NCBI GenBank assembly: GCA_001247695.2
Contig: LGRX02034701.1
Span: 1-64,000, forward strand
Origin: Cymbomonas tetramitiformis
Lineage: Eukaryota; Chlorophyta; Pyramimonadophyceae; Pyramimonadales; Pyramimonadaceae
Reading direction: 5' to 3'
Length of the DNA: 64,000 nt
The first letter of the stretch is position 1. The number at the start of each line of letters is the position of its first letter. The notes beneath the pieces are model-generated. The model had not been told where the DNA came from. It saw only the letters and a list, made by a program, of their open reading frames with translations, and ran no database searches. Of this stretch, positions 1 to 64,000 are shown in pieces. The position numbers and the translations under genes were made by a program.

Positions 1-310
1 TCCCACAATAAATGCACCTCTCCGCATCGCATCGAGTCCCACAATAAAAGCACCTCTCCGCATCGCATCGAGTCCCACAAAAACAGGGGTGCTATTCGCA
101 TCCCATCGAGCCCTACAAAGGGGGGGGGTACTTCAAGCATCGCATCAAGCCTCACAAAATAGGGGGGCTTCAAGCATTGCAGTAAGTCCTACAAAAAGGG
201 GGTGTGGAGCGCCTCAAGCATCGCATTGAGCCCCCCAAAAGGGGGGTACTTTTCACACCACGTTCTGCCCCACAAGGGAGCGTATTCCGCAGCGCATCAA
301 GCCATCATAT
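1..310. repeat. Degenerate 36-38 bp tandem repeat
   Basis: About eight head-to-tail units, each starting with a form of TCCCACAA and ending near GCATCGCATCGAG. The first two are 36 bp and nearly identical; later units vary from 34 to 44 bp and gain G runs in the middle. The array seems to enter from outside the window. Short open frames here are by-products of the repeat. Confidence 0.75.
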
Positions 311-872
311 CCAAGTCCATAACGAAGGTGCTTTCCACATGGCATCGACTTGCACGCTCACAAATCAGGAGTTGTATGCTCCAGGCCAAGAGACTTTGGT
401 GTTGGCTGGACTTCCAGAGCCGCCAGGCTGGCCGCCTGCGATCTAGGCAGATAGGAGGCAAGAGAGGCAAATTAGACGGTTCCAGTGGTAGCCGGAGGGG
501 AAACCTTCATTAGCAGGTCCTGGCGATTGAATGATCATGCTCCGCTTGGCAGTGCCAGCTTGTGGCACCAGCTGAGGAGAAGCGTCGAGGTGCAATGAAG
601 GGTCGAGGTCACAGGATAGGACCTGGCAACCACTCGCCGGGCCCCCAAGCTGCTTTTTTCCAGCCTCCAAAATCATAATAACACAGAGCGATGCGATCTG
701 TTTAGCGATACTCTAATATAAGTCCGACAGCATGATAGATTGTACCATATTTTCCAGAGATCGATTCATGAGATTTGTGATGCTCATTGCAGCAATGTGC
801 ATCACAATCTCAGCAACGCGGATTAGGCTGCAGCCTCCTAGTGTACCAGGTGAGGTCCACTGACAAACGCTG
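311..872. other. Spacer, no gene recognised
   Basis: This stretch lies between two tandem arrays. The small frames at 202-513 and 443-676 show no known domain and no retroelement motif. I see no RNA gene. Confidence 0.4.
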
Positions 873-3724
873 GGCCAGCCGAAGGGCGTGGAGCTGCCTC
901 TGCCACACGGCCGCTCGGCCAGCCCAAGGGCGTGGAGCTGCCTCTGCCACACGGCCGCTCGGCCAGCCCAAGGGCGTGGAGCTGCCTCTGCCACACGGCC
1001 GCTCAGCCAGCCCAAGGGCGTGGAGCTGCCTCTGCCACACGGCTGGTGGGCCAGCCCAAGGGCGTGGAGCTGCCTCTGCCACACGGCCGCTCGGCCAGCC
1101 CAAGGGCGTGGAGCTGCCTCCGCCACACGGCCGCTCGGCCAGCCCAAGGGCGTGGAGCTGCCTCCGCCACACGGCCGCTCGGCCAGCCCAAGGGCGTGGA
1201 GCTGCCTCTGCCACACGGCCGCTCGGCCAGCCCAAGGGCGTGGAGCTGCCTCTGTCACACGGCCGCTCGGCCAGCCCAAGGGCGTGGAGCTGCCTCCGCC
1301 ACACGGCCGCTCGGCCAGCCCAAGGGCGTGGAGCTGCCTCCGCCACACGGCCGCTCGGCCAGCCCAAGGGCGTGGAGCTGCCTCTGCCACACGGCCGCTC
1401 GGCCAGCCCAAGGGCGTGGAGCTGCCTCTGCCACACGGCCGCTCGGCCAGCCCAAGGGCGTGGAGTTGCCTCTGCCACACGGCCGCTCGGCCGGCCCAAG
1501 GGCGTGGAGCTGCCTCTGCCACACGGCCGCTGGGCCAGCCCAAGGGCGTGGAGCTGCCTCTGCCACACGGCCGCTCGGCCAGCCCAAGGGCGTGAAGCTG
1601 CCTCTGCCACACGGCCGCTCGGCCAGCCCAAGGGCGTGGAGCTGCCTCTGCCACACGGCCGCTCGGCCAGCCCAAGGGCGTGGAGCTGCCTCTGCCACAC
1701 GGCCGCTCGGCCAGCCCAAGGGCGTGGAGCTGCCTCTGCCACACGGCCGCTCGGCCAGCCCAAGGGCGTGGAGCTGCCTCTGCCACACGGCCGCTGGTCC
1801 AGCCCAAGGGCGTGGAGCTGCCTCTGCCACACGGCTGCTGGGCCAGCCCAAGGGCATGGAGTTGCCTCCGTCACACGGCCGCTTGGCCAGCCCAAGGGCG
1901 TGGAGCTGCCTCTGCCACACGGCCGCTCGGCCAGCCCAAGGGCGTGGAGCTGCCTCTGCCACACGGCCGCTCGGCCAGCCCAAGGGCGTGGAGCTGCCTC
2001 TGCCACACGGCCGCTCGGCCAGCCCAAGGGCGTGGAGCTGCCTCTGCCACACGGCCGCTCGGCCAGCCCAAGGGCGTGGAGCTGGAGCTGCCTCTGCCAC
2101 ACGGCCGCTCGGCCAGCCCAAGGGCGTGGAGCTGCCTCTGCCACACGGCCGCTCGGCCAGCCCAAGGGCGTGGAGTTGCCTCTGCCACACGGCCGCTCGG
2201 CCGGCCCAAGGGCGTGGAGCTGCCTCTGCCACACGGCCGCTGGGCCAGCCCAAGGGCGTGGAGCTGCCTCTGCCACACGGCCGCTCGGCCAGCCCAAGGG
2301 CCTGGAGCTGCCTCTGCCACACGGCTGGTGGGCCAGCCCAAGGGCGTGGAGCTGCCTCTGCCACACGGCCGCTGGGCCAGCCCAAGGGCGTGGAGCTGCC
2401 TCTGCCACACGGCCGCTCGGCCAGCCCAAGGGCGTGGAGCTGCCTCTGCCACACGGCCGCTCGGCCAGCCCAAGGGCGTGGAGCTGCCTCTGCCACACGG
2501 CCGCTCGGCCAGCCCAAGGGCGTGGAGCTGCCTCTGCCACACGGCCGCTGGCCAGCCCAAGGGCGTGGAGCTGCCTCTGCCACACGGCCGCCGGCCAGCC
2601 CAAGGGCGTGAGTCTGCCACACGGCCGCTGGGCCAGCCCAAGGGCGTGGAGCTGCCTCTGCCACACGGCTGCTGCTTGGCCAGCCCAAGGGCAGCTGAGC
2701 CTCCGCCACACGGCCGCTCGGCCAGCCCAAGGGCGTGGAGCTGCCTCTGCCACACGGCCGCTCGGCCAGCCCAAGGGCGTGGAGCTGCCTCCGCCACACG
2801 GCCGCTCGGCCAGCCCAAGGGCGTGGAGCTGCCTCCGCCACACGGCCGCTCGGCCAGCCCAAGGGCGTGGAGCTGCCTCTGCCACACGGCCGCTCGGCCA
2901 GCCCAAGGGCGTGGAGCTGCCTCTGTCACACGGCCGCTCGGCCAGCCCAAGGGCGTGGAGCTGCCTCTGCCACACGGCCGCTCGGCCAGCCCAAGGGCGT
3001 GGAGCTGCCTCTGCCACACGGCCGCTCGGCCAGCCCAAGGGCGTGGAGCTGCCTCTGCCACACGGCCGCTCGGCCAGCCCAAGGGCGTGGAGCTGCCTCT
3101 GCCACACGGCCGCTCGGCCAGCCCAAGGGCGTGGAGCTGCCTCTGCCACACGGCCGCTCGGCCAGCCCAAGGGCGTGGAGCTGCCTCTGCCACACGGCCG
3201 CCAGCCCAAGGGCGTGGAGCTGCCTCTGCCACACGGCCGCTGGTCCAGCCCAAGGGCGTGGAGCTGCCTCTGCCACACGGCTGCTGGGCCAGCCCAAGGG
3301 CATGGAGTTGCCTCCGTCACACGGCCGCTTGGCCAGCCCAAGGGCGTGGAGCTGCCTCTGCCACACGGCCGCTCGGCCAGCCCAAGGGCGTGGAGCTGCC
3401 TCTGCCACACGGCCGCTCGGCCAGCCCAAGGGCGTGGAGCTGCCTCTGTCACACGGCCGCTCGGCCAGCCCAAGGGCGTGGAGCTGCCTCTGCCACACGG
3501 CCGCTCGGCCAGCCCAAGGGCGTGGAGCTGCCTCTGTCACACGGCCGCTCGGCCAGCCCAAGGGCGTGGAGCTGCCTCTGCCACACGGCCGCTCGGCCAG
3601 CCCAAGGGCGTGGAGCTGCCTCTGCCACACGGCCGCTAGGCCAGCCCAAGGGCGTGGAGCTGCCTCTGCCACACGGCCGCTCGGCCAGCCCAAGGGCGTG
3701 GAGCTGCCTCTGCCACACGGCCGC
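873..3724. repeat. 44-bp GC-rich minisatellite, about 65 units
   Basis: The unit begins GGCCAGCCCAAGGGCGTGGA and continues to CCACACGGCCGCTC, 44 bp in all. Units differ by a few recurrent changes, such as CTGCTGG or GGTGG in place of CCGCTCGG, GAGTTG for GAGCTG, and TCACAC for CCACAC. Some units are shortened (about 2548-2700, 3190-3210) and one carries a 6-bp duplication (about 2080). Because 44 is not divisible by three and the unit lacks stops in most frames, long frames open on both strands. They are not genes. Groups of variant units recur in order at about 1790-1890 and 3235-3335, and at about 1460-1500 and 2170-2215, which indicates block duplications. Confidence 0.95.
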
Positions 3725-3741
3725 TGTGTGCAAAGCCGGAG

Positions 3742-4233
3742 ATGGTGATCAAACTGCGCTCGGCAGAATTTTGCTGTGCTGGTGCTCATTTGGTTGCCAA
3801 TTCATTTGGTCACCCACACGACATCAATGCAAATACCACGGTGAGCACTCCGGGGTGCATGGCAGGGATGTTCCACGTTTGCACAACGGCGGGCACCTCA
3901 GATTGCCAAAATGAGGTTTCACCCTACTGGTGCTTGAGCACGCAACGACAAAGACACATGGTGATGCAAGAGGAGCCACAAGCAGCACGACCCACAGGTA
4001 GTACCTCAACAGCCATTTCCGACTCAGCTAGTGAAGGTGGTTCATCACCCTGCCATGGCCATTACACCCCGCAACACAACACGGTGCAACTTTTTCAATA
4101 CTTGCACACTATGCCACAGAAATGTGGGAGAGGTAGAATGAGGCTGGTCTACCGGCGCACGTGGTGCCCAGCCGACTCCGCCGCATACAGCGCATTCATT
4201 AACAGCTACACCCACAGTGGAAGTCAAGGCTGA
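3742..4233 (+). CDS. Hypothetical ORF, 163 codons, next to minisatellite
   Basis: An open frame starts directly after the last 44-bp unit. It is rich in His, Thr, Ser and Cys and has no domain, signal peptide or membrane segment that I recognise. Nothing around it supports expression. It may be chance, and I list it mainly because it is the longest frame in this spacer. Confidence 0.12.
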   Translation: MVIKLRSAEFCCAGAHLVANSFGHPHDINANTTVSTPGCMAGMFHVCTTAGTSDCQNEVSPYWCLSTQRQRHMVMQEEPQAARPTGSTSTAISDSASEGGSSPCHGHYTPQHNTVQLFQYLHTMPQKCGRGRMRLVYRRTWCPADSAAYSAFINSYTHSGSQG

Positions 4234-4258
4234 GTTTTAGGAGAGTCACAACCCACTT

Positions 4259-5067
4259 GTGACTCTAAATCATCATCTCAGTCTCCTAGGGTGTGACAGG
4301 CACGCCCAGAATGTGGACCCTGGCACAATGCATGGCATATTTATACGACCCATACGGAAGCGCTGGTTCGAGAACAATATCAAACTCGATGAGGGAAGCA
4401 CCGAGCACATGGCTAACCCAACAGACGACAGAGGGGAAAATCTGGTCGGTAATAACACACGAAGAAAAAAAATACCTAACAGATTCGCATAATTGTGGGC
4501 TATGGGTAATACACACAACACACAAATGGCAAGAATGGCACAAGGAGAACACTGGATAGAAGCTCCCCCAATATCTTGCCAGGGATCATATATAAGGAAC
4601 GGAAGGGGGGGAACAATGGGAAAACGAATTGATGAATATAGAAAGCGACTCCAACCAGAAGTGAGAAAAATAATAATGGAAGGCATAAAAGAAGCAAAGA
4701 GAATAGGGGAGGAGGGAGAAGTGGAAATAATAATGACAACACTAAACACAACAACAAGGGAAACGCCGACACTGTTCGATACATTTATGGAAACAGTAGA
4801 AAATGACCAAAACATGGCAAACCAAAAAACACCACAGGAGCCCACCAAACCAAAAAACCAAGAAGTGAGTCGCAAAGAAGACGAACAACAAAAACGACCC
4901 ACGACCACAAAATGAAGACGAACAGCGCATATAAGAAGCACATACCGGAGCAACTGAAATTACCCAGAACCAGGGCTTGGATAAAGAACCCAACATAAGA
5001 TGCCTAACATGGAAATTTGCAAAACAGAAGGAAACAGCTAATGACCAAATGGAGGTTCAACAAGAGG
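4259..5067 (+). other. A-rich spacer with weak coding-like signal
   Basis: The plus strand is purine-rich, with overlapping frames at 4293-4559 and 4493-4915. The first reads like ordinary protein with Trp, His and Lys but matches no family I can name. The second is Lys/Glu-rich and low in complexity. The composition resembles 19770-20560, so both could be fragments of one non-LTR element. That is a guess. The segment ends where the B2 repeat of the YR relic begins. Confidence 0.25.
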
Positions 5068-5480
5068 ATTTCTTTTGCTCTTCACATCTAATTGCCAACA
5101 AGCACACCGCATAGCATTTCATTAAAAATAGCTTTCTTTTGACATGCTTTTAAGTGTGTGAGAGAAAATCTCTTTTAGGAATGCCTTTACTAGGCTGATT
5201 CACAACTTCACATGCTTTCTAGGTTGGTGCATGGCTTCTAAGGCAAAATGTTCAGAGTCTTCTGGGTTGGGTGGGTAGGGAAGGCAAAAGAACAAAGCTA
5301 CGGATTCCCGTTGTCGGAACTCCTAAATTTTGCCGTGTGTAAAGCCTTCAGATCTAACTCAGCTGCTGATTTGATCTAATGGCTCAGGAAACCCAAATCG
5401 ATCTACCGGCACAGAAACCTCTAAAACTCCGCAGGCTCCAATTTAACCATTTCTTTTGCTCTTCACATCTCATTGCCATG
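5068..5480 (-). repeat. Split terminal repeats B1-A2-B2 of YR relic
   Basis: On the minus strand, B1 (about 5478-5448) reads TGGCAATGAGATGTGAAGAG followed by CAAAAGAAAT. It is followed at once by AAATTGGAG, the start of A2. A near-identical B2 lies at about 5098-5068. This matches B1 (TGGCAAATGAGGATTCGAGC then AAAAGAGAAA) and the A2 start TGTTCAAATTGGAG of the intact copies. The element therefore probably ends at about 5068. Confidence 0.75.
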
Positions 5481-5492
5481 TAACAGAGATCA

Positions 5493-6800
5493 TTAGGCAC
5501 ACTCCTCTATGCCATGCTGCTGCTGCCGCCACCTCGGAGTGGTCCACCAGAAATACTTCTCCCTGTGCTCGTCGGGAACAGCTGCCGGGTCAATGTAGGA
5601 GTGGATGGCAGAGGACAGCTGAGACCAGCCGCCCACGAAGCAGCACTTCTCAAGCGCCGAGCCCACTGCCCTGGGACAGGTCCAAGCCCCCTTGCGGGTG
5701 TTGTGGCCAGAGAAGTGTCCCCCTTCCGGAGGGACACACCCCAGCTTCCCCAATGCCAACTGCACCCAGCCATTAGCTTGCGCCGACTATAGCTTTCCTC
5801 GCTCCCACGGCAGCCTCCAGTAGCTGCCCTGCACCTCCGAGCCCGTCACCGGGCGCTGCCCCCAACTGGCATCTCGCACCTGCTACCAGTGCTTACCAGT
5901 GCTGCAGGAGCCGCACAAGCCCCGCCACCCCCGCCACGGGGATGGTGAGCCTCCTCCTAAGGCGCACGTGCCCCCTACCTTTCTCCTTGTGGAGATCCAC
6001 GGAGATGTCATCACCTGTGATGCTGATGTGCTCCTAGCGCATGGAGACGCCCGTCTCCGGCCTGCCAAAGGTGACAAAGGCAAACACCACGTAGGTGCAC
6101 GCACTGAGCAGCTCCGTAGCTGCCCGGTGGGCCCGGTCAAGCCCCAGCCCGTGCTCATGCACCACCGAGACATGTCTGGCCGGCAGCCAGGTCCGCACCG
6201 TCTGCTCCTCACCTGCGGCCTCAGCCGCCTGCATCCGGAGGCGGGACATGCCCTTCACCGCTCTGGAGACTGCCCGGCCCTTCGCAGGCCCGAGGAATCC
6301 CATGTCCTCGTGGTAATTGTTGATGGCGGGCAGGTAAGGCTGCATGTTGGACGCTTGCACCGTGCCCTTGTCCAGCATGTGGGCAATGTACAACCTCACC
6401 GTGGCCCCCGTTGCCGGAAGCCACTCCTTGCTCTCCACCTCACAGAACGCCGTGAAGGCCCGAGCCTTCGGCCAGTAGTTGGCCACCGTATTGTCACCCA
6501 ATGATTCCCCCTGCATCCGCACCGCCAGCTCAATGAGGGAGCAGTCCCCCAGCTCCCCCTTCCAGCGCTCCTGAAGCGCTGCATCCCTGCCAGCGATCTC
6601 CTGCACAACTGCCGGGAGCACCTCATACTTCTCCTTGCTCATGTCCAGGTCCTCCTTGTCACCGTCCTCGTAGGCAATGTGGGTCAGGCCGTGAGGCCCC
6701 GTGACACCCACGGTGCCGGTGTACCAGGCATCATCTTGGGGCCAGTACACCATCTGCGGAGCGTGCCTGGCCGCCCGCCTCCCATCCTGCAGGTAATGGC
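5493..6800 (-). pseudogene. Tudor-like module plus tyrosine recombinase, broken
   Basis: The N-terminal part (about 6765-6620) reads VYWPQDDAWYTGTV and later AYEDGDKEDLDMSKEKYEVL, a typical Tudor/agenet-like pattern. The recombinase follows: SAM-like core with TVANYWPKARAFTAFCE and INNYHEDMGFLGPAKG, then FVTFGRPETG. An in-frame TAG lies at about 6031-6033, after which reading continues through ITGDDISVDLHKEKG and stops again near 5893. A segment is lost or garbled at 5790-5890. The catalytic end is in another frame at 5765-5570: GHNTRKGA (HxxR), VGGWSQ, and YIDP with the nucleophilic Tyr. In a live element this enzyme would integrate a circular cDNA without target duplication. Confidence 0.85.
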
Positions 6801-8380
6801 TCACCGGGAGGCGGAGATGCGGAACATGATGCCGTCCCAGCTCGAGGCCCCGAGCAGCTCGGACCCTCCCTGCCGGATTGGGGTAAAGAGATCCCTGCTC
6901 CTGGGCAGGATCACCACCTCGTCGGCCATGGCCTCCAGCTGCTGGAGCCACATCTGCCCCGGCCAGTAGGGCGCCACTACCGTAGCGGCGCACCCTTCCT
7001 CCCGCAGCTTGTGCGCGACCTCGTCGAGGAGGGACCACGGGGGGTTGACCCAATTGACCTCTCCTAGCCAGGAAAAGGCCAAAGAGTCCATGCCCTCGCA
7101 CCCCGGGTCGTGCCACTGTGCGTAGTAGCGCGGCAGCTGGGCGGAGAGCTCCGAGGCGAAGCGGTCCACTGTGTGCCGGTGCCACTCCCGCTCTGTCCAC
7201 TAAAACCACGTACGGTTCAGCCGCCAGTCGTCGAGGTCCTTGTCCCGGGACAAGCAGTCGGCCCACTTGTTTGCCTCGCTTCTGATGTATCTCGCCTGTA
7301 GCTCGATGTTGTTTAAGTCCAGCAGGATCCACAGGCGCCGCATCCGCCGCATCAGCTCCGGGTTGCGCGACGTGAAGTGAGAGAGCACTGTTAGCTGCAC
7401 AGTGCGCTGAACGGCGTGATGTGTGTATCGGGGGCGGCGCGCAGGAGACCTCCCCACCACCTCCGAGAAAGGAAAGAGCGAGGAATGCATTTGCTGATTG
7501 ATGGACCATACTCGCCAAAGCGTGTCTCAGGGTTTCTTAGGTGGTGGTGTGGGACCATCATCACCACAGTGGATTCCATAGGGGTCCCGCCTGGTTGTCG
7601 CAGTAGAGGCGTACCACCTTGCCGGTGAGCTCTCTCAGGAAGGATTGCACCGTCTTGTACACGGCCTCCAACCTGAGTCTCACCAAGACCCGAGATGTCA
7701 GCTCGCGCGCCCTGAGAGCCTCGATCCTGCTGCTTAGCAGCAGCAGGAAGTCGTCCATGTAGGGGAGCACCCGCGCCCCTTGCTGATGCTCCTCGCAGCC
7801 GCATCCTCCAGCTCGCCTGCGAACTGCCCATCGCCGTCGCACCTTGCTTCCACTTTGCAGCTTCCGCACTTCTCACCGATCCTCCGCGGATCGTGGAGAA
7901 CGCAGGCACTCCACGAGCACCTTCATGACCTTGACGAAGATGCAAGGCGAGTCGTTCCAGTCGAATGGAAGAGCGCCGCACTGGAATAACTCCCCCCGCA
8001 CATCGAACTGCATGTACTCGTGGAAGGCGGGGTCGATCCCCACGACGTGGTAGCCGTCCTGGAATCGAAGCTGATGCACCCATCGTTGGGCTTGGCGAGC
8101 CGTTGCAGTTTCTTGAGCGTCTCCATCTTGCAGCGGGACTTGACGCAATGTGAGTTCAACCAGCGGAAGTCCATCACAAGACGTCACTTGTTCGTCCCCG
8201 GCTTCGGCACCAGGAACACTCGGGATACGTGTCGTCGCCTCCTCGCTCGTACCCATGCGCCCGTTTTGAGACACCGCTCGGTCTCTGCGGCCATCCACTC
8301 CAGCTGCGGAGGGGTGGCGTCGCCCAACGGCACTCCGTGATTGAAAGGCAAAGCGCCTTGTCGACCCAGCGCATCCTTGC
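6801..8380 (-). pseudogene. RT - RNase H - methyltransferase-like ORF, broken
   Basis: Pieces in several frames line up with the intact ORF2 of YR copy 1. Fingers: HVSRVFLVPKPGTNK and DFRWLNSHCVK (about 8230-8120). Palm: LPYMDDFLLLL (about 7770). RNase H: VVRLYCDNQ, then SHFTSRNPELMRRMRRLW and YIRSEANKWADCLSRD (about 7600-7220). Methyltransferase-like: MDRFASELSAQLPRYYAQWH and VNWVNPPWSLLDEVAHKLRE (7169-6801). Frameshifts near 8060, 7870, 7570 and 7390, and a stop near 7200 after NRTWF, show it is dead. It would have made the cDNA of the element. Confidence 0.88.
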
Positions 8381-8579
8381 CCCTTTACTGATGCATGACC
8401 TCCGAGTTCGCGCCAGCTGCGCGCCATGCCCCTCTTCTGTCCCACACCCTTTCCTGCAGGGTGGGCTCTTTCCGTTGGACGCCCCGAGGGGCGGAAGGCG
8501 TCCAACACTTTCCTGATCGGAAAGTTAGGTCTGGGCTTGGGCGCCTCGCCCAAACCCTGACCCTTTACCTCCCTTGCCG

Positions 8580-8703
8580 CTGCTGCTGCCACCTTCACCT
8601 TTGCAGGGGCAAGCACCAACCGCTGGTAACGCATTAGAGAATTATTGCGTTTGGAGAGGGCGTCGTAGGACTTGTCATTGTAGAGATCGTACATCTGCGG
8701 CAT
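8580..8703 (-). pseudogene. gag remnant of the YR relic
   Basis: The frame reads MPQMYDLYNDKSYDALSKRN followed by SLMRYQRLVLAPA. It matches the middle of the YR copy 1 gag (RMPQLYDLHGSKTYDALSKK and YECMVLAPALSYL). Both gag ends are missing. What follows runs in a different composition into the RT region, so most of the C-terminal half of gag has been deleted. Confidence 0.8.
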
Positions 8704-8749
8704 GTCGGTCTCCAGTGTAGCAGGCCGTGCAGGGAACTAAGCAAAACTC

Positions 8750-9061
8750 GAGACTTTGGGCCAAAAAGTCAGACTGTACACCTGCACCTGATACCTTGGG
8801 TGCGAACTTTGCTCTTAGGTGAAGGGCTCAGGAACGGTGGTTGCTTGGGCTGCGGGTGTGAAGGGGGGCATGCTTCGGTCCCAGTCCGGGTGTCCGTCGA
8901 CTGACAGCACACGCGGATCTTGGACAAGTACATAGGGGTAAGAATGAGAGAGAGACGTTGGGGCATGCAGGGCTGGCCGTGAGTCATCTCGCTATCATCT
9001 GAGTGGATGTGAGAAGCATTCAGGAGCAAGGCGGTGTTGTGCCAAGATACCACTGACACAT
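8750..9061. repeat. R1-associated flanking repeat, copy a
   Basis: This sequence is similar to 19250-19509: CACCTGCACCTGATACCTTGG, GGTGGTTGCTTGGG, GTGCATAGGGGT-like and GCCGTGAGTCATCTCGC blocks occur in the same order. In both places an R1 copy follows directly, so this may be the upstream half of a longer element. No coding potential is seen. Confidence 0.6.
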
Positions 9062-9063
9062 AC

Positions 9064-9565
9064 TGAATGGCATGAGATCAGCCGACAAAAGCCAGCCCAC
9101 CATCATCCCAGTGGATGTGAGAAGCAAATCAGGAGCAGGGCGGGGCCGTGACAAGATACCCCCAACTCATACATATTCCCAACCCACATGCCAAGCAGCA
9201 TGGAAAGATGATACGATGTGACCGATCATCGCCCAACAATAGTTGGTCCCAGGGTTACGGGGTAATCGGACCCTGCTGGCATGCCCCCCAGTGGCTCACG
9301 GTCGATGGATGGGACCCGTTGGTCCATGGTTATGCCATGAATGCAGTCACACCACACAGCATGGACACCCCATGGTAAAAAATGAAACCATGCGGGCACC
9401 TAAGTGCTCCCCACAAAAATCAAGGGAAAACACGGAACGCGGACTTCACCACCCTCTGCCTCTCCTTGCAGCAAAGGCGGACGAATCCACCGAGCCCTCC
9501 AAGAGGCAGAGCCCTCCAGAATGGCACCACAGGGACAACCGCCTCCCAAAACCCACTTCCATCCG
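9064..9565. mobile_element. Short interspersed repeat R1, copy a (502 bp)
   Basis: It starts TGAATGGCATGAGATC and ends CCACTTCCATCCG. It is nearly the same length and sequence as the 501-bp insertion at 15607-16107. Two partial copies lie at 18880-18953 and 19510-19739. I see no long ORF and no terminal A-run. Target duplications elsewhere (12 and 18 bp) suggest movement by a non-LTR-type mechanism. No convincing Pol III A/B box pair is visible, so SINE status is unproven. Confidence 0.7.
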
Positions 9566-9615
9566 GCGGCGCCCCGTTCACAACGACGCGCCAGTACCTC
9601 ACATCTGGGTCAAAT

Positions 9616-10039
9616 TGTTAGAATTCGAGAGTCTGTTTTCACAAAAGCGAGCGTAAACTTTCATTCTCAAAAGATATACCAGTTCCCAGCTTGAAACGCC
9701 ACGAACTTTAGCGCCCAATCATTATTGATTGGGCAGTCTAAGTGAAAGTTCACTAAACAGATTCCTACGTGTTACTGTCGTGTTCATACCGACCGCAATG
9801 ACACGCCTGAGTACCGGCCTACGATCAAAATGTGGGCCGATGAACTTATTACGCACTTGCCGATGGTTTTCAATGATCTAACGGCCACGATTAGTTCAAC
9901 AGATCTGCAGATCTAGATCTAAGGGTTTCTTAGGGTTCCTTCAGGGTTTCTTTAGGGTTTGAGCATCCTGACGCCCACACGAGGCCTAGACAGTCATACT
10001 TTACACCAAACTAATCAGCAGGCACTGCACATTCCAATA
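9616..10039 (-). repeat. 3' LTR of Copia-1
   Basis: It begins TGTTAGAATTCGAG and ends ATTCCAATA on the plus strand, and matches 17137-17560 at about 97 percent over 424 bp. On the minus strand it contains four telo-box-like AAACCCT/GAACCCT motifs in a row (9920-9960). Confidence 0.95.
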
Positions 10040-10047
10040 CCCCTTCT
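10040..10047 (-). other. Likely polypurine tract of Copia-1
   Basis: On the minus strand AGAAGGGG directly precedes the 3' LTR (which starts TATTGGAATG). This is the expected place for the plus-strand primer of reverse transcription. Confidence 0.6.
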
Positions 10048-10094
10048 AAAGGGTGACTGTCTAGCTAATGCTAGTTCTCGGGTATGGTGCCCCT

Positions 10095-11690
10095 TCAGTT
10101 TGTCACACCCAGTTTTAGGGATGGTGCCCCTCCAGCTCCAGTGATATGGGGATGGTGCCCCTTCAGTCCCCAGTCTTCAAAGTTGGAGTTCCGCAACTTC
10201 ATGATACCTAGCCTTTCCCTGTGTGTAAGGAATGTTGGTAGAGGAAGAGGTTTGGTGAAGTTGTCAGCTGTGTTGTCTGCTGAGGCGACATACAGGGCTT
10301 CCACCATCTTGGACTTCACCAGTTCTCGGATGTACATGTTCCTCACCTCAATGTGCTTGGATCTGTTGTTGTTGACATAGACTGAGGCCAAATGAATGGC
10401 CCCTTGGTTGTCACGATACATTTGCACCGGGGTGCAGATGTCCACCAGGTCGGTCAGCACGTTGATGATGTACTTGACCTCCCTAGCCCCTTCAGACATG
10501 GCGATGATCTCAGCCTCGGTAGTTGACAGCGACACACATCTCTGCATGATGGAGAAGATCAGTAGGCTGCCACATAGGTAGACCGCAATGCCAGACGTGG
10601 ATCTCCTCGTGGTTTTGCACCCAGCATAATCAGCGTCAGTGTATATGCATAGCGGTAGTGCTCCACTGGCCAGACCCAGCCCCCTTGGCACAGAGGAGGT
10701 TGTCCGCAACACCAGCTCGTGGCCCACAGTGCCCTTAAGGTATCTGACAACCTGCTTCAGAGCCACAAAGTGCTCTGGGCCATAAGATGCACAAAAACGA
10801 GAGAGAGCCGACACAGCAGCCATGATGTTAGGGCGCGTGCACCTTGCAACCCACTGTAGCTGCCCAAGTAGTCCCCTGAATGGAATGGTGGTATCCTTAC
10901 CATCAGATGGGGCAAGAGAGCACCCGGGAGACATACGCAGGCTCGCCGGCTTAGCATCCTGAAGTCCATAGGTCTCAATCATCAGAGAGATATATCCAGA
11001 CTGAGACAGATATGCCACCCCAGGGCCCCAGCGCACACCGATGCCCATCACAAGATCCAGCACACCCAAGTCCTTGCAGGCATACTGGGAGTTGAAGGCC
11101 GCCACAAAGCTATCATACCATGAACGGCTGTTGGTGGCCACAAGGTAGTCATCCACATATGCCAATATGATGACTGTGATGCCAGAGTCTCGGATGTAGT
11201 AGAGGCAAGGCTCAACATCACTGCGCCTCATCCTCTCATCATAGCCCATAATGAAGGCATCACTGGTCTCAAACCACTCCTTGCCCGCTTGCTTCAGGCC
11301 ATACACTGCCTTGAGCAGCTTGGCACATGTCCTGCCCTGATATTCCAGCCCCCTAGGGAGCTTGACATACAGGTCCTCCTCCAGGGTCGAGTTCAGGAAG
11401 GCTGTCTCCACATCCATGTGATACACCTCGAGGGCAAGGTTGAGCGCCAGAATAATAACCAGCCTCACTGAAGATAACTGTGTGCACGGGGCAAAGGTGT
11501 CAAAATAATCGACACCATACTCCTGCTTGTTGCCCTTCACACACACCCTCGCCTTGCGCTTCTGCAACTGCCGGTGCTTGTCCAGCTTGACCTTCAATAC
11601 CAAGGACATGTCCAATAGACGTACACCAGGAGGAACATCCTCCATATCCATCATCAGCAGAGCCTTCTTGACTGCAACCTGCTCGGAGAC
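10095..11690 (-). pseudogene. pol: Copia-1 reverse transcriptase and RNase H
   Basis: The frame opens with EQVAVKKALLMMDMEDVPPG, the usual start of the copia RT domain. It continues with YHMDVETAFLNSTLEEDLYV, KAVYGLKQAGKEWFE and the catalytic LAYVDDYLVAT (about 11143-11163). RNase H follows: CIYTDADYAGCKTTRRSTSG, VSLSTTEAEIIAMSEGAREV, YRDNQGAIHLA and the terminal ADNTADNFTKPLPLPTF. It is in a different frame from the upstream ORF; the shift lies near 11690, so the polyprotein cannot be read through without frameshifting. The domain itself has no internal stop and may have been active until recently. Confidence 0.92.
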
Positions 11691-14600
11691 TCACCCAGCA
11701 TGTCCCATCCGATGCTTGCACCTTTAGTACTGCCAGATTCTCGTCAATGTCGTCAGGTAGATAGACCCCAACATCAAGGACACCGTCCTCCAGTCCACCC
11801 GGGAGAATATCATGATATGTACCATCCAACGCCGTCACCATGAAGTTGGTACTCAGCGGGGCCACTGCAGAGGGATCCCAGGTGGTGACCACCTTGCCCA
11901 GCTTGTCCACAGCCTCATGGAACTTGACCATTCCGGACTTGACTATCTTTCCCGACTCAGGATCATACAACAAGTAGGCTGATGAGACCTCAGAGTGACC
12001 AACATACCTCAGCTGCCGCGCTCGGTCACTGAGCTTGTGCTCCCTTCTGTCCGGGTCCACAAAAGCATACGCCAAACATCCAAACACTCGAAGATGTGAG
12101 AGGTCCCGGTGCCGCCCATACAGCTTGTAATAAGGGGACCTCTTGTGCAAGGACTTCTTGAATGTTCTGTTCAGAATGTACACAGAGTGACGAACAGCAA
12201 GTGGCCACATGTCCACACCAAAGCCAGATGTCAAGAGCAGCGCCCGAGCCATAGCCTGCACTATCCTATGAGACCTCTCCATACAAACCTGGTTCTCATG
12301 AAGGTATGGCGATCCATGGCGTTGCTCAATACCTTGGTCTTTGCAGTACTTTTGCGTCTGCCCAACAATCATCGTAGAATCCCCATCAGTGTGCAGTACC
12401 ATATGATACTTCTCATCAAGTCCCATACGGCTCCTGTGCTGCCTCACCTCCGCTAGGAACTTCTCAAGGGCCGCCAGGTAGTCCGACTTCTTCCTGATGA
12501 AGTACACACATATCCATGTTGTACAGTCATCCACGAAGAGGATAAACCACCGGTAACCACCAGCACTGTGCCTGAATGGGCCACACGTGTCAGACCATAC
12601 CAGCAAGCCAATCTCTGCAAAACTCTCCCTGCCAATAGGCTTCATAGACGGCCTGATCGCCTTGGTGAGCCTGCAGGAAATACATCTCTCAGGGCAGCGC
12701 CCCACCAAACTCTTGGTATACTGCGCCATGGTAATACCCATGGGGATCTCCTCGTCCAGCATCTCCTGCATGGTCACGTCACCAATATGGCCAAGTCGAA
12801 TATGTGCCAGCATCTTGGCATCAAGCTTCACCACTGTATGCCCATCCTTGTAGATCACCACCACAGGCCACTTGGTCTCCCTGACCCATACCCGGCTCTC
12901 CCCACACATCTCCAGGTTCTCCACATTGTAGCATGAGTCCAATGGAGCTGAGAATATCTTCTCCCCAGCAGGGTACTCATGAACAATGGCAAACTGAGAT
13001 ACAAACTGCCACCAACTGGCAGTCTCCCATCTGGGTAGCACCAAAAAGAACTTGGTGGACTGAGGCACCCGAGCAAAGTCACTCAGAGCCTTCTGCAGAC
13101 ACCTCAGGATGATGTCATGCTCATAAGGTGGGTTGCCATAGCATGCTTTACCCGCCCAGTCCCTGCCGAAGCAAGGGTTCTCAGTCGTGCAATAATCGTC
13201 CAAGACGTGGTTGTCAACGGAGGCAAACAACTCCAGAGTAAAGGGCCCATGCTCCTCAATGTGCTTCCCGGCTTCCTCAAACTTCCAGTCTGTCTTGTCC
13301 CGATCGAAGTCATCGTGGTATGCTGCACAGGCCATGTAGGTATCCAAAGCGCCAGTCTGATCTTCATATATGATATACTGGTTGCCAACTCTAGAAAATG
13401 AGAAGGTCATCCCCACACTGGATATCTGCCTTGCCCCAAAATCAACACTGAACCCAGCATCCTCAAGCGCCACCACAGACACCAGGTTGAACGGCTGTCC
13501 AAGAATGCAGTGAGCACCAGTGAACTGCAGCCCAATAGCGCGCCCAGTGGACACATCCAGCTTGGCAAAGGTGACCGTCACACTGCCATCCGAGGACACA
13601 GTACCGGCCTGCACCACACTGAAAGTGGAACTAGAAGCAGGATCAAAGTCACCGCCAAAGTCACTCACCAGATTGAATATGTGCTTGGTGGCCCCACTGT
13701 CTATCACTGCCACCTTCCCACTGAATGCAGTCAATGGCAGGGCCCTGGTGAAGATGTCAGCCGTGTTGTCTGTCGATGCAACATACAAGGCGAGAGAGCT
13801 GCCAACAGGGTGGCCCCCATGTAGCCCACACGCATCCTCATCACCGGAGTCACTCCCATCTTCAAGATCAGGTACATCACAATACCAATCAGAAGAGCAG
13901 CAATCTCCCATCCCAGAATGCACCCCCAAAGCCACAGAACAGAGGCGGTTCTTGTGAGGCGGGCAGAATAGTCCAGATGCCCAATCATCGGAGGGGATGC
14001 CACCCACTCCTTCAAAGGGCTGCCCAAAGTACACATCCTCTTCCTCGTCCGAGTCAGAGGCATCTTCCAGATCCGGCAGAGTATCTGAATCATAATCACC
14101 ATCATCTGAGTCAGAGTCCGAAGCCGAATCCAGGTCGGGGATGGAGCAATCAGAGTCGTCACAAACATGGCCACCACCATCATCTGATCCACAGAGATAG
14201 ATAAGATCAGGCATATAGCTGTGTCTAGGCGTGTGATAAGACCAGGCATCCCGGTCTGCAACAACCTGATCATCACCAGGGGAACCCAGTGCAGCCATAA
14301 ATCCAGAACCACCTCGGTCTGAAGAGACATCACCATGATCAGAAGAATCTCCAGAGTTATAGCCACTCTGGTCTGAATGATCACCACCATCAGAGGAGTA
14401 GCCAGAGCCCCACTCATCCTCAAAATCATATCCCAGCAGTGCCCAGAAGCTCTCGACCACCTGCACAGTGGCTCGAGTAACCATACTGAGTAAAGTCACC
14501 CATGACTGCAGCCTCTCAAAGGATCCTCGCACCATACTCGGTTCCTTCTCGAGCAGGCGCTGCAGCAGACCATATTGCTCGGCCACCATATGCTTGGCAC

Positions 14601-15606
14601 ACAACATCTTCTTGTGGCTCACCACTCTGCCGTCAACAGGAAAGTGAGGCTGCTCCAGCACAACCAATGCCCTGTCCAACACTTCCACAGATCCACCCAT
14701 GAACATACTATGCACATATTGGACATCCGATGTGTACCATGGCTGCCTGGGGGATATCTGATATCCAGGCCCAAGATGCTGCTCCCTTCCCGCTTCCCAC
14801 AGGGCTTGGGTAGGCTCAAGCTTCCTCCCAGGGAGGGCCGTGCATAGAGTATCAATGTAGACAAACGAGTCGTACACTGGAGCCACGGGAAAATACTTGT
14901 GCCTGTTCAATAAGAACCGATGCTTGCCGGGCTGATAGGGGTGTGACTTCTTACCAGGTCTCCTCTCTGCAGAGCGCCGGCCTATAGAAGCATCAGACCT
15001 CCACCGATAGACCCCACTCATAAGCTGGTTCCCACACCCCACAGGGGTAGGACCCTCAGAAGACGAAAGTCCGTCAAGAACTGCATAGTAATTGCTCAGG
15101 GAGATACCAGACTGAGATTCAGTACAGCCAGAAATAAATTGAGGTAGGTCGTCAGAGAAGCTGGTAACCATGCTGTCCTCTACCAGCTCACAGATTGCAA
15201 ACAGAGCCTCGCCAGTATCGTCCACACCAGGGTGCTGCTCAGCTTCAGCAACAGCAGCCGCACGATTGGGTAACTTCCCATGCTTCTGGTAGTCTTGGAC
15301 CCTCTTCATTATCGCTGCCCTCCTCTTGGGATTCTTCTTGAGGTAAGCCTCCCTCTTATCCTCGTGAGTAACATAGCAGTCACTGGACGAGTGTCCAGGC
15401 ATATGACATACCGGACATGGAACTCGCTTGAGTAACGCAGCACGCTTCTGCTCTTCCTGCTTACGACGGTCCTCCACGATTCCAGCACCCGTCTCCATCG
15501 CTGCTGCAGAAGTCGCGATGATGTTGTCGTAGTGGCCACATACCGCGTCGTTCAGCGTCTTGAACGACGGCAGCTCGTCCCCAGAGAACATAGTGCGAAT
15601 ATACAC
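11500..15606 (-). pseudogene. pol: Copia-1 gag C-terminus, protease, MTase-like, integrase
   Basis: A 1368-codon open frame. Residues about 62-75 form a zinc knuckle, CPVCHMPGHSSSDC (CX2CX4HX4C). A long Asp/Ser-rich acidic stretch follows (about 400-600). Protease motif VIDSGATKHIF lies near residue 634, directly preceded by a segment resembling the end of copia RNase H (LYVASTDNTADIF). Residues about 770-922 form the methyltransferase-like domain: GPFTLELFAS and CYGNPPYEHD (NPPY near 825). Then comes the integrase zinc site (HIRLGHIGDV ... CPERCISC) and a core with WSDTCGPF, LHTDGDST and the Glu of CMERSHRIVQ. The true coding region ends near 11690; the last residues are out of frame with RT. 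The first codons belong to gag, split from its N-terminus by the R1 insertion. Confidence 0.9.
12840..13297 (-). other. Methyltransferase-like domain inside Copia-1 pol
   Basis: Starting at DWKFEEAGKHIEEHGPFTLE, the segment aligns by eye with the domain after RNase H in the YR elements: GPFTLELFAS against GPYTVDRFAS, YGNPPYEHD against WVNPPWALLD, and FFLVLPRWETASWWQ against TVVAPYWPGQSWF. NPP[YWF] is the catalytic motif IV of N6-adenine/N4-cytosine methyltransferases, and DIRS-type elements are known to carry such a domain. A motif-I glycine loop is not evident, so enzyme activity is uncertain. Copia-2 has the equivalent segment at 43537-43960. Confidence 0.75.
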
Positions 15607-16107
15607 TGAACGGCATGAGATCGGCCAACAAAAGCCAGCCCATCATCATCCCAGTGGATGTGAAAAGCAAATCAAGAGCAGGGCGGGGCCGTGACAAGAT
15701 ACCACAAACGCATACATATTCCCAACCCAAATGCAAAGCAGCATGGAAAGATGATACGATGTGACCGATCGTCACCAAACAACTGTTGGTCTCTGGGTTA
15801 CGGAGTAAGCGGACCCTGCTGGCATGCCCCCCAGTGGCTCCCGGTCGATGGATGGGACCTGTTGGTCCATGGTTATGTCATGAATGCAGTCACACCACAC
15901 AGCATGGACACCCCATGTCAAAAAAAGGAAACATGCGGGCACCTAAGTGCTCCCCACAAAATTCAAGGGAAAACACGGAAGGTGTACTTCACCACCTTCT
16001 GCCTCTCCTCGCAGCACGACAGACGAATCTGCCGAGCTCTCCAAGAGGCAGTGCCCGCCAGAATGGCACCACAGGGATAACCGCCTCCCAAAACCCACTT
16101 CCACCCG
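15607..16107. mobile_element. Short interspersed repeat R1, copy b (501 bp) inside Copia-1 gag
   Basis: Inserted between codons for VYIR of gag. The 12-bp sequence GCGAATATACAC is present on both sides (15595-15606 and 16108-16119) but was single in the reconstructed gag reading, so it is a target-site duplication. The ends are TGAACGGCATGAG and CCACTTCCACCCG, which defines the element exactly. Confidence 0.88.
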
Positions 16108-17007
16108 GCGAATATACACATACGCCGGGTTCAAGGAGTTCAGCACCATGGCCACAAATACGGCCTCCAGGCTGGCGACATGAAACATTTCACCATCCGG
16201 CAGGAATTTGCTCGTGCATGCATACTCCTCCACCCTGTCAAGAACCTCCCTCGCATTTAGAAAGCCTTGTAGCGGGGGCGCGAGCGTCATGAACCTCTTC
16301 GTGTCGTCAAGCAAAGCCTTGACCTGCCGCACAAAGTACGCGGAGCCCGTGCTCCGACGCATTTTAATTAGCTGTCGCCAGGCCGAGACACCGTCTGCTT
16401 CAGTACTGTACGATCGAACAACTGCGTTCGCTGTCCTGGTGGTAACACGCGACAGAAAGTCATGAAATAACTGGTTGGCTGCCACCGAGAACTTCTCGTC
16501 CTTCTTGATGTCCTCTAACTCGCGCGTGTCCGTCAATAACAGCGACAACGCCGGGTGACGCAGAGACGGTACAATTTTACCTCGGAATTCCATCCACTTG
16601 CTGTCATTTTCAGCCTCCTGACCAGAATAGAGCTGGTCAGTCGGGAACCCCTTCAACATATCCGTTAGAAAAGGTAAAGGTACGTCCACAGTACCACTCG
16701 CAACTCGAGATTTACCACTGGAACCAGACATGCTGGATTCCGCGGCCTCAGGACACGCAATAGCATTTCCCGTCCCCGCATTTTGATTCGCAACAGCCAA
16801 CGGCGGCACTGCGTGTGCCAGGGCTTGAACCATTTTAAAAAGCTCATTCATACGCGCGTCTTGCTGCGTAAATAGCTGTTGCTGCCTCTCATCAATACGC
16901 GCCTCTTGCTGCGCGAAAAGATTAGCCAGCGCTGCAGAGTCCCCCCCTGCTGAGATTCCATCAGGCTTCTGCCTCCTCCGAAGGTTCGCCAAAAGCAGAT
17001 TCCTCAC
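16108..17007 (-). pseudogene. gag: Copia-1 gag, N-terminal part
   Basis: The frame starts MRNLLLANLRRRQKPDGIS and runs through a Gln/Glu-rich, probably coiled segment (EARIDERQQQLFTQQDARMN). A capsid-like region includes FPTDQLYSGQEAENDSKWME, VRSYSTEADGVSAWRQL and LNSLNPAYVYIR. After VYIR the reading enters R1. The rest of gag resumes at 15594 with TMFSGDELPSFKTLND and the zinc knuckle. The structural protein is therefore split by the insertion and not functional here. Confidence 0.85.
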
Positions 17008-17123
17008 TCAGACCTGGGGGCCTCTCTGGAGCTTTGGCCTTGTCTTGTCTCCTACTCATTTCGAATATTACGCGCAGTGAAATTTTGCGTGATACAAACG
17101 TCGGTTAACACTTACAATGTAAG

Positions 17124-17136
17124 TGGGCCCATAACC
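17124..17136 (-). other. Copia-1 primer-binding site, half-tRNA type
   Basis: Directly inside the 5' LTR the minus strand reads GGTTATGGGCCCA. Its complement, TGGGCCCATAACC, equals the conserved anticodon stem-loop of eukaryotic initiator tRNA-Met. Drosophila copia is known to be primed by a fragment of this tRNA rather than by its 3' end, so the same mode is likely here. Confidence 0.8.
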
Positions 17137-17560
17137 TGTTAGAATTCGAGAGTCTGTTTTCACAAAAGCGAGCGTAAACTTTCATTCTCAAAAGATATAC
17201 CAGTTCGCAGCTTGAAACGCCGCGAACTTCAGCGCCCAGTCATTATTGATTGGGCAGTCTAAGTGAAAGTTCACTAAACAGATTCCTACGTGTCACTGTC
17301 GTGTTCATACCGACCGCAGTGACACGCCTGAGTACCGGCCCACGATCAGAATGTGGGCCGATGAACTTATTACGCACTTGCCGATGGTTTTCAATGATCT
17401 AACGGCCACGATTAGTTCAGCAGATCTGCAGATCTAGATCTAAGGGTTTCTTAGGGTTCCTTCAGGGTTTCTTTAGGGTTTGAGCATCCTGACTGCCACA
17501 CAAGGCCTAGACAGTCATACTTTACACCAAACTAATCAGCAGGCACTGCAGATTCCAATA
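17137..17560 (-). repeat. 5' LTR of Copia-1
   Basis: The same 424 bp as 9616-10039. Telo-box-like repeats lie at 17441-17481. The outer end is ATTCCAATA, followed by flank CAAAG. This LTR should contain the promoter; no clear TATA box was assigned. Confidence 0.95.
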
Positions 17561-18861
17561 CAAAGAACACGAGTCCCCCGGCACGTGTAATAACCATGAA
17601 GCACTGGACACGGAGAGGGAGCAAGCGTCAGATGAATGGACAGGGCATGGGAGGACGCGTTCGAGGAGACAGACTATGCCACGCAGGATGGACTTGGTGG
17701 TGGGACGCAGGAATCTGGGGGAACGCAGCATGAGCAGTCTGGGCAGGCTTCCGGTGGGGCAGGCGAGGTGGGGCAATCAAGTGTCGAGGATATCTTGGCG
17801 GAGTGGGAGGACCTTTCGTCGCCGGGCCTGGAGGGTGGGGTCTGGACTCGGGAGCATAGTGGGGCCTCACCGGAGCAAGCAATGGCCTTGGCTGAGGGAG
17901 GGGTGGCCACCTTGATGAGAGCGAGCAGGCGGGTGGCCGGCCTTCTTGGGGGTGTTGTTGGCATGGGGGGAGCTGTTGAGGGTGACGGGGGAGATGTGGG
18001 GAGGCTCGCGGGTAGAGTTGAGACATGCCGGGCCCCTCAGAGCCCGGGGGCCCATCCCGGCAGCGATGACCACTTACAACAGGTTGCACGGCAGCATACG
18101 GCATCTCATCAGCTTCTGTGCCCATGGGGCGAGGTTGCTGGCCGTGCCGGAACTAACAGTGAGCAGCTGTCAGGAAAAGGCGACAACCGGATGGTGAACT
18201 ATCGGCCACTGGGAGGGCTTGGGACGCATGGGCAACTGTGGGGATGGGACCCCAAGTAGGAACAGTGCGGCACGACAGTTGTAGGGCAAGTATGGAGCGC
18301 ATTGCTCAAGTTCGCGCCAACCTCACAAGGCATTCAGTGCAAGGGCTTCAGTCACGTGGAGTTGGTGCTGGGGGTAGAGGGCTACAGGCGCAAGTCGGTG
18401 GCGGGGGCGCAGGTTTGGATGAGGGCGGCCCTGTTTATCATTCTCAGCCCCTTGGGACCAGCCCTTGGGGATTCTGGCCGTGGCGTGGGTGGGCAAGTTC
18501 TCTTGAGACCAGGCTCTAGGGCGTGTAGGGGGCAGAGGGGTGGTCTCGAGTGTGGGCTTGGTGGTGAAGGGGTGGCTCGATTGGCGGAGGTGAGCCGGCA
18601 GAGCAGGCGCAGAGGGGCTCAGGTGGCCCAGTGAGGCTCAGGGAGCAGAGGGGCGGTCCTGCGCCAGCAGTGCGCTGGCGTTGCGGATGCAGATGGGCTC
18701 GGGTGGCTCAGGGAGGCTTAGGGGGTCCCATTCTTCACGAGGGAGCTCCGGAGAATCCGGATGAGTGTCCCGGACATCTCATGCGTGCTGAATCCTTTGA
18801 TCCCCGGCGTGGGTACATAGTGCAGCCGGTCTTCTGCGGCTACGGGGTGCCAAAGGAGTCG
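17561..18861 (+). other. G-rich spacer with an uncertain 207-codon ORF
   Basis: An open frame at 17636-18259 is rich in Gly, Glu and Ser. It begins MDRAWEDAFEETDYATQD and has a possible linker-like composition but no recognised domain. Further overlapping G-rich frames follow up to 18873. The high G content makes long frames likely by chance. I cannot tell whether this is part of a host gene or of another degraded element. Confidence 0.2.
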
Positions 18862-19764
18862 GTACAAGGATAAGCACACTGAACGGCATGAGATCGGCCA
18901 GCAAAAGCCAGCCCACCATCATCCCAGTGGATGTGAGAAGCAAATCAGGAGCTTCTCAGCAAGTCATCATACTTATGGAATCTACCCGATCCGGGTGGGC
19001 GTTTTGTGCCTCGTTCGCACGGGCCGCACAGGGAATGTAATCGGAAGCATCATTCAAGAAGGGGGAGAGAGCCATGGGAGAGACTGGTGGGATAGGAGGG
19101 GGTGAATGCGAAGAGAACGGGAGAGAGCAAAAGAGAGTTACCGAACCGCAAGATACCTAGACACAGACCCATGCCACAGCTTGAGTGCCAACGGGACCTT
19201 CCTGCGGCCCTTCCTTGTTTAATAAACCGTTAGCCAAGGAGAGCTTAGCAGGATTCGAGAACTCTAGGCCAATAAGCCAGAACTGCGCACCTGCACCTGA
19301 TACCTTGGGCGCGGACTCGACCTTGCTCTTGTGGGAGGGGCATATGGATGGTGGTTGCTTGGGTTGCGGGTGTGAAGAGGGGTATGCTCCTGTCTTTACT
19401 CCGGGTGTCTGTCATTTGACAGTTCACTCAGCTTTCAGACTAGTGCATAGGGGTGAGAATGAGAGAGAATAGTCGGAGCACACAAGGCCGGCCGTGAGTC
19501 ATCTCGCATACACTGGATGGCATGAGATCGGCCAACAAAAGCCAGCCCACCATCATCCCAGTGGATTTGAGAAGCAGATCAAGAGCAGGGCGGGGCCGTG
19601 ACAAGATACCACAAACTCATACATATTCCCAACCCACATGCAAAGCAGCATGGAAAGATGATACAATGTGACCGATCATCGCCCAACAATAGTTGGTCCC
19701 AGGGTTACGGAGTAAGCGGACCCTGCTGGCATGCTTGTGGCTCACAGTACAAGGATAAGCACAC
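18862..19764. mobile_element. 867-bp composite insertion with 18-bp target duplication
   Basis: The 18-bp sequence GTACAAGGATAAGCACAC occurs at 18862-18879 and again at 19747-19764. Between them lie a 74-bp start of R1 (18880-18953), about 240 bp of unrelated sequence, the R1-associated flank (about 19250-19509) and a truncated R1 (19510-19739). The exact, long duplication points to target-primed reverse transcription of a composite RNA. No ORF is recognised. Confidence 0.75.
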
Positions 19765-19769
19765 ACACA

Positions 19770-20560
19770 TTACAAAATAAAATAGAAAAACAGCATAAGA
19801 CATAATGACAGAATGGGAACAAATAACCAACATGACGACAGCCACGGAAACATAACAAGGGGGGACAAAGGAAACCCCAAGGGAAGCATAGGAACCAAAG
19901 GAAAATGATACAACTCAAAGAGAAGAGATGCAAACGCAACGACAAAACCAAAATATAGACAAACACAACGAAACAAAGAATGAGACACCAACGGAAACAA
20001 GGCAAACCAGCAAGAAATGGAAGGAAATGAGGATGCCAAATATGAGCGCAGGAGGGGGGGAAATAATAAGAGCACTACCGGACAACATAGTAGAGTAGAA
20101 GAGACACCAAAAACAGTAAAGACACCATACCACACCAAGTGGGCATAACACTAATAGAAGAAACGGAACATACAGCAAAGGCTTACACCAAAGAGAAAGC
20201 CCTCAAAAAAATGACGAAACTACCCCTCATAGAAGTGACACACTCAGCCGATGAGGAATGGGAAAGAGTAATGTTGAAGAAATGGAAAAAAACATGGAGC
20301 ACTAACAAAATTACTGAGAAGAAAGGGAATAAACACAAAACTACATGTAATGGTGATAGGCAGAACAGGAACGATATATGAGCACAACAGGAAAATGCTC
20401 ATGCCACTGGGACTAAACATACAGGAAACAAACACATTACTAGAAAAGATACATGACACCACAGTAATCTTCACACATGCAATATATATATATATATATA
20501 TGACATACAGAAGAGCAGCAAACCCCCACCAAGACACAAGAAAAAGAGGGAAGACATAGC
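19770..20560 (+). other. A-rich region with uncertain coding traces
   Basis: The plus strand is very A-rich. A frame at 20139-20381 is Lys/Glu/Trp-containing (LIEETEHTAKAYTKEKALKK, then EEWERVMLKKWKKTW) without a recognised family. An (AT)n microsatellite lies at about 20480-20500. The long minus-strand frames here are Leu/Phe/Cys-rich mirror images of the A-rich strand and are not believable. Confidence 0.2.
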
Positions 20561-20599
20561 AAATGGAAAAAGGGAAGCCGAGGGGAGGCTCAAACTCTC

Positions 20600-22140
20600 A
20601 AGACGCCTCAAAAGAGAGTGTAGGTTTTTCTTTTTCTTTTTCTTAGTGATGTCCTTGGCCAATCGCTCAAAGCCGTTGGCCGCCAGTTCCAGACCCAAAT
20701 GCATCACAGGTCGCACGAGCATGACGCTGTATTGATCGCCACCCAAAATGTGATAGCACAGCTTCGGCAAACAGCCTTGCCTAAATCAGCCCAACAAAAG
20801 GACATCAAAGTGCCTCCGCCTAAGTCACATCGAGAGTTACTACTGCGTGACTCACAAGTGATTGGCAAAAGTCTGCTAGCACAGGCAGCGGAGTGTTGGT
20901 CAAACCTCCAGCCCAGTGCGCTGATATGTGTGTACAATAAATTTCTTGCTGATGGCCGCCTTCCGATTCCCCAGCCGTGGGGCCACGTCAACCATCTCCT
21001 CGCTGCGTTCGTCCCGGAAGTGATTGAAGAGCACCGCGTCCTTCCTAAATTGCGCCAGCACCTGCACCGCACAAACTTACTACACCAATCAGCATCAGCA
21101 ATACACGATCCTGGCATCCTCCACGAAGCACACCGGCATCTGCACTGCAGCATTCGTACATCACTAGGAAGTCTTCACCATCGCCACCACAGAAAACGGC
21201 CAAGCAAAAGCACCCCTCTGCCTTGCTTAAAAAGATGAGTCGACGTAGTAGACGCAGCCTTGGACACTTGCTCAAGGCGAACATTAATGCAGAGCATAAT
21301 GCAACAAGATCACGGGGAGAAAATAAGGTACTAGCAGGGTCTGAGGGGGGGACACTTCCACAGCAGGCCCTGAGGGAGGAAGGTCGATAGCAAGAGCTAT
21401 GTGCGCTCTGAGGGGGTGAGGGGGAGCTGGAAGGGCCTGAAAGGGAGTACCTGATCAGGCAGATGAAAGATGGACTCCAAATGCATGACATAGAATTTCA
21501 CCGGGCTTGCCGCAACCGCAGAGTAGCTGTGGCGGTGGCGATCCCGGGCCATCACGTCGTCCACGGCCAGCACTGCCCCCCTTGAGTGCACCATGGCATT
21601 GGGCTGCCCTCAACCTCCACCCCTCCCCGTCAAAGCATACTCCTCTCAGCAATAATAGTTTGAAGTCAACTTCATTCCAATCGACCGTGGAATGATACCC
21701 GCTAGTTTCGTCACTCACCGACATCGGATAGTGATGAGCAGTCCTAATGCTGCAAAATTTGACCACGCCGATGTCAATTTTGGTATGCTTTGCGCAAATC
21801 AAGCCCAAGCATGCTGGCGCCATCCACGCTCATAGTGAACAGAACCAACACCCCACTGGCATCCTATTCATGGATTTCTCTTGCATGGTGCACGGCAAAA
21901 TGGGGCTTGGGCTGATACTACAGGCAGCTAACTTCCTGCCACGTGCCAAATTGCATGAGGCAAGGGGTGCACGAGGACAGCGATAGGAAGTTGCCGCACC
22001 TGCTGGACCCATCCGGCCGCTTGCCCCGCATGTGGCACTCCCCGTGCTTCAGCAGGAAGATCTGCCCCACGTGCCAACTTCCATGCAGTGAGCTTCCACT
22101 TTGTGGTACTGCCAAGGCAGTAATTCAGCACCAGAGATAT
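20600..22140 (-). other. Possible host-gene exons (or pseudogene), minus strand
   Basis: Short stretches of protein-like sequence in different frames are bounded by plausible splice signals on the minus strand: GQIFLLKHGECHMRGKRPDG (about 22075-21990), DWNEVDFKLLLLRGVCFDGE (about 21690-21620), and RKDAVLFNHFRDERSEEMVD followed by VAPRLGNRKAAISKKFIVHT (about 21055-20935). The last follows an AATTTAG acceptor-like site and ends before GGTTTG. I do not recognise the protein. It could be an intron-containing host gene, a pseudogene, or coincidence. Confidence 0.25.
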
Positions 22141-22159
22141 GAAGCGAAGAGCAAGTCAT

Positions 22160-22700
22160 TCTATTCGAATTGGAGTGCAACAGAATTCTGGTGGTTTGAG
22201 AAACCAGAATCCGTGACTCTTGCTTTAGTTGAGACAGAATGACACATTCTGTATCGTGACTCTGCATAGTAGTGCAAAATCCCATGAGCCAACACTGTCA
22301 TTCAGTTGTTCCTTTTGCTTCTCAGCAAACAGGAGCTTTACGGGTAGCCAGGTGCTCTGTGATGCACACTGCAAAAACTTTGGCAACTTTTCCTTCACCT
22401 GATCCAATCCTTGTAGTCAGCAGCCGGCAGACAAGATGACTACTAAAGGAGGCAAGTTTGGTAAACAGACGATCGGGACTTCCCAATTGAATTTTACACC
22501 TCTCCCGATACCGGCAACTTCAGATCCGAAGTTGGTGTCAACCCCTCCTGCTGCTATGACGCAGGTGAAGTTGCTTTAGGAGTTTCTGGAGGTATAGTAC
22601 GAGTAACATGAGCAGCAACAACACATTCAGCAACAGCAACGGTGAATGGAATCGATGGCCGACCAGTTTGAGAACCAGAGCAAACATAGTCTACAGGACT
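22160..22700 (+). pseudogene. Left end and gag start of an old YR element
   Basis: From about 22165 the sequence CGAATTGGAGTGCAACAGAA and what follows match the A1 repeat of the intact YR copies with many changes. GCAAACAGGAGCTTTACGGG then matches their leader. A gag-like start follows at 22436: MTTKGGKFGKQTIG, then a Gln-rich stretch with stops (HEQQQHIQQQQR). It breaks off near 22700. The missing part may be the relic at 35205-35850. Confidence 0.65.
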
Positions 22701-23467
22701 AAATACTCAGCAACATTTCACAATTATCGCCCACAAAAATTTCGGTTATTCCGAACTAAGAAACCGAGCAGGCGCGACTTCTGTCGCCCGGGAGAGGGCC
22801 CAATCGGGAATACGACACATCACGGGTGGCGTCCCGATCGGGTGTCACAGGGTGACACCGTCCACAGTTGAGTAACAATAGCGGACGCCCAAAGGAGAGT
22901 CAGTTTCCACACTTCCGAACCCGGAAAGCCCTGCTTTCTGCTCTAAAGTTTGTAAAATTCTGGTTGAGGATTAGTGTGGAAGTAGTTTCCGTTTGAGTTT
23001 TAATTTTCTGCCTGCTAAAGGTATTCAGCAAGGCAGTGGGATTTCAGAGCCGACATCGGCGGACGCGGCAACTCAAACGGACGTTTCAGCAGTACAAGCG
23101 GATTTTTTCTTGAACGCAACTTTGGTGGATCGTCGCTGTTGGACTCATCCAGCTTTCGTTCCGTGTTCTTGCTGCATCACGTGCCAACTTTGGCTGCCCA
23201 GGGAGCCGTCAGCAGACTTTGTGGCTCCGCGCATTTACCCGGGGCATTATTTGGGCTGCTCTTGTGCCCGGTTGCCAAATTTTGCATGGAGGATATACTG
23301 ATTCATGCCGCTGAGACCGCCGGGGTACCGTGCCGCTTTTCCGACTTTTCCAGTTGCTACATTACCCGTTCGCTGTGCAGAGTGTGACGTTTACGGACAC
23401 CGAGTTCTGGCTAAGTGAAGAATCTTGATTCCCGAGTGTAGCCGAAGCAGCACAGGTCGTACGTTCA
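22700..23467. other. Non-coding or unassigned stretch
   Basis: It contains nearby complementary segments around 22790-22850 (CCCGGGAGAGGGCCCAATCGGG and TCCCGATCGGG) that could fold. A possible frame near 23360 reads CAECDVYGHRV and LCGRCGRLHRE, zinc-finger-like, but it is broken by stops. No gene can be assigned. Confidence 0.25.
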
Positions 23468-24182
23468 TTGATCTTTGTGGTCGCTGTGGGAGGCTGCATC
23501 GCGAGGATTTCCTTACTGCAGTTTGGTGGCCAATTGGACGGAGAATCGCTCTTTTCTTCCGAGTTTGAGAGCCGAGTTTTTTACGAGATGTCTACTCCGG
23601 CGGATCATTTAATTCTTTGGACCTCGTCCGTAGCGAAGGGAAAGCTTCAGAAGTTGTTAAAGATGGCGACCATTTCTGCGAGGATGCGATTTACTTCTCG
23701 GGAGAAGCAGAGGGGACAGATTCTGAGTTGGACGGAGGCGAGTCTGGATGACCTTCAGTTGTTGCTAGAGGTGGTGAGGCCGCACACGGATGCGTTGTTG
23801 GCGTCGGAGCTCTTTGCGGTGGACTCTTTGGGGGCCATTGCTGTGGGCCCGTGGCAGCCAGGACCAGGTGCTTGGGCAGAGCGCAAGGATGCCGAGTTCG
23901 CCAAGTTTCGCGAGGTTATGGCGTGGGCGGCGTATGGCGTAGGCTTTGCTCGCTTTGGTGGCGCCAGTGCTTACAGGTGGGGTCGCAAGTTCGGTTGGAG
24001 GTAGCACTGCTTCGCCAACAGCTGTCGCGGGTGTCGCTGCTACAGGTGCGGGTGCAGCTGCGGCTTCAGCTCTGAATGGTGCGAGTGGCTACGGTGGCGG
24101 CGTCTCTGCAGGGACGGCCGGGGCCACGGGGATTCCTTTTGACAAGCTGCCAATGAAGGCGCTCGAGGCCAGCGCATTCTGA
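23468..24182 (+). CDS. Unknown protein in two overlapping frames
   Basis: The frame at 23468-24004 reads like real protein, e.g. SLDDLQLLLEVVRPHTDALL and AEFAKFREVMAWAAYGVGF. The overlapping frame at 23946-24182 is Ala/Gly/Val-rich and ends in IPFDKLPMKALEASAF. An AATAAA lies at 24195, just downstream. It may be a gag-like protein of the YR family that follows, with a frameshift near 23960, but it has no diagnostic motif. Confidence 0.3.
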
Positions 24183-24597
24183 GAGAACGAAGTAAATAAA
24201 CGGTGCTTCTATGCGCAATGATTCTTGTGATAATGCACGTATACGTGAGGTTTCCTGTGTCTCGCCAGAACTGTCGTCAAATCCTCTAAAGCAAGTGGAG
24301 TGATGTGAGCGTTTCGTTTTTCACAAGTACAGTATGGCCTGGCGTGGGAAACAGAACATGATCCAACGCAAGCTCCAGAAGTCGTGTCTGCATGGACAGA
24401 TCAACAGATGGATATTTCTCGAGATGGATATCTCCAGCCTCATCATCTCGCCTCGCCCCGTCTCGGCCCGATCCATCTTACAATATAGGGGGTACGTGAA
24501 CGTACAGGTGGGGGAAAATAAACCCCCCTGATCATCCATGGTCAATTATATCATCATCATGTGACGAGAGTGAGAGACCGACAAATAGAGATTGTGT
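24183..24597. other. Non-coding segment before the divergent YR element
   Basis: It contains an AATAAA near its start, a second G-rich tract with AATAAA at about 24520, and no open frame with recognisable content. It may hold the leader of the element at 24670. Confidence 0.3.
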
Positions 24598-24660
24598 CTC
24601 CCCCTCCTCCCTCCCCTCCCCCCTCCACCCCACCCCTCCCCCTCGCCCCCTTTCTGTGTT
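24598..24660 (+). repeat. Pyrimidine tract (C/T-rich), about 60 bp
   Basis: An almost unbroken C/T run (CTCCCCCTCCTCCCTCCCCT and onward) lies directly upstream of the gag start at 24670. It could adopt triplex structure or act as a pyrimidine-rich promoter; neither is shown. Confidence 0.6.
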
Positions 24661-24669
24661 CCAAAACAC

Positions 24670-25765
24670 ATGGTGCACGTGTTGCCGGAGCTGAAGGAGG
24701 AGGAGTGCGAGTTGGACGAGTTGCCAGCAGGCAGGGAGGCTACGCTGGAACACTCGGGAGCATTTGTTCATCTTTTGCAAGCACGGGTGGCAGATTTCCA
24801 GCAATTTGTGAAGTCCAAAGTGCCGACGTTCTTGCTCACCGACGTGCTGAAGTCCTCGTTCCTCAACAAGAGGAAGCGCGTGCATTTCGAGGAGGACGAG
24901 GAGTAGGCTCGGGCTGCGGGAGGGGGACGCGGTTTGCTCCCACCTCTGGACGCAGCTCGCCGGGAGCGTTTGGCGACGCTGGGTAGCGGCTTCAAGACCG
25001 TGAATGAGGAGCAGCCGGCGCGAGAACTCCGTGGAGAACTTGCTCCAGAAAACGTCGTTCGGCCGGGTGCCTTCCCGACTGCGATGCCGAGTCGGGGGCT
25101 CCCGACGGGGGTCAACTTGCTAGTCGCTCCAGTGCAGAGGTTGCAGCAGGAGGATGAGGGGCGCATCAAGTGGAAAGATGGCGATCTCACCGTGGTGCCG
25201 AAGACCAAGAAGTGCAAGAACATGGACGAGTGGGAGCGCGGTTTCTTCAGAATCATGTGTGAGGCGCCGGCGGAGGCGAGGGATGAATTGGTGGATTTCT
25301 TGGCATGGGCAAAGACCATCGCCGCGGACTACACCTTTTACCATTTCAGCGAGTTCTACGAGCATCTGGTGAGGCAGGTGCAGCAGTCCACTGTGGGGAT
25401 TTCGCTGGATGGTTACGACCACGTGTGGTGAGTCTACAAGCAGCAGCACAGCCTGCAGCCAGGGAAACCTAGGAGACGAGGCGACTACAAGTGGAAACGC
25501 GAAAATGACGAGCGGCCGCAGCAGCCGCGGGAGCCCGCGGACACGGGCAAGGGCGCCAAGGGCGCCAAGGGCAGGGCCGGCAAAGGTGGTGGTGCTCGAG
25601 GCCACGGTCGTGGTGGCAACGGCCGTGGCCGAGGTGGAGTTTCAGATGCTTGTTACGGGCACAACGAGGGCAATTGCAGGCATCAGCCTAATTGCCATTT
25701 CCGACATGTGTGAAGTGTGTGCGGAGCTGATGGGCATGTGAGGGATGACCCGAGTTGCCTAGGTC
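24670..25765 (+). pseudogene. gag of the divergent YR element
   Basis: It starts MVHVLPELKEEECELDELPA. The single frame is interrupted by stops at 24904 (TAG), 25429 (TGA) and 25711 (TGA). It contains KCKNMDEWERGFFRIMCEAP and FYHFSEFYEHLVRQVQ, then a Gly/Arg/Lys-rich linker. A cysteine-histidine cluster follows, CYGHNEGNCRHQPNCHFRHV with CGADGH after the third stop. This cluster is typical of DIRS-family Gag proteins. The third stop replaces an expected Cys codon. Confidence 0.75.
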
Positions 25766-27899
25766 TATGAGGAGGCGGGCTGATCCCGGCGGTTGCTGTG
25801 CCGCCGGGAAAGCAGCAAGGTGGCCCCGGCGGGGGCGGTGGGAAGTCCCGGTGGCGACACCGGGCCTGGCGGTGGAGGCGGAGATGGAGCCGGCGGCGGC
25901 GGTGGAGGTGGAGAACGAGGAAGAGGACGCTCTCGTGGATGCCGATGGGGATTTCGGGCTGACGGACATGGAGGAGGACATTGAGGTGGCGCCACCGGAG
26001 CTGCCGGGTGAGACGGTGGCCTCCGAGCGGTGGTGGGCAGATTTGAGGCCCGATGAGTTCATTCCGGTGTGGGACGTTAGAGGCCCGCACGGGCATGATC
26101 GAATCCCCATGACATGGGAGGTGGAGCGTGTCGCTCCGTCGCCTGTGACGCAGGTGAACCCGGACACTTGGCGCTCGCCGTCGGAGCCATGGCGAGTGCG
26201 CACTTCGACGAGATGGCCGGAGTTGCACGACGAGATCTTACGGCGGGCCACGGTCGAGAACATGGAGGCATGCGGCACGGGCGAGAACGAGCGGAGGTGC
26301 TACGAGGAGGAGTGCGAGCGCGTGGGGTGCAGCATCCCGATGCTCACAAGCAGAGCGCACTTGGTGGCAGCGGCCTTTCAAGGATGGCATCACGTGGAGT
26401 TCTTGGTGCGGTGCGGTGCATGCGGTGCGGGTGGGTCATCGAAGGAGATCGAGGTGGACGAGCCGTACCGGGTCCCCAATTACGTGGGCCCGGAGCACAT
26501 GGACGTGATGCAGGACGAGCTCAGGCGGGAGAGCGAGGCGGGCCACATCTTTCTTGCAAGGTGGCGCCTGCCGCTGGGCATCATTGCCCTCGGGATGGTC
26601 GAGAAGGTCCACACAGGCAAGGTGAAGTACAAGCCTGTCAACGATTACTCTCGACCTGACGATGTGGGGGTGAACACGAGGATCGAGCTCAAGCCGGACG
26701 AGTTCACCACCGTGAAGAGGCGTACGGCATGCTCTGGCCGCGGTATTGGATGGTGAAGGTGGGCATAGAGACCCTTACCGGAGCAAGGGCATTGCGAGCA
26801 TGTTCTAGCCGCACCAGTGCTTCGAGTTCGACGACGAGCGCTGGATGGATGCGCGGGCGATGTTCGGCAACCGTGCGCTCCCTGGCATCTTCATGAGGTG
26901 GACAAGGGCCATTATGGCATGGATGCGCGCACGAGGGATTCCTGCGGTGGGGTACCTTGATGACTTCTTTTGCGTGCCGGAGACAAAGGAGCAAGCGGAG
27001 GAGGCCATGCTCTTGTTGGTCGAGTTCGTAACTTTCCTGGGCTTTAAGGTGAACGGTGCGAAGTGTGAGGGCCCATCTCAGCTTCTGGAGTTCCTTGGTG
27101 TGCTTCTGAGCACCGAGGGCGACGTGTGCACGGCTTCCATCGACGAGGAGAGGATCGCCAATGTGGTGAAGCAGGCGGGGGAGCTTAGGGCGCGGGCCGC
27201 ACGGGGCATGGTGTCCCGGCGGGCGTTGGAGTCACTACTTGGGTTGCTCGCCTTCTGCAACCATTTGGTGTGGGGCCTCTCCCTCTACACTCGGAGGGGC
27301 TTCCATTTCCTCGCGGTCACCACGGGCAAGAGGATGGTGCGGCTGCCGCACCGGTTGCTGGAGGACTTGGCCGTGCTAGAGCAGGTGGTGCGCCAGTACA
27401 ACGGCAAGCGGGTGGTGTTGGAGAGGCGGCTAGTGGACGAGCGCCATTTCGCCACGGATGCCTCGGGGACGCTGGGATTCGGTGGAGTCTGGGAGAGGCT
27501 TTTCTTCATCCTCGTATGGGCGGACTTGGCGAGGCTGCCCCAGCACCCGTGGTTTCCGAGGAGAGCGGGGTGCCCTTCCAGCAGGAGCATCAACTACCTG
27601 GAGCTCTTCGCGGTCTGGTGGGCGGTGGTGTTGTGGGGGCACCAGATGAGTGGGCGCACGGTGGTTGTGAACATCGACAACCAGTCCGCTATGTACCAGG
27701 TGGGGAGCTGGTGGGGGCCGGTGGAGTACCTGCCGCCGCAGCGGCACATCTTCTTCATGTGCGCGAAGCAGGACATCCGCCTGCAACCCAAGTACATCAA
27801 CACCAAGGAAACCTGCTGGCGGATCTGCTTTCCAAGCTGGACATGCCGCGCTGCATGGTGGAGCACAAGGCCTTCCTGCGGGCTACCATCTGGCGCTAG
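25755..27899 (+). pseudogene. RT and RNase H of the divergent YR element
   Basis: RT fingers are seen in NYVGPEHMDVMQDELRRESE, LGIIALGMVEKVHTGKVKYK and VNDYSRPDDVGVNT (about 26480-26690). A frameshift near 26710-26840 precedes the palm: IPAVGYLDDFFCVPETKEQA with catalytic YLDD (about 26940-26980), then LEFLGVLLST. RNase H reads FATDASGTLGFGGVW, INYLELFAVWWAVVLWG and VNIDNQSAMYQV; its end NTKENLLADLLSKLDM is in another frame after about 27810. The order and motifs are those of DIRS-type polymerases. Confidence 0.85.
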
Positions 27900-27929
27900 G
27901 ATCGGGACAATTAGATGGTTTGCCCGGTG

Positions 27930-28377
27930 AGATGGTCGGAGTTGGGTCAAGAGTTCGGGCCCTTCACGGTGGACTCGTGCGTGGCGGAGTCCAGGGCGAA
28001 CTCCTACTGCTACCTTAGCAGGAGCAGGGTGGAGGATGCGCGGGTTCAGAAATTCGACGGCCACAACGCTTGGGGGAACCTGCCCTTCAGCATCATGTTG
28101 GCCATCCTCGAGAACTTCCTGAAGTGCAAGCGTAAGCAGCACTGGGGCACAACGGCATGCTTCCTGGTGCCGGTGTGGGACGGCAACGAGGGCTAGGAGC
28201 TCGTGAAGAGCCTCCCTCACGTGTTCAAGGTGGTGCGCGGGTGGGCGAAGGGCACGCACCTGTTCACGGCCCAAGACCTGCGGGGGCATGGCAGGACCGC
28301 CAGGGGCCCCACTAGGTGGCCGGTGGTGGTAGTGCGGGTGGGGCCAAAGCCCGTGGCCCTCCCTGACTGGGCGTGAG
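27930..28377 (+). pseudogene. Methyltransferase-like domain of the divergent YR element
   Basis: The frame reads FGPFTVDSCVAESRANSYCY, then AWGNLPFSIMLAILENFL, TACFLVPVW and, after a TAG stop at about 28195, LVKSLPHVFKVVRGWAKGT. It corresponds to the GPYTVDRFAS...NPPW domain of the other YR elements, but the motif is NLPF, with Leu in place of the first Pro. That substitution may abolish any methyltransferase chemistry. Confidence 0.65.
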
Positions 28378-28383
28378 GGTTGG

Positions 28384-29398
28384 GCAGAGGAATTGGTGCA
28401 AGAGCTACAGCGCGAGGCGGAGCGCTACAGGGTAGAGGCCATGGCACCAGAGACGACGCGGTGCTACGGCACAGGGGTGCGGGCATTCGTGACCTTCTGC
28501 ATCTCCTTCGCCTGTCTGGGATGTTCGAAGCCCCTCCTGCCATGAGGGGCTACAAGGCGGAGGCCACGGACAGGACGTTGTGCATGTTCATCACCTACTT
28601 CAGCTGGTTTGTGCAGCCCGACACCATCAAGAACTACCTGGCAGCGGCAGCTGCATCTACAGCGAGGGCACGAGTGGGTGCCGGTGGCAACCATGCATGC
28701 GGTGGCAGCCACCTTACAAGGGGTAAAGAGGTGCTGGGGGAGGCCTCCTCGGCCGGTCATACCGCTCACGTTGGCGGACTTGGCCAAGATGGCACTTCTC
28801 ATCTACATGGAGGACCTCGGGCAGGAGGCGTTGTGGGCGGTCATCCTTGTGGGCTTCTTTGGACTGTTCTGCAAGGACAACCTCACCACTGGGAAGACAG
28901 GTGCATGGAACACTCTGGGGGCGCTGGTGAGAGATGACGTGCTGTTCCAAGAGGACGGCCGTGTGGTGTGGATCAAAGTGCGCCACCGTAAGACCATTCA
29001 GTGCGGGGCGCTACGGGCAGTGCCGGGATCGTTGTTGTGATCGGTGCGGGCGGTGATGCGCCTCATGGAGCGCACGGCGGGGCGCCCGGGGGATTCGGCG
29101 CTTTTCGTCATGGAGAAGGTGACGGGCAGGCGGGCCTCGGTGGTGCCCTTGACCCACGATGCCTTGGTGGCGGGCATTAAGGCCCTGGCGGAGCGTGTGG
29201 GGCTGGACCAGCTATGCTGGGCACTCCTTGCGGAGGGGCGGGGCCACGGCGGCCATGCGCCTGGACGTAAACTCCGTGTACATCAAGATGCAGGGGGACT
29301 GGCAGAGCAACCGCTTCGAGCGCTACTGCGAGCTGGACACCGAGCAGAAGCTCGTCCTTCCCGGAGTCATGGCAGAGGCCGCAGCTACACTGTTGTAG
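28384..29398 (+). pseudogene. Tyrosine recombinase of the divergent YR element
   Basis: The N-terminal SAM-like part reads MAPETTRCYGTGVRAFVTFC (about 28440). The catalytic part follows in other frames: LTLADLAKMALLIYMEDLGQ and FFGLFCKDNLTTG (28770-28900), where the usual Arg of box I appears to be Cys. The C-terminus reads GHSLRRGGATAAM (HxxR), QGDWQSNRFERYCELD with the nucleophilic Tyr (about 29215-29340). There is a stop at 29038 and frameshifts near 28540 and 29220. No Tudor-like module is visible here, unlike in the other family. Confidence 0.75.
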
Positions 29399-29919
29399 AC
29401 AGGTGATTCACTCGTGCACTTGGCCCTCCCATGCCCCCGATTGGTAAGTGTGCCTAGGGCCCTAGGGAGCGCCCAGGACTCTGTCAGGAGAGCCCCTGCT
29501 AGGGGCAGGATTGGGTGGAGGTTGTTGCTGAGGAAGCTTATGCGCTCCAGAGAGGAAGCTACTATCCGTTAGCCGTGAAGCTAGAGGGCTCAACCAGAGA
29601 GACTTAGGCACGGAACTAGCCGCGCAGCTTCGAAGCAGCAGCCTGCTCCCTGACAGACTGTGAGACACTCATCCAGCCAAAGGCTCGGGAGTAATGGAGA
29701 CAGATGGAGAAGAGCTCGTCACAGAGGCTAGAGCGAAGGGAGAAGAGCTCACCAAAGAGGTTAAAGCCACGGGAGAAAACTAGCCAGAGAGGTTGTAGCC
29801 TGGGAGAACAAGAGAGGAATAAGACTTGCTGCACTAAATGTAATTTCTAATGAAACTAGCAAGCATCCATTCCAGCTCGTTTCTTGCAGCGTTGTTGCTT
29901 GTTGCTTGCATTTTGGTTT
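29399..29919. other. No gene recognised
   Basis: Sequence between the divergent YR element and YR copy 1. It contains weakly repeated GAGAGG/GGGAGAA motifs (29570-29820) that may be a decayed terminal repeat. No protein-coding signal was found. Confidence 0.3.
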
Positions 29920-30082
29920 TGTTCAAATTGGAGTGCAACAGAATTTTTGTGGTTTCAGACTTTCAGAATCCGTGACTCCTGCTGCAGTAGAGCCGAATGA
30001 CACATGTAGCACCGTGACACAAACAGGATGTACAAGTAGCCACGAAGCGACACGCCTGTTCAGCTCTGTTCCTTTTGCTCTT
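29920..30082 (+). repeat. A1 repeat of YR copy 1
   Basis: 163 bp from TGTTCAAATTGGAG to CCTTTTGCTCTT, nearly identical to A2 at 34849-35011 and to the A1/A2 of copy 2. Short open frames across it are shared by every copy and are not genes. Confidence 0.92.
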
Positions 30083-30342
30083 GCAAACAGGAACTTCACG
30101 GGTACCTACGGTACTCTGTGAGGCACACTGCAAATCCGATTTTGTAATTTTCTTCACCTGTTTCACCGGTAAAACAGTAGAGTAGGTAGTGACTAGACCA
30201 CTTGGTTGTACGACGGCGATCGAACGACGACAGGAGATCTGACAGAGAAGTCGCGGGGACGGCGTTACGACTTCAAACGACGGCTTCACAGCGGCTACGA
30301 CAGTACGATTGACTTCACTGTTACTCCTCTGAGGGAGAGAGA

Positions 30343-31347
30343 ATGGCTGGTTCTTCGAAGGGCAAGTCTACAGAGGATTTCCCTCCCCTCCCGGGGAAGC
30401 CAGACATCGGGCAGGCTTCCCCTTCCCCGGCAGCACCGTCCACTCAGGACGTGCTGTTACAACAAATTCTGACGATGCAAAAGCAGCAAGGGGAGCTGCT
30501 TGAGATGCAGAAGCAGCAGGCAGAGGATCATCGACTGCTGCGTGCTGAGCTTCAACGTCAAGCACAAATCAACGTTGAGCTGGAGGCGATGGTGGCAGCG
30601 AAGCCTGGGACTTCTGACCCGGAATCCGCAGCCAAGACCGCCGAGCAACTTCTGGAGAGAAGGAAGAAGCTGGACTACGTGCCAGCAGCCTCCGTCAACC
30701 CGTTCCCACCGCGGCCGGCGACACTGACAACGAGGATGCCGCAGTTGTACGACCTGCACGGCAGCAAGACGTACGACGCGCTCTCCAAGAAGTCCAACTC
30801 TTCGATGAAGTACGAGTGCATGGTTCTGGCTCCAGCGCTGTCTTACTTGCACGACGTGGTGAACGCGTGCAACCAGACGTTGGACGTGAACGAAGACTCC
30901 GGATTGACGCTGAGAGAATGGCAGAGACACTTCCACGAGGTTACCAACTCGGTCCACGGCGTGTACGCGTTGCTTTGCAACCGTTGGACGATGCTGGAAC
31001 TGCGCGGGCAGCTGGAGCAGGAGCCTGGTTCTTCGCAGCGTGGAGGATCAGACGCTCTACGCGCAAAGCTGCAGTTCGTGGAGGACAGGGTCTACCAGGC
31101 AGCGGACGGCGTGGTGGCGGACGAGGTGTTGCAGCAATGGCTGAACGACTTCGACAAGAACCGCGGCAGGGCGATGCTGAACCTTACGTCGAAGAACGCA
31201 GCGAGCGCGGAAACGCGGGTTGTAAAAGATCCACGGGACCGCGACCGCTGGAAGGAGCGTAAGAACAAGGAGAAGGACGGTACGAAGCAGCCTACCGACA
31301 AAGGCGGCGGCAAGGGCCGGGGCGGAAAGCCCGCGGCCGATGCGTGA
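30343..31347 (+). CDS. Gag of YR copy 1, intact
   Basis: 334 codons. The start MAGSSKGKSTEDFPPLPGKP is shared with copy 2. Residues about 45-80 form a Gln/Glu/Leu-rich coiled coil (LLEMQKQQAEDHRLLRAELQ). The central part reads RMPQLYDLHGSKTYDALSKK, LVNACNQT-like and LLCNRWTMLELRGQLEQE. The C-terminus is basic (RDRDRWKERKNKEKDG, GGGKGRGGK) and suits nucleic-acid binding, but there is no cysteine knuckle. It should form the particle or RNP of the element. The stop codon overlaps the next ATG in TGATG, which suggests stop-restart translation of ORF2. Confidence 0.85.
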   Translation: MAGSSKGKSTEDFPPLPGKPDIGQASPSPAAPSTQDVLLQQILTMQKQQGELLEMQKQQAEDHRLLRAELQRQAQINVELEAMVAAKPGTSDPESAAKTAEQLLERRKKLDYVPAASVNPFPPRPATLTTRMPQLYDLHGSKTYDALSKKSNSSMKYECMVLAPALSYLHDVVNACNQTLDVNEDSGLTLREWQRHFHEVTNSVHGVYALLCNRWTMLELRGQLEQEPGSSQRGGSDALRAKLQFVEDRVYQAADGVVADEVLQQWLNDFDKNRGRAMLNLTSKNAASAETRVVKDPRDRDRWKERKNKEKDGTKQPTDKGGGKGRGGKPAADA

Positions 31348-33410
31348 TGTGCGTGCCGCCACCCCGTCCAGCGCAACAGCCCTCTCCGGGCGCTGGACGG
31401 GGGAAACTCACCGTGCAACAGCAGGTGAGACAGCGGAGGGGAGCATGGCGCGCGGCGGGCGCCAGTTCCGAGGTGATGCAATGGATTACTCACGGGGTGA
31501 AGTTGAGGTGGAAGCGCAAGCCTCCGCCTCCGTTCGACCACGGGGTGTCACTGAGGGATGCTACGCGGCAGCAGCAGGTGTGGCTGGACGCGGAGAAGGA
31601 GAGGCTGCTGGAGAACGGTGCCTGGACGAGAGCGACGAGAAGATCTCACGTTTCTCGCGCTTTTTTAGTGCCAAAACCGGGTACGAACAAGTGGAGACTG
31701 GTGGTGGACTTCCGATGGCTGAACCAGTGGTGTGTAAAAAATCGTGTGAAGATGGAGACGCTGAAGAAACTAAGGAGACTGGCGAAACCGGGCGACTGGT
31801 GCTTCAGCTTCGACCTCCAGGACGGTTTTCACGCGCTGGGAATCCACCCGGACTTTCAACGGTTCATGCAGTTCGACCTGCAAGGGGACCTGCTTCAATG
31901 TTCAGCGATGCCGTTCGGATGGAGCGACGCTCCGAGAGTTTTCTGCAAGTTCGTACACGTGATGGTGGAGGCTTTGCGTTCTCCACAGGCAGCAGAAGAT
32001 CGCAGAGAAATCAAGAGACTGCGGGACGGTTCCGCAGTACGACAGCGATGGTCAGTCCGTCGTTGGACCGGTGGTGCTGGCGGGGACGCGAACCGTCACA
32101 GCGGAATGCGAGTACTACCGTACATGGACGATTTTCTGGTGCTGGTCGGCTCTCAGCGAGAAGGCTTTCTGCGTCGAGAAAAAGTTCAACTGGTGCTTCA
32201 TCGACTTGGCCTACGGCGGAACGAGAAGAAGGGCCACTGGGAGCCTACGCAGGTGGTGGAGCACCTCGGGCTGGAGGTGGACCTGAAGCTGGGACAATTC
32301 CGTGTGACAGAACGACGGGTGCACAAAATCCACACCAAGGCGAAGGAGATCCTGTGCGACGCAGCGAGAAATCGGAGGTGGATTCCTGCCAGGAGACTGG
32401 CGTCCTTCACGGGACTCTGCCAATCCGTGTACTTGGCAGTACCAGCGGCGCGGCTCTACCTACGGGAGCTCTACTTCGTGCTGGCGGAGAAACGCAGCTG
32501 GGGAGCGAAGGTAAAAATCTCACGTTCAGCTCGGGGGGACTTAGAATGGTGGTCCAGGCTGCCTGTGATGAGCAGGTGGAACGGGCGCAAGATCTGGAGA
32601 TCCCCGACGAGAGCGAAGGTGCACACGGACTCTTCGATGACGGCCTGGGGAGGAGTGCTGAACCTGAAGTTTCCCGCGCGAGGTTTCTGGCCAGACGAGA
32701 TGCGCTGCTGGCACATTACACACCTGGAGCTGGAGGCCGTGTACAAGACCGTACAGGCGTTCCTGCAGGAGCTGGAGGGCAAGGTCGTACGGCTCTACTG
32801 CGACAACCAGGCGGTGGTGGCGATGCTGTCACACTTCACCTCCAGGAACCCGGACCTGATGAGGAGAATGAGGAGACTCTGGCTGCTACTGGATCTGCAC
32901 AACATCGAGTTGCAGGCTCGGTACATCCGCAGCGAGGCCAACGTGTGGGCCGACAACCTTTCGCGTTGCGAGGATTTGGACGACTGGCGGCTGAATCGGG
33001 ACTGGTTCGTGTGGGCCAACAAGCAGTGGGGGCCCTACACAGTCGACCGGTTCGCTTCCGAGATCTCCGCGCAGCTTCCTCGGTACTACGCTGCGTGGAA
33101 AGACCCGAAGTGCGAAGGTGTGGACTCTCTGACGTACGACTGGCGGGGGGAGAACAATTGGGTGAACCCCCCGTGGGCGCTGCTGGACGAGGTGGCGCAC
33201 AAGCTGCGGGAGGAGGGGGCCGCTGCTACGGTGGTGGCTCCGTACTGGCCGGGACAGTCCTGGTTCAGAGAGCTGGAAGCCCTGGCCACCGAGGTGGTGA
33301 TCATGCCACGGCGCAGGGACCTGTTCACTCCGAGCAGGCTGGGAGGGTCCGAGCTGCTCGGGCCCTCGAAATGGGACGCTGTGATGTTCTTCATCGAGGC
33401 GCGCCCGTGA
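31347..33410 (+). CDS. ORF2 of YR copy 1: RT, RNase H, methyltransferase-like
   Basis: 687 codons, uninterrupted. RT (about residues 60-330): SRAFLVPKPGTNKWRLVVDF, CFSFDLQDGFHALGIHPDFQ, PFGWSDAPRVFCKFV and catalytic LPYMDDFLVLVGS near residue 258. RNase H (about 440-550): AWGGVL, LELEAVYKTVQAFL, VRLYCDNQAVVAML, YIRSEANVWADNLSR. The methyltransferase-like domain (about 560-687) has GPYTVDRFASEISAQLPRYY, NNWVNPPWALLDEV and VVAPYWPGQSWF. The start codon overlaps the gag stop. The terminal TGA overlaps the recombinase frame (CCGTGAGTTACTAC), so the next protein may be made by a -1 shift or restart. All catalytic RT residues are present. Confidence 0.92.
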   Translation: MCVPPPRPAQQPSPGAGRGKLTVQQQVRQRRGAWRAAGASSEVMQWITHGVKLRWKRKPPPPFDHGVSLRDATRQQQVWLDAEKERLLENGAWTRATRRSHVSRAFLVPKPGTNKWRLVVDFRWLNQWCVKNRVKMETLKKLRRLAKPGDWCFSFDLQDGFHALGIHPDFQRFMQFDLQGDLLQCSAMPFGWSDAPRVFCKFVHVMVEALRSPQAAEDRREIKRLRDGSAVRQRWSVRRWTGGAGGDANRHSGMRVLPYMDDFLVLVGSQREGFLRREKVQLVLHRLGLRRNEKKGHWEPTQVVEHLGLEVDLKLGQFRVTERRVHKIHTKAKEILCDAARNRRWIPARRLASFTGLCQSVYLAVPAARLYLRELYFVLAEKRSWGAKVKISRSARGDLEWWSRLPVMSRWNGRKIWRSPTRAKVHTDSSMTAWGGVLNLKFPARGFWPDEMRCWHITHLELEAVYKTVQAFLQELEGKVVRLYCDNQAVVAMLSHFTSRNPDLMRRMRRLWLLLDLHNIELQARYIRSEANVWADNLSRCEDLDDWRLNRDWFVWANKQWGPYTVDRFASEISAQLPRYYAAWKDPKCEGVDSLTYDWRGENNWVNPPWALLDEVAHKLREEGAAATVVAPYWPGQSWFRELEALATEVVIMPRRRDLFTPSRLGGSELLGPSKWDAVMFFIEARP

Positions 33411-34769
33411 GTTACTACGCTGTTGAAGTACGAAGAAGCTCTGCTACGAGTACGACAGCAAGCAAGGTGACCGTGGGTACGAGTATTGAGGTGTTCTGGA
33501 AGGACGATGACTGCTTCTACCCGGGTGTGGTGAAGGAGTTCAACGAGGACGGGAAGGCGCACGTGCTGTACGACGACGGCGACGAGGAGACGCTAGACTT
33601 GTCCGAAGAGAACTTCAAAATCATCAACAGCACGGACGAGACAACAGACGCGGACGGCGAGAACACCGAGCGGAGCAGCGGAGGCAACTACGAAGAGTAC
33701 AAGCGCGGTGGTGCTGTACAAAATTTCCTCACGCACTCACTTTGTGAGCGGTGGAGGGGTGAGTTGGGACCTTCCCGGCTCACCGAACTGGCGGTGTCGA
33801 TGCAGCAAAAGGCACTGCTGGACACGACGAAGGACAACTACGGACCGAAGGCACGGCGATTCATTTTATTTTGTGAGCGTGACCAACGGCCGTGGCTGCC
33901 AGCGTCGGAGGCGACTGTGTTGCTGTACATCGCCTCTCTGTTGGAGGACGGGAACATCCAGTCGGCATCCTTACAGCCGTACCTGTCCGCCATCAACAAC
34001 TACCACGAGGACCTTGGTTTCTCTGGACCAGCGAAGGGGCGCTCTGTGACCCGAGCTGTGAAGGGGATGGCGACCATCCAGGCGGAGCTGGCCGTGCAGG
34101 AGGAGAACATCGAGACCCAGCGGACGTGGCTGCCAGCAGCACACGTACGACGGGTGCACGAAGAGCGCTGAAGTTAATCCGAGATCGCCTGAGGAGCTGC
34201 AGCTACTGCGAGCCTTTACCTACGTGGTTGTGGCCTTCGTGACCTTCGGCAGACCGGACACGGGGACCTCGTTGTCACGGCAGCACGTTCATTGTGGCGA
34301 CGATGAGTTCTCAGTGGTGCTACTGAAGGAGAAGGGACGGCGACACCATCGAGTGAAGCGACGCCTTACAATCCCCTGGAAGGGGGTGGCTCTGTTGAAG
34401 GAGCTGATCGAGCACTGGGAGTTCTACCGTGACACAGCTTGGAGCATTTCTGAGAAGACTCAACCTGACGCCTACTGGCTGCTACCCGAGGACCCGAAGA
34501 ACTTCAAGGCTTCCGTGGCAAATGACTGGATTGGTCTAGCTCTCAGCGAGCTGGACTGCAGACCTCCTGAAGGAGGTCACTTTTCTGCACACAGCACCCG
34601 GAAGGGTGCCACGACGTGTGCTCGAGCTGTGGGTGTTACAATGGAGAAAGTGTGCTTCCTGGGAGGCTGGTCACAGTTCTCTTCGGCAGTGCAACACTAC
34701 ATCGACCCGACAGCTCTGAGGGACACAGACATGGACTACTACTTCGCTTGGTTAACATGGTCACAGTGA
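33410..34769 (+). pseudogene. ORF3 of YR copy 1: Tudor-like module and tyrosine recombinase, frameshifted
   Basis: The Tudor-like module (about 33460-33630) reads IEVFWKDDDCFYPGVVKEFN and YDDGDEETLDLSEENFKII. The recombinase core follows: RKALLDTTMSNYG-like, INNYHEDLGFSGPAKGRSVT. Compared with copy 2, single-base losses near 34156 and 34172 put a TGA after HVRRVHEER and shift the frame. The rest (34224-34769) continues with FVTFGRPDTGTSLS, PEGGHFSAHSTRKGAT (HxxR), FLGGWSQFSSAVQHYIDP (Tyr) and ends WSQ. There is no ATG at the start of the frame; ORF2 runs into it. Confidence 0.88.
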
Positions 34770-34818
34770 CAGAGATCAGATTTCTTGTGTGTGCCTCACA
34801 GTTTCATCTTTGGTTTCA

Positions 34819-35204
34819 TGGCAAATGAGGATTCGAGCAAAAGAGAAATGTTCAAATTGGAGTGCAACAGAATTTTTGTGGTTTCAGACTTTCAGAATCC
34901 GTGACTCCTGCTGCAGTAGAGCCGAATGACACATGTAGCTCCGTGACACAAACAGGATGTACAAGTAGCCACGAAGCGACACGCCTGTTCAGCTCTGTTC
35001 CTTTTGCTCTTCCCACCGCTCCCGACCCAGAGGACTCTTTCCTTTTGGTGACGTGCACAGACAGTCTGGACATCTCATCAAAAACATGAATTTAGAAAGC
35101 ATGTAAAAAGCACAAAATGCATTTTAAACACTTTACAAAATCATTTTAATGAAATGTATTGCAGTGCCTGCCTTTGGCAAATGAGGATTCGAGCAAAAGA
35201 GAAA
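34819..35204 (+). repeat. B1-A2-B2 right end of YR copy 1
   Basis: B1 34819-34848 and B2 35175-35204 are both TGGCAAATGAGGATTCGAGC plus AAAAGAGAAA. A2 34849-35011 repeats A1. The B1/A2 junction (GAGAAA|TGTTCAAA) equals the end-to-start junction expected in a circular cDNA. Confidence 0.92.
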
Positions 35205-35850
35205 CGGGAATAACGGATGTTGATGGCTCATAAAAAAGTCCCAATGCCGAGCTGGTACGTAGGAGAAACCTGGACTACGTTCTGGTTGTTGAGAAAATAC
35301 ATTTCCTCAGACGCCGGCGTCTTTGAGCAACAGGACACCGCAGCTGTATGACTTGCACTCTGACAAGACTTACAATGCTCTGAACAAGAAATCCAACTGT
35401 TCAAATGAAGTACAAGTGCGTGGTACACAGGCCGGCACTCTCGTACCTGCATAAAGTCATCCATTATTCCAACGAGAAATTGGATATGGTTGAGGACGAC
35501 ACTCAACACTACTCACAGGATATTTTCATTACTGTGCAACTGGTGGACAATGCTACAGCTTCATGCACAAGAATCCTCCTTTTCTCGTTGTGGCACAGAC
35601 GCTCTGCAAGCAAGCCTAGCCTTTGTGGAGGACCATGTGTATGGTGCCACAGACAGACCGGTGGCGGAAAACTTGTTGCAACAGTAGCTTCACGATTTCG
35701 ACATGTCGCGTGGGAAGGCGGTTCTGAGGACAACTGCAAACAAAGCTACAAAAACAGCGGGAGGACTGACACCCAAGGCGTTATACTGAGAGGAAAAAGG
35801 AGGACAAAAAGAAGGGTGGCAAGGGAGCTAAGGCCGGGGTAGGAAAACTA
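35205..35850 (+). pseudogene. gag fragment of an old YR element
   Basis: In shifting frames it reads RRNLDYV, then LSYLHKVIHYSNEKLDMVED, FSLLCNWWTMLQLHAQES, LAFVEDHVYGATDRPVAENL and LHDFDMSRGKAVL, matching the second half of the copy 1 gag. Stops and frameshifts are frequent. The fragment ends near 35850, just before the putative LTR of Copia-2. With 22160-22700 and 45523-46672 it may be part of one interrupted element. Confidence 0.8.
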
Positions 35851-35866
35851 TGACTCAGACTCTCAG

Positions 35867-36195
35867 TGTTAACAGGCACAGATAAATAATTGTGAAAGGA
35901 ATCAAAATGATGCACTGTCGTAGGAGTATAGATGACAACTGCAAAAGATGAAGTCAGAGGACAGTTCAAAATGTATGTAGTAACAGAGTACAGATGACAA
36001 AAGTACATGTAGGATTGTAGATATCTGTATCTGAGTAACAGAACAGTTGTGGCGCCAAAGACACTGTTGATGTCCCGATGTGCAAGACTCTAAAACATTA
36101 TGTTTAGATATTTAAAAGTGTAACCGTGTTTGGCAATGCCTACTAAAAACTATTCAAAGAGTATATATGAATATTAGTAGGAGTTCTACTTCCTA
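35867..36195 (+). repeat. Putative 5' LTR of Copia-2
   Basis: It starts TGTTAACAGG and ends TACTTCCTA directly before a primer-site-like sequence. No second copy exists in the window to confirm the limits, so the borders are inferred from the primer site and from similarity of the start to Copia-1 (TGTTAGAA). Confidence 0.4.
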
Positions 36196-36209
36196 GGTGA
36201 TGGGCCTGG
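36196..36209 (+). other. Putative primer-binding site of Copia-2
   Basis: GGTGATGGGCCTGG resembles the Copia-1 site GGTTATGGGCCCA, with changes at a few positions, and lies 28 bp before the gag ATG. Confidence 0.45.
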
Positions 36210-36237
36210 ATTAATCTGAATTAGGGTTGACGTCATT

Positions 36238-38240
36238 ATGGCTGGTGACGGTGAGGTCAGATATCCAACCCGGGAGTCACAGCTTCAGGAACTGATAGAT
36301 AAACAGACAGTAATGATGGAGAACATGGCACAGGCACTGAGGGCAAGCAACGAGGCTATGAAACTGAATGCAGAGAGGCGGGAGTCTGGGAAATCTAAGG
36401 ATCATGAAGGGACTAGGTCAGGTTTGACAAGCCTGGATAATGCACCAAAAACAGTGCAGTGTGTTGTAAAGTTGTTGGGCACAGTGAAATACACGGGTTC
36501 TGAGAGAAACAGGTATGAATCATGGGTGCAATTCAAAACACAGCTTGAGTCAGCAGTGCATTTTAACCCTGACCTGTTAGAGCTGAAACGAGAGGGTCAA
36601 GTGTCAGATATAGCTGATATTAAAGGACTCAGCTCATTTAAGAAGAAATCAGTGAAGGAAGAGACATCGACTGCAGAAGGGCCTTCATCACAGGCAGAGG
36701 AGGGAGACAATGACGGCAATGACGGTGAGGACAGAGAATCGGTGGACGGTTTGAGCTTCATTGCGGTACCTGGCTCTGGAAGTGTGGCAAGTGAGGTTCT
36801 GTCAGCAATTTTGAAACAGGTCACGGTTGGTGACGCCTTTGATGTTGTACGGAGGTGTGGCAATGACGGGTTGAAGGCGTACAGAAAATTGCGCTGCAGG
36901 GTGGAGTCGCAGTTGTTTGGACATCTGGCGTGCTCAATGAAGAAGTTGTGTAAACTGACTGTGAACGCGACGGAGGACCCTGTGAAACAGTTGGGATATT
37001 ATGTTGACGTGATGAGTTCTATTGTGAGCTACGGAGGTGCGAGACTGGACTCTACGACTGTGGAAGTTCTAGTGACTGCGCTGGCTGTGGCGCCTATGCC
37101 GGTGGAGTATGCTCAGGTGGTTGCGGACTTGAGCAAGGAGCGAAGGCCTTCGCTGGATATATTGGTGCAGAGGACAGCGCATTTTTATGTGAACGTGGTA
37201 CAGCAATCGCTGGTTCCGTTATCGGGAATCGTGGGGGGGACTGTTGACGAGGAGACTGTTGCTGTGGCGAGGGCTCTGGTTGCGGATAGAAGTAGGCAGA
37301 ATGAGGAGAAGAAGTTCAATGACGGGAGAAAGCTTGTTTGTCCTACGTGCTCGGGTATGCACTCTGCGGAGAAGTGCTGGATAGTGAATCTGGCAGGTAA
37401 GCAGGAGTTCATCAAGTTGAATCCAATAAAAGAGAAGGCTGTACGGGAGAACTATGCGCGGAGACTGAAGAAAATTGTGGCTAAGAAGACACCTGAGGCG
37501 GCAGTAGCTGCGACTGTGCTGGGGGCGATTGCGAAGAGTACGACAAGGCAACGACGGACGGAGGTGTCGGCGGAGGAGCTTTGGGATATTGAAGATCATG
37601 AAGAAGTTCCGGTGGCCTGTGCGACAGTGGTTACAGTGAGTAATCAGAAGGTAGTGTACACAGGAGAGGTGTTGGCAGACTCGTGGGTGTATGGCGTCTT
37701 CGATCGCGGGGAGAAGGACAAGGAGCTGGTGCAGGAGGAGTATGCTTTGAGAACTCCGGCAGGTGAAACGTGCGCTGCGATGGTGGAGAAGGATGAGGAC
37801 AGGACGCTGTATGTTGATAGTATGGCAACGAAGTCTATTTTCAATGACCTGTCAGTGTTTGAGGGCTCACAGGTGCACGCGTTGGAGGCGTCATCTTTTG
37901 AGGTCATGGCCGGTGAGGTGACAACGTCTCGTGGAGGTGGCTGCGGGACCATTACCTTGTGGAATCGGGTGACGAAGAAGGTGGACGTGTTGCGGGTGGA
38001 GGCGCAGTATGTGCCGGAGTCACCGTTCAATCTGATATCTGCAGTGAGCCTGGAGGACAAGTATGCGTTGTATGCACAACTTGGTGATGGTACGCTGAAG
38101 GACAAGGAAGGTTGGAGCGAGTACGGGGTGATCAGAAGGGGCAAGGTGTATGTGTTACCTGAGGTGAAGGTCGTGGAGGCAGCGCTGCCGGTGGTTGTGG
38201 ACGAGAAGGAGGAGTACGGTCCCATGTGGGACAGGTGTAA
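36238..38240 (+). CDS. gag: Copia-2 gag and protease, cut by YR copy 2
   Basis: The frame opens with MAGDGEVRYPTRESQLQELI and a Glu/Met-rich helix. It continues through a capsid-like part (TVKYTGSERNRYESWVQFKT, KLTVNATEDPVKQLGYYVDV) and a cysteine motif CPTCSGMHSAEKC (CX2CX3HX4C). The protease-like region reads LYVDSMATKSIFNDLS, where the usual DSGA is DSMA, so activity is doubtful. It is followed by VPESPFNLISAVSLEDK. The coding region is uninterrupted for about 667 codons and ends at the insertion point after MWDRC. Reading past 38240 enters the A1 repeat and stops at 38442; those residues are not native. Confidence 0.85.
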
Positions 38241-38403
38241 TGTTCAAATTGGAGTGCAACAGAATTTTTGTGGTTTCAGACTTTCAGAATCCGTGACTCC
38301 TGCTGCAGTAGAGCCGAATGACACATGTAGCTCCGTGACACAAACAGGATGTACAAGTAGCCACGAAGCGACACGCGTGTTCAACTCTGTTCCTTTTGCT
38401 CTT
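38241..38403 (+). repeat. A1 repeat of YR copy 2
   Basis: 163 bp, starting TGTTCAAATTGGAG immediately after the interrupted Copia-2 codon. It differs from copy 1 at very few positions. Confidence 0.92.
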
Positions 38404-38664
38404 GCAAACAGGAACTTCACGGGTACCTACGGTACTCTGTGAGGCACACTGCAAATCCGATTTTTGTAAGATTTTCTTCGCCTGTTTCACCTGTAAACAA
38501 TAGAGTAGGTAGTGACTAGACCACTAGGTTGTACGACGGCGATCGAACGACGACAGGAGATCCGGCAGCGAAGTCGCGGGGACGGCGTTACGACTTCAAA
38601 CGACGGCTTCACATCGGCTACGGCAGTACGATTGACTTCATTGTGACTCCTTTGAGGGAGAGGA

Positions 38665-39665
38665 ATGGCTGGAACTGCGAAGGGCAAGTCTACAGAGGAT
38701 TTCCCTCCCCTCCCGGGGAAGCCAGACATCGGGCAGGCTTCCCCTTCCCCGGCAGCACAGTCCACTCAGGACGTGCTGATGCAACAAATTCTGATCATGC
38801 AGAAGCAGCAAGGGGAGCTGCTTGAGATGCAGAGGCAGCAGGCAGAGGAGCATCGCCTGCTGCGTGATGAGCTACAACGACAAGCACAAATCAACGTGGA
38901 GTTGGAGGCGAAGGTGGCAGCGAAGCCTGGGACTTCTGACCCGGACACCGTAGCCAAGACCGCCGAGCAACTTCTGGAGAGAAGGAGGAAGCTGGCGTAC
39001 GTGCCAGCAGCCTCAATCAACCCGTTCCCGCCGCGGCCGGCTACGCTGACATCGAGAATGCCTCAGTTGTACGACCTGCACGGCAACAAGACGTATGATG
39101 CTCTCTCCAAGAAGTCCAACTCTTCAATGAAGTACGAGTGCCTGGTTCTGGCTCCAGCACTGTCTTATTTGCACGACGTGGTGAGCGAATGCAACGACAC
39201 GTTGGACGTGAACGAGGACTGCGATTTGTCGAACAGCGAGTGGCAGAGACGTTTCCACACAGTTACCAACTCGGTGCACGGCGTGTACGCGTTACTGTGC
39301 AACAGGTGGACGATGCTGGAACTGCGCGGGCAGCTGGAGCAGGAGCCTGGTTCTTCACAACGGGGAGGATCGGACGCTCTACGTGCTAAACTGCAGTTCG
39401 TGGAGGACAGAGTCTACCAGGCAGCAGACGGCGTGGTGGCAGATGAGGTGTTGCAGCAGTGGCTGAACGACTTCGACAAGAACCGCGGCAAGGCGATGCT
39501 GAGCCTTACGTCGAAAAATGCAGCGAACGCGGAAACGCGGGTTGTGAATCCACGGGACCGAGACCAGCGCTGGAAGGACGTAAGAAGTACGAGGAGAAGG
39601 ACGGTAAGAAGCCTACCGAAAAAGGCGGCAAGGGCCGGGGCGGAAAGCCCGCGGCCGATGTGTGA
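38665..39665 (+). pseudogene. Gag of YR copy 2, frameshifted near its end
   Basis: It starts MAGTAKGKSTEDFPPLPGKP and follows the copy 1 gag closely, including the Gln-rich coiled coil and LLCNRWTMLELRGQLEQE. Near 39580 the frame changes relative to copy 1, so the basic C-terminus (KKYEEKDGKKPTEKGG, ending PAADV) is in another frame. The original frame runs on to 40068 through out-of-frame ORF2 sequence. The TGATG stop-start junction with ORF2 is conserved at about 39663. Confidence 0.85.
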
Positions 39666-41727
39666 TGTGCGTGCCGCCACCCCGTCCAGCGCAACAGCCC
39701 TCTCCGGGCGCTGGGCGGGGAAAACTCACCGTGCAACAGCAGGTGAGACAGCGGAGGGGAGCATGGCGCGCGGCGGGCGCCAGTTCCGAGGTGATGCAAT
39801 GGATTACTCACGGGGTGAAGTTGAGGTGGAAGCGCGGGCCTCCGCCTCCGTTCGACCACGGGGTGTCACTGAGGGATGCTACGCGGCAGCAGCAGGTGTG
39901 GCTGGACGCGGAGAAGGAAAGGCTGCTACAGAACGGTGCCTGGACGAGAGCGACGAGAAGATCTCATGTTTCTCGCGCTTTTTAGTGCCGAAACCGGGTA
40001 CGAACAAGTGGAGACTGGTGGTGGACTTCCGATGGCTGAACCAGTGGTGTGTGAAAAATCGCGTGTAGATGGAGACGCTGAAGAAACTAAGGAGACTGGC
40101 GAAGCCGGGCGACTGGTGCTTCAGCTTCGACCTCCAGGACGGTTTTCATGCGTTGGGGATCCACCCGGACTTTCAACGGTTCATGCAGTTCGACCCGCAA
40201 GGGGACCTGCTTCAATGTTCGGCGATATCGTTCGGGTGGAGCGACGCTCCGAGGGTGTTCTGCAAGTTCGTACGCGTGATGGTGGAAGCTCTACGTTCTC
40301 CACAGGCAGCAGAAGATCGCAGAGAAATCAAGAGACTGCGGGACGGTTCCGCAGTACGACAGCAATGGTCAGTCCGTCGCAGGACCGGTGGTGCTGGCGG
40401 GAACGCGAACCGTCACAACGGAATGCGAGTACTACCGTACATGGACGATTTTCTGGTGCTGGTCGGCTCTCAGCGAGAAGGCTTTCTGCGTCGAGAAAAA
40501 GTTCAACTGGTGCTTCATCGACTAGGCCTACGGCGGAACGAGAAGAAGGGCCAATGGGAGCCTACACAGGTGGTGGAGCACCTCGGGTTGGAGGTGGACC
40601 TGAAGCTGGGACAATTCCGTGTGACAGAACGACGGGTACACAAGATCCACACCAAGGCGAAGGAGATCCTGTGCGACGCAGCGAGAAATCGGAGGTGGAT
40701 TCCTGCCAGGAGACTGGCGTCCTTCACGGGACTCTGCCAGTCTGTGTACTTGGCAGTACCAGCGGCGCGGCTCTACCTACGGGAGCTCTACTTCGTGCTG
40801 GCAGAGAAACGCAGCTGGGGAGCAAAGGTAAAGATCTCGCGTGCAGCTCGGGGGGACTTAGAATGGTGGTCCAGGCTGCCTGTGATGAGCAGGTGGAACG
40901 GGCGCAAGATCTGGAGATCCCCGACGAGAGCGAAGGTGCACACACACTCTTCGATGATGGCCTGGGGAGGAGTGCTGAACCTGAAGTTCCCCGCGCGAGG
41001 TTTCTGGCCAGACGAGATGCGCAACTGGCACATCACTCACCTGGAGCTGGAGGCCGTGTACAAGACCGTACAGGCGTTCCTGCAGGAGCTGGAGGGCAAG
41101 GTCGTACGGCTCTACTGCGACAACGAGGCGGTGGTGGTAATGCTCTCGCACTTCACCTCCAGAAACCCGGACCTGATGAGGAGAATGAGGAGGCTCTGGC
41201 TGCTACTGGATCTGCACGACATCGAGTTGCAGGCTCGTTACATCCGCAGCGAGGCCAACGTGTGGGCCGACAACCTTTCTCGTTGCGAGGATTTGGACGA
41301 CTGGCGGCTCAATCGAGACTGGTTCGTGTGGGCCAACAAGCAGTGGGGCCCCTACACAGTCGACCGGTTCGCTTCCGAGATCTCCGCGCAGCTTCCTCGG
41401 TACTACGCTGCGTGGAAAGACCCGAAGTGCGAAGGTGTGGACTCTCTGACGTACGACTGGCGGGGGGAAAACAATTGGGTGAACCCCCCGTGGGCGCTGC
41501 TGGACGAGGTGGCGCACAAGCTGCGGGAGGAGGGGGCCGCTGCTACGGTGGTGGCTCCGTACTGGCCGGGACAGTCCTGGTTCAGGGAGCTGGAGGCCCT
41601 GGCCACCGAGGTGGTGATCATGCCGCGGCGCAGGGACCTGTTCACTCCGAGCAGGCTGGGAGGGTCCGAGCTGCTCGGGCCCTCAAAGTGGGACACTGTG
41701 ATGTTCTTCATCGAGGCGCGCCCGTGA
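39665..41727 (+). pseudogene. ORF2 of YR copy 2: RT, RNase H, methyltransferase-like, broken
   Basis: Two lesions distinguish it from copy 1: a T run of five instead of six at about 39980 gives a stop after SHVSRAF, and a Lys AAG codon is TAG at 40066-40068. From ATG 40069 the remaining 552 codons are open: CFSFDLQDGFHALGIHPDFQ, LPYMDDFLVLVGS, RLYCDNEAVVVMLSHF (Asn-Glu instead of Asn-Gln), and NNWVNPPWALLDEV. The N-terminal RT fingers are lost from the protein. The terminal TGA overlaps ORF3 exactly as in copy 1. Confidence 0.9.
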
Positions 41728-43100
41728 GTTACTACGCTGCTGAAGTACGAAAAAGCTCTGCTACGAGTACGACAGCGAGCAAGGTGACCGTGGGCTCTAA
41801 AATCGAGGTGTTCTGGAAAGACGATGACAGCTTCTACCCGGGTGTGGTGAAGGAGTTCAACGAGGACGGGAAGGCGCACGTGCTCTACGACGACGGCGAC
41901 GAGGAGACACTGGACTTGTCCGAGGAGAACTTCAAAATCATCAACAGCGTGTCAGAGTTGACGGACGAGGCAGCGGACGCGGACGGCGAGAACATCAAGC
42001 GGATCAGCGGAGGCAACTACGAAGAGTACAAGCGCGGTGGTGCTGTACAAAACTTCCTCACGCGCTCACTCTGTGAGCGGTGGAGGGGTGAGTTGGGACC
42101 TTCCCGGCTCACGGAACTGGCAGTGACAATGCAGAGAAAAGCACTGCTGGACACGACGATGAGCAACTACGGACCGAAGGCGCGGCGCTTCATTTTATTT
42201 TGTGAGCAGCACCAACGGCCGTGGCTGCCAGCATCGGAGGCGACGGTGTTGCTGTACATCGCCTCTCTGTTGAAGGACGGGGGCATCAAGTCGGCCTCCT
42301 TGCAGCCGTACCTGTCTGCCATCAACAACTACCACGAGGACCTACGGTTTCCTGGACCAGCGAAGGGTCGTTCTGTGACCCGAGCTGTGAAGGGGATGGC
42401 GACCATCCAGGCGGAGCTGGCAGTGCAGGAGGAGAACATCGAGACCCAGCGGACGTGGCTGCCAGCGGCACACGTACGACGTGTGCACGAAGCAGCGCTG
42501 AAGTTGACTCCGAGATCGCCTGAGGAGCTGCGGCTACTGCGAGCCTTCGCCTACGTGGTTGTTGCCTTCGTGACCTTCGGCAGACCGGACACGGGGACTT
42601 CGTTGTCACGGCAGCACGTTCATTGTGGCGACAGTGAGTTCTCGGTGGTGCTGCTAAAAGAGAAAGGACGGCGGCACCACCTGGTGAAGAGACGCCTGTG
42701 CATCCCCTGGAAGGGGGTGGCTCTTTTGAAGGAGCTGATCGAGCACTGGGAGTTCCACCGTGACACGGCTTGGAACAGTTCTGAGAAGACTCAACCTGAC
42801 GCCTACTGGCTGCTACCCGAGGACCCGAAGAACTTCAAGGCTTCCGTGGCAAATGACTGGATTGGTCTGGCTCTCAGCGAGCTGGACTGCAGACCCCCGG
42901 AAGGAGGTCACTTTTCTGCACACAGCACCCGGAAGGGTGCCACGACGTGTGCTCGAGCTGTGGGTGTTGCAATGGAGAAAGTGTGCTTCTTTGGAGGCTG
43001 GTCACAGTTCTCTTCGGCAGTGCAGCACTACATCGACCCGACAGCTCTGAGGGACACAGACATGGACTACTACTTCGCTTGGTTAACATGGTCACAGTGA
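41727..43100 (+). CDS. ORF3 of YR copy 2: Tudor-like module and tyrosine recombinase, intact
   Basis: 458 codons open from SYYAAEVRKSS to WLTWSQ. The Tudor-like module (about residues 20-75) reads SKIEVFWKDDDSFYPGVVKE and YDDGDEETLDLSEENFKII. Such modules bind modified histone or protein tails in other proteins, so it may steer integration; that is inference. The recombinase has a SAM-like core (TTMSNYGPKARRFILFCE, INNYHEDLRFPGPAKG), a box-I region FVTFGRPDTG, GGHFSAHSTRKGAT with HxxR, GGWSQ and HYIDP with the nucleophilic Tyr. There is no upstream ATG in frame. The frame overlaps the ORF2 stop, so a -1 shift or a GTG restart is needed, or the first Met (deep inside) is used. Confidence 0.9.
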   Translation, partial: SYYAAEVRKSSATSTTASKVTVGSKIEVFWKDDDSFYPGVVKEFNEDGKAHVLYDDGDEETLDLSEENFKIINSVSELTDEAADADGENIKRISGGNYEEYKRGGAVQNFLTRSLCERWRGELGPSRLTELAVTMQRKALLDTTMSNYGPKARRFILFCEQHQRPWLPASEATVLLYIASLLKDGGIKSASLQPYLSAINNYHEDLRFPGPAKGRSVTRAVKGMATIQAELAVQEENIETQRTWLPAAHVRRVHEAALKLTPRSPEELRLLRAFAYVVVAFVTFGRPDTGTSLSRQHVHCGDSEFSVVLLKEKGRRHHLVKRRLCIPWKGVALLKELIEHWEFHRDTAWNSSEKTQPDAYWLLPEDPKNFKASVANDWIGLALSELDCRPPEGGHFSAHSTRKGATTCARAVGVAMEKVCFFGGWSQFSSAVQHYIDPTALRDTDMDYYFAWLTWSQ

Positions 43101-43149
43101 CAGAGATCAGATTTCTTTTGTGTACCTCACAATTTCATCTTTTGTTTCA

Positions 43150-43534
43150 TGGCAAATGAGGATTCGAGCAAAAGAGAAATGTTGAAATTGGAGTGCAACA
43201 GAATTTTTGTGGTTTCGGACTTTCAGAATCCGTGACTCCTGCTGCAGTAGAGCCGAATGACACATGTAGCTCCGTGACACAAACAGGATGTACAAGTAGC
43301 CACGAAGCGACACGCCTGTTCAGCTCTGTTCCTTTTGCTCTTCCCACCGCTCCCGACCCAGAGGACTCTTTCCTTTTGGTGATGTGCACAGACAGTCTGG
43401 ACATCTCATCAAAACTAGAATTTAGAAAGCATTCAAAAAGCACTTTATGCATTTTAAACACTTTACAAAATCTTTTTAATGAAATGTATTGCAGTGCCTG
43501 CCTTTGGCAAATGAGGATTCGAGCAAAAGAGAAA
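43150..43534 (+). repeat. B1-A2-B2 right end of YR copy 2
   Basis: B1 43150-43179 and B2 43505-43534 are identical 30-mers. A2 43180-43342 repeats A1 with a C-to-G change near its start (TGTTGAAATT). The Copia-2 frame resumes at 43535 with CTGGAAGTTC. Confidence 0.93.
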
Positions 43535-45519
43535 CTGGAAGTTCGCGGAGTTCAGCAAGTGGAATGAGGAGAGAGGACCGTTTCAGGTGGATTTGTGTGC
43601 TGACGAGCACAACTGTCAGGTGCCAGAGCATTACTCGTTGTCGAACTCGGTGTTCTCTCACTGCCTGACTGGGAAGAGTTTCTACGGGAACCCGCCGTAC
43701 GAGGACTCTTTCATTGAGAAGTTGCTGGCGAAGGTTCTTATGGACTTCTCTAAAGTTCCTACGGGTACGAGGTTCTTGTTGGTGGTGCCGTACAAGCCGA
43801 ACGCGTGGTGGTGGAGGCTGGCCACCAAGTTCGAGGAGTTGCACATTTATTCTAAGGGAAGTGTGATATTCTCTGTGAGAACTGATCAGTGCTACAATGT
43901 GCTGGAGCTGGTGGAATCGGAGCCAGGCAGGGTTTTTTCGGGGAACTCCCTGGCCTTTAGTGGTGTTGTATTTGGATCAGTTTGTGGTGCTCACAGTGGA
44001 CGCGAAGGTCATTGCACACATCAGGTTGGGTCACACGTGTGACAGATACATCGACGTCATGGACTTACAGGGGGTGAACCTTGGTGTGAGTTCGGAGGAG
44101 TTGAGGGACAGCTGTGTGAGGCGGTGTTCGGAGAATTGTATGGCGTGTCAGGTGGCGGCACCGAAGAGACCATCGCAGACAGCGGATAAGGGAAGGGTCC
44201 CGAAGGCTGTGCAGAAGGTCATGGAGAAGAGGAAAGTGTCGTTCAGAATGGGGCAGCTGACTTTCACTGATCATGGTGGACCGTTCGTGAAGTCTACTAA
44301 AGGCTATCGTGGGTACACTATACACGTGGACGACTATTCTGACGTGTGTCATTTTTTATGTGTGGACTCAGAAGTTGGAGTATACTGACGCTCTGGAGCA
44401 CTATCGGAAGATAGTGAAGGCTACTGGCAGAGTATTTCTGGAGGAGACTCGGATGGAGCAGGTGGTGTACGACTTGGACGTACTGGTGCTGCACTCTGAC
44501 AATGACACAACGATCGTTGCCAGGAGGGCAAAGAAGTACTGTGAGGAACATGCCATTGTGCAGCGGACGACCTCGCCGTACCTACATGAGAACAATGCGC
44601 GGGCCGAGACTATCAACAAGTTGCTACAAACGAAGGCAAGGGCTATGCTGGCTACTGCTGGGTTGCCTGCTACTATGTGGCCGCTGGCGATGAGGTACGC
44701 TGTCTTTTTGTTGAACAGGTTGGCGAAGGCAAGACTGGGGATACAGGCGAGTATGCAGATGCTGAACCAGAAGTACGATCTGTCAGTCTTGAGGATGTTC
44801 CGGTGTCGAGCTTTTGCTTATATCGATGCTACGTTGCGGACGAAGCTGGCTGATCGGGCTACACCTTTGATCTACGTGGGGCAGGAGGAGAAATCAACGG
44901 CCTACCTGTTGCACAGTCCGGAGAAGCAGAAGGTGGTGCGCAGTGGGATGGTACGGTTTGACGAGCGCGTGGATCAGTACGGCAAGCTGGTGATGTCGTG
45001 GGATCCTGCTATGCTGAGGCCGTTCAAGTCTTTATATGACTGCACGAGCCTGGACGGAAAGTTCGTTTCTGCCTTCACAGGAGGAGCGACAATTATACTG
45101 GATCTGCGGGTCTACGTAGAGCCGAGAGGTGACGAGTTCACCGGTGTTGTGAAACTCAGCAGTGCTGGTGGGGGATGGTTCTGGACGCCTGTTAGTGTAT
45201 TTCTGGAGGCGAAGGTAGAGCATCTCGCGTTGCTGTTTGAGTATTGTGGGAAACTGACTGTGAATTCCTTTTATCCTGTGTTCGAGAAGGTGGAGGTGCA
45301 GTGGTCAGAAGGAGATGACTGGGAGATGACTGGGCCACGGCACGGGGAGAACACACGTTGCCGTATCAGGTAATTTTGGAGCGTCATGCTGATGAACTGG
45401 GGAAGTCAATCGACATCGGGGAGTATCAGGTGAGGTTTTCAAATCGGCACGTGGCACTGGCGGCACGGGAGGAGATAGCAAAGTGGTTACCGGTTGGGGT
45501 GACGGAGCCGAAGGGCTGA
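43535..45519 (+). pseudogene. pol: Copia-2 methyltransferase-like domain and integrase
   Basis: Starting WKFAEFSKWNEERGPFQVDL, the methyltransferase-like domain has KSFYGNPPYEDSFIEKL and RFLLVVPYKPNAWWWRL. Copia-1 has GPFTLELFAS and YGNPPYEHD at the same place. A frameshift near 43950 leads to the integrase zinc site (VIAHIRLGHTCDRY ... CSENCMACQ) and LTFTDHGGPFVKSTKGYRGY with the first Asp. A second shift near 44370 leads to LHSDNDTT (second Asp) and NNARAETINKLLQT (Glu). The C-terminal part includes PLIYVGQEEKSTAYLLHSPE. A third shift near 45370 precedes the last codons, ending PKG at 45519. RT is absent. Confidence 0.88.
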
Positions 45520-45529
45520 TCTCAGTTGG

Positions 45530-46200
45530 TGGTATAACTACCACGAGCACTTGGGTTTCCCCGGACCAGCAAAGGGAAAAGTCGTGACCAGGGCTGCAAA
45601 GGTGATGTCTTCGATTCAGATAGAGTTGGCTCTGCAGCAGACGTGGCTGCCGGCAAGATACATCAGGACGGTGCATCGAGCGGCATTGCAGCCGCGTCCA
45701 AGTTCAGCACAAGAGCTGCAGTTGTCGTGGGCCTACGTCTACGTCGTGATTATTTTTGTCACCTTTGGATGTGCAGACACAAACATGACCATGCTGCGGG
45801 ACAACGTGAGCTCGGCAGAGGACGAGCTTATGGTTGTAGGGGGGTCGACATTACTTGCTGAAGAGACGCCTAGGGATTCCATGGAAAGGATTGCAGCAGC
45901 TTACGGAGCTGCTGGAACATTGGGCGCAGCAGCGTGACTCAGTGCGGGCGAGATCATCATTGGACCTGCCGAGCAGCTCCTGGCAGCTACCGGGTGATAG
46001 CAAGCACCCGAAGGCTGCAGTTGCACACGACTGGACTGGTGTGGCTTTGGACATGCTGGGATGTCGCCCGCTAGAGGGGGATTACTTCTCTGCGCACAGC
46101 AGCCGGAAGGGTGCTGCCAGTTGCGCTCATGCAGCGGGTGCAGCATTGGAGAAGCAGTGAGAGACACTGACATGGACTAGTACTTTGAATGGTTGACAAG
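45530..46200 (+). pseudogene. Tyrosine recombinase remnant lacking the catalytic Tyr
   Basis: The first frame (to about 45850) reads NYHEHLGFPGPAKGKVVTRA and SAQELQLSWAYVYVVIIFVT. The second (45855-46160) reads LKRRLGIPWKGLQQLTELLE, GCRPLEGDYFSAHSSRKGAA with HxxR, then AALEKQ and a stop. Compared with copy 2, about 57 bp coding for GGWSQ...HYIDP are deleted here, and sequence resumes with the match to RDTDMDYYF. It cannot be an active recombinase. Confidence 0.85.
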
Positions 46201-46243
46201 GTCACAGTGACGGAAGTTCAAAACTCTTCAAGGTGCCTCACGT

Positions 46244-46267
46244 TCATCATCATCATCGTCGTCGTCG

Positions 46268-46299
<32 letters not shown>

Positions 46300-46302
46300 A
46301 TC
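46244..46302 (+). repeat. (TCA/TCG)n trinucleotide microsatellite
   Basis: Alternating TCATCATCA and TCGTCGTCG blocks lie between the recombinase remnant and B1 of the old YR element. Confidence 0.9.
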
Positions 46303-46672
46303 TTTGTTGAGTTGCAAACGAGGATTCAAGCAAAAGTGAAACATTTAAATTGGAGTATCTTGGTGGTTTCAGAAACTTGAATCCATGACTCCTGCTTCAG
46401 TCGAGATAGAATGACACGAGTGGTATCATGACAAATGGCCACAAACCGGTAGAGCCATTCAGCTCTGATCCTTTTGCTTCCCAGGAGTGTTTTCACCCTA
46501 ACCCAACCCAGGGGACTCTGCTGACTTTGATGCATGAATGGAGAGACACTTGAACATAATACTAAAGCATATGATTTTAGCAAACATAAACGGCGCACAA
46601 AAGCATTTAATGCGAAGTATTGCAGTGCCAGCCTTTGTGGAATGAGGATTCGAGCAAAGGTGAAATGGTTAA

Positions 46673-46976
46673 ATCGCATCAGAGAGTAGTCTTAGAGATT
46701 CTCGAATCAGTGGGTTGAGCTTTGTTTCCCGGACCGTTAGATCAAGAGTAGGTGCTTTTAGTTTTCCTGATCAAAGATCTCACGGTTTCGTCATCGACAG
46801 CTTAAAATGGTTCCGTACCGCTGTCCTTTTGAATTCCCACCCACCAAATCTAGTGACTCTATTGCTTTGCATCAGATTCAACGGACGCCTTTCAAAGAGC
46901 AGATTAATTTACTAGCTAGTGAGGCCCAATAGTAAGCAAAACACTTTTAATGAAAGCTAGTTCTTGATAAGAAGGA
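46673..46976. other. No gene recognised
   Basis: Sequence between the YR relic and the next probable host gene. A short frame at 46715-46915 has no known features. Confidence 0.3.
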
Positions 46977-48770
46977 TCAGATGCACAGTGACATATCTTG
47001 CTTGCTGACAACTGCACATCCTTGCGCCACTATCTCAAGCACACGGGAAGCGTCCAAATTCAAACAGCCGGGAGAAGTCAAGTTCATCCATAAGGGAGGG
47101 AGCAACACCTTCGTAAGAAGCTCGCCCGCCCTGAAGAGATATTCGCCTTTGGCTTTGCTCACCTCCCGGATGGAGTGGGTGATGTGCAAAATTTCTTCAT
47201 TTCCACAGGTTGCAAAGGAGGGAATGGACCTCAAAAATGTCTCCTTTTCCTAATCCATTCAAACCACAAGAGGGGCTACAGGCTCTCAGTCCCGCGTCAA
47301 CCAGAACAATACAAGAGGGGCTACAGGCTCTCAGACTCACGTCCCATGCCTCCCGATTGTTATCCCAGCTTCCATCACAGCCCACTGAATTGTAAACTAC
47401 AAATCATGAGCCCCGCGTGCCTGCAGAGTCGGTGCGCCACATCCAAATAAAACTGCGCAATAGTTCAGGCTGTTTAGCGCCTTAGCCAGGCATGTGTCTC
47501 CATTGGCAAAGGGCACCTGGATGTGTAGAGGCTCGAATTTCCCCCCCCTAAACATCTCGCGGGTTGATTTTCTTGCAACTGGAAGCGTGTTCTGGATAGT
47601 TCTTGAGGCACGGGTGTTGCTGTGCTGTTGGTCCATCCACAAGTCACGCACCTTCACGCGTGTTGGGGTCTTCTGCTGCAGAAGTCTCAGATACTCTGCG
47701 TGCTGCATTTTGATGAGCCCCGTTGTCTGGGACATCTCGGAGGCCTTCGCAGTCACAAACTCCACCTGCTTGTCAGGCGCTGCCAGGCTGGCGACGCCGT
47801 GCCCTCTCGTCACGGTGCTCACCAACTCCCATAATTCTTCCCTCTCTGGCTTCTTTGCCGTAGTTTCCACTCTCGGCTCTTGTGCCTTTGACCGCTTGGG
47901 GTATATTCCCTTGAGACTGTAGCTCGGTACCGCCGACGTGCTGCTCCGCAGCAAGCGCTTTGGAGACCGGGCCTTGGCTACTGGTTTGGGCGCCGGTATG
48001 GGCAACTGCACCTCGGTGTCTGACCCTTCCACCTCGGCATCTTGATCTTCCAAGTCGTAGTCAAAAGAGGCGCGGTGCTTAGGTGTGGGCGCCTTACCCT
48101 TCTTGCCGAGCTCTTGTGCCATGTTTGCAAGGTGGGCCATCGTTTTCAGCTTGGGGGGCTTCGTTGCAAGCGCTGTGTCCCTGAGGCCCATAAAGCGTCG
48201 AGGAGGAGCCTCATCGGGGTCGTCCTCATGCATCGTGGTTTTGAAATCAGTGATGCTCCGAGTCCGGCATGCAACGGTGTGCCGAGCCTGATTCTTGATG
48301 GGATGCAGTACTTCTACGACGGACTTGAGGTCCACAGGGGGATCAGACTCGAAGGAGTTCTCGACAACGGGTGCAGTCGAGGGTGCAGTGACGTTATGTA
48401 TTCCAGCCCGGCGGTACAACTTCAAAGAGCCGAAGAGGACAATGTAATGGACCGGGTCCTCCGAAGTTGCAGAGGAACAGTCGAAGACGACGTCCCCCGC
48501 CCGAAATTCTTCAAGGGTCAGCGAGTCGGCTAGGGTCACCTGGGTAGGTTTTCCCTCCACCGGCGCGAGCGTGAGCCGAGGGTTCCCCTAGGCCCGAGGG
48601 GGGCCACCGCCAAGAAGCCTTGGGCTTTCTATTGCCAAGAAATGGATCCTCAAAGTGAACTTTTGATACTGCTCGCAGACAAGACCTATCTGATGGTAGT
48701 GTAGCCTCAATACCTTCAATGATGGTTGCGCGAACTCTAGTGCGAGATTACTCTTGTGCACAACGTTCAC
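46977..48770 (-). CDS. Likely host gene with cyclic-nucleotide-binding-like segments
   Basis: The main exon (48590 to about 47400, minus) starts after an acceptor-like CTAG with LTLAPVEGKPTQVTLADSLT. It has LEEFRAGDVVFDCSSATSED and PVHYIVLFGSLKLYRR, the pattern of a cyclic-nucleotide-binding beta roll. A long polar, Lys/Pro/Ser-rich linker follows (RFMGLRDTALATKPPKLKTM, EVQLPIPAPKPVAKARSPKR), probably disordered. Further minus-strand pieces at about 47250 (GKGDIFEVHSLLCNLW) and 47170-47100 (SKAKGEYLFRAGELL) look like parts of a second such domain in separate exons. Sequence at 48770-48590 (FAQPSLKVLRLHYHQI) may be an upstream exon. Codon-level exon limits are not secure. No transposon motif is present, so this is the best candidate for a cellular gene in the window. 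Confidence 0.45.
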
Positions 48771-48779
48771 ATTTGTCGA

Positions 48780-50750
48780 TATGATGTGTTATCACATCTA
48801 CACCGTGAATTTCGTGCAGAATACTCGTGATAACCAACAAAGATGAAATATAGGAACTTCGCGATCTCAACTACGCAAGTCTGTGCAACCCGTCCTTCGA
48901 AGGTGTAACAGCAGGTGTTTCAAGGCGGGCGTTTGCGAGCTGAAATTCAGGGCCGCAGGCTACATTTCATGTACAGCTCGAACGCGTGGTACACTCGCTA
49001 CGGGCTGAACGTGTCACAAGGCAAACTGCAGTGCAAGCTATACCCGTCGTGGGTGAGGCAAACGTCTTCTGATCGAGGAGAAAAAGTAAATGTGCTGTAT
49101 GGCTATGACCACGAAGAAGGGTACAATTGGAAAACGTAGCGATAACTTCGAGAATGTTGGCAACAGTTTGCATTAAAGCAAATTCCGGAGACTTCGAGAA
49201 GAGGCGTCGAGGGAATCCTTGTCACAAAGTGCGAACAGCCCAATTCTTCCCCCAAATGACACGAGACAGGTTGCCTGCAAAATTCACTTTTTTCCGATCT
49301 GATGCATTGCAAGTGACTGGCAGTTAGCCTCACGGTTAATCGATCCGGTCGAGTGGTGAACAATGAAGCGCTGTCCACAAAAGTTGAGCTCAGCTTTAGT
49401 CTCGAATACTAGACGCCTCTCGCCGGAGATTCATATTTGCGCGCGAGACTTGGGAAGCGCAAGGAGCTAAAGGGCAGCGGGGACGCGCCAGCATGCTCTC
49501 GTCCGCGAAATTTAGAATGCCTGAAATGTTCGATAAGAACTGCGCCAACTCCTGCTTGCTTTTGGCGTTTCGCGTTCCCGGGGGCGACTTGAGGAGTTCG
49601 GTTATCCTGTGGGGGCGCGGAAGATCTTCCAGAACGGTAAAAGAACAAGCGGGTTACATGACGGGCTGTAAAATACATGTAAGATCAAGCCGTAGCTTCG
49701 TGTGTTATCTCCCTGACAGGAGCAAGACCGCGCTCACGGACTGTAGGTGTGTCAAAGTGATGTCGCACAATCACGAACCTGCCGACAGTACTTAAGCGAA
49801 CGCCATCGAGCTCCGCCTTGACCCCCTCCACGTACTTTAGTTGTTTTCGTATTCCCGAACGCATATCAAGAACTCTCGTTTGGGTTTGAGCTCGAAGTTA
49901 ACAGAATCGGCGAGTACTATCCCTTCACTTCACCAACATAATCCATAGAGGAACGCACGAATTTTAGTGTTTCCAGTTATTTACATTTTATACGCAAGAG
50001 CAGGTAACAAGCTCTCTGACATACCAGCCGAGAAGGCGACGCGTTGTATCTGTTGTTGCTCGAAGCCCCAAACCCCACCCCTTTCGTTTGGGGTTTACTT
50101 TCAACTTTGGTTCTTGTTCCATCACAGTGAGTGGGATAAAATACCAGGAGAAATTTTCGGGGAGAAAAAGGGAGGAACCGTTTGACCTCTGGAGGGGGGG
50201 AAGAGGGAAAGGGGAGAAAGGGGGGGGAATAATAATAATAAAACATTTACGTCGCTGAGTAAGGCAAGGCCTTCGGAACGATCTACAAGAGTCTGTTCCC
50301 CTCATACATAACTGTCTCCTCCAAAGCAGGAGGCATTCCACAAAGCATGGAAGCAAGAGCGGGGGAAGGGGGAGGGGACTCTCGCCCACCTAACCTAGAG
50401 TCCTAGACCAAGGACTACTGTAAGGAGCAAAGATCAAAGAACAATGAACGACACGACAGGGCAAAGTCAAGGGGAATAGAAGATATAGAGAGGGGATGAC
50501 ACGCTCAGTTTGGAGCGCGGCGGCTATCGGACGCCACTTGGCTCTGCCGTCCATTTCCATGAAATATCGAAATCGTGATCGCACCCCGTCAGCTCCGTGA
50601 CCGTCGAACTTTCGCTCTTGCTTGCTTGGTCCGAAAGCCGCCGCGTTACACACTGGGCGTGGCATCCCCTCTCTATATATGTTATTCCCCTTGGGCAAGG
50701 TGGTTAGATGCGAAGCGGGAAGCCTAAAGCTAAACCTACACGCTTCAGCA
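48780..50750. other. Unassigned region with two short plus-strand ORFs
   Basis: The frame at 48915-49139 contains RLHFMYSSNAWYTRYGLNVS. The frame at 49493-49795 ends with CRCVKVMSHNHEPADST, a cysteine-histidine ending reminiscent of FLYWCH or FAR1/MULE-type DNA-binding domains. Neither is complete enough to name. From about 49970 on the sequence is low in complexity, with G-rich and A-rich runs and (AAT)n at about 50230. Confidence 0.25.
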
Positions 50751-50763
50751 AAACTGACTTGCT

Positions 50764-50784
50764 ATATGTATGTGTGTGTGTGTG

Positions 50785-50818
<34 letters not shown>

Positions 50819-50819
50819 T
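50764..50819. repeat. (GT)n(AT)n microsatellite
   Basis: A run of TGTGTG followed by a run of ATATAT, about 55 bp. Confidence 0.9.
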
Positions 50820-52112
50820 GTTGAAATAGATAGGCCCTGACCGGGAGTCCCGGTGCAGGCCCCTATGACAGATATCTAGGTAGCCAACACAGGACTGATG
50901 ACTGACCCGTAAGTTCGTGCTGTGACACACCGAGTGTCACAGGTAGCTAGACTCGAGACCGTTCCGACTCCGTGATCGTTCCGGGTATATCTAGCTAGGG
51001 TTTTATTTCTTAAGAAAGTTTATCTATATTGGTTCACTGACTGTCTGATATCTTGAACCGGGATATTCCAGTAGGTCGTGGACCCATTCCACGTTATTTT
51101 CCACAGCTAATTTGGCCATGATCGGCTAAAGCAGCCGCTTGGAGAGGTGGTGCGCAACGGCGCGTTTGGGTGCTCACGGGGGTTTTGAGATGAGCGGTTT
51201 GCGGTGAGCGTCTTTGGGCCGCGGCTATGGGGATTCGACCTGGACCGGGCTTCGTTGGCGCAATGTTCATTTACGGTATTCCGCTTGCCCTTGATGATAG
51301 GGCTTCGCTAGCAAGCGAATAGATATGATACAAGCGAGGTTATTATGGAACGATAATAACTCGCGCAGCGTAAGTGCGGGTGATGAGTGCAGTGCTTCGT
51401 CCGAAGTGACTGTTGTAGCTCAATGCTACCTCATTATACGCAATGCCCTGCATCTCATAGATGCCACCGCAATCGGGTTGTGAACCCATGCAAGGCATTG
51501 GTTGAACAATCAGTATCGGCTGAACGAATAAGCCATATGATACTCACATGTTAGTTCAGAACATGCTTGAAGCGAAGATGAGTTTTCTCCGAACCATTCG
51601 GTTCTTCAAGGTCCCATCTTGCTTTGCCATCTCGAGTCCAGAATATTGGCCTCTCGATTTGTCACTCAAGTCTCACCTTGAGTAAATGACAGATGATATG
51701 ACTGTACATGTCATAGTCGACCGTACTGACGACTGTCTGTCATTATAATATATGACATGACTCGACATGACATGACATGACATGACATGGTATGACATGT
51801 CTGACAGGTATGACATGTATGACATGTATGACATATGTGCCATCGGTCATAACCCTGACAGATCTCCCCTCTTAAGAGAGTTGTGACCTCACAACGGGCA
51901 TACCTTTGTATATGTCTTTGATGTCTTTGTTGTTGTTCCTGTTGCTGCTGCTGGTACTAGTCTTCTTACACCGATGTGAGGCGTCCCTCATGGTGTTTTT
52001 AGGATATTGGGGGGAACTGAGTCCACTTTAAACCCTCACCTTAGGCATTTAGCCTTACAGTTCTTAGGATGTAGCCCCCATGAATTGCGTATCGTATTGC
52101 AGAGTGACGTTT
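50820..52112. other. Old LTR-element flank, non-coding
   Basis: A stretch at about 51060-51160 (GCCATGATCGGCTAAAGCAG and neighbours) is similar to 55840-55945 (GCCATGTCTGGCTAAACAGC), just upstream of a gag-like ORF. Both are probably ends or leaders of related LTR elements. A TGACA-rich simple repeat lies at 51755-51835. No coding region was found. Confidence 0.4.
51755..51835. repeat. TGACA-based pentanucleotide repeat
   Basis: Runs of TGACATGACATGACATG and variants (GGTATGACATGTATGACAT). Confidence 0.85.
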
Positions 52113-52113
52113 C

Positions 52114-52354
52114 TGACGAGAAGTGAGATATATAGGCGTAATATATATTCGAACGCGGGTGTGCAGAACAGTCTCGCAGGGGCGGGTGCTCACGGATACT
52201 AAGATGATATAAAATACTTAGTCAGGTGTTTTATAGCACACCGTGACACACGTGACAACGGACACTGGTGACACATCGGGCTGAGGGGTGACAGAAAGGA
52301 GACCCACTGTGCCCCCCCCTTACAGTGGGGGTGGCAAGATTGGGCTCCCCGTGA
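52114..52354 (-). repeat. 3' LTR of Copia-3
   Basis: 241 bp, apparently identical to 54412-54652 by eye, which suggests recent insertion. On its inner side the minus strand is purine-rich (GGGGTGAGGTGG), a possible polypurine tract. Confidence 0.92.
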
Positions 52355-52572
52355 CACCACCTCACCCCGTGGGGTTGAGGTGTCACCAGGCAAAGGGACA
52401 GGAGCAGTGCAGGTTCTAGGAGCCAAACTGGCCCGAGCAGTCCGGCATTTGCCATCCCAAAGTGTCCAAAAGTCTTTTGCTAACTAAATCTAAAGAGTCC
52501 GGCTCCCTCGAGAGTCAATCACAAGCTGTGCTAGCATGGAGAAGGGTCACTTCCGAACTGCTTTACTTAATC

Positions 52573-54152
52573 TTAATCTTGCTTAGCCGCAGAGCCGGAT
52601 GTCGATGTACCCTGGAACTGCGGGATCCATGGGACGGTGCGAAGAGCCGGCCAGTCGGTGTCATCGTCGTCCACGGAGGTGTCGGGCATGGGCCCCGGCT
52701 CGCCACGATCGAGCAAAGGGCGGAACGGGAATGCAGCCGCGCCATCGTCGCCATCGCCGGCACCGTCCTCAACCGCCGCATACTGCAATGCTGGTGAGCC
52801 ACGGCTCGCCGGAGGACCAGGGGCCGCGGAAGGAGGCACACTACCGGCGGGCTTAGCCCATGCAGCAACGGTGGGGCGCTTGGGCGCCTTCGGAGCATTG
52901 GGCGGCCCCCTGGAAGGCGCATAGGATGCGGCGCATGCGTAGGGGCAAAGCCCCTCTGTGTCGAGATGCCCATCGGTAACACCCCACAGACGGAAGCATG
53001 TGATGCACGGATAGCCGACCCCTTCCCACATCAAGTGAGGGTTGCGGGGGTTCTGGGCCGGCTTCCAATCTCCGACGGGTTTGGTGATGTTCTTGGTGCG
53101 CACGGTGTTGAATGCAGCACCACCAGGTCCGTCCGCCCGTGCCCTGCCACCACCAGCGCCCGAGGATGCGGGAGTGGCCAGGCGGGAGAGGTGCCCCTCG
53201 GTCTGCCAGACTGTGGAAATGCGAAGGGCGAGCGGGTGGAGAATGTAAACCTCTGGCCAGCGGCGAGCTCACGTAGCACCACCAGATAAAGTGGGGATAC
53301 GTGTGGAGAGCTCGCCGCCGACCGACTGAGAACGTGTTGGACGTCTTGTACACGTCCAGCGTCGTCGTAGTCGGGATGAAGGCGGTGATGTTTGTCGCCC
53401 AGGACGCGGAGAACCGTAAGCTGCGGGGCGGGGTCGGCGGTCTCGTCAATCTTCGTTTCCCGCAGCTTCGTCCAGAAGCGGAAAGTGTCGGGGTCCGTGG
53501 AGGCCTCGACGTGGTACCGTAAGCGCTGCAAGGCGCAACGTCCATCGCGGGGGTGGACTCGAGCGGACTCCTGGTAGAGCGCCAGAGCCGTGCCGTTGAG
53601 GACGCCCTTGAGGATGATGAAAATCAGCTCGTTCAGCGACCAGTGGTACTCGATGTACTCGTGTTCCAGGTCGAAGAGCTTGTCGTACTCGAAGTGGGAG
53701 ATGGGGGACAGGACGTGTCGAAGATTCCCAAGAAGGACCGCGAAGTCAGTCTCGGAGTCCTGGCCGTCCAGCGTGTACCCCTTCTGCGGCTTGAAGCCAT
53801 GGGACTTGAGGACCTTAACGAGCTCCTCACCGTAGGTGAAGGCGTAGTCGATCTTGTCGGAATACTCATACTGCTGGGATGCCCGGACTGGGGTGGATAC
53901 CCAGACCGAGGCGTCCCGATGAAACTCGGCGGAGGTGGCAGCCAGCGAGACAAAAGTCGGCTTGCTGATGAGTGCTGACATGCGCACCACCGGATCTGAA
54001 TTTTGCACTGGCGTACTGGAACCCCCCAGTGGAGTAGGGGCCGTAGAGCCAGGGAGTGCAGAACCCGCAGGGGAGCCGGATGCAGCCGCGGCGGCACGCG
54101 CGGAGCGAAGGGCACCCAATACAGGCCTAGGGCTTCGGCGATTAGACACCAT
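52573..54152 (-). pseudogene. gag: Copia-3 gag, frameshifted
   Basis: The likely start at 54152 gives MVSNRRSPRPVLGALRSARA. A capsid-like part follows: YSDKIDYAFTYGEELVKVLK, LVLLGNLRHVLSPISHFEY-like and EYIEYHWSLNELIFIILKGV. The frame is coherent to about 53380, where LGDKH is followed in another frame by ITAFIPTTTTLDVYKTSNTF. The C-terminal part is in a third frame (53103-52573): TKPVGDWKPAQNPRNPHLMW and YPCITCFRLWG ... GLCPYACAA, a His/Cys cluster that may bind zinc, then an acidic tail. The apparent Met at 54491 lies in the LTR and is not the start. Confidence 0.7.
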
Positions 54153-54411
54153 GACTGGAAGTACGTAATCGGTAATCTTGCAATTAGGGTAAAGGCAACG
54201 GGGCTCAACTCCAGCCCAAATTGCCAACGTTTTGGTAATAAAATTTTGAACGCGGCCGCGATCTCCAACGGTGGCCGAGGTCTTCCTGTGGTTGCGGACG
54301 GCGGTGTGCGTCAGCTGCCGGCGGCGTGCGGCGGTTACAAGAGGAATCTGCGTGCTCCTCAGGGATCCAAAGTAATAAACGAACACCCACAAGTGGTGGG
54401 ATCCGATAACC

Positions 54412-54652
54412 TGACGAGAAGTGAGATATATAGGCGTAATATATATTCGAACGCGGGTGTGCAGAACAGTCTCGCAGGGGCGGGTGCTCACGGATACTAA
54501 GATGATATAAAATACTTAGTCAGGTGTTTTATAGCACACCGTGACACACGTGACAACGGACACTGGTGACACATCGGGCTGAGGGGTGACAGAAAGGAGA
54601 CCCACTGTGCCCCCCCCTTACAGTGGGGGTGGCAAGATTGGGCTCCCCGTGA
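54412..54652 (-). repeat. 5' LTR of Copia-3
   Basis: The same 241 bp as 52114-52354. The primer-site-like sequence lies at 54397-54411 (minus GGTTATCGGATCCCA). Confidence 0.92.
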
Positions 54653-54656
54653 GTTT

Positions 54657-54750
54657 CAAGGTTCCATGAATTGCGTATCGTGATTCAGAGTGACGATTCA
54701 AGGTTCCATGAATTGCGTATCGTGATTCAGAGTGACGATTCAAGGTATCC
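54657..54750. repeat. 42-bp tandem repeat at the Copia-3 target
   Basis: About two units of CAAGGTTCCATGAATTGCGT continuing ATCGTGATTCAGAGTGACGA. A third, diverged unit lies on the other side of Copia-3 (about 52076-52112), so Copia-3 entered this array. Confidence 0.8.
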
Positions 54751-55477
54751 GAGGTTTACATTACGGATATATTTGCGCTGGCCGTCGACGCTTTTGCGAA
54801 CGATGATCGACGATTTAACGAACGATTCTCGGCCTTATATATACAACTGATCGACGAAAACCCTTGGGTACATGTTTCCACAGTTATATATATATAATGC
54901 ACCCAACCCTTCCTCCCCTCCTGAAGCTACTATGGAGGTTCATAGGCGGTCATGGGGAGCCCGATTTTTGGGGCTTGTTTTAATGCAAACGGAGTGGCCC
55001 TGCTTAACGGGATTGGACTTATAATCCTTTACCCGGTCTGCTCAACTCCTCAATATTTGGTGCGGTACGCGCGCTTTGACGAACATCTGTCGATTCAGAG
55101 TGGATTCGACACGTACTAATGTGAGATTTGTTTTAGTTATGTGTGTCAAGCATAACTCAGGATCACAACTCCGTCTACCTCAGTCGATGTCTCCGATAGC
55201 TTCGGATGACTGGCCACAAGATCCGAATGACAAACCACGGTATGGCAAAGGTAGCATTTAGCAGTTTTTATTTATCCACAGATATGATATCTCGCATGTG
55301 TGCGTATCTGTGCAAGGGTATAATTTTGTACAAGGCTCACTACACCTTTAGCAAGGAAGGATCAATTTCCCGCTTCTATGCAACATAATGATAAAACATT
55401 AAGAGCAAGGTATATATATGATCGACATGTATTAGTATATATTACAAGAAGTAAGGGCATCAGGCTTAATATAATGT
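54751..55477. other. Non-coding LTR-like region
   Basis: TATA-like sequences occur at about 54835 (TTATATATACAACTG) and 54885. No coding region was found. It may be part of the LTR of the element whose chromodomain end follows on the minus strand. Confidence 0.3.
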
Positions 55478-55712
55478 TTAGCCTTCATAGGCAGCTATCA
55501 TGTCTGCTGCATTGGTCAGCTCTGTGGCTTTGACCCAGGTGTCATGCTCACGGCCGTAGCCTGCCTATCGCACTAAATAGTACTTGACACCTCTAGTGAT
55601 CTTATCTGAGAGTATGTGTGATATCTCAAACAGTGGTTGCCCTTCTTCGGTGATCATCTGTGGCAGAGGCAAAGGTGCTTGGTGCTGGAACAGTCACACC
55701 GCTCGCTTTGTG
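55478..55712 (-). pseudogene. Chromodomain remnant of a Ty3/gypsy chromovirus
   Basis: On the minus strand the frame reads MITEEGQPLFEISHILSDKI, TRGVKYYLVR, a TAG stop, then AGYGREHDTWVKATELTNAA and DMIAAYEG before the stop at 55478-55480. This is the pattern of a chromodomain at the end of a chromovirus integrase (YLVKWxGYxxxxxTWexxxxL). The TAG replaces the aromatic-cage Trp, and an upstream TGA (after VTKRAV) also sits where Trp is plausible. Both are one G-to-A step from TGG. Confidence 0.75.
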
Positions 55713-55829
55713 ACTCTTCCTATAGTAGTGTGTATGACTGTCACCCGAACCCGAACCCTAACTGTTTATGCCCGTTATATCGGGTTAACTTATCAACTTT
55801 ATTACATTCTGAGAAAACCTATCACTGAG

Positions 55830-56253
55830 TGAATATATCCCGAGTCCTAGGGGTATATCCAACAGGTTTGGCCCCACGCACTCTTTATTTAGACACTGCG
55901 AATTTTAGCCATGTCTGGCTAAACAGCGACGCTTGAGATGGAGTGAGGGGCTCCACTAGAGGCGCGGCGGAGCGGTATGGCCTAGCTGATGCCTGGTTGA
56001 TTGGATTTACGGGAAGCTTGTGCACGAGGCGGACTCATTTTCCTCGCTTCGCGTTGGTTGACGTTGGAAATTTTGGTCGGATCCGACACCACTTTCCTTG
56101 GCCGCGTCACTCTGCATCCACATGCACGTGGGGAGATCTTTACGCCACAGCTTTTCCTTGTTTTCCTCGACAACCGCATTACGACTTTTGGCCGCCGCCC
56201 CTTCCGCACCTCGTCCAATTTACCCTCACTTCGTCTCTACAGTCTCTTTCACC
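55830..56253 (+). other. Leader of an LTR element
   Basis: Similar to 51060-51160 in its first 100 bp. A GTATATCCAACAGGTTTGGC block may hold an LTR end. The frame at 55943-56272 is not believed. Confidence 0.35.
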
Positions 56254-56715
56254 ATGGTTGCGACTAGATTGACCTCAAGTATGGCGTCACGCCGACGCTC
56301 GCTAGCTACAATTTTCGACTCCGCTGCCGCACGTAATTCCGTCACGCCGGCTACGCCGGCACCCGCTGGTGCTCCAGCTGCGAACTCGCCGCACAAGCCG
56401 TATTCTTGGCGGGTGTTCGCTCGCTCACGCGTGAGCGCTTCGACGAGAGCGTGGCGAAGCACGTCATCCGGAAATGCTTTCCCGACAAGCATGACCGATT
56501 TACGGGTACGGAGTCGAACGCTCAGGTGCTCCTCTCCAAGCTGGTGCCTGCTCTCCAGGAGGCATTCGAGGCCGAGGACGCGCTGTTTGCCCCTATGTTC
56601 GACTTGGAGGACTCCACGTTGGCCGTGCGACCCGAGGCCAACAAGCTCCTCTTCTCAACTCTCGAGCTCATCGTGTCTCCCGCCTCTCCAGCGGGTGACT
56701 GGCTCGAGGCATCCC
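56254..56715 (+). pseudogene. Gag N-terminus of a truncated LTR element
   Basis: It begins MVATRLTSSMASRRRSLATI, with a Pro/Ala-rich segment to about 56420. There the frame shifts to RERFDESVAKHVIRKCFPDK, VLLSKLVPALQEAFEAEDAL and NKLLFSTLELIVSPASPAGD. The composition and position after the leader suggest a retroelement capsid protein; no diagnostic motif is present. It is cut off near 56715 where the repeat region of the Tnp2 element begins. Confidence 0.45.
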
Positions 56716-56944
56716 CTACAAATTTAGAACCTTGTGTTTACCTTGTGTTTCGAGCCATGTAGGGCCCTACTTGGGCAATGTCGGCAGTAAAATGGCAAAA
56801 CCAGCCAAAATCGGGTGAAATGAAGTTTCCGATAGTTTGTTTTTTATTGTTGATATCGATGGTTTGGGTCGATGTAAGACATATGGAGCGAAGTTTTGGG
56901 TGGAATGGCTTTGGTAACCTCCCTTTTTGAGGCCTCAAAGTTGT

Positions 56945-57500
56945 GCTACTCGGTACCTGCCCTGTACTTGGGGCTGTACCTGGGCTGTACTTGAAAACAT
57001 TGGAAAAAAATATTTTTGGAATCTGTTTTTTTTGGGCTATTACGCTTATTTAGTCCTTACTATGGACAGTCTCCAAAGATTTAACTGAAAAAACATTTTA
57101 CACTTCCTGTTACAGCACCTCAAAGTTAGGTCGGTATGGGCATTGGGTAGGTAAGGGGTAAGTAGGGGGCAATACCTACCCTGTACCTGGGCTGTACCTG
57201 GGCTGTACTTGAAAACATTGGAAAAAAATATTTTTAGAATCTGTTTTTTTTGGGCTATTACGCTTATTTAGTCCTTACTATGGACAGTCTCCAAAGATTT
57301 AACTGAAAAAACATTTTACGCTTCCTGTTACAGCACCTCAAAGTTAGGTCAGTATGGGCATTGGGTAGGTAAGGGGTAAGTAGGGGGCAATACCTACCCT
57401 GTACCTGGGCTGTACCTGGGCTGTACTTGAAAACATTGGAAAAAAATATTTTTAGAATCTGTTTTTTTTGGGCTATTACGCTTATTTAGTCCTTACTAAA
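56945..57500. repeat. 218-bp tandem repeat, about 2.6 copies
   Basis: TTGAAAACAT recurs at 56991, 57209 and 57427, an exact spacing of 218 bp. Each unit contains GGGCTGTACCTGGGCTGTAC, a T run, and CAAAGTTAGGTC. Units are nearly identical. Confidence 0.92.
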
Positions 57501-57524
57501 TGAGTAAAATAGTCCTTACTAAAT

Positions 57525-57800
57525 TAAGGCCCTACTTACCCTTGTTTATGTATAGACATGACCATATTTACCTTGTACTTGAGTATAGATACATGATAGG
57601 TAGGGCCCTACTTACCCTTGTTTATGTATAAACATGGCCTTACCTGACTAGTACTCGAGTATAGATACATGATAGGTAGGGCCCTACCTACCCTTGTTTA
57701 TGTATAGACATGGCCATACCTACACTGTACTTGTATATAGATACATGATAGGTAGGGCCATACTTACCCTTTTTTATGTATATACACAAACTGATGCTAT
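57525..57800. repeat. 76-bp tandem repeat, 3-4 copies
   Basis: GATAGGTAGGGCC recurs at 57595, 57671 and 57747. Each unit contains TTTATGTATAGACATGG, which links it to the ACATGGCC motif found in the introns of the downstream gene. Confidence 0.9.
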
Positions 57801-57845
57801 CTATTTACACTACACAAATGCCATGTCGTACTGCAGGCCTAAGTA

Positions 57846-60800
57846 CTAAGCAAGCTCGTCCTCGCTAGGATTTTCATCCTGGACATTCTGCTCGAAGAAA
57901 TCTGCTCGAGGGTCAAGAACCACCGCAGTTTGCATGTAAGGATGCTTCACAATTACTACTTGCGACGCGATCTGATCTGCGAGCATGAATGGCTCTGTGG
58001 TATCGAAGACGGTGTCAGGGTTCGATTCTCGGGGTCATCGCAAAAGAAAAAGCCAGTGACGCTGTCCGGGCCAACTATGGAGTTCATCCGGTTATACATG
58101 GCGATCTTCGCTTTTGTCGGCTTCTGCAGCCAAGCCGCCTTGACAAATATGTAAGACTCGACCCCACCAAGCTTGATGGCATAGACGTCTTCAAGACGGG
58201 CGAGCCTGGCACGCATGTATAATTGAGGAATTAGTTTGCAAAAACTACTGGAATCGTCTGAACATGGCCATGTTTACCCAGGGTATCTAAAGAAACTAGG
58301 TGAACATGGCCCTGTTTACACAATACATTACTAGGTAGGGCTAGAACATGGCCATGTTTACTCATTAATCATAGCAGAAAGGCACGCACCTATCAGTCTC
58401 TTCCTCTTCACTTGTTCCACGCACGCGTTCGATGAAAAAAGAGCGGAAATAACACTGGACAGTTTTGAACTTCTTGTCCACAGCAGCGATGCGGAATCGC
58501 ATGTTACCCACTTGTACCTTGTTAAACCTGCGGCACTTTGTGGGGCAACCACGCAACAACTCGATTTCGTCGGGAGTGAATGGTCGTCCGAGCCAAGGAG
58601 TCGGATCTTCGTCGGCGGCTAGACGGCATGTCATCCTCCTTTGCAGTCCTTTCTTCAAGCCACGACCGCCTCTCTTGACCCTGCGAATCACCTGAGTGAT
58701 TAGTTTGTGGAAACGTGGATGGAAATCATGCACGAACATGGCCATGTTTACTTAGTGTTTCATTCAGGCATTGATTAGATGAGGCCTTACCTTGTTCGTA
58801 AGTCCTCATGATATGCATCAAGCAGGTCTTGCAACCGTCGGTAATGCCCCACATTGGTGCGCATCCAAACATCGATGCACGCTCGCTCGCCTTCGGTCAA
58901 TGTGTGCTTCTTCCCTTTATCGGCCACAACAACGCGGTCCCGTACAAGAGCGGGGACGACAAGTGGCCGTGGAACTTCGTTGCGAAGTGCCATAAGTAAC
59001 CCTCGTACATACTGAATGGTCTTCTGCCGCCCCATTCCGTTCATGATGCTCTGCACCGGGAAGGCATTGTTCTTCACCCACCTCCCGATTTTGCCATTTA
59101 AGGACTCGAATACGAACATCCAATACTCGCGAACCGGCCCGAGGTCTCGAAGTTGGTCTACCACGTGACACAATAGATGTGTGTTGAGGACCCACCAGTG
59201 AGGGCTCGTCCCATGTCGCGAGCTCTCCATGGTGACGAGCCACTCTCTAATGTACTTGTCAAGTGTCGGCAGCTCCTGAATCCCCATGTTCACCATCAAC
59301 AATAGGTAGGTAGGGCCATGTCCCACCATGTTCCTAGAAGATCATGAACGGGTATGGCCATGTCTAACCATGTAGTTCCTAAGGGATAATGGTCAAGTAT
59401 GGCCATGTTCACTCTGTAAACTAGGTGGGCATCGCCATGTGCATTCAGCCTTCACACAAAATGTAAATTATTGGTGACGCGACAGGGAACATGAGAGCAA
59501 GGTACCAGAGAACCGCACCTTCAGATCGATCTCGTGGGCCGTGATTTCCCGGACTATCGTTGAAAGTTGCCCCACCAAACGTGCGAGTGCATTGGGTGAG
59601 TCATCGTCCCTTGGCCATGCCGCGAGGATCGCGAAAAGTCCATTTCTGAACATCACCAAATATTCGTGGGCTTTTAGCTTCTTTGCGTTTCCGTCTGAAG
59701 ACAGTTTCAACAATTTCCATTGACCCGCTCCCCATTCCCGTGGAAAGCCAACTTCCTCTCTCGCGAATTCCTCGGCTCTCTTCAAGCACCTTCCCGTAGC
59801 GGTGCGCACGTCGACAATCTGCCAAGGGGATGTCCTTTTGGTGTAGTTGCCATTCGCATCTGCTCAAGTGTCGGACCCGACCATAATTCACGTATGGATG
59901 CTAAACTTTTGAACAAACCGGACAGAACTGCCTAGATATGGCCATGTTCAAGCATGTTCATAAGCCAAAACGGCTGGACACAGCCATGTTTACATAGGTT
60001 TCGCTGGATGGGTTCACGTCGGGTCAGGCCTATGGAAAGGGGAAAATACCAGTTGCCCACCATGTGGGTTTAATGCCTTGAGATTTCGCCCACGTTCGCG
60101 TTTTCTTGTCAAAGTCAGTTCCCATCACGGCGTCAAGGACGTGCTCTCCAAGATTCTTGATCAAGTGCATCAAGTCGATGAGGTAGTCCTTGGCCTCATC
60201 CCAATACGACAAGCGTGAGAATTCCGAAGGAAATTTTATACCGGTAGCTTTTATCATCGTCTCGAGATCCTTCATCGTGAAGTGTCCGCTTTCCTTAAGC
60301 GTTTGGTGCTGCGCCGCGTGGTGCCGTATCTCGGCATCCGTTCTCTTTTGAAACTCTGCGGGACCTGCGATGCAACAGGGTGAACATTGCCCTACCCATC
60401 ATCGAAGCCGTCCGAACATGGCCATATCCGGTCATGTCTACACGTGGGTATGGTCATGTCTATGAAAAAAACTAGCACAGCATGGCCATACTTAACCAAT
60501 ATCTGTCGCTTGCGTGCAGTACATCAAGGGAATACCAGAGAAGGTTGTTTACCAGGCTCGGCTTCCGTGCGGAAGGTATACCGCATCCCCTTGAAGATGC
60601 TACATCGCCAACCTTGCAGGTTGCATGCAATGCAAGCCATGTACGCCCCCACATCCTTGCGACAAGCGCCATCCATCAAACCTTTGATGTCAAACAACAT
60701 CTTAAACAACATGCACCTCAAGTTGAAGGTTTCTTTTTTCACGATGTCGTAAGAGATGTCGCGTGGTACTCTTTTAAATTCCACCAATAAAGTAGTCGCG

Positions 60801-60850
60801 ATGTAATCAAAATATAAAAGTTTCTTCAAAGATGTCATCAGTCGACACAA
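57846..60850 (-). CDS. Tnp2/CACTA-type transposase, six exons, 5' incomplete
   Basis: Exons on the minus strand (limits from GT/AG sites and frame): 60850-60553, 60364-60050, 59900-59519, 59275-58791, 58691-58390, 58205-57846. Exon 1: NLRCMLFKMLFDIKGLMDGA, CIACNLQGWRC. Exon 2: AKDYLIDLMHLIKNLGEHVL, like the DVMHIEKNVCENI block of plant Tnp2. Exon 3: KKLKAHEYLVMFRNGLFAIL. Exon 4: NTHLLCHVVDQLRDLGPVRE and YWMFVFESLNGKIGRWVKNN, the DUF4218 signature. Exon 5: VGNMRFRIAAVDKKFKTVQC. Exon 6: VESYIFVKAAWLQKP and EPFMLADQIASQVVIVKHPY, ending EDELA. In exon 6 a one-base shift near 58025 separates FFFCDDPENR from DTVFDTTEPFML, so this copy is probably dead. Known Tnp2 proteins also have an N-terminal part that is missing here. 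Confidence 0.8.
58206..60552. repeat. Palindromic AACATGGCCATGTT motif family in all Tnp2 introns
   Basis: Copies or close variants lie in intron 1 (about 60415-60490), intron 2 (about 59938-59990), intron 3 (about 59305-59440), intron 4 (58735-58750) and intron 5 (three copies, about 58258-58362). None lies in an exon. In gene orientation the consensus is GTAAACATGGCCATGTTC, with spacings of about 32-45 bp where several occur. Confidence 0.85.
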
Positions 60851-60951
60851 TAATTATATTGTCACTTCGATCTCCGAAAGTCATGACGTGTCCGACCTCG
60901 CGTCCATGTGCGCCGAAAAAGATATTAAAACACAACGCTGGCTCGCATCCG
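60851..60951. other. Short spacer before the palindrome
   Basis: No coding signal beyond the first Tnp2 exon. The expected N-terminal transposase exons are not here. Confidence 0.4.
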
Positions 60952-61035
60952 CTCAGACCTGTATCTCACGCAGCTGGACAGTGACTTACGGGGGCCCGTA
61001 AGTCACTGTCCAGCTGCGTGAGATACAGGTCTGAG
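60952..61035. repeat. Perfect 84-bp inverted repeat (41-bp arms, 2-bp loop)
   Basis: The left arm (60952-60992) starts CTCAGACCTGTATCTCACGC and ends CTTACGGG. The right arm (60995-61035) is its exact complement, and GG separates them. No mismatch is seen. Confidence 0.97.
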
Positions 61036-61079
61036 AAATAAATACGAAGCACCAAAACTTAGCATACTGATTAAGAGGT

Positions 61080-61420
61080 GCGTTAGGAACAACATATTTT
61101 TTGCGCGCGCGAGATCCGTGCACAACCTGGGGTCTGGGACGCCGCGCATGGAAGGGGGTCATTGGGCACGCATCGAGCCAACCGCTCGACATACGCATCG
61201 CATAAACGCATCTTGCATATCACAAACCTTCCACGCATATCATATATGCATAAGGAACATATTTTGAGCATCTGACAGCGCGCTGTCAGCTCTAGCGAAA
61301 ACGCGGATGTCAACCGCGTCCACATTTTCGCAAGGGTTTCCTCCCTCATCCGCGCGCTCGCCTGCAAGCGTGCGTGCACAACGGATGAGGGAAGCGACTA
61401 GCAAAATATTATCTAATGCC
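61080..61420. repeat. Cluster of short inverted repeats
   Basis: It includes the 18-bp palindrome CTGACAGCGCGCTGTCAG (about 61274-61291), the pair GCGAAAACGCGG/CCGCGTCCACATTTTCGC (about 61297-61332), and CCCTCATCCG/CGGATGAGGG (about 61343 and 61381). No gene is seen. Confidence 0.75.
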
Positions 61421-61559
61421 CAAGAACACACACACACAACCAACCAACGTGTATGCATAGCATACATATGCAACTCTATATCCTTACCACGACAAACAAT
61501 CTACTATGATGTGCATACGTATTATACATATTACTAGGATAATGTGCTTATAGATATAG

Positions 61560-62830
61560 ATGTATCATATGATGAGTGCCAAAATAAATATCACATGTGT
61601 GACTATAATGAGATATTGAGTTGAAACGTATAAGCGTTTGACAATATGGCTGATGTGATATAGAAATTACTAAGCTTGTATGTGTGAAGAATGATCGAGA
61701 TCACATGTGTGGGTGATGAGTGACTGGTGACTAACTATAATTGTTGGACGAGTAACTGATTGACCCAGTGACTAAAGGTCACTCGAGTGTCTGATGAGTA
61801 GATGACCGAGAGTGATTGATGAGATACTTAGTGACTGATCAATATACTGGAGTGACTTAACATTGCACGTGCCATTGCACAAGTGATGGATGAGGGATTG
61901 AGTGACCAGTAACCGAATCAATGACTAGTGAGTGATCGAGTGACTGATGAGATATTAAGTGTTGACATAAGATATTCAACACATGTATAACTTAGAACCG
62001 CATGACTGATGAGTAAGTAACTTTGGTTTACTTGTAATTGTATGTGTGGCCATGAACTTCAGATATCACGACTTGAATGAATGATGATACCTTGATGCAA
62101 TATGCGCCGACAGAGTGACTTATATAAGATTGCGTGAAGGGCATAATATCCGCGCAAGCTTTTATGAGTGACCGATGAGATGATTGAGCAAGTTGATATT
62201 GCATCACAATAATGACTCAATATTGCACAAGCCACTCGAGATTGTACGCATGCAATATTGAGTGTCTAATGATACGCATACAGAGTGATGTAAGATGCCA
62301 TGAATAATCCAAAATTACATTACTAACTAAAGACTGTGTGTTACTTAAGATGGCATGCGTGACTGGTGATATCATTATGAGTGATTGATGAGATACCGAC
62401 AAAGCGACTTAAGATTCCACAAGTTTATGATGGTACAGTGATTGTTGTGATGCTCACTGACCGATGCTGTTGATATACTTATAATCACACGAAGGAGCCA
62501 AGATTAGATTAGCGACTGAAGCTAGCATGAATGCCTTCAGGTTGCATGAGTAAATTCTTAAGAATGCAGTGACTTAAGAGCGTCACACAAATTACTTAAG
62601 ATTGCACACGTACGTAATTATTGGTGAGGTAATGACAGAGTGATTAAGATTGCAAGATTGACTTAATAGATTAATTGAGTGGGCATGTGAGTGAATGGAT
62701 GAGTCATTCGGTCAATCAAGAACGGGACTATTGTTTGGGTGACTGGATGGTTGGTGATTGACCAACTCCCTCACTATATACTGCTGACTGATTATTGAGC
62801 AAATGATTGACTGATTGATAGTCTAAGCAA
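61560..62830. repeat. Degenerate GAGTGACTGATGA-type low-complexity region
   Basis: Variants of GTGACTGATGAG, TGAGTGATTGATGAG and AAGATTGCA recur irregularly across 1.2 kb of AT-rich sequence. It looks like a decayed minisatellite. No open frame of interest. Confidence 0.6.
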
Positions 62831-63580
62831 CATATTCACCACGAGCTAATTGTCCACACACCCTCTCTTACGCGATACCGCTGGCCGACGTACATGCACT
62901 TACACGCACCCTTTGTATTTATTAGGTTGCATGCACAAACGTATGTAACAAACGCCGGCTTCTCATGGTACCGCGCCGGGTTTGTTCAGCTGGTGACACG
63001 CATGACAGTGGTGACAGTATGACAGGCTTTGCGAAGATGACCATTTGTGAGATGCAGACTTGTCAGAGAAGATATTGTCAATATCAGGTTACTGAGGAAT
63101 GATACGATGACGACGGCAGTGACTCCTTTGCCACTGACGTGTCAGTCAGAATGTGTTAAACGGTAACAGTATTAAAGCTGGCATGGAATAATGACTTTCC
63201 ATTGGCCAGATGAAGATTCGAGGGCTAGAACCCGTTACAGTTTTGGGAAATGTGACAGAGCATTGAGAGATAAGTGACCTCTGACCGAAGGTCAGACTAG
63301 TGGACTCATTATTGTTTTGCCTTCGCAAGTACTAGGTGGCTGTTCGCGTGCCAGTGCTAGAGTGCTAAGACAGTTCTGCTCACAGCTTTTGTACACACAA
63401 TAATTCGTATTTTGTGATATAATATCAATTTCGACGGATATGTTTTACTGTTGTTTTCATACTTTTTCAAAACAATAATGTCCTGCGCGGAGCGGCTTTT
63501 TATTTCAGTGTTAATCCGGAAGTGAAGGCCCTTTGGCGAGAAGTTAGCAGCAGTTGAAAGAGCGGGTTCGGAAGTCAGGC
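62831..63580. other. No gene recognised
   Basis: It contains TGACAG-rich stretches (63000-63080) and no convincing ORF on either strand. The minus-strand frames at 63146-63328 and 63357-63764 have no known domain. Confidence 0.4.
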
Positions 63581-64000
63581 GACTCCAGGGGCACCCACGG
63601 TGCACTGGCGGAACCTTTTTCTTCCCTGAGCTTGGTGGTACTTGCACTGGAAGAGCTTCCAGCAGCAGCGGCGACGGATCAGCTTTGAATTCACTAGACA
63701 TGAGCGGTTTCCTTCTGCACAGTGATATGCTTAACACCTCTGTCTTCAGCGAATCCAGGGGCACCCCTGGTGCACTGGCCTAGCTGCTGACAGGTGTCCT
63801 TCAGTTTTAAGCTAATCAGCACTGCATGAACTTGGGCGGCGGCAGCGACAAAGTCAATCAGCAGTTAATGTACACCTGGATGAGCAGCTCTCAGTGGTTC
63901 TTTCAGCTGACCACCTTGCTTGAAGTGAATCCAGGGGCACCCATGGTGCACTGGCTTAACTGAAAGGCAGGTGTGTTTCACCTGAGAGCTAATCAGCAGC
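63581..64000. repeat. 170-176 bp tandem repeat continuing past the window
   Basis: CCAGGGGCACCC recurs at 63585, 63755 and 63931. Each unit continues GGTGCACTGGC, and the second and third share AGCTAATCAGCA. CCAGGGGCACCCCTGG in the second unit can form a short hairpin. Confidence 0.85.

Follow-up and report, generated by a model that had tools for sequence, protein, structure and literature searches.

Copia-1 and the position of the domain

The window (the whole stretch of DNA that was analyzed, 64,000 nt) contains two Ty1/copia elements, Copia-1 and Copia-2, together with YR elements. Copia-1 lies on the minus strand and comprises the following features.

17137..17561, minus strand: 5' LTR, 425 bp, 96.9% identical to 9616-10040
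15943..17007, minus strand: gag, N-terminal part (open frame between the 5' LTR and the long frame, assigned by position)
11500..15606, minus strand: long open frame P0001, 1368 aa (gag C-terminal part, protease, methyltransferase, GAG-pre-integrase, integrase, SH3)
13693..13713, minus strand: VAVIDSG, a protease-like motif ahead of the methyltransferase, matching the Copia-2 protease region
12817..13329 (about), minus strand: predicted Dam-type N6-adenine methyltransferase domain, P0001 aa 760-930 (Pfam Dam, TIGR01712, predicted fold)
13123..13134, minus strand: NPPY of the methyltransferase domain (in-frame translation)
12661..12825, minus strand: GAG-pre-integrase region with HIRLGH, P0001 aa 928-982 (PF13976 15.6 bits, below the cut-off of 28.4)
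12304..12591, minus strand: integrase core, P0001 aa 1006-1101 (PF00665 E 3.9e-6, 27.5 bits, below the cut-off of 32.6)
11911..12120, minus strand: SH3-like domain after the integrase, P0001 aa 1163-1232 (PF25597 E 7.2e-21)
10095..11654, minus strand: reverse transcriptase of the Ty1/copia type, in the frame after P0001 (PF07727 E 6.8e-44; RNase H next, by eye)
9616..10040, minus strand: 3' LTR (window self-comparison)

The LTR pair (425 bp, 96.9% identity) is that of a Ty1/copia element, as is the order protease, integrase, reverse transcriptase, which was read from the DSG motif, PF00665 (below cut-off), PF25597, and PF07727. Within P0001, the VIDSG of the protease-like part begins at aa 632, and the GAG-pre-integrase region follows directly downstream of the methyltransferase domain. 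The preliminary description had placed a methyltransferase-like domain between protease and integrase, and this was confirmed: the domain is in frame within the 1368-aa ORF on the minus strand. The coordinates given there, 12840-13297, mark the right place in a wrong reading frame, with several stops as given; the in-frame domain covers about 12817-13329.

Three further observations were made on Copia-1. A short repeat family (15602-15827, 9059-9284, 18875-18952, and 19508-19734; mostly 90-95% identity) was detected, one copy of which apparently interrupts gag. Just ahead of the protease, at 13723-13791, 23 residues (ALYVASTDNTADIFTRALPLTAF) are 74% identical to the end of the Copia-1 RT-RNase H frame, as if copied by template switching. 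Just inside the 5' LTR, at 17124-17136 on the minus strand, lies GGTTATGGGCCCA, which we take to resemble the half-tRNA initiator-Met primer site of Drosophila copia.

Copia-2 and the element inserted in it

Copia-2 lies on the plus strand and is split by a YR element.

36238..38240, plus strand: 5' half of the divided Copia-2, with gag and protease (matches to Copia-1; Pol_BBD E 0.0042, below cut-off)
38241..43534, plus strand: YR element copy 2 (YR-A2), inserted between the protease and methyltransferase of Copia-2 (94% identity to copy 1 over 5.3 kb; junctions)
43515..43943, plus strand: Copia-2 methyltransferase domain as aligned (the first 20 bases are the YR element end; the Copia-2 flank restarts at 43535)
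43879..44385, plus strand: GAG-pre-integrase region of Copia-2, in a shifted frame with respect to its methyltransferase
44309..45373, plus strand: Copia-2 integrase C-terminal part and SH3 (PF25597 E 1.1e-15; PF00665 E 0.0088, below cut-off)

The 5' half matched Copia-1 in the gag C-terminal part (24.5%, E 1.1e-4) and the protease (34.9%, E 2.3e-4). The 3' half (methyltransferase, zinc region, and integrase) spans 43535-45373, and its methyltransferase domain is 40.6% identical to that of Copia-1 over 138 aa (E 2.7e-31). The junctions of YR-A2 were fixed by the ends of YR copies 1 and 2 and by the element-closing repeat (TGGCAAATGAGG..., 43150-43179 and 43505-43534). When the flanks 38240 and 43535 were joined, a single open frame ran from the Copia-2 protease into the methyltransferase; with the cut shifted one base later, none was obtained. 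Since the two halves join in frame across YR-A2, the order protease, methyltransferase, integrase is common to two families that are ~40% identical.

A second copy of the domain had been reported earlier at 43537-43960; it is indeed there, but it belongs to a split element whose gag-protease half lies at 36238-38240. The statement that the domain was kept in two diverged copia families stands, with the same position, ~41% identity, and an intact NPPY. No LTRs were found for Copia-2 in the window self-comparison at the listed threshold. The neighbouring YR element was considered as the source of the Copia-2 domain and rejected: RNase H of the YR element is followed by a domain of its own, and the one in Copia-2 aligns with its Copia-1 counterpart.

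YR elements and other features of the window

Two intact and two degraded YR elements carry related domains.

29920-35204: YR element copy 1 (YR-A1), 94% identical to copy 2 over 5.3 kb
32937..33407, plus strand: YR-A1 methyltransferase domain, 99.4% identity to YR-A2
41254..41727, plus strand: YR-A2 methyltransferase domain after RNase H (Pfam Dam; PHROG 111)
6804..7199, minus strand: methyltransferase domain of a third, degraded YR-A relative (YR-A3), 73% identity to YR-A2
25749-29403: YR-B, a degraded YR lineage with a divergent methyltransferase
27927..28373, plus strand: methyltransferase remnant of YR-B, the second YR lineage (NLPF; in-frame stop at 28194-28196)

YR-A2 has split direct repeats (38241-38403 with 43180-43342, and a second pair at 43150 and 43505). 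The repeat layout of PAT elements is described, and Ngaro elements are given as having no methyltransferase domain, in PMC3266345. Because they combine split direct repeats with a methyltransferase, the intact YR elements fit a PAT-like rather than a DIRS1-like type (terms as in that paper). Frames in YR-A1 and YR-A2 gave weak Tudor/Agenet-like matches below cut-off.

Elsewhere in the window, 868-3726 is taken up by a long tandem array that repeats about every 44 bp (from self-alignment offsets) and has overlapping open frames on both strands. Direct repeats of 242 bp with 100% identity, about 2.1 kb apart (52113-52354 and 54411-54652), are possibly the LTRs of a small young element, and 60952-61035 is a near-perfect palindrome (84 bp, 97.6%). 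Searches of the 64,000-nt window for tRNAs and Rfam families gave no match.

Family and predicted fold of the domain

The copia domain was compared with three profile libraries. Against Pfam Dam (PF05869; curated cut-off 28.1 bits), the Copia-1 domain exceeded the cut-off both as a separate piece (41.7 bits, E 1.3e-10) and in the whole frame (37 bits, E 3.6e-9, aa 784-870). YR-A2 scored 30.1 bits (E 4.7e-7) as a piece and 26.1 in the whole frame, and Copia-2 (21.9, E 1.5e-4), YR-A3 (15.8), and YR-B (16.2) remained below the cut-off. With TIGR01712, an NCBI bacterial/phage model, the values were E 9.7e-9 and 35.0 bits for Copia-1, 4.4e-4 and 19.8 for Copia-2, and 0.0032 and 17.0 for YR-A2; since all three lie below the equivalog cut-off of 97.05 bits, the domains are to be regarded as homologous and not as equivalogs. 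PHROG 111 (DNA methyltransferase) was matched by Copia-1 (E 1.2e-7), Copia-2 (0.0088), and YR-A2 (4.7e-11). In tblastn of Copia-1 against phages, 106 records were obtained with weak single E-values, and 27 of 40 among the matches listed were annotated as methylase or methyltransferase. The best plasmid match to the Copia-1 domain (E 2e-5) is itself a Pfam Dam protein.

An initial structure model built from six rows was poor (mean pLDDT 50.4). The predicted structure of the copia domain has the Rossmann-like methyltransferase fold of the Dam family. When the PDB was searched with the sequence of the copia domain directly, 0 matches were returned, and two-row copia and two-row YR profiles retrieved implausible matches only.

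Profile search and structure prediction had been proposed in the preliminary description as checks of a methyltransferase identity. Their outcomes, a Pfam Dam match for Copia-1 and Copia-2, a copia versus YR-A hhalign probability of 88.5 (E 2.7e-6), and the Rossmann-like fold, agree with it, and Pfam Dam, TIGR01712, and hhalign place the domain in the same superfamily as the YR domain after RNase H. Judged from these comparisons, the copia domain falls in PF05869, the family of small phage-type Dam enzymes, and is a predicted N6-adenine methyltransferase.

The motifs quoted earlier as common to the copia and YR domains held in part. GPF/GPY and NPP[YW] are present in Copia-1 and Copia-2 and also in YR-A1 and YR-A2. 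In YR-A3, the third and degraded YR-A relative, the sequence is WHRHTVDRFAS. FAS occurs in Copia-1 and YR-A, with LCADE in its place in Copia-2, and Copia-2 has VVPYKP for the VAPYW/VLPRW segment. Both Copia-1 and Copia-2 have NPPY, the degraded YR-B has NLPF, and NPP is invariant in the 38-row alignment. By the Pfam Dam and hhalign scores, the likeness of copia and YR domains is more than chance sharing of motifs. That it is nonetheless a chance resemblance, or an assembly artefact, is very improbable: the motifs cited earlier are short and Copia-2 has them only in part, but three profile libraries concur, and the domain lies in the reading frame of the 1368-aa ORF and recurs at the same place in a second, diverged family.

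Selection on the domain

Substitution rates were calculated by the Nei-Gojobori method with a custom script. Between Copia-1 and Copia-2, dN was 0.587 in the methyltransferase, 0.582 in the integrase, 0.595 in the zinc region, and 0.831 in the protease; dS was 1.44 in the methyltransferase and from 2.1 to saturated elsewhere. As its dN is close to that of the integrase, the domain is about as constrained as the integrase, in line with the earlier suggestion that it is probably useful (dN 0.587 vs 0.582). Between YR-A1 and YR-A2, dN and dS were 0.003 and 0.095 in the methyltransferase and 0.019 and 0.129 in the RT-RNase H; by these rates, the YR methyltransferase domain is likewise under constraint.

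Search for further copies

Viral contigs scanned with the Copia-1 methyltransferase plus integrase part gave no match, and scans with the copia pair gave one Dam-like protein only (L001, found again on the same contig as L002). No matches were obtained in viral contigs with YR-A, reverse transcriptase, or integrase, nor in profile scans of genome contigs from prokaryotic collections. A third copia element with a methyltransferase domain was thus not seen in these viral and prokaryotic collections, which say nothing on its rarity.

Origin of the copia domain

For the question of origin, 80 Dam rows were used, all of them loci on IMG/VR viral contigs taken as the best 80 of 588 in a scan with a six-Dam profile; three of the 80 were compared with Pfam, and all three were Dam. 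The alignment (A8) included 33 of the 80 loci, with L059 omitted as a near copy of L046. Among 35 viral-contig rows examined, L022 was excluded for a stop and L079 was shortened. The 16 prokaryotic rows in the tree and in pairwise scoring had been picked from matches to Copia-1 or YR-A (L001 from those to the copia pair), so their best scores are inflated. The YR side was represented by two YR lineages only, both from this window.

The preliminary description had taken the domain to be of DIRS type, captured from a YR element. This was not borne out: no special sequence tie to the YR domains was found, and viral-contig Dams score comparably or higher. On the copia profile, the median was 30.5 for the 80 viral-contig Dams and the three YR rows scored 19.2, 7.7, and 19.8, values equalled or exceeded by 72/80, 79/80, and 72/80 Dams, respectively. 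On the all-YR profile, Copia-1 and Copia-2 scored 17.4 and 25.2, and the Dams had a median of 16.6 and a maximum of 30.9 (36/80 at or above Copia-1, 16/80 at or above Copia-2). In pairwise scoring, Copia-1 reached 45.7 bits with the best phage or plasmid Dam (a plasmid protein found by the Copia-1 search itself, which inflates its score), 12.0 with YR-B, and 8.4 with YR-A.

A YR (DIRS/PAT-like) retrotransposon as the source, with divergence since, is a serious but rather unlikely alternative, compatible with either of the functions considered below. YR elements with such a domain are present in the same window, one of them inside Copia-2 and adjoining its methyltransferase domain, and hhalign of copia versus YR-A was significant (probability 88.5, E 2.7e-6). 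By eye, YR-B and Copia-1 have the C-terminal T[KR]WPVVV in common. On the YR-B-only profile, Copia-1 and Copia-2 scored 11.4 and 8.4, with 13/80 and 29/80 Dams at or above them; the former thus lies above 67 and the latter above 51 of the 80, and since so few Dams reach them, the copia domains lean slightly toward YR-B. The tree unites the five retroelement rows with support 85/76 (4 of the 18 inner branches were starred), and the alternatives copia plus YR-B (p 0.303) and YR-A plus YR-B (p 0.401) were not rejected; the tree does not place the domains, and this grouping neither demonstrates nor excludes a common origin. Against a YR source stand the copia profile, on which the YR rows are equalled or exceeded by 72 to 79 of 80 Dams, and the YR-A-only profile, on which Copia-1 ranks below 74/80 and Copia-2 below 51/80 Dams. 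Copia-1 is also nearer the best Dams than either YR lineage, and the fusion points differ, the YR domain following RNase H and the copia domain lying between protease and integrase. On these comparisons, capture from a DIRS or PAT element is no more probable than a separate capture.

Proposed role

The reading that best explains the data as a whole is that a phage-type Dam was built into a copia Gag-Pol, is packaged, and methylates cDNA, and that it may have entered separately; the probability of this reading is put at roughly 0.55. The methyltransferase forms part of the Gag-Pol of a Ty1/copia lineage, between the protease and the zinc region of the integrase. From its position inside Gag-Pol directly before the integrase, packaging in the particle along with integrase and reverse transcriptase is expected. 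There, fused to the integrase or as a separate product, it would methylate adenines of the new cDNA before integration, and by the methyl mark the DNA of the element would be identified as its own or protected. The lineage may have acquired the domain apart from YR elements, from a Dam of phage, bacterial, or protist-virus type, which is a weaker part of the proposal. Methylation of the element's own cDNA, for self-marking or protection, is the simplest and the favoured role. PMC5890265 argues similarly for the cytosine methyltransferases found in the Pol of DIRS elements.

A more specific version can be offered only tentatively: that the copia lineage took a phage- or protist-virus-type adenine methyltransferase independently of DIRS/PAT and uses it in the virus-like particle on its own cDNA, or perhaps on an RNA cap, which would mark the element as self or shield it from the host.

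Two other functions were weighed against cDNA methylation, both improbable, the second marginally more so. The domain may be catalytically dead and serve the integrase as a nucleic-acid-binding or chromatin-targeting module, as could be suggested by several variable motif positions (e.g., FAS to CAD, PRW to PYK) and by its place in both families, where the zinc region of the integrase follows immediately. However, NPPY is intact in both copia copies despite only 41% overall identity, which disfavours a dead, DNA-binding role, and NPP is retained in 38/38 aligned rows.

The second is RNA methylation, e.g., of the cap-adjacent adenosine of the element transcript as by PCIF1, with descent from a PCIF1-like or giant-virus enzyme. 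PCIF1 chains were the top six PDB matches of the predicted model in both Foldseek and VIA-align, and in a PDB search with a retroelement profile human PCIF1 came first (E 0.058), aligning at NPPF. Pfam PCIF1_WW was a weak second match in Copia-1 (0.006) and Copia-2 (0.021), absent in YR-A2, with 16.6 and 14.9 bits against a cut-off of 31.1. By eye, the distance from NPP[YF] to the next strand is 24 residues in both the copia domain and PCIF1. With a PCIF1 fragment, Copia-1 and Copia-2 scored 6.8 and 5.4 bits, above the maxima of their own shuffled copies (3.2 and 2.7), but 6.8 is scarcely above the 6.6 attained by shuffled copies of another row. The sequence is far nearer Dam (41.7 vs 16.6 bits), and as no phage-type small Dam was among the PDB matches listed, PCIF1 may just be the nearest solved relative.

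Comparison with known systems

No copia element with an adenine methyltransferase was found described, by title or start of abstract among the matches listed, in the open-access literature, and the earlier remark that no description of this arrangement was known agrees with this result for the open-access literature. If acquisition was separate, it would represent convergence on adenine methylation, alongside the capture of cytosine methyltransferases, which is already known to recur. The retention of a related domain elsewhere in Pol by a second retrotransposon class, with integrase-like constraint, suggests that methylation of its own nucleic acid solves a common retroelement problem, and the copia case offers an LTR system where the role of self-methylation can be tested.

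The closest likeness is to the phage-type Dam enzymes of PF05869 and TIGR01712, also labelled 'T1 type'. Both they and the copia domain have a W near the start, GPF, an acidic [DE] followed by [FC]A, and an N; the W of DWxG (in Copia-1; L in Copia-2), NPPY, and a strand ending near a proline; and W[WF], GxxxF, and a final hydrophobic strand. The copia domain differs in being part of a retrotransposon polyprotein, whereas Dam is a free protein, in having no TP of the WxTP motif, in a longer segment ahead of the final strand, and in scoring below the TIGR01712 cut-off. PCIF1/CAPAM is far larger (467-494 residues in solved chains), and its score is weak and below the Pfam cut-off.

The DIRS methyltransferase domain has been described with PF05869 (PMC3783388), and its function is given as unknown in PMC3266345. 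Like the copia domain, the DIRS/PAT domain belongs to the same superfamily, lies inside a retroelement Pol, and is under selection (YR-A1/A2). It differs in having NPPW and in its fusion point, which follows RNase H in elements with a tyrosine recombinase. The copia domain lacks this DIRS/PAT position: its element has LTRs and a DDE-type integrase, and the domain sits between the protease and that integrase. The YR domains are not clearly closer to the copia domain than are viral-contig Dams.

In Symbiodinium and Klebsormidium, retroelements of LINE, DIRS-like, and Gypsy types have captured a cytosine methyltransferase, into Pol in the DIRS-like and Gypsy elements, and purifying selection is stated for the Klebsormidium one (PMC5890265). 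These resemble the copia case in the capture of a DNA methyltransferase and differ in the enzyme: according to the same paper, the cytosine enzymes are structurally unrelated to Dam, and Symbiodinium copia elements are without a DNMT domain. Ectocarpus has a transposon, Sola1, that contains ParB and N4C/N6A methyltransferase domains (PMC12477816) and is likewise a transposable element with a predicted N4-cytosine or N6-adenine methyltransferase. Unlike the copia element, Sola1 is a DNA transposon, and its enzyme is encoded by a separate opposite-strand gene with a ParB-like domain.
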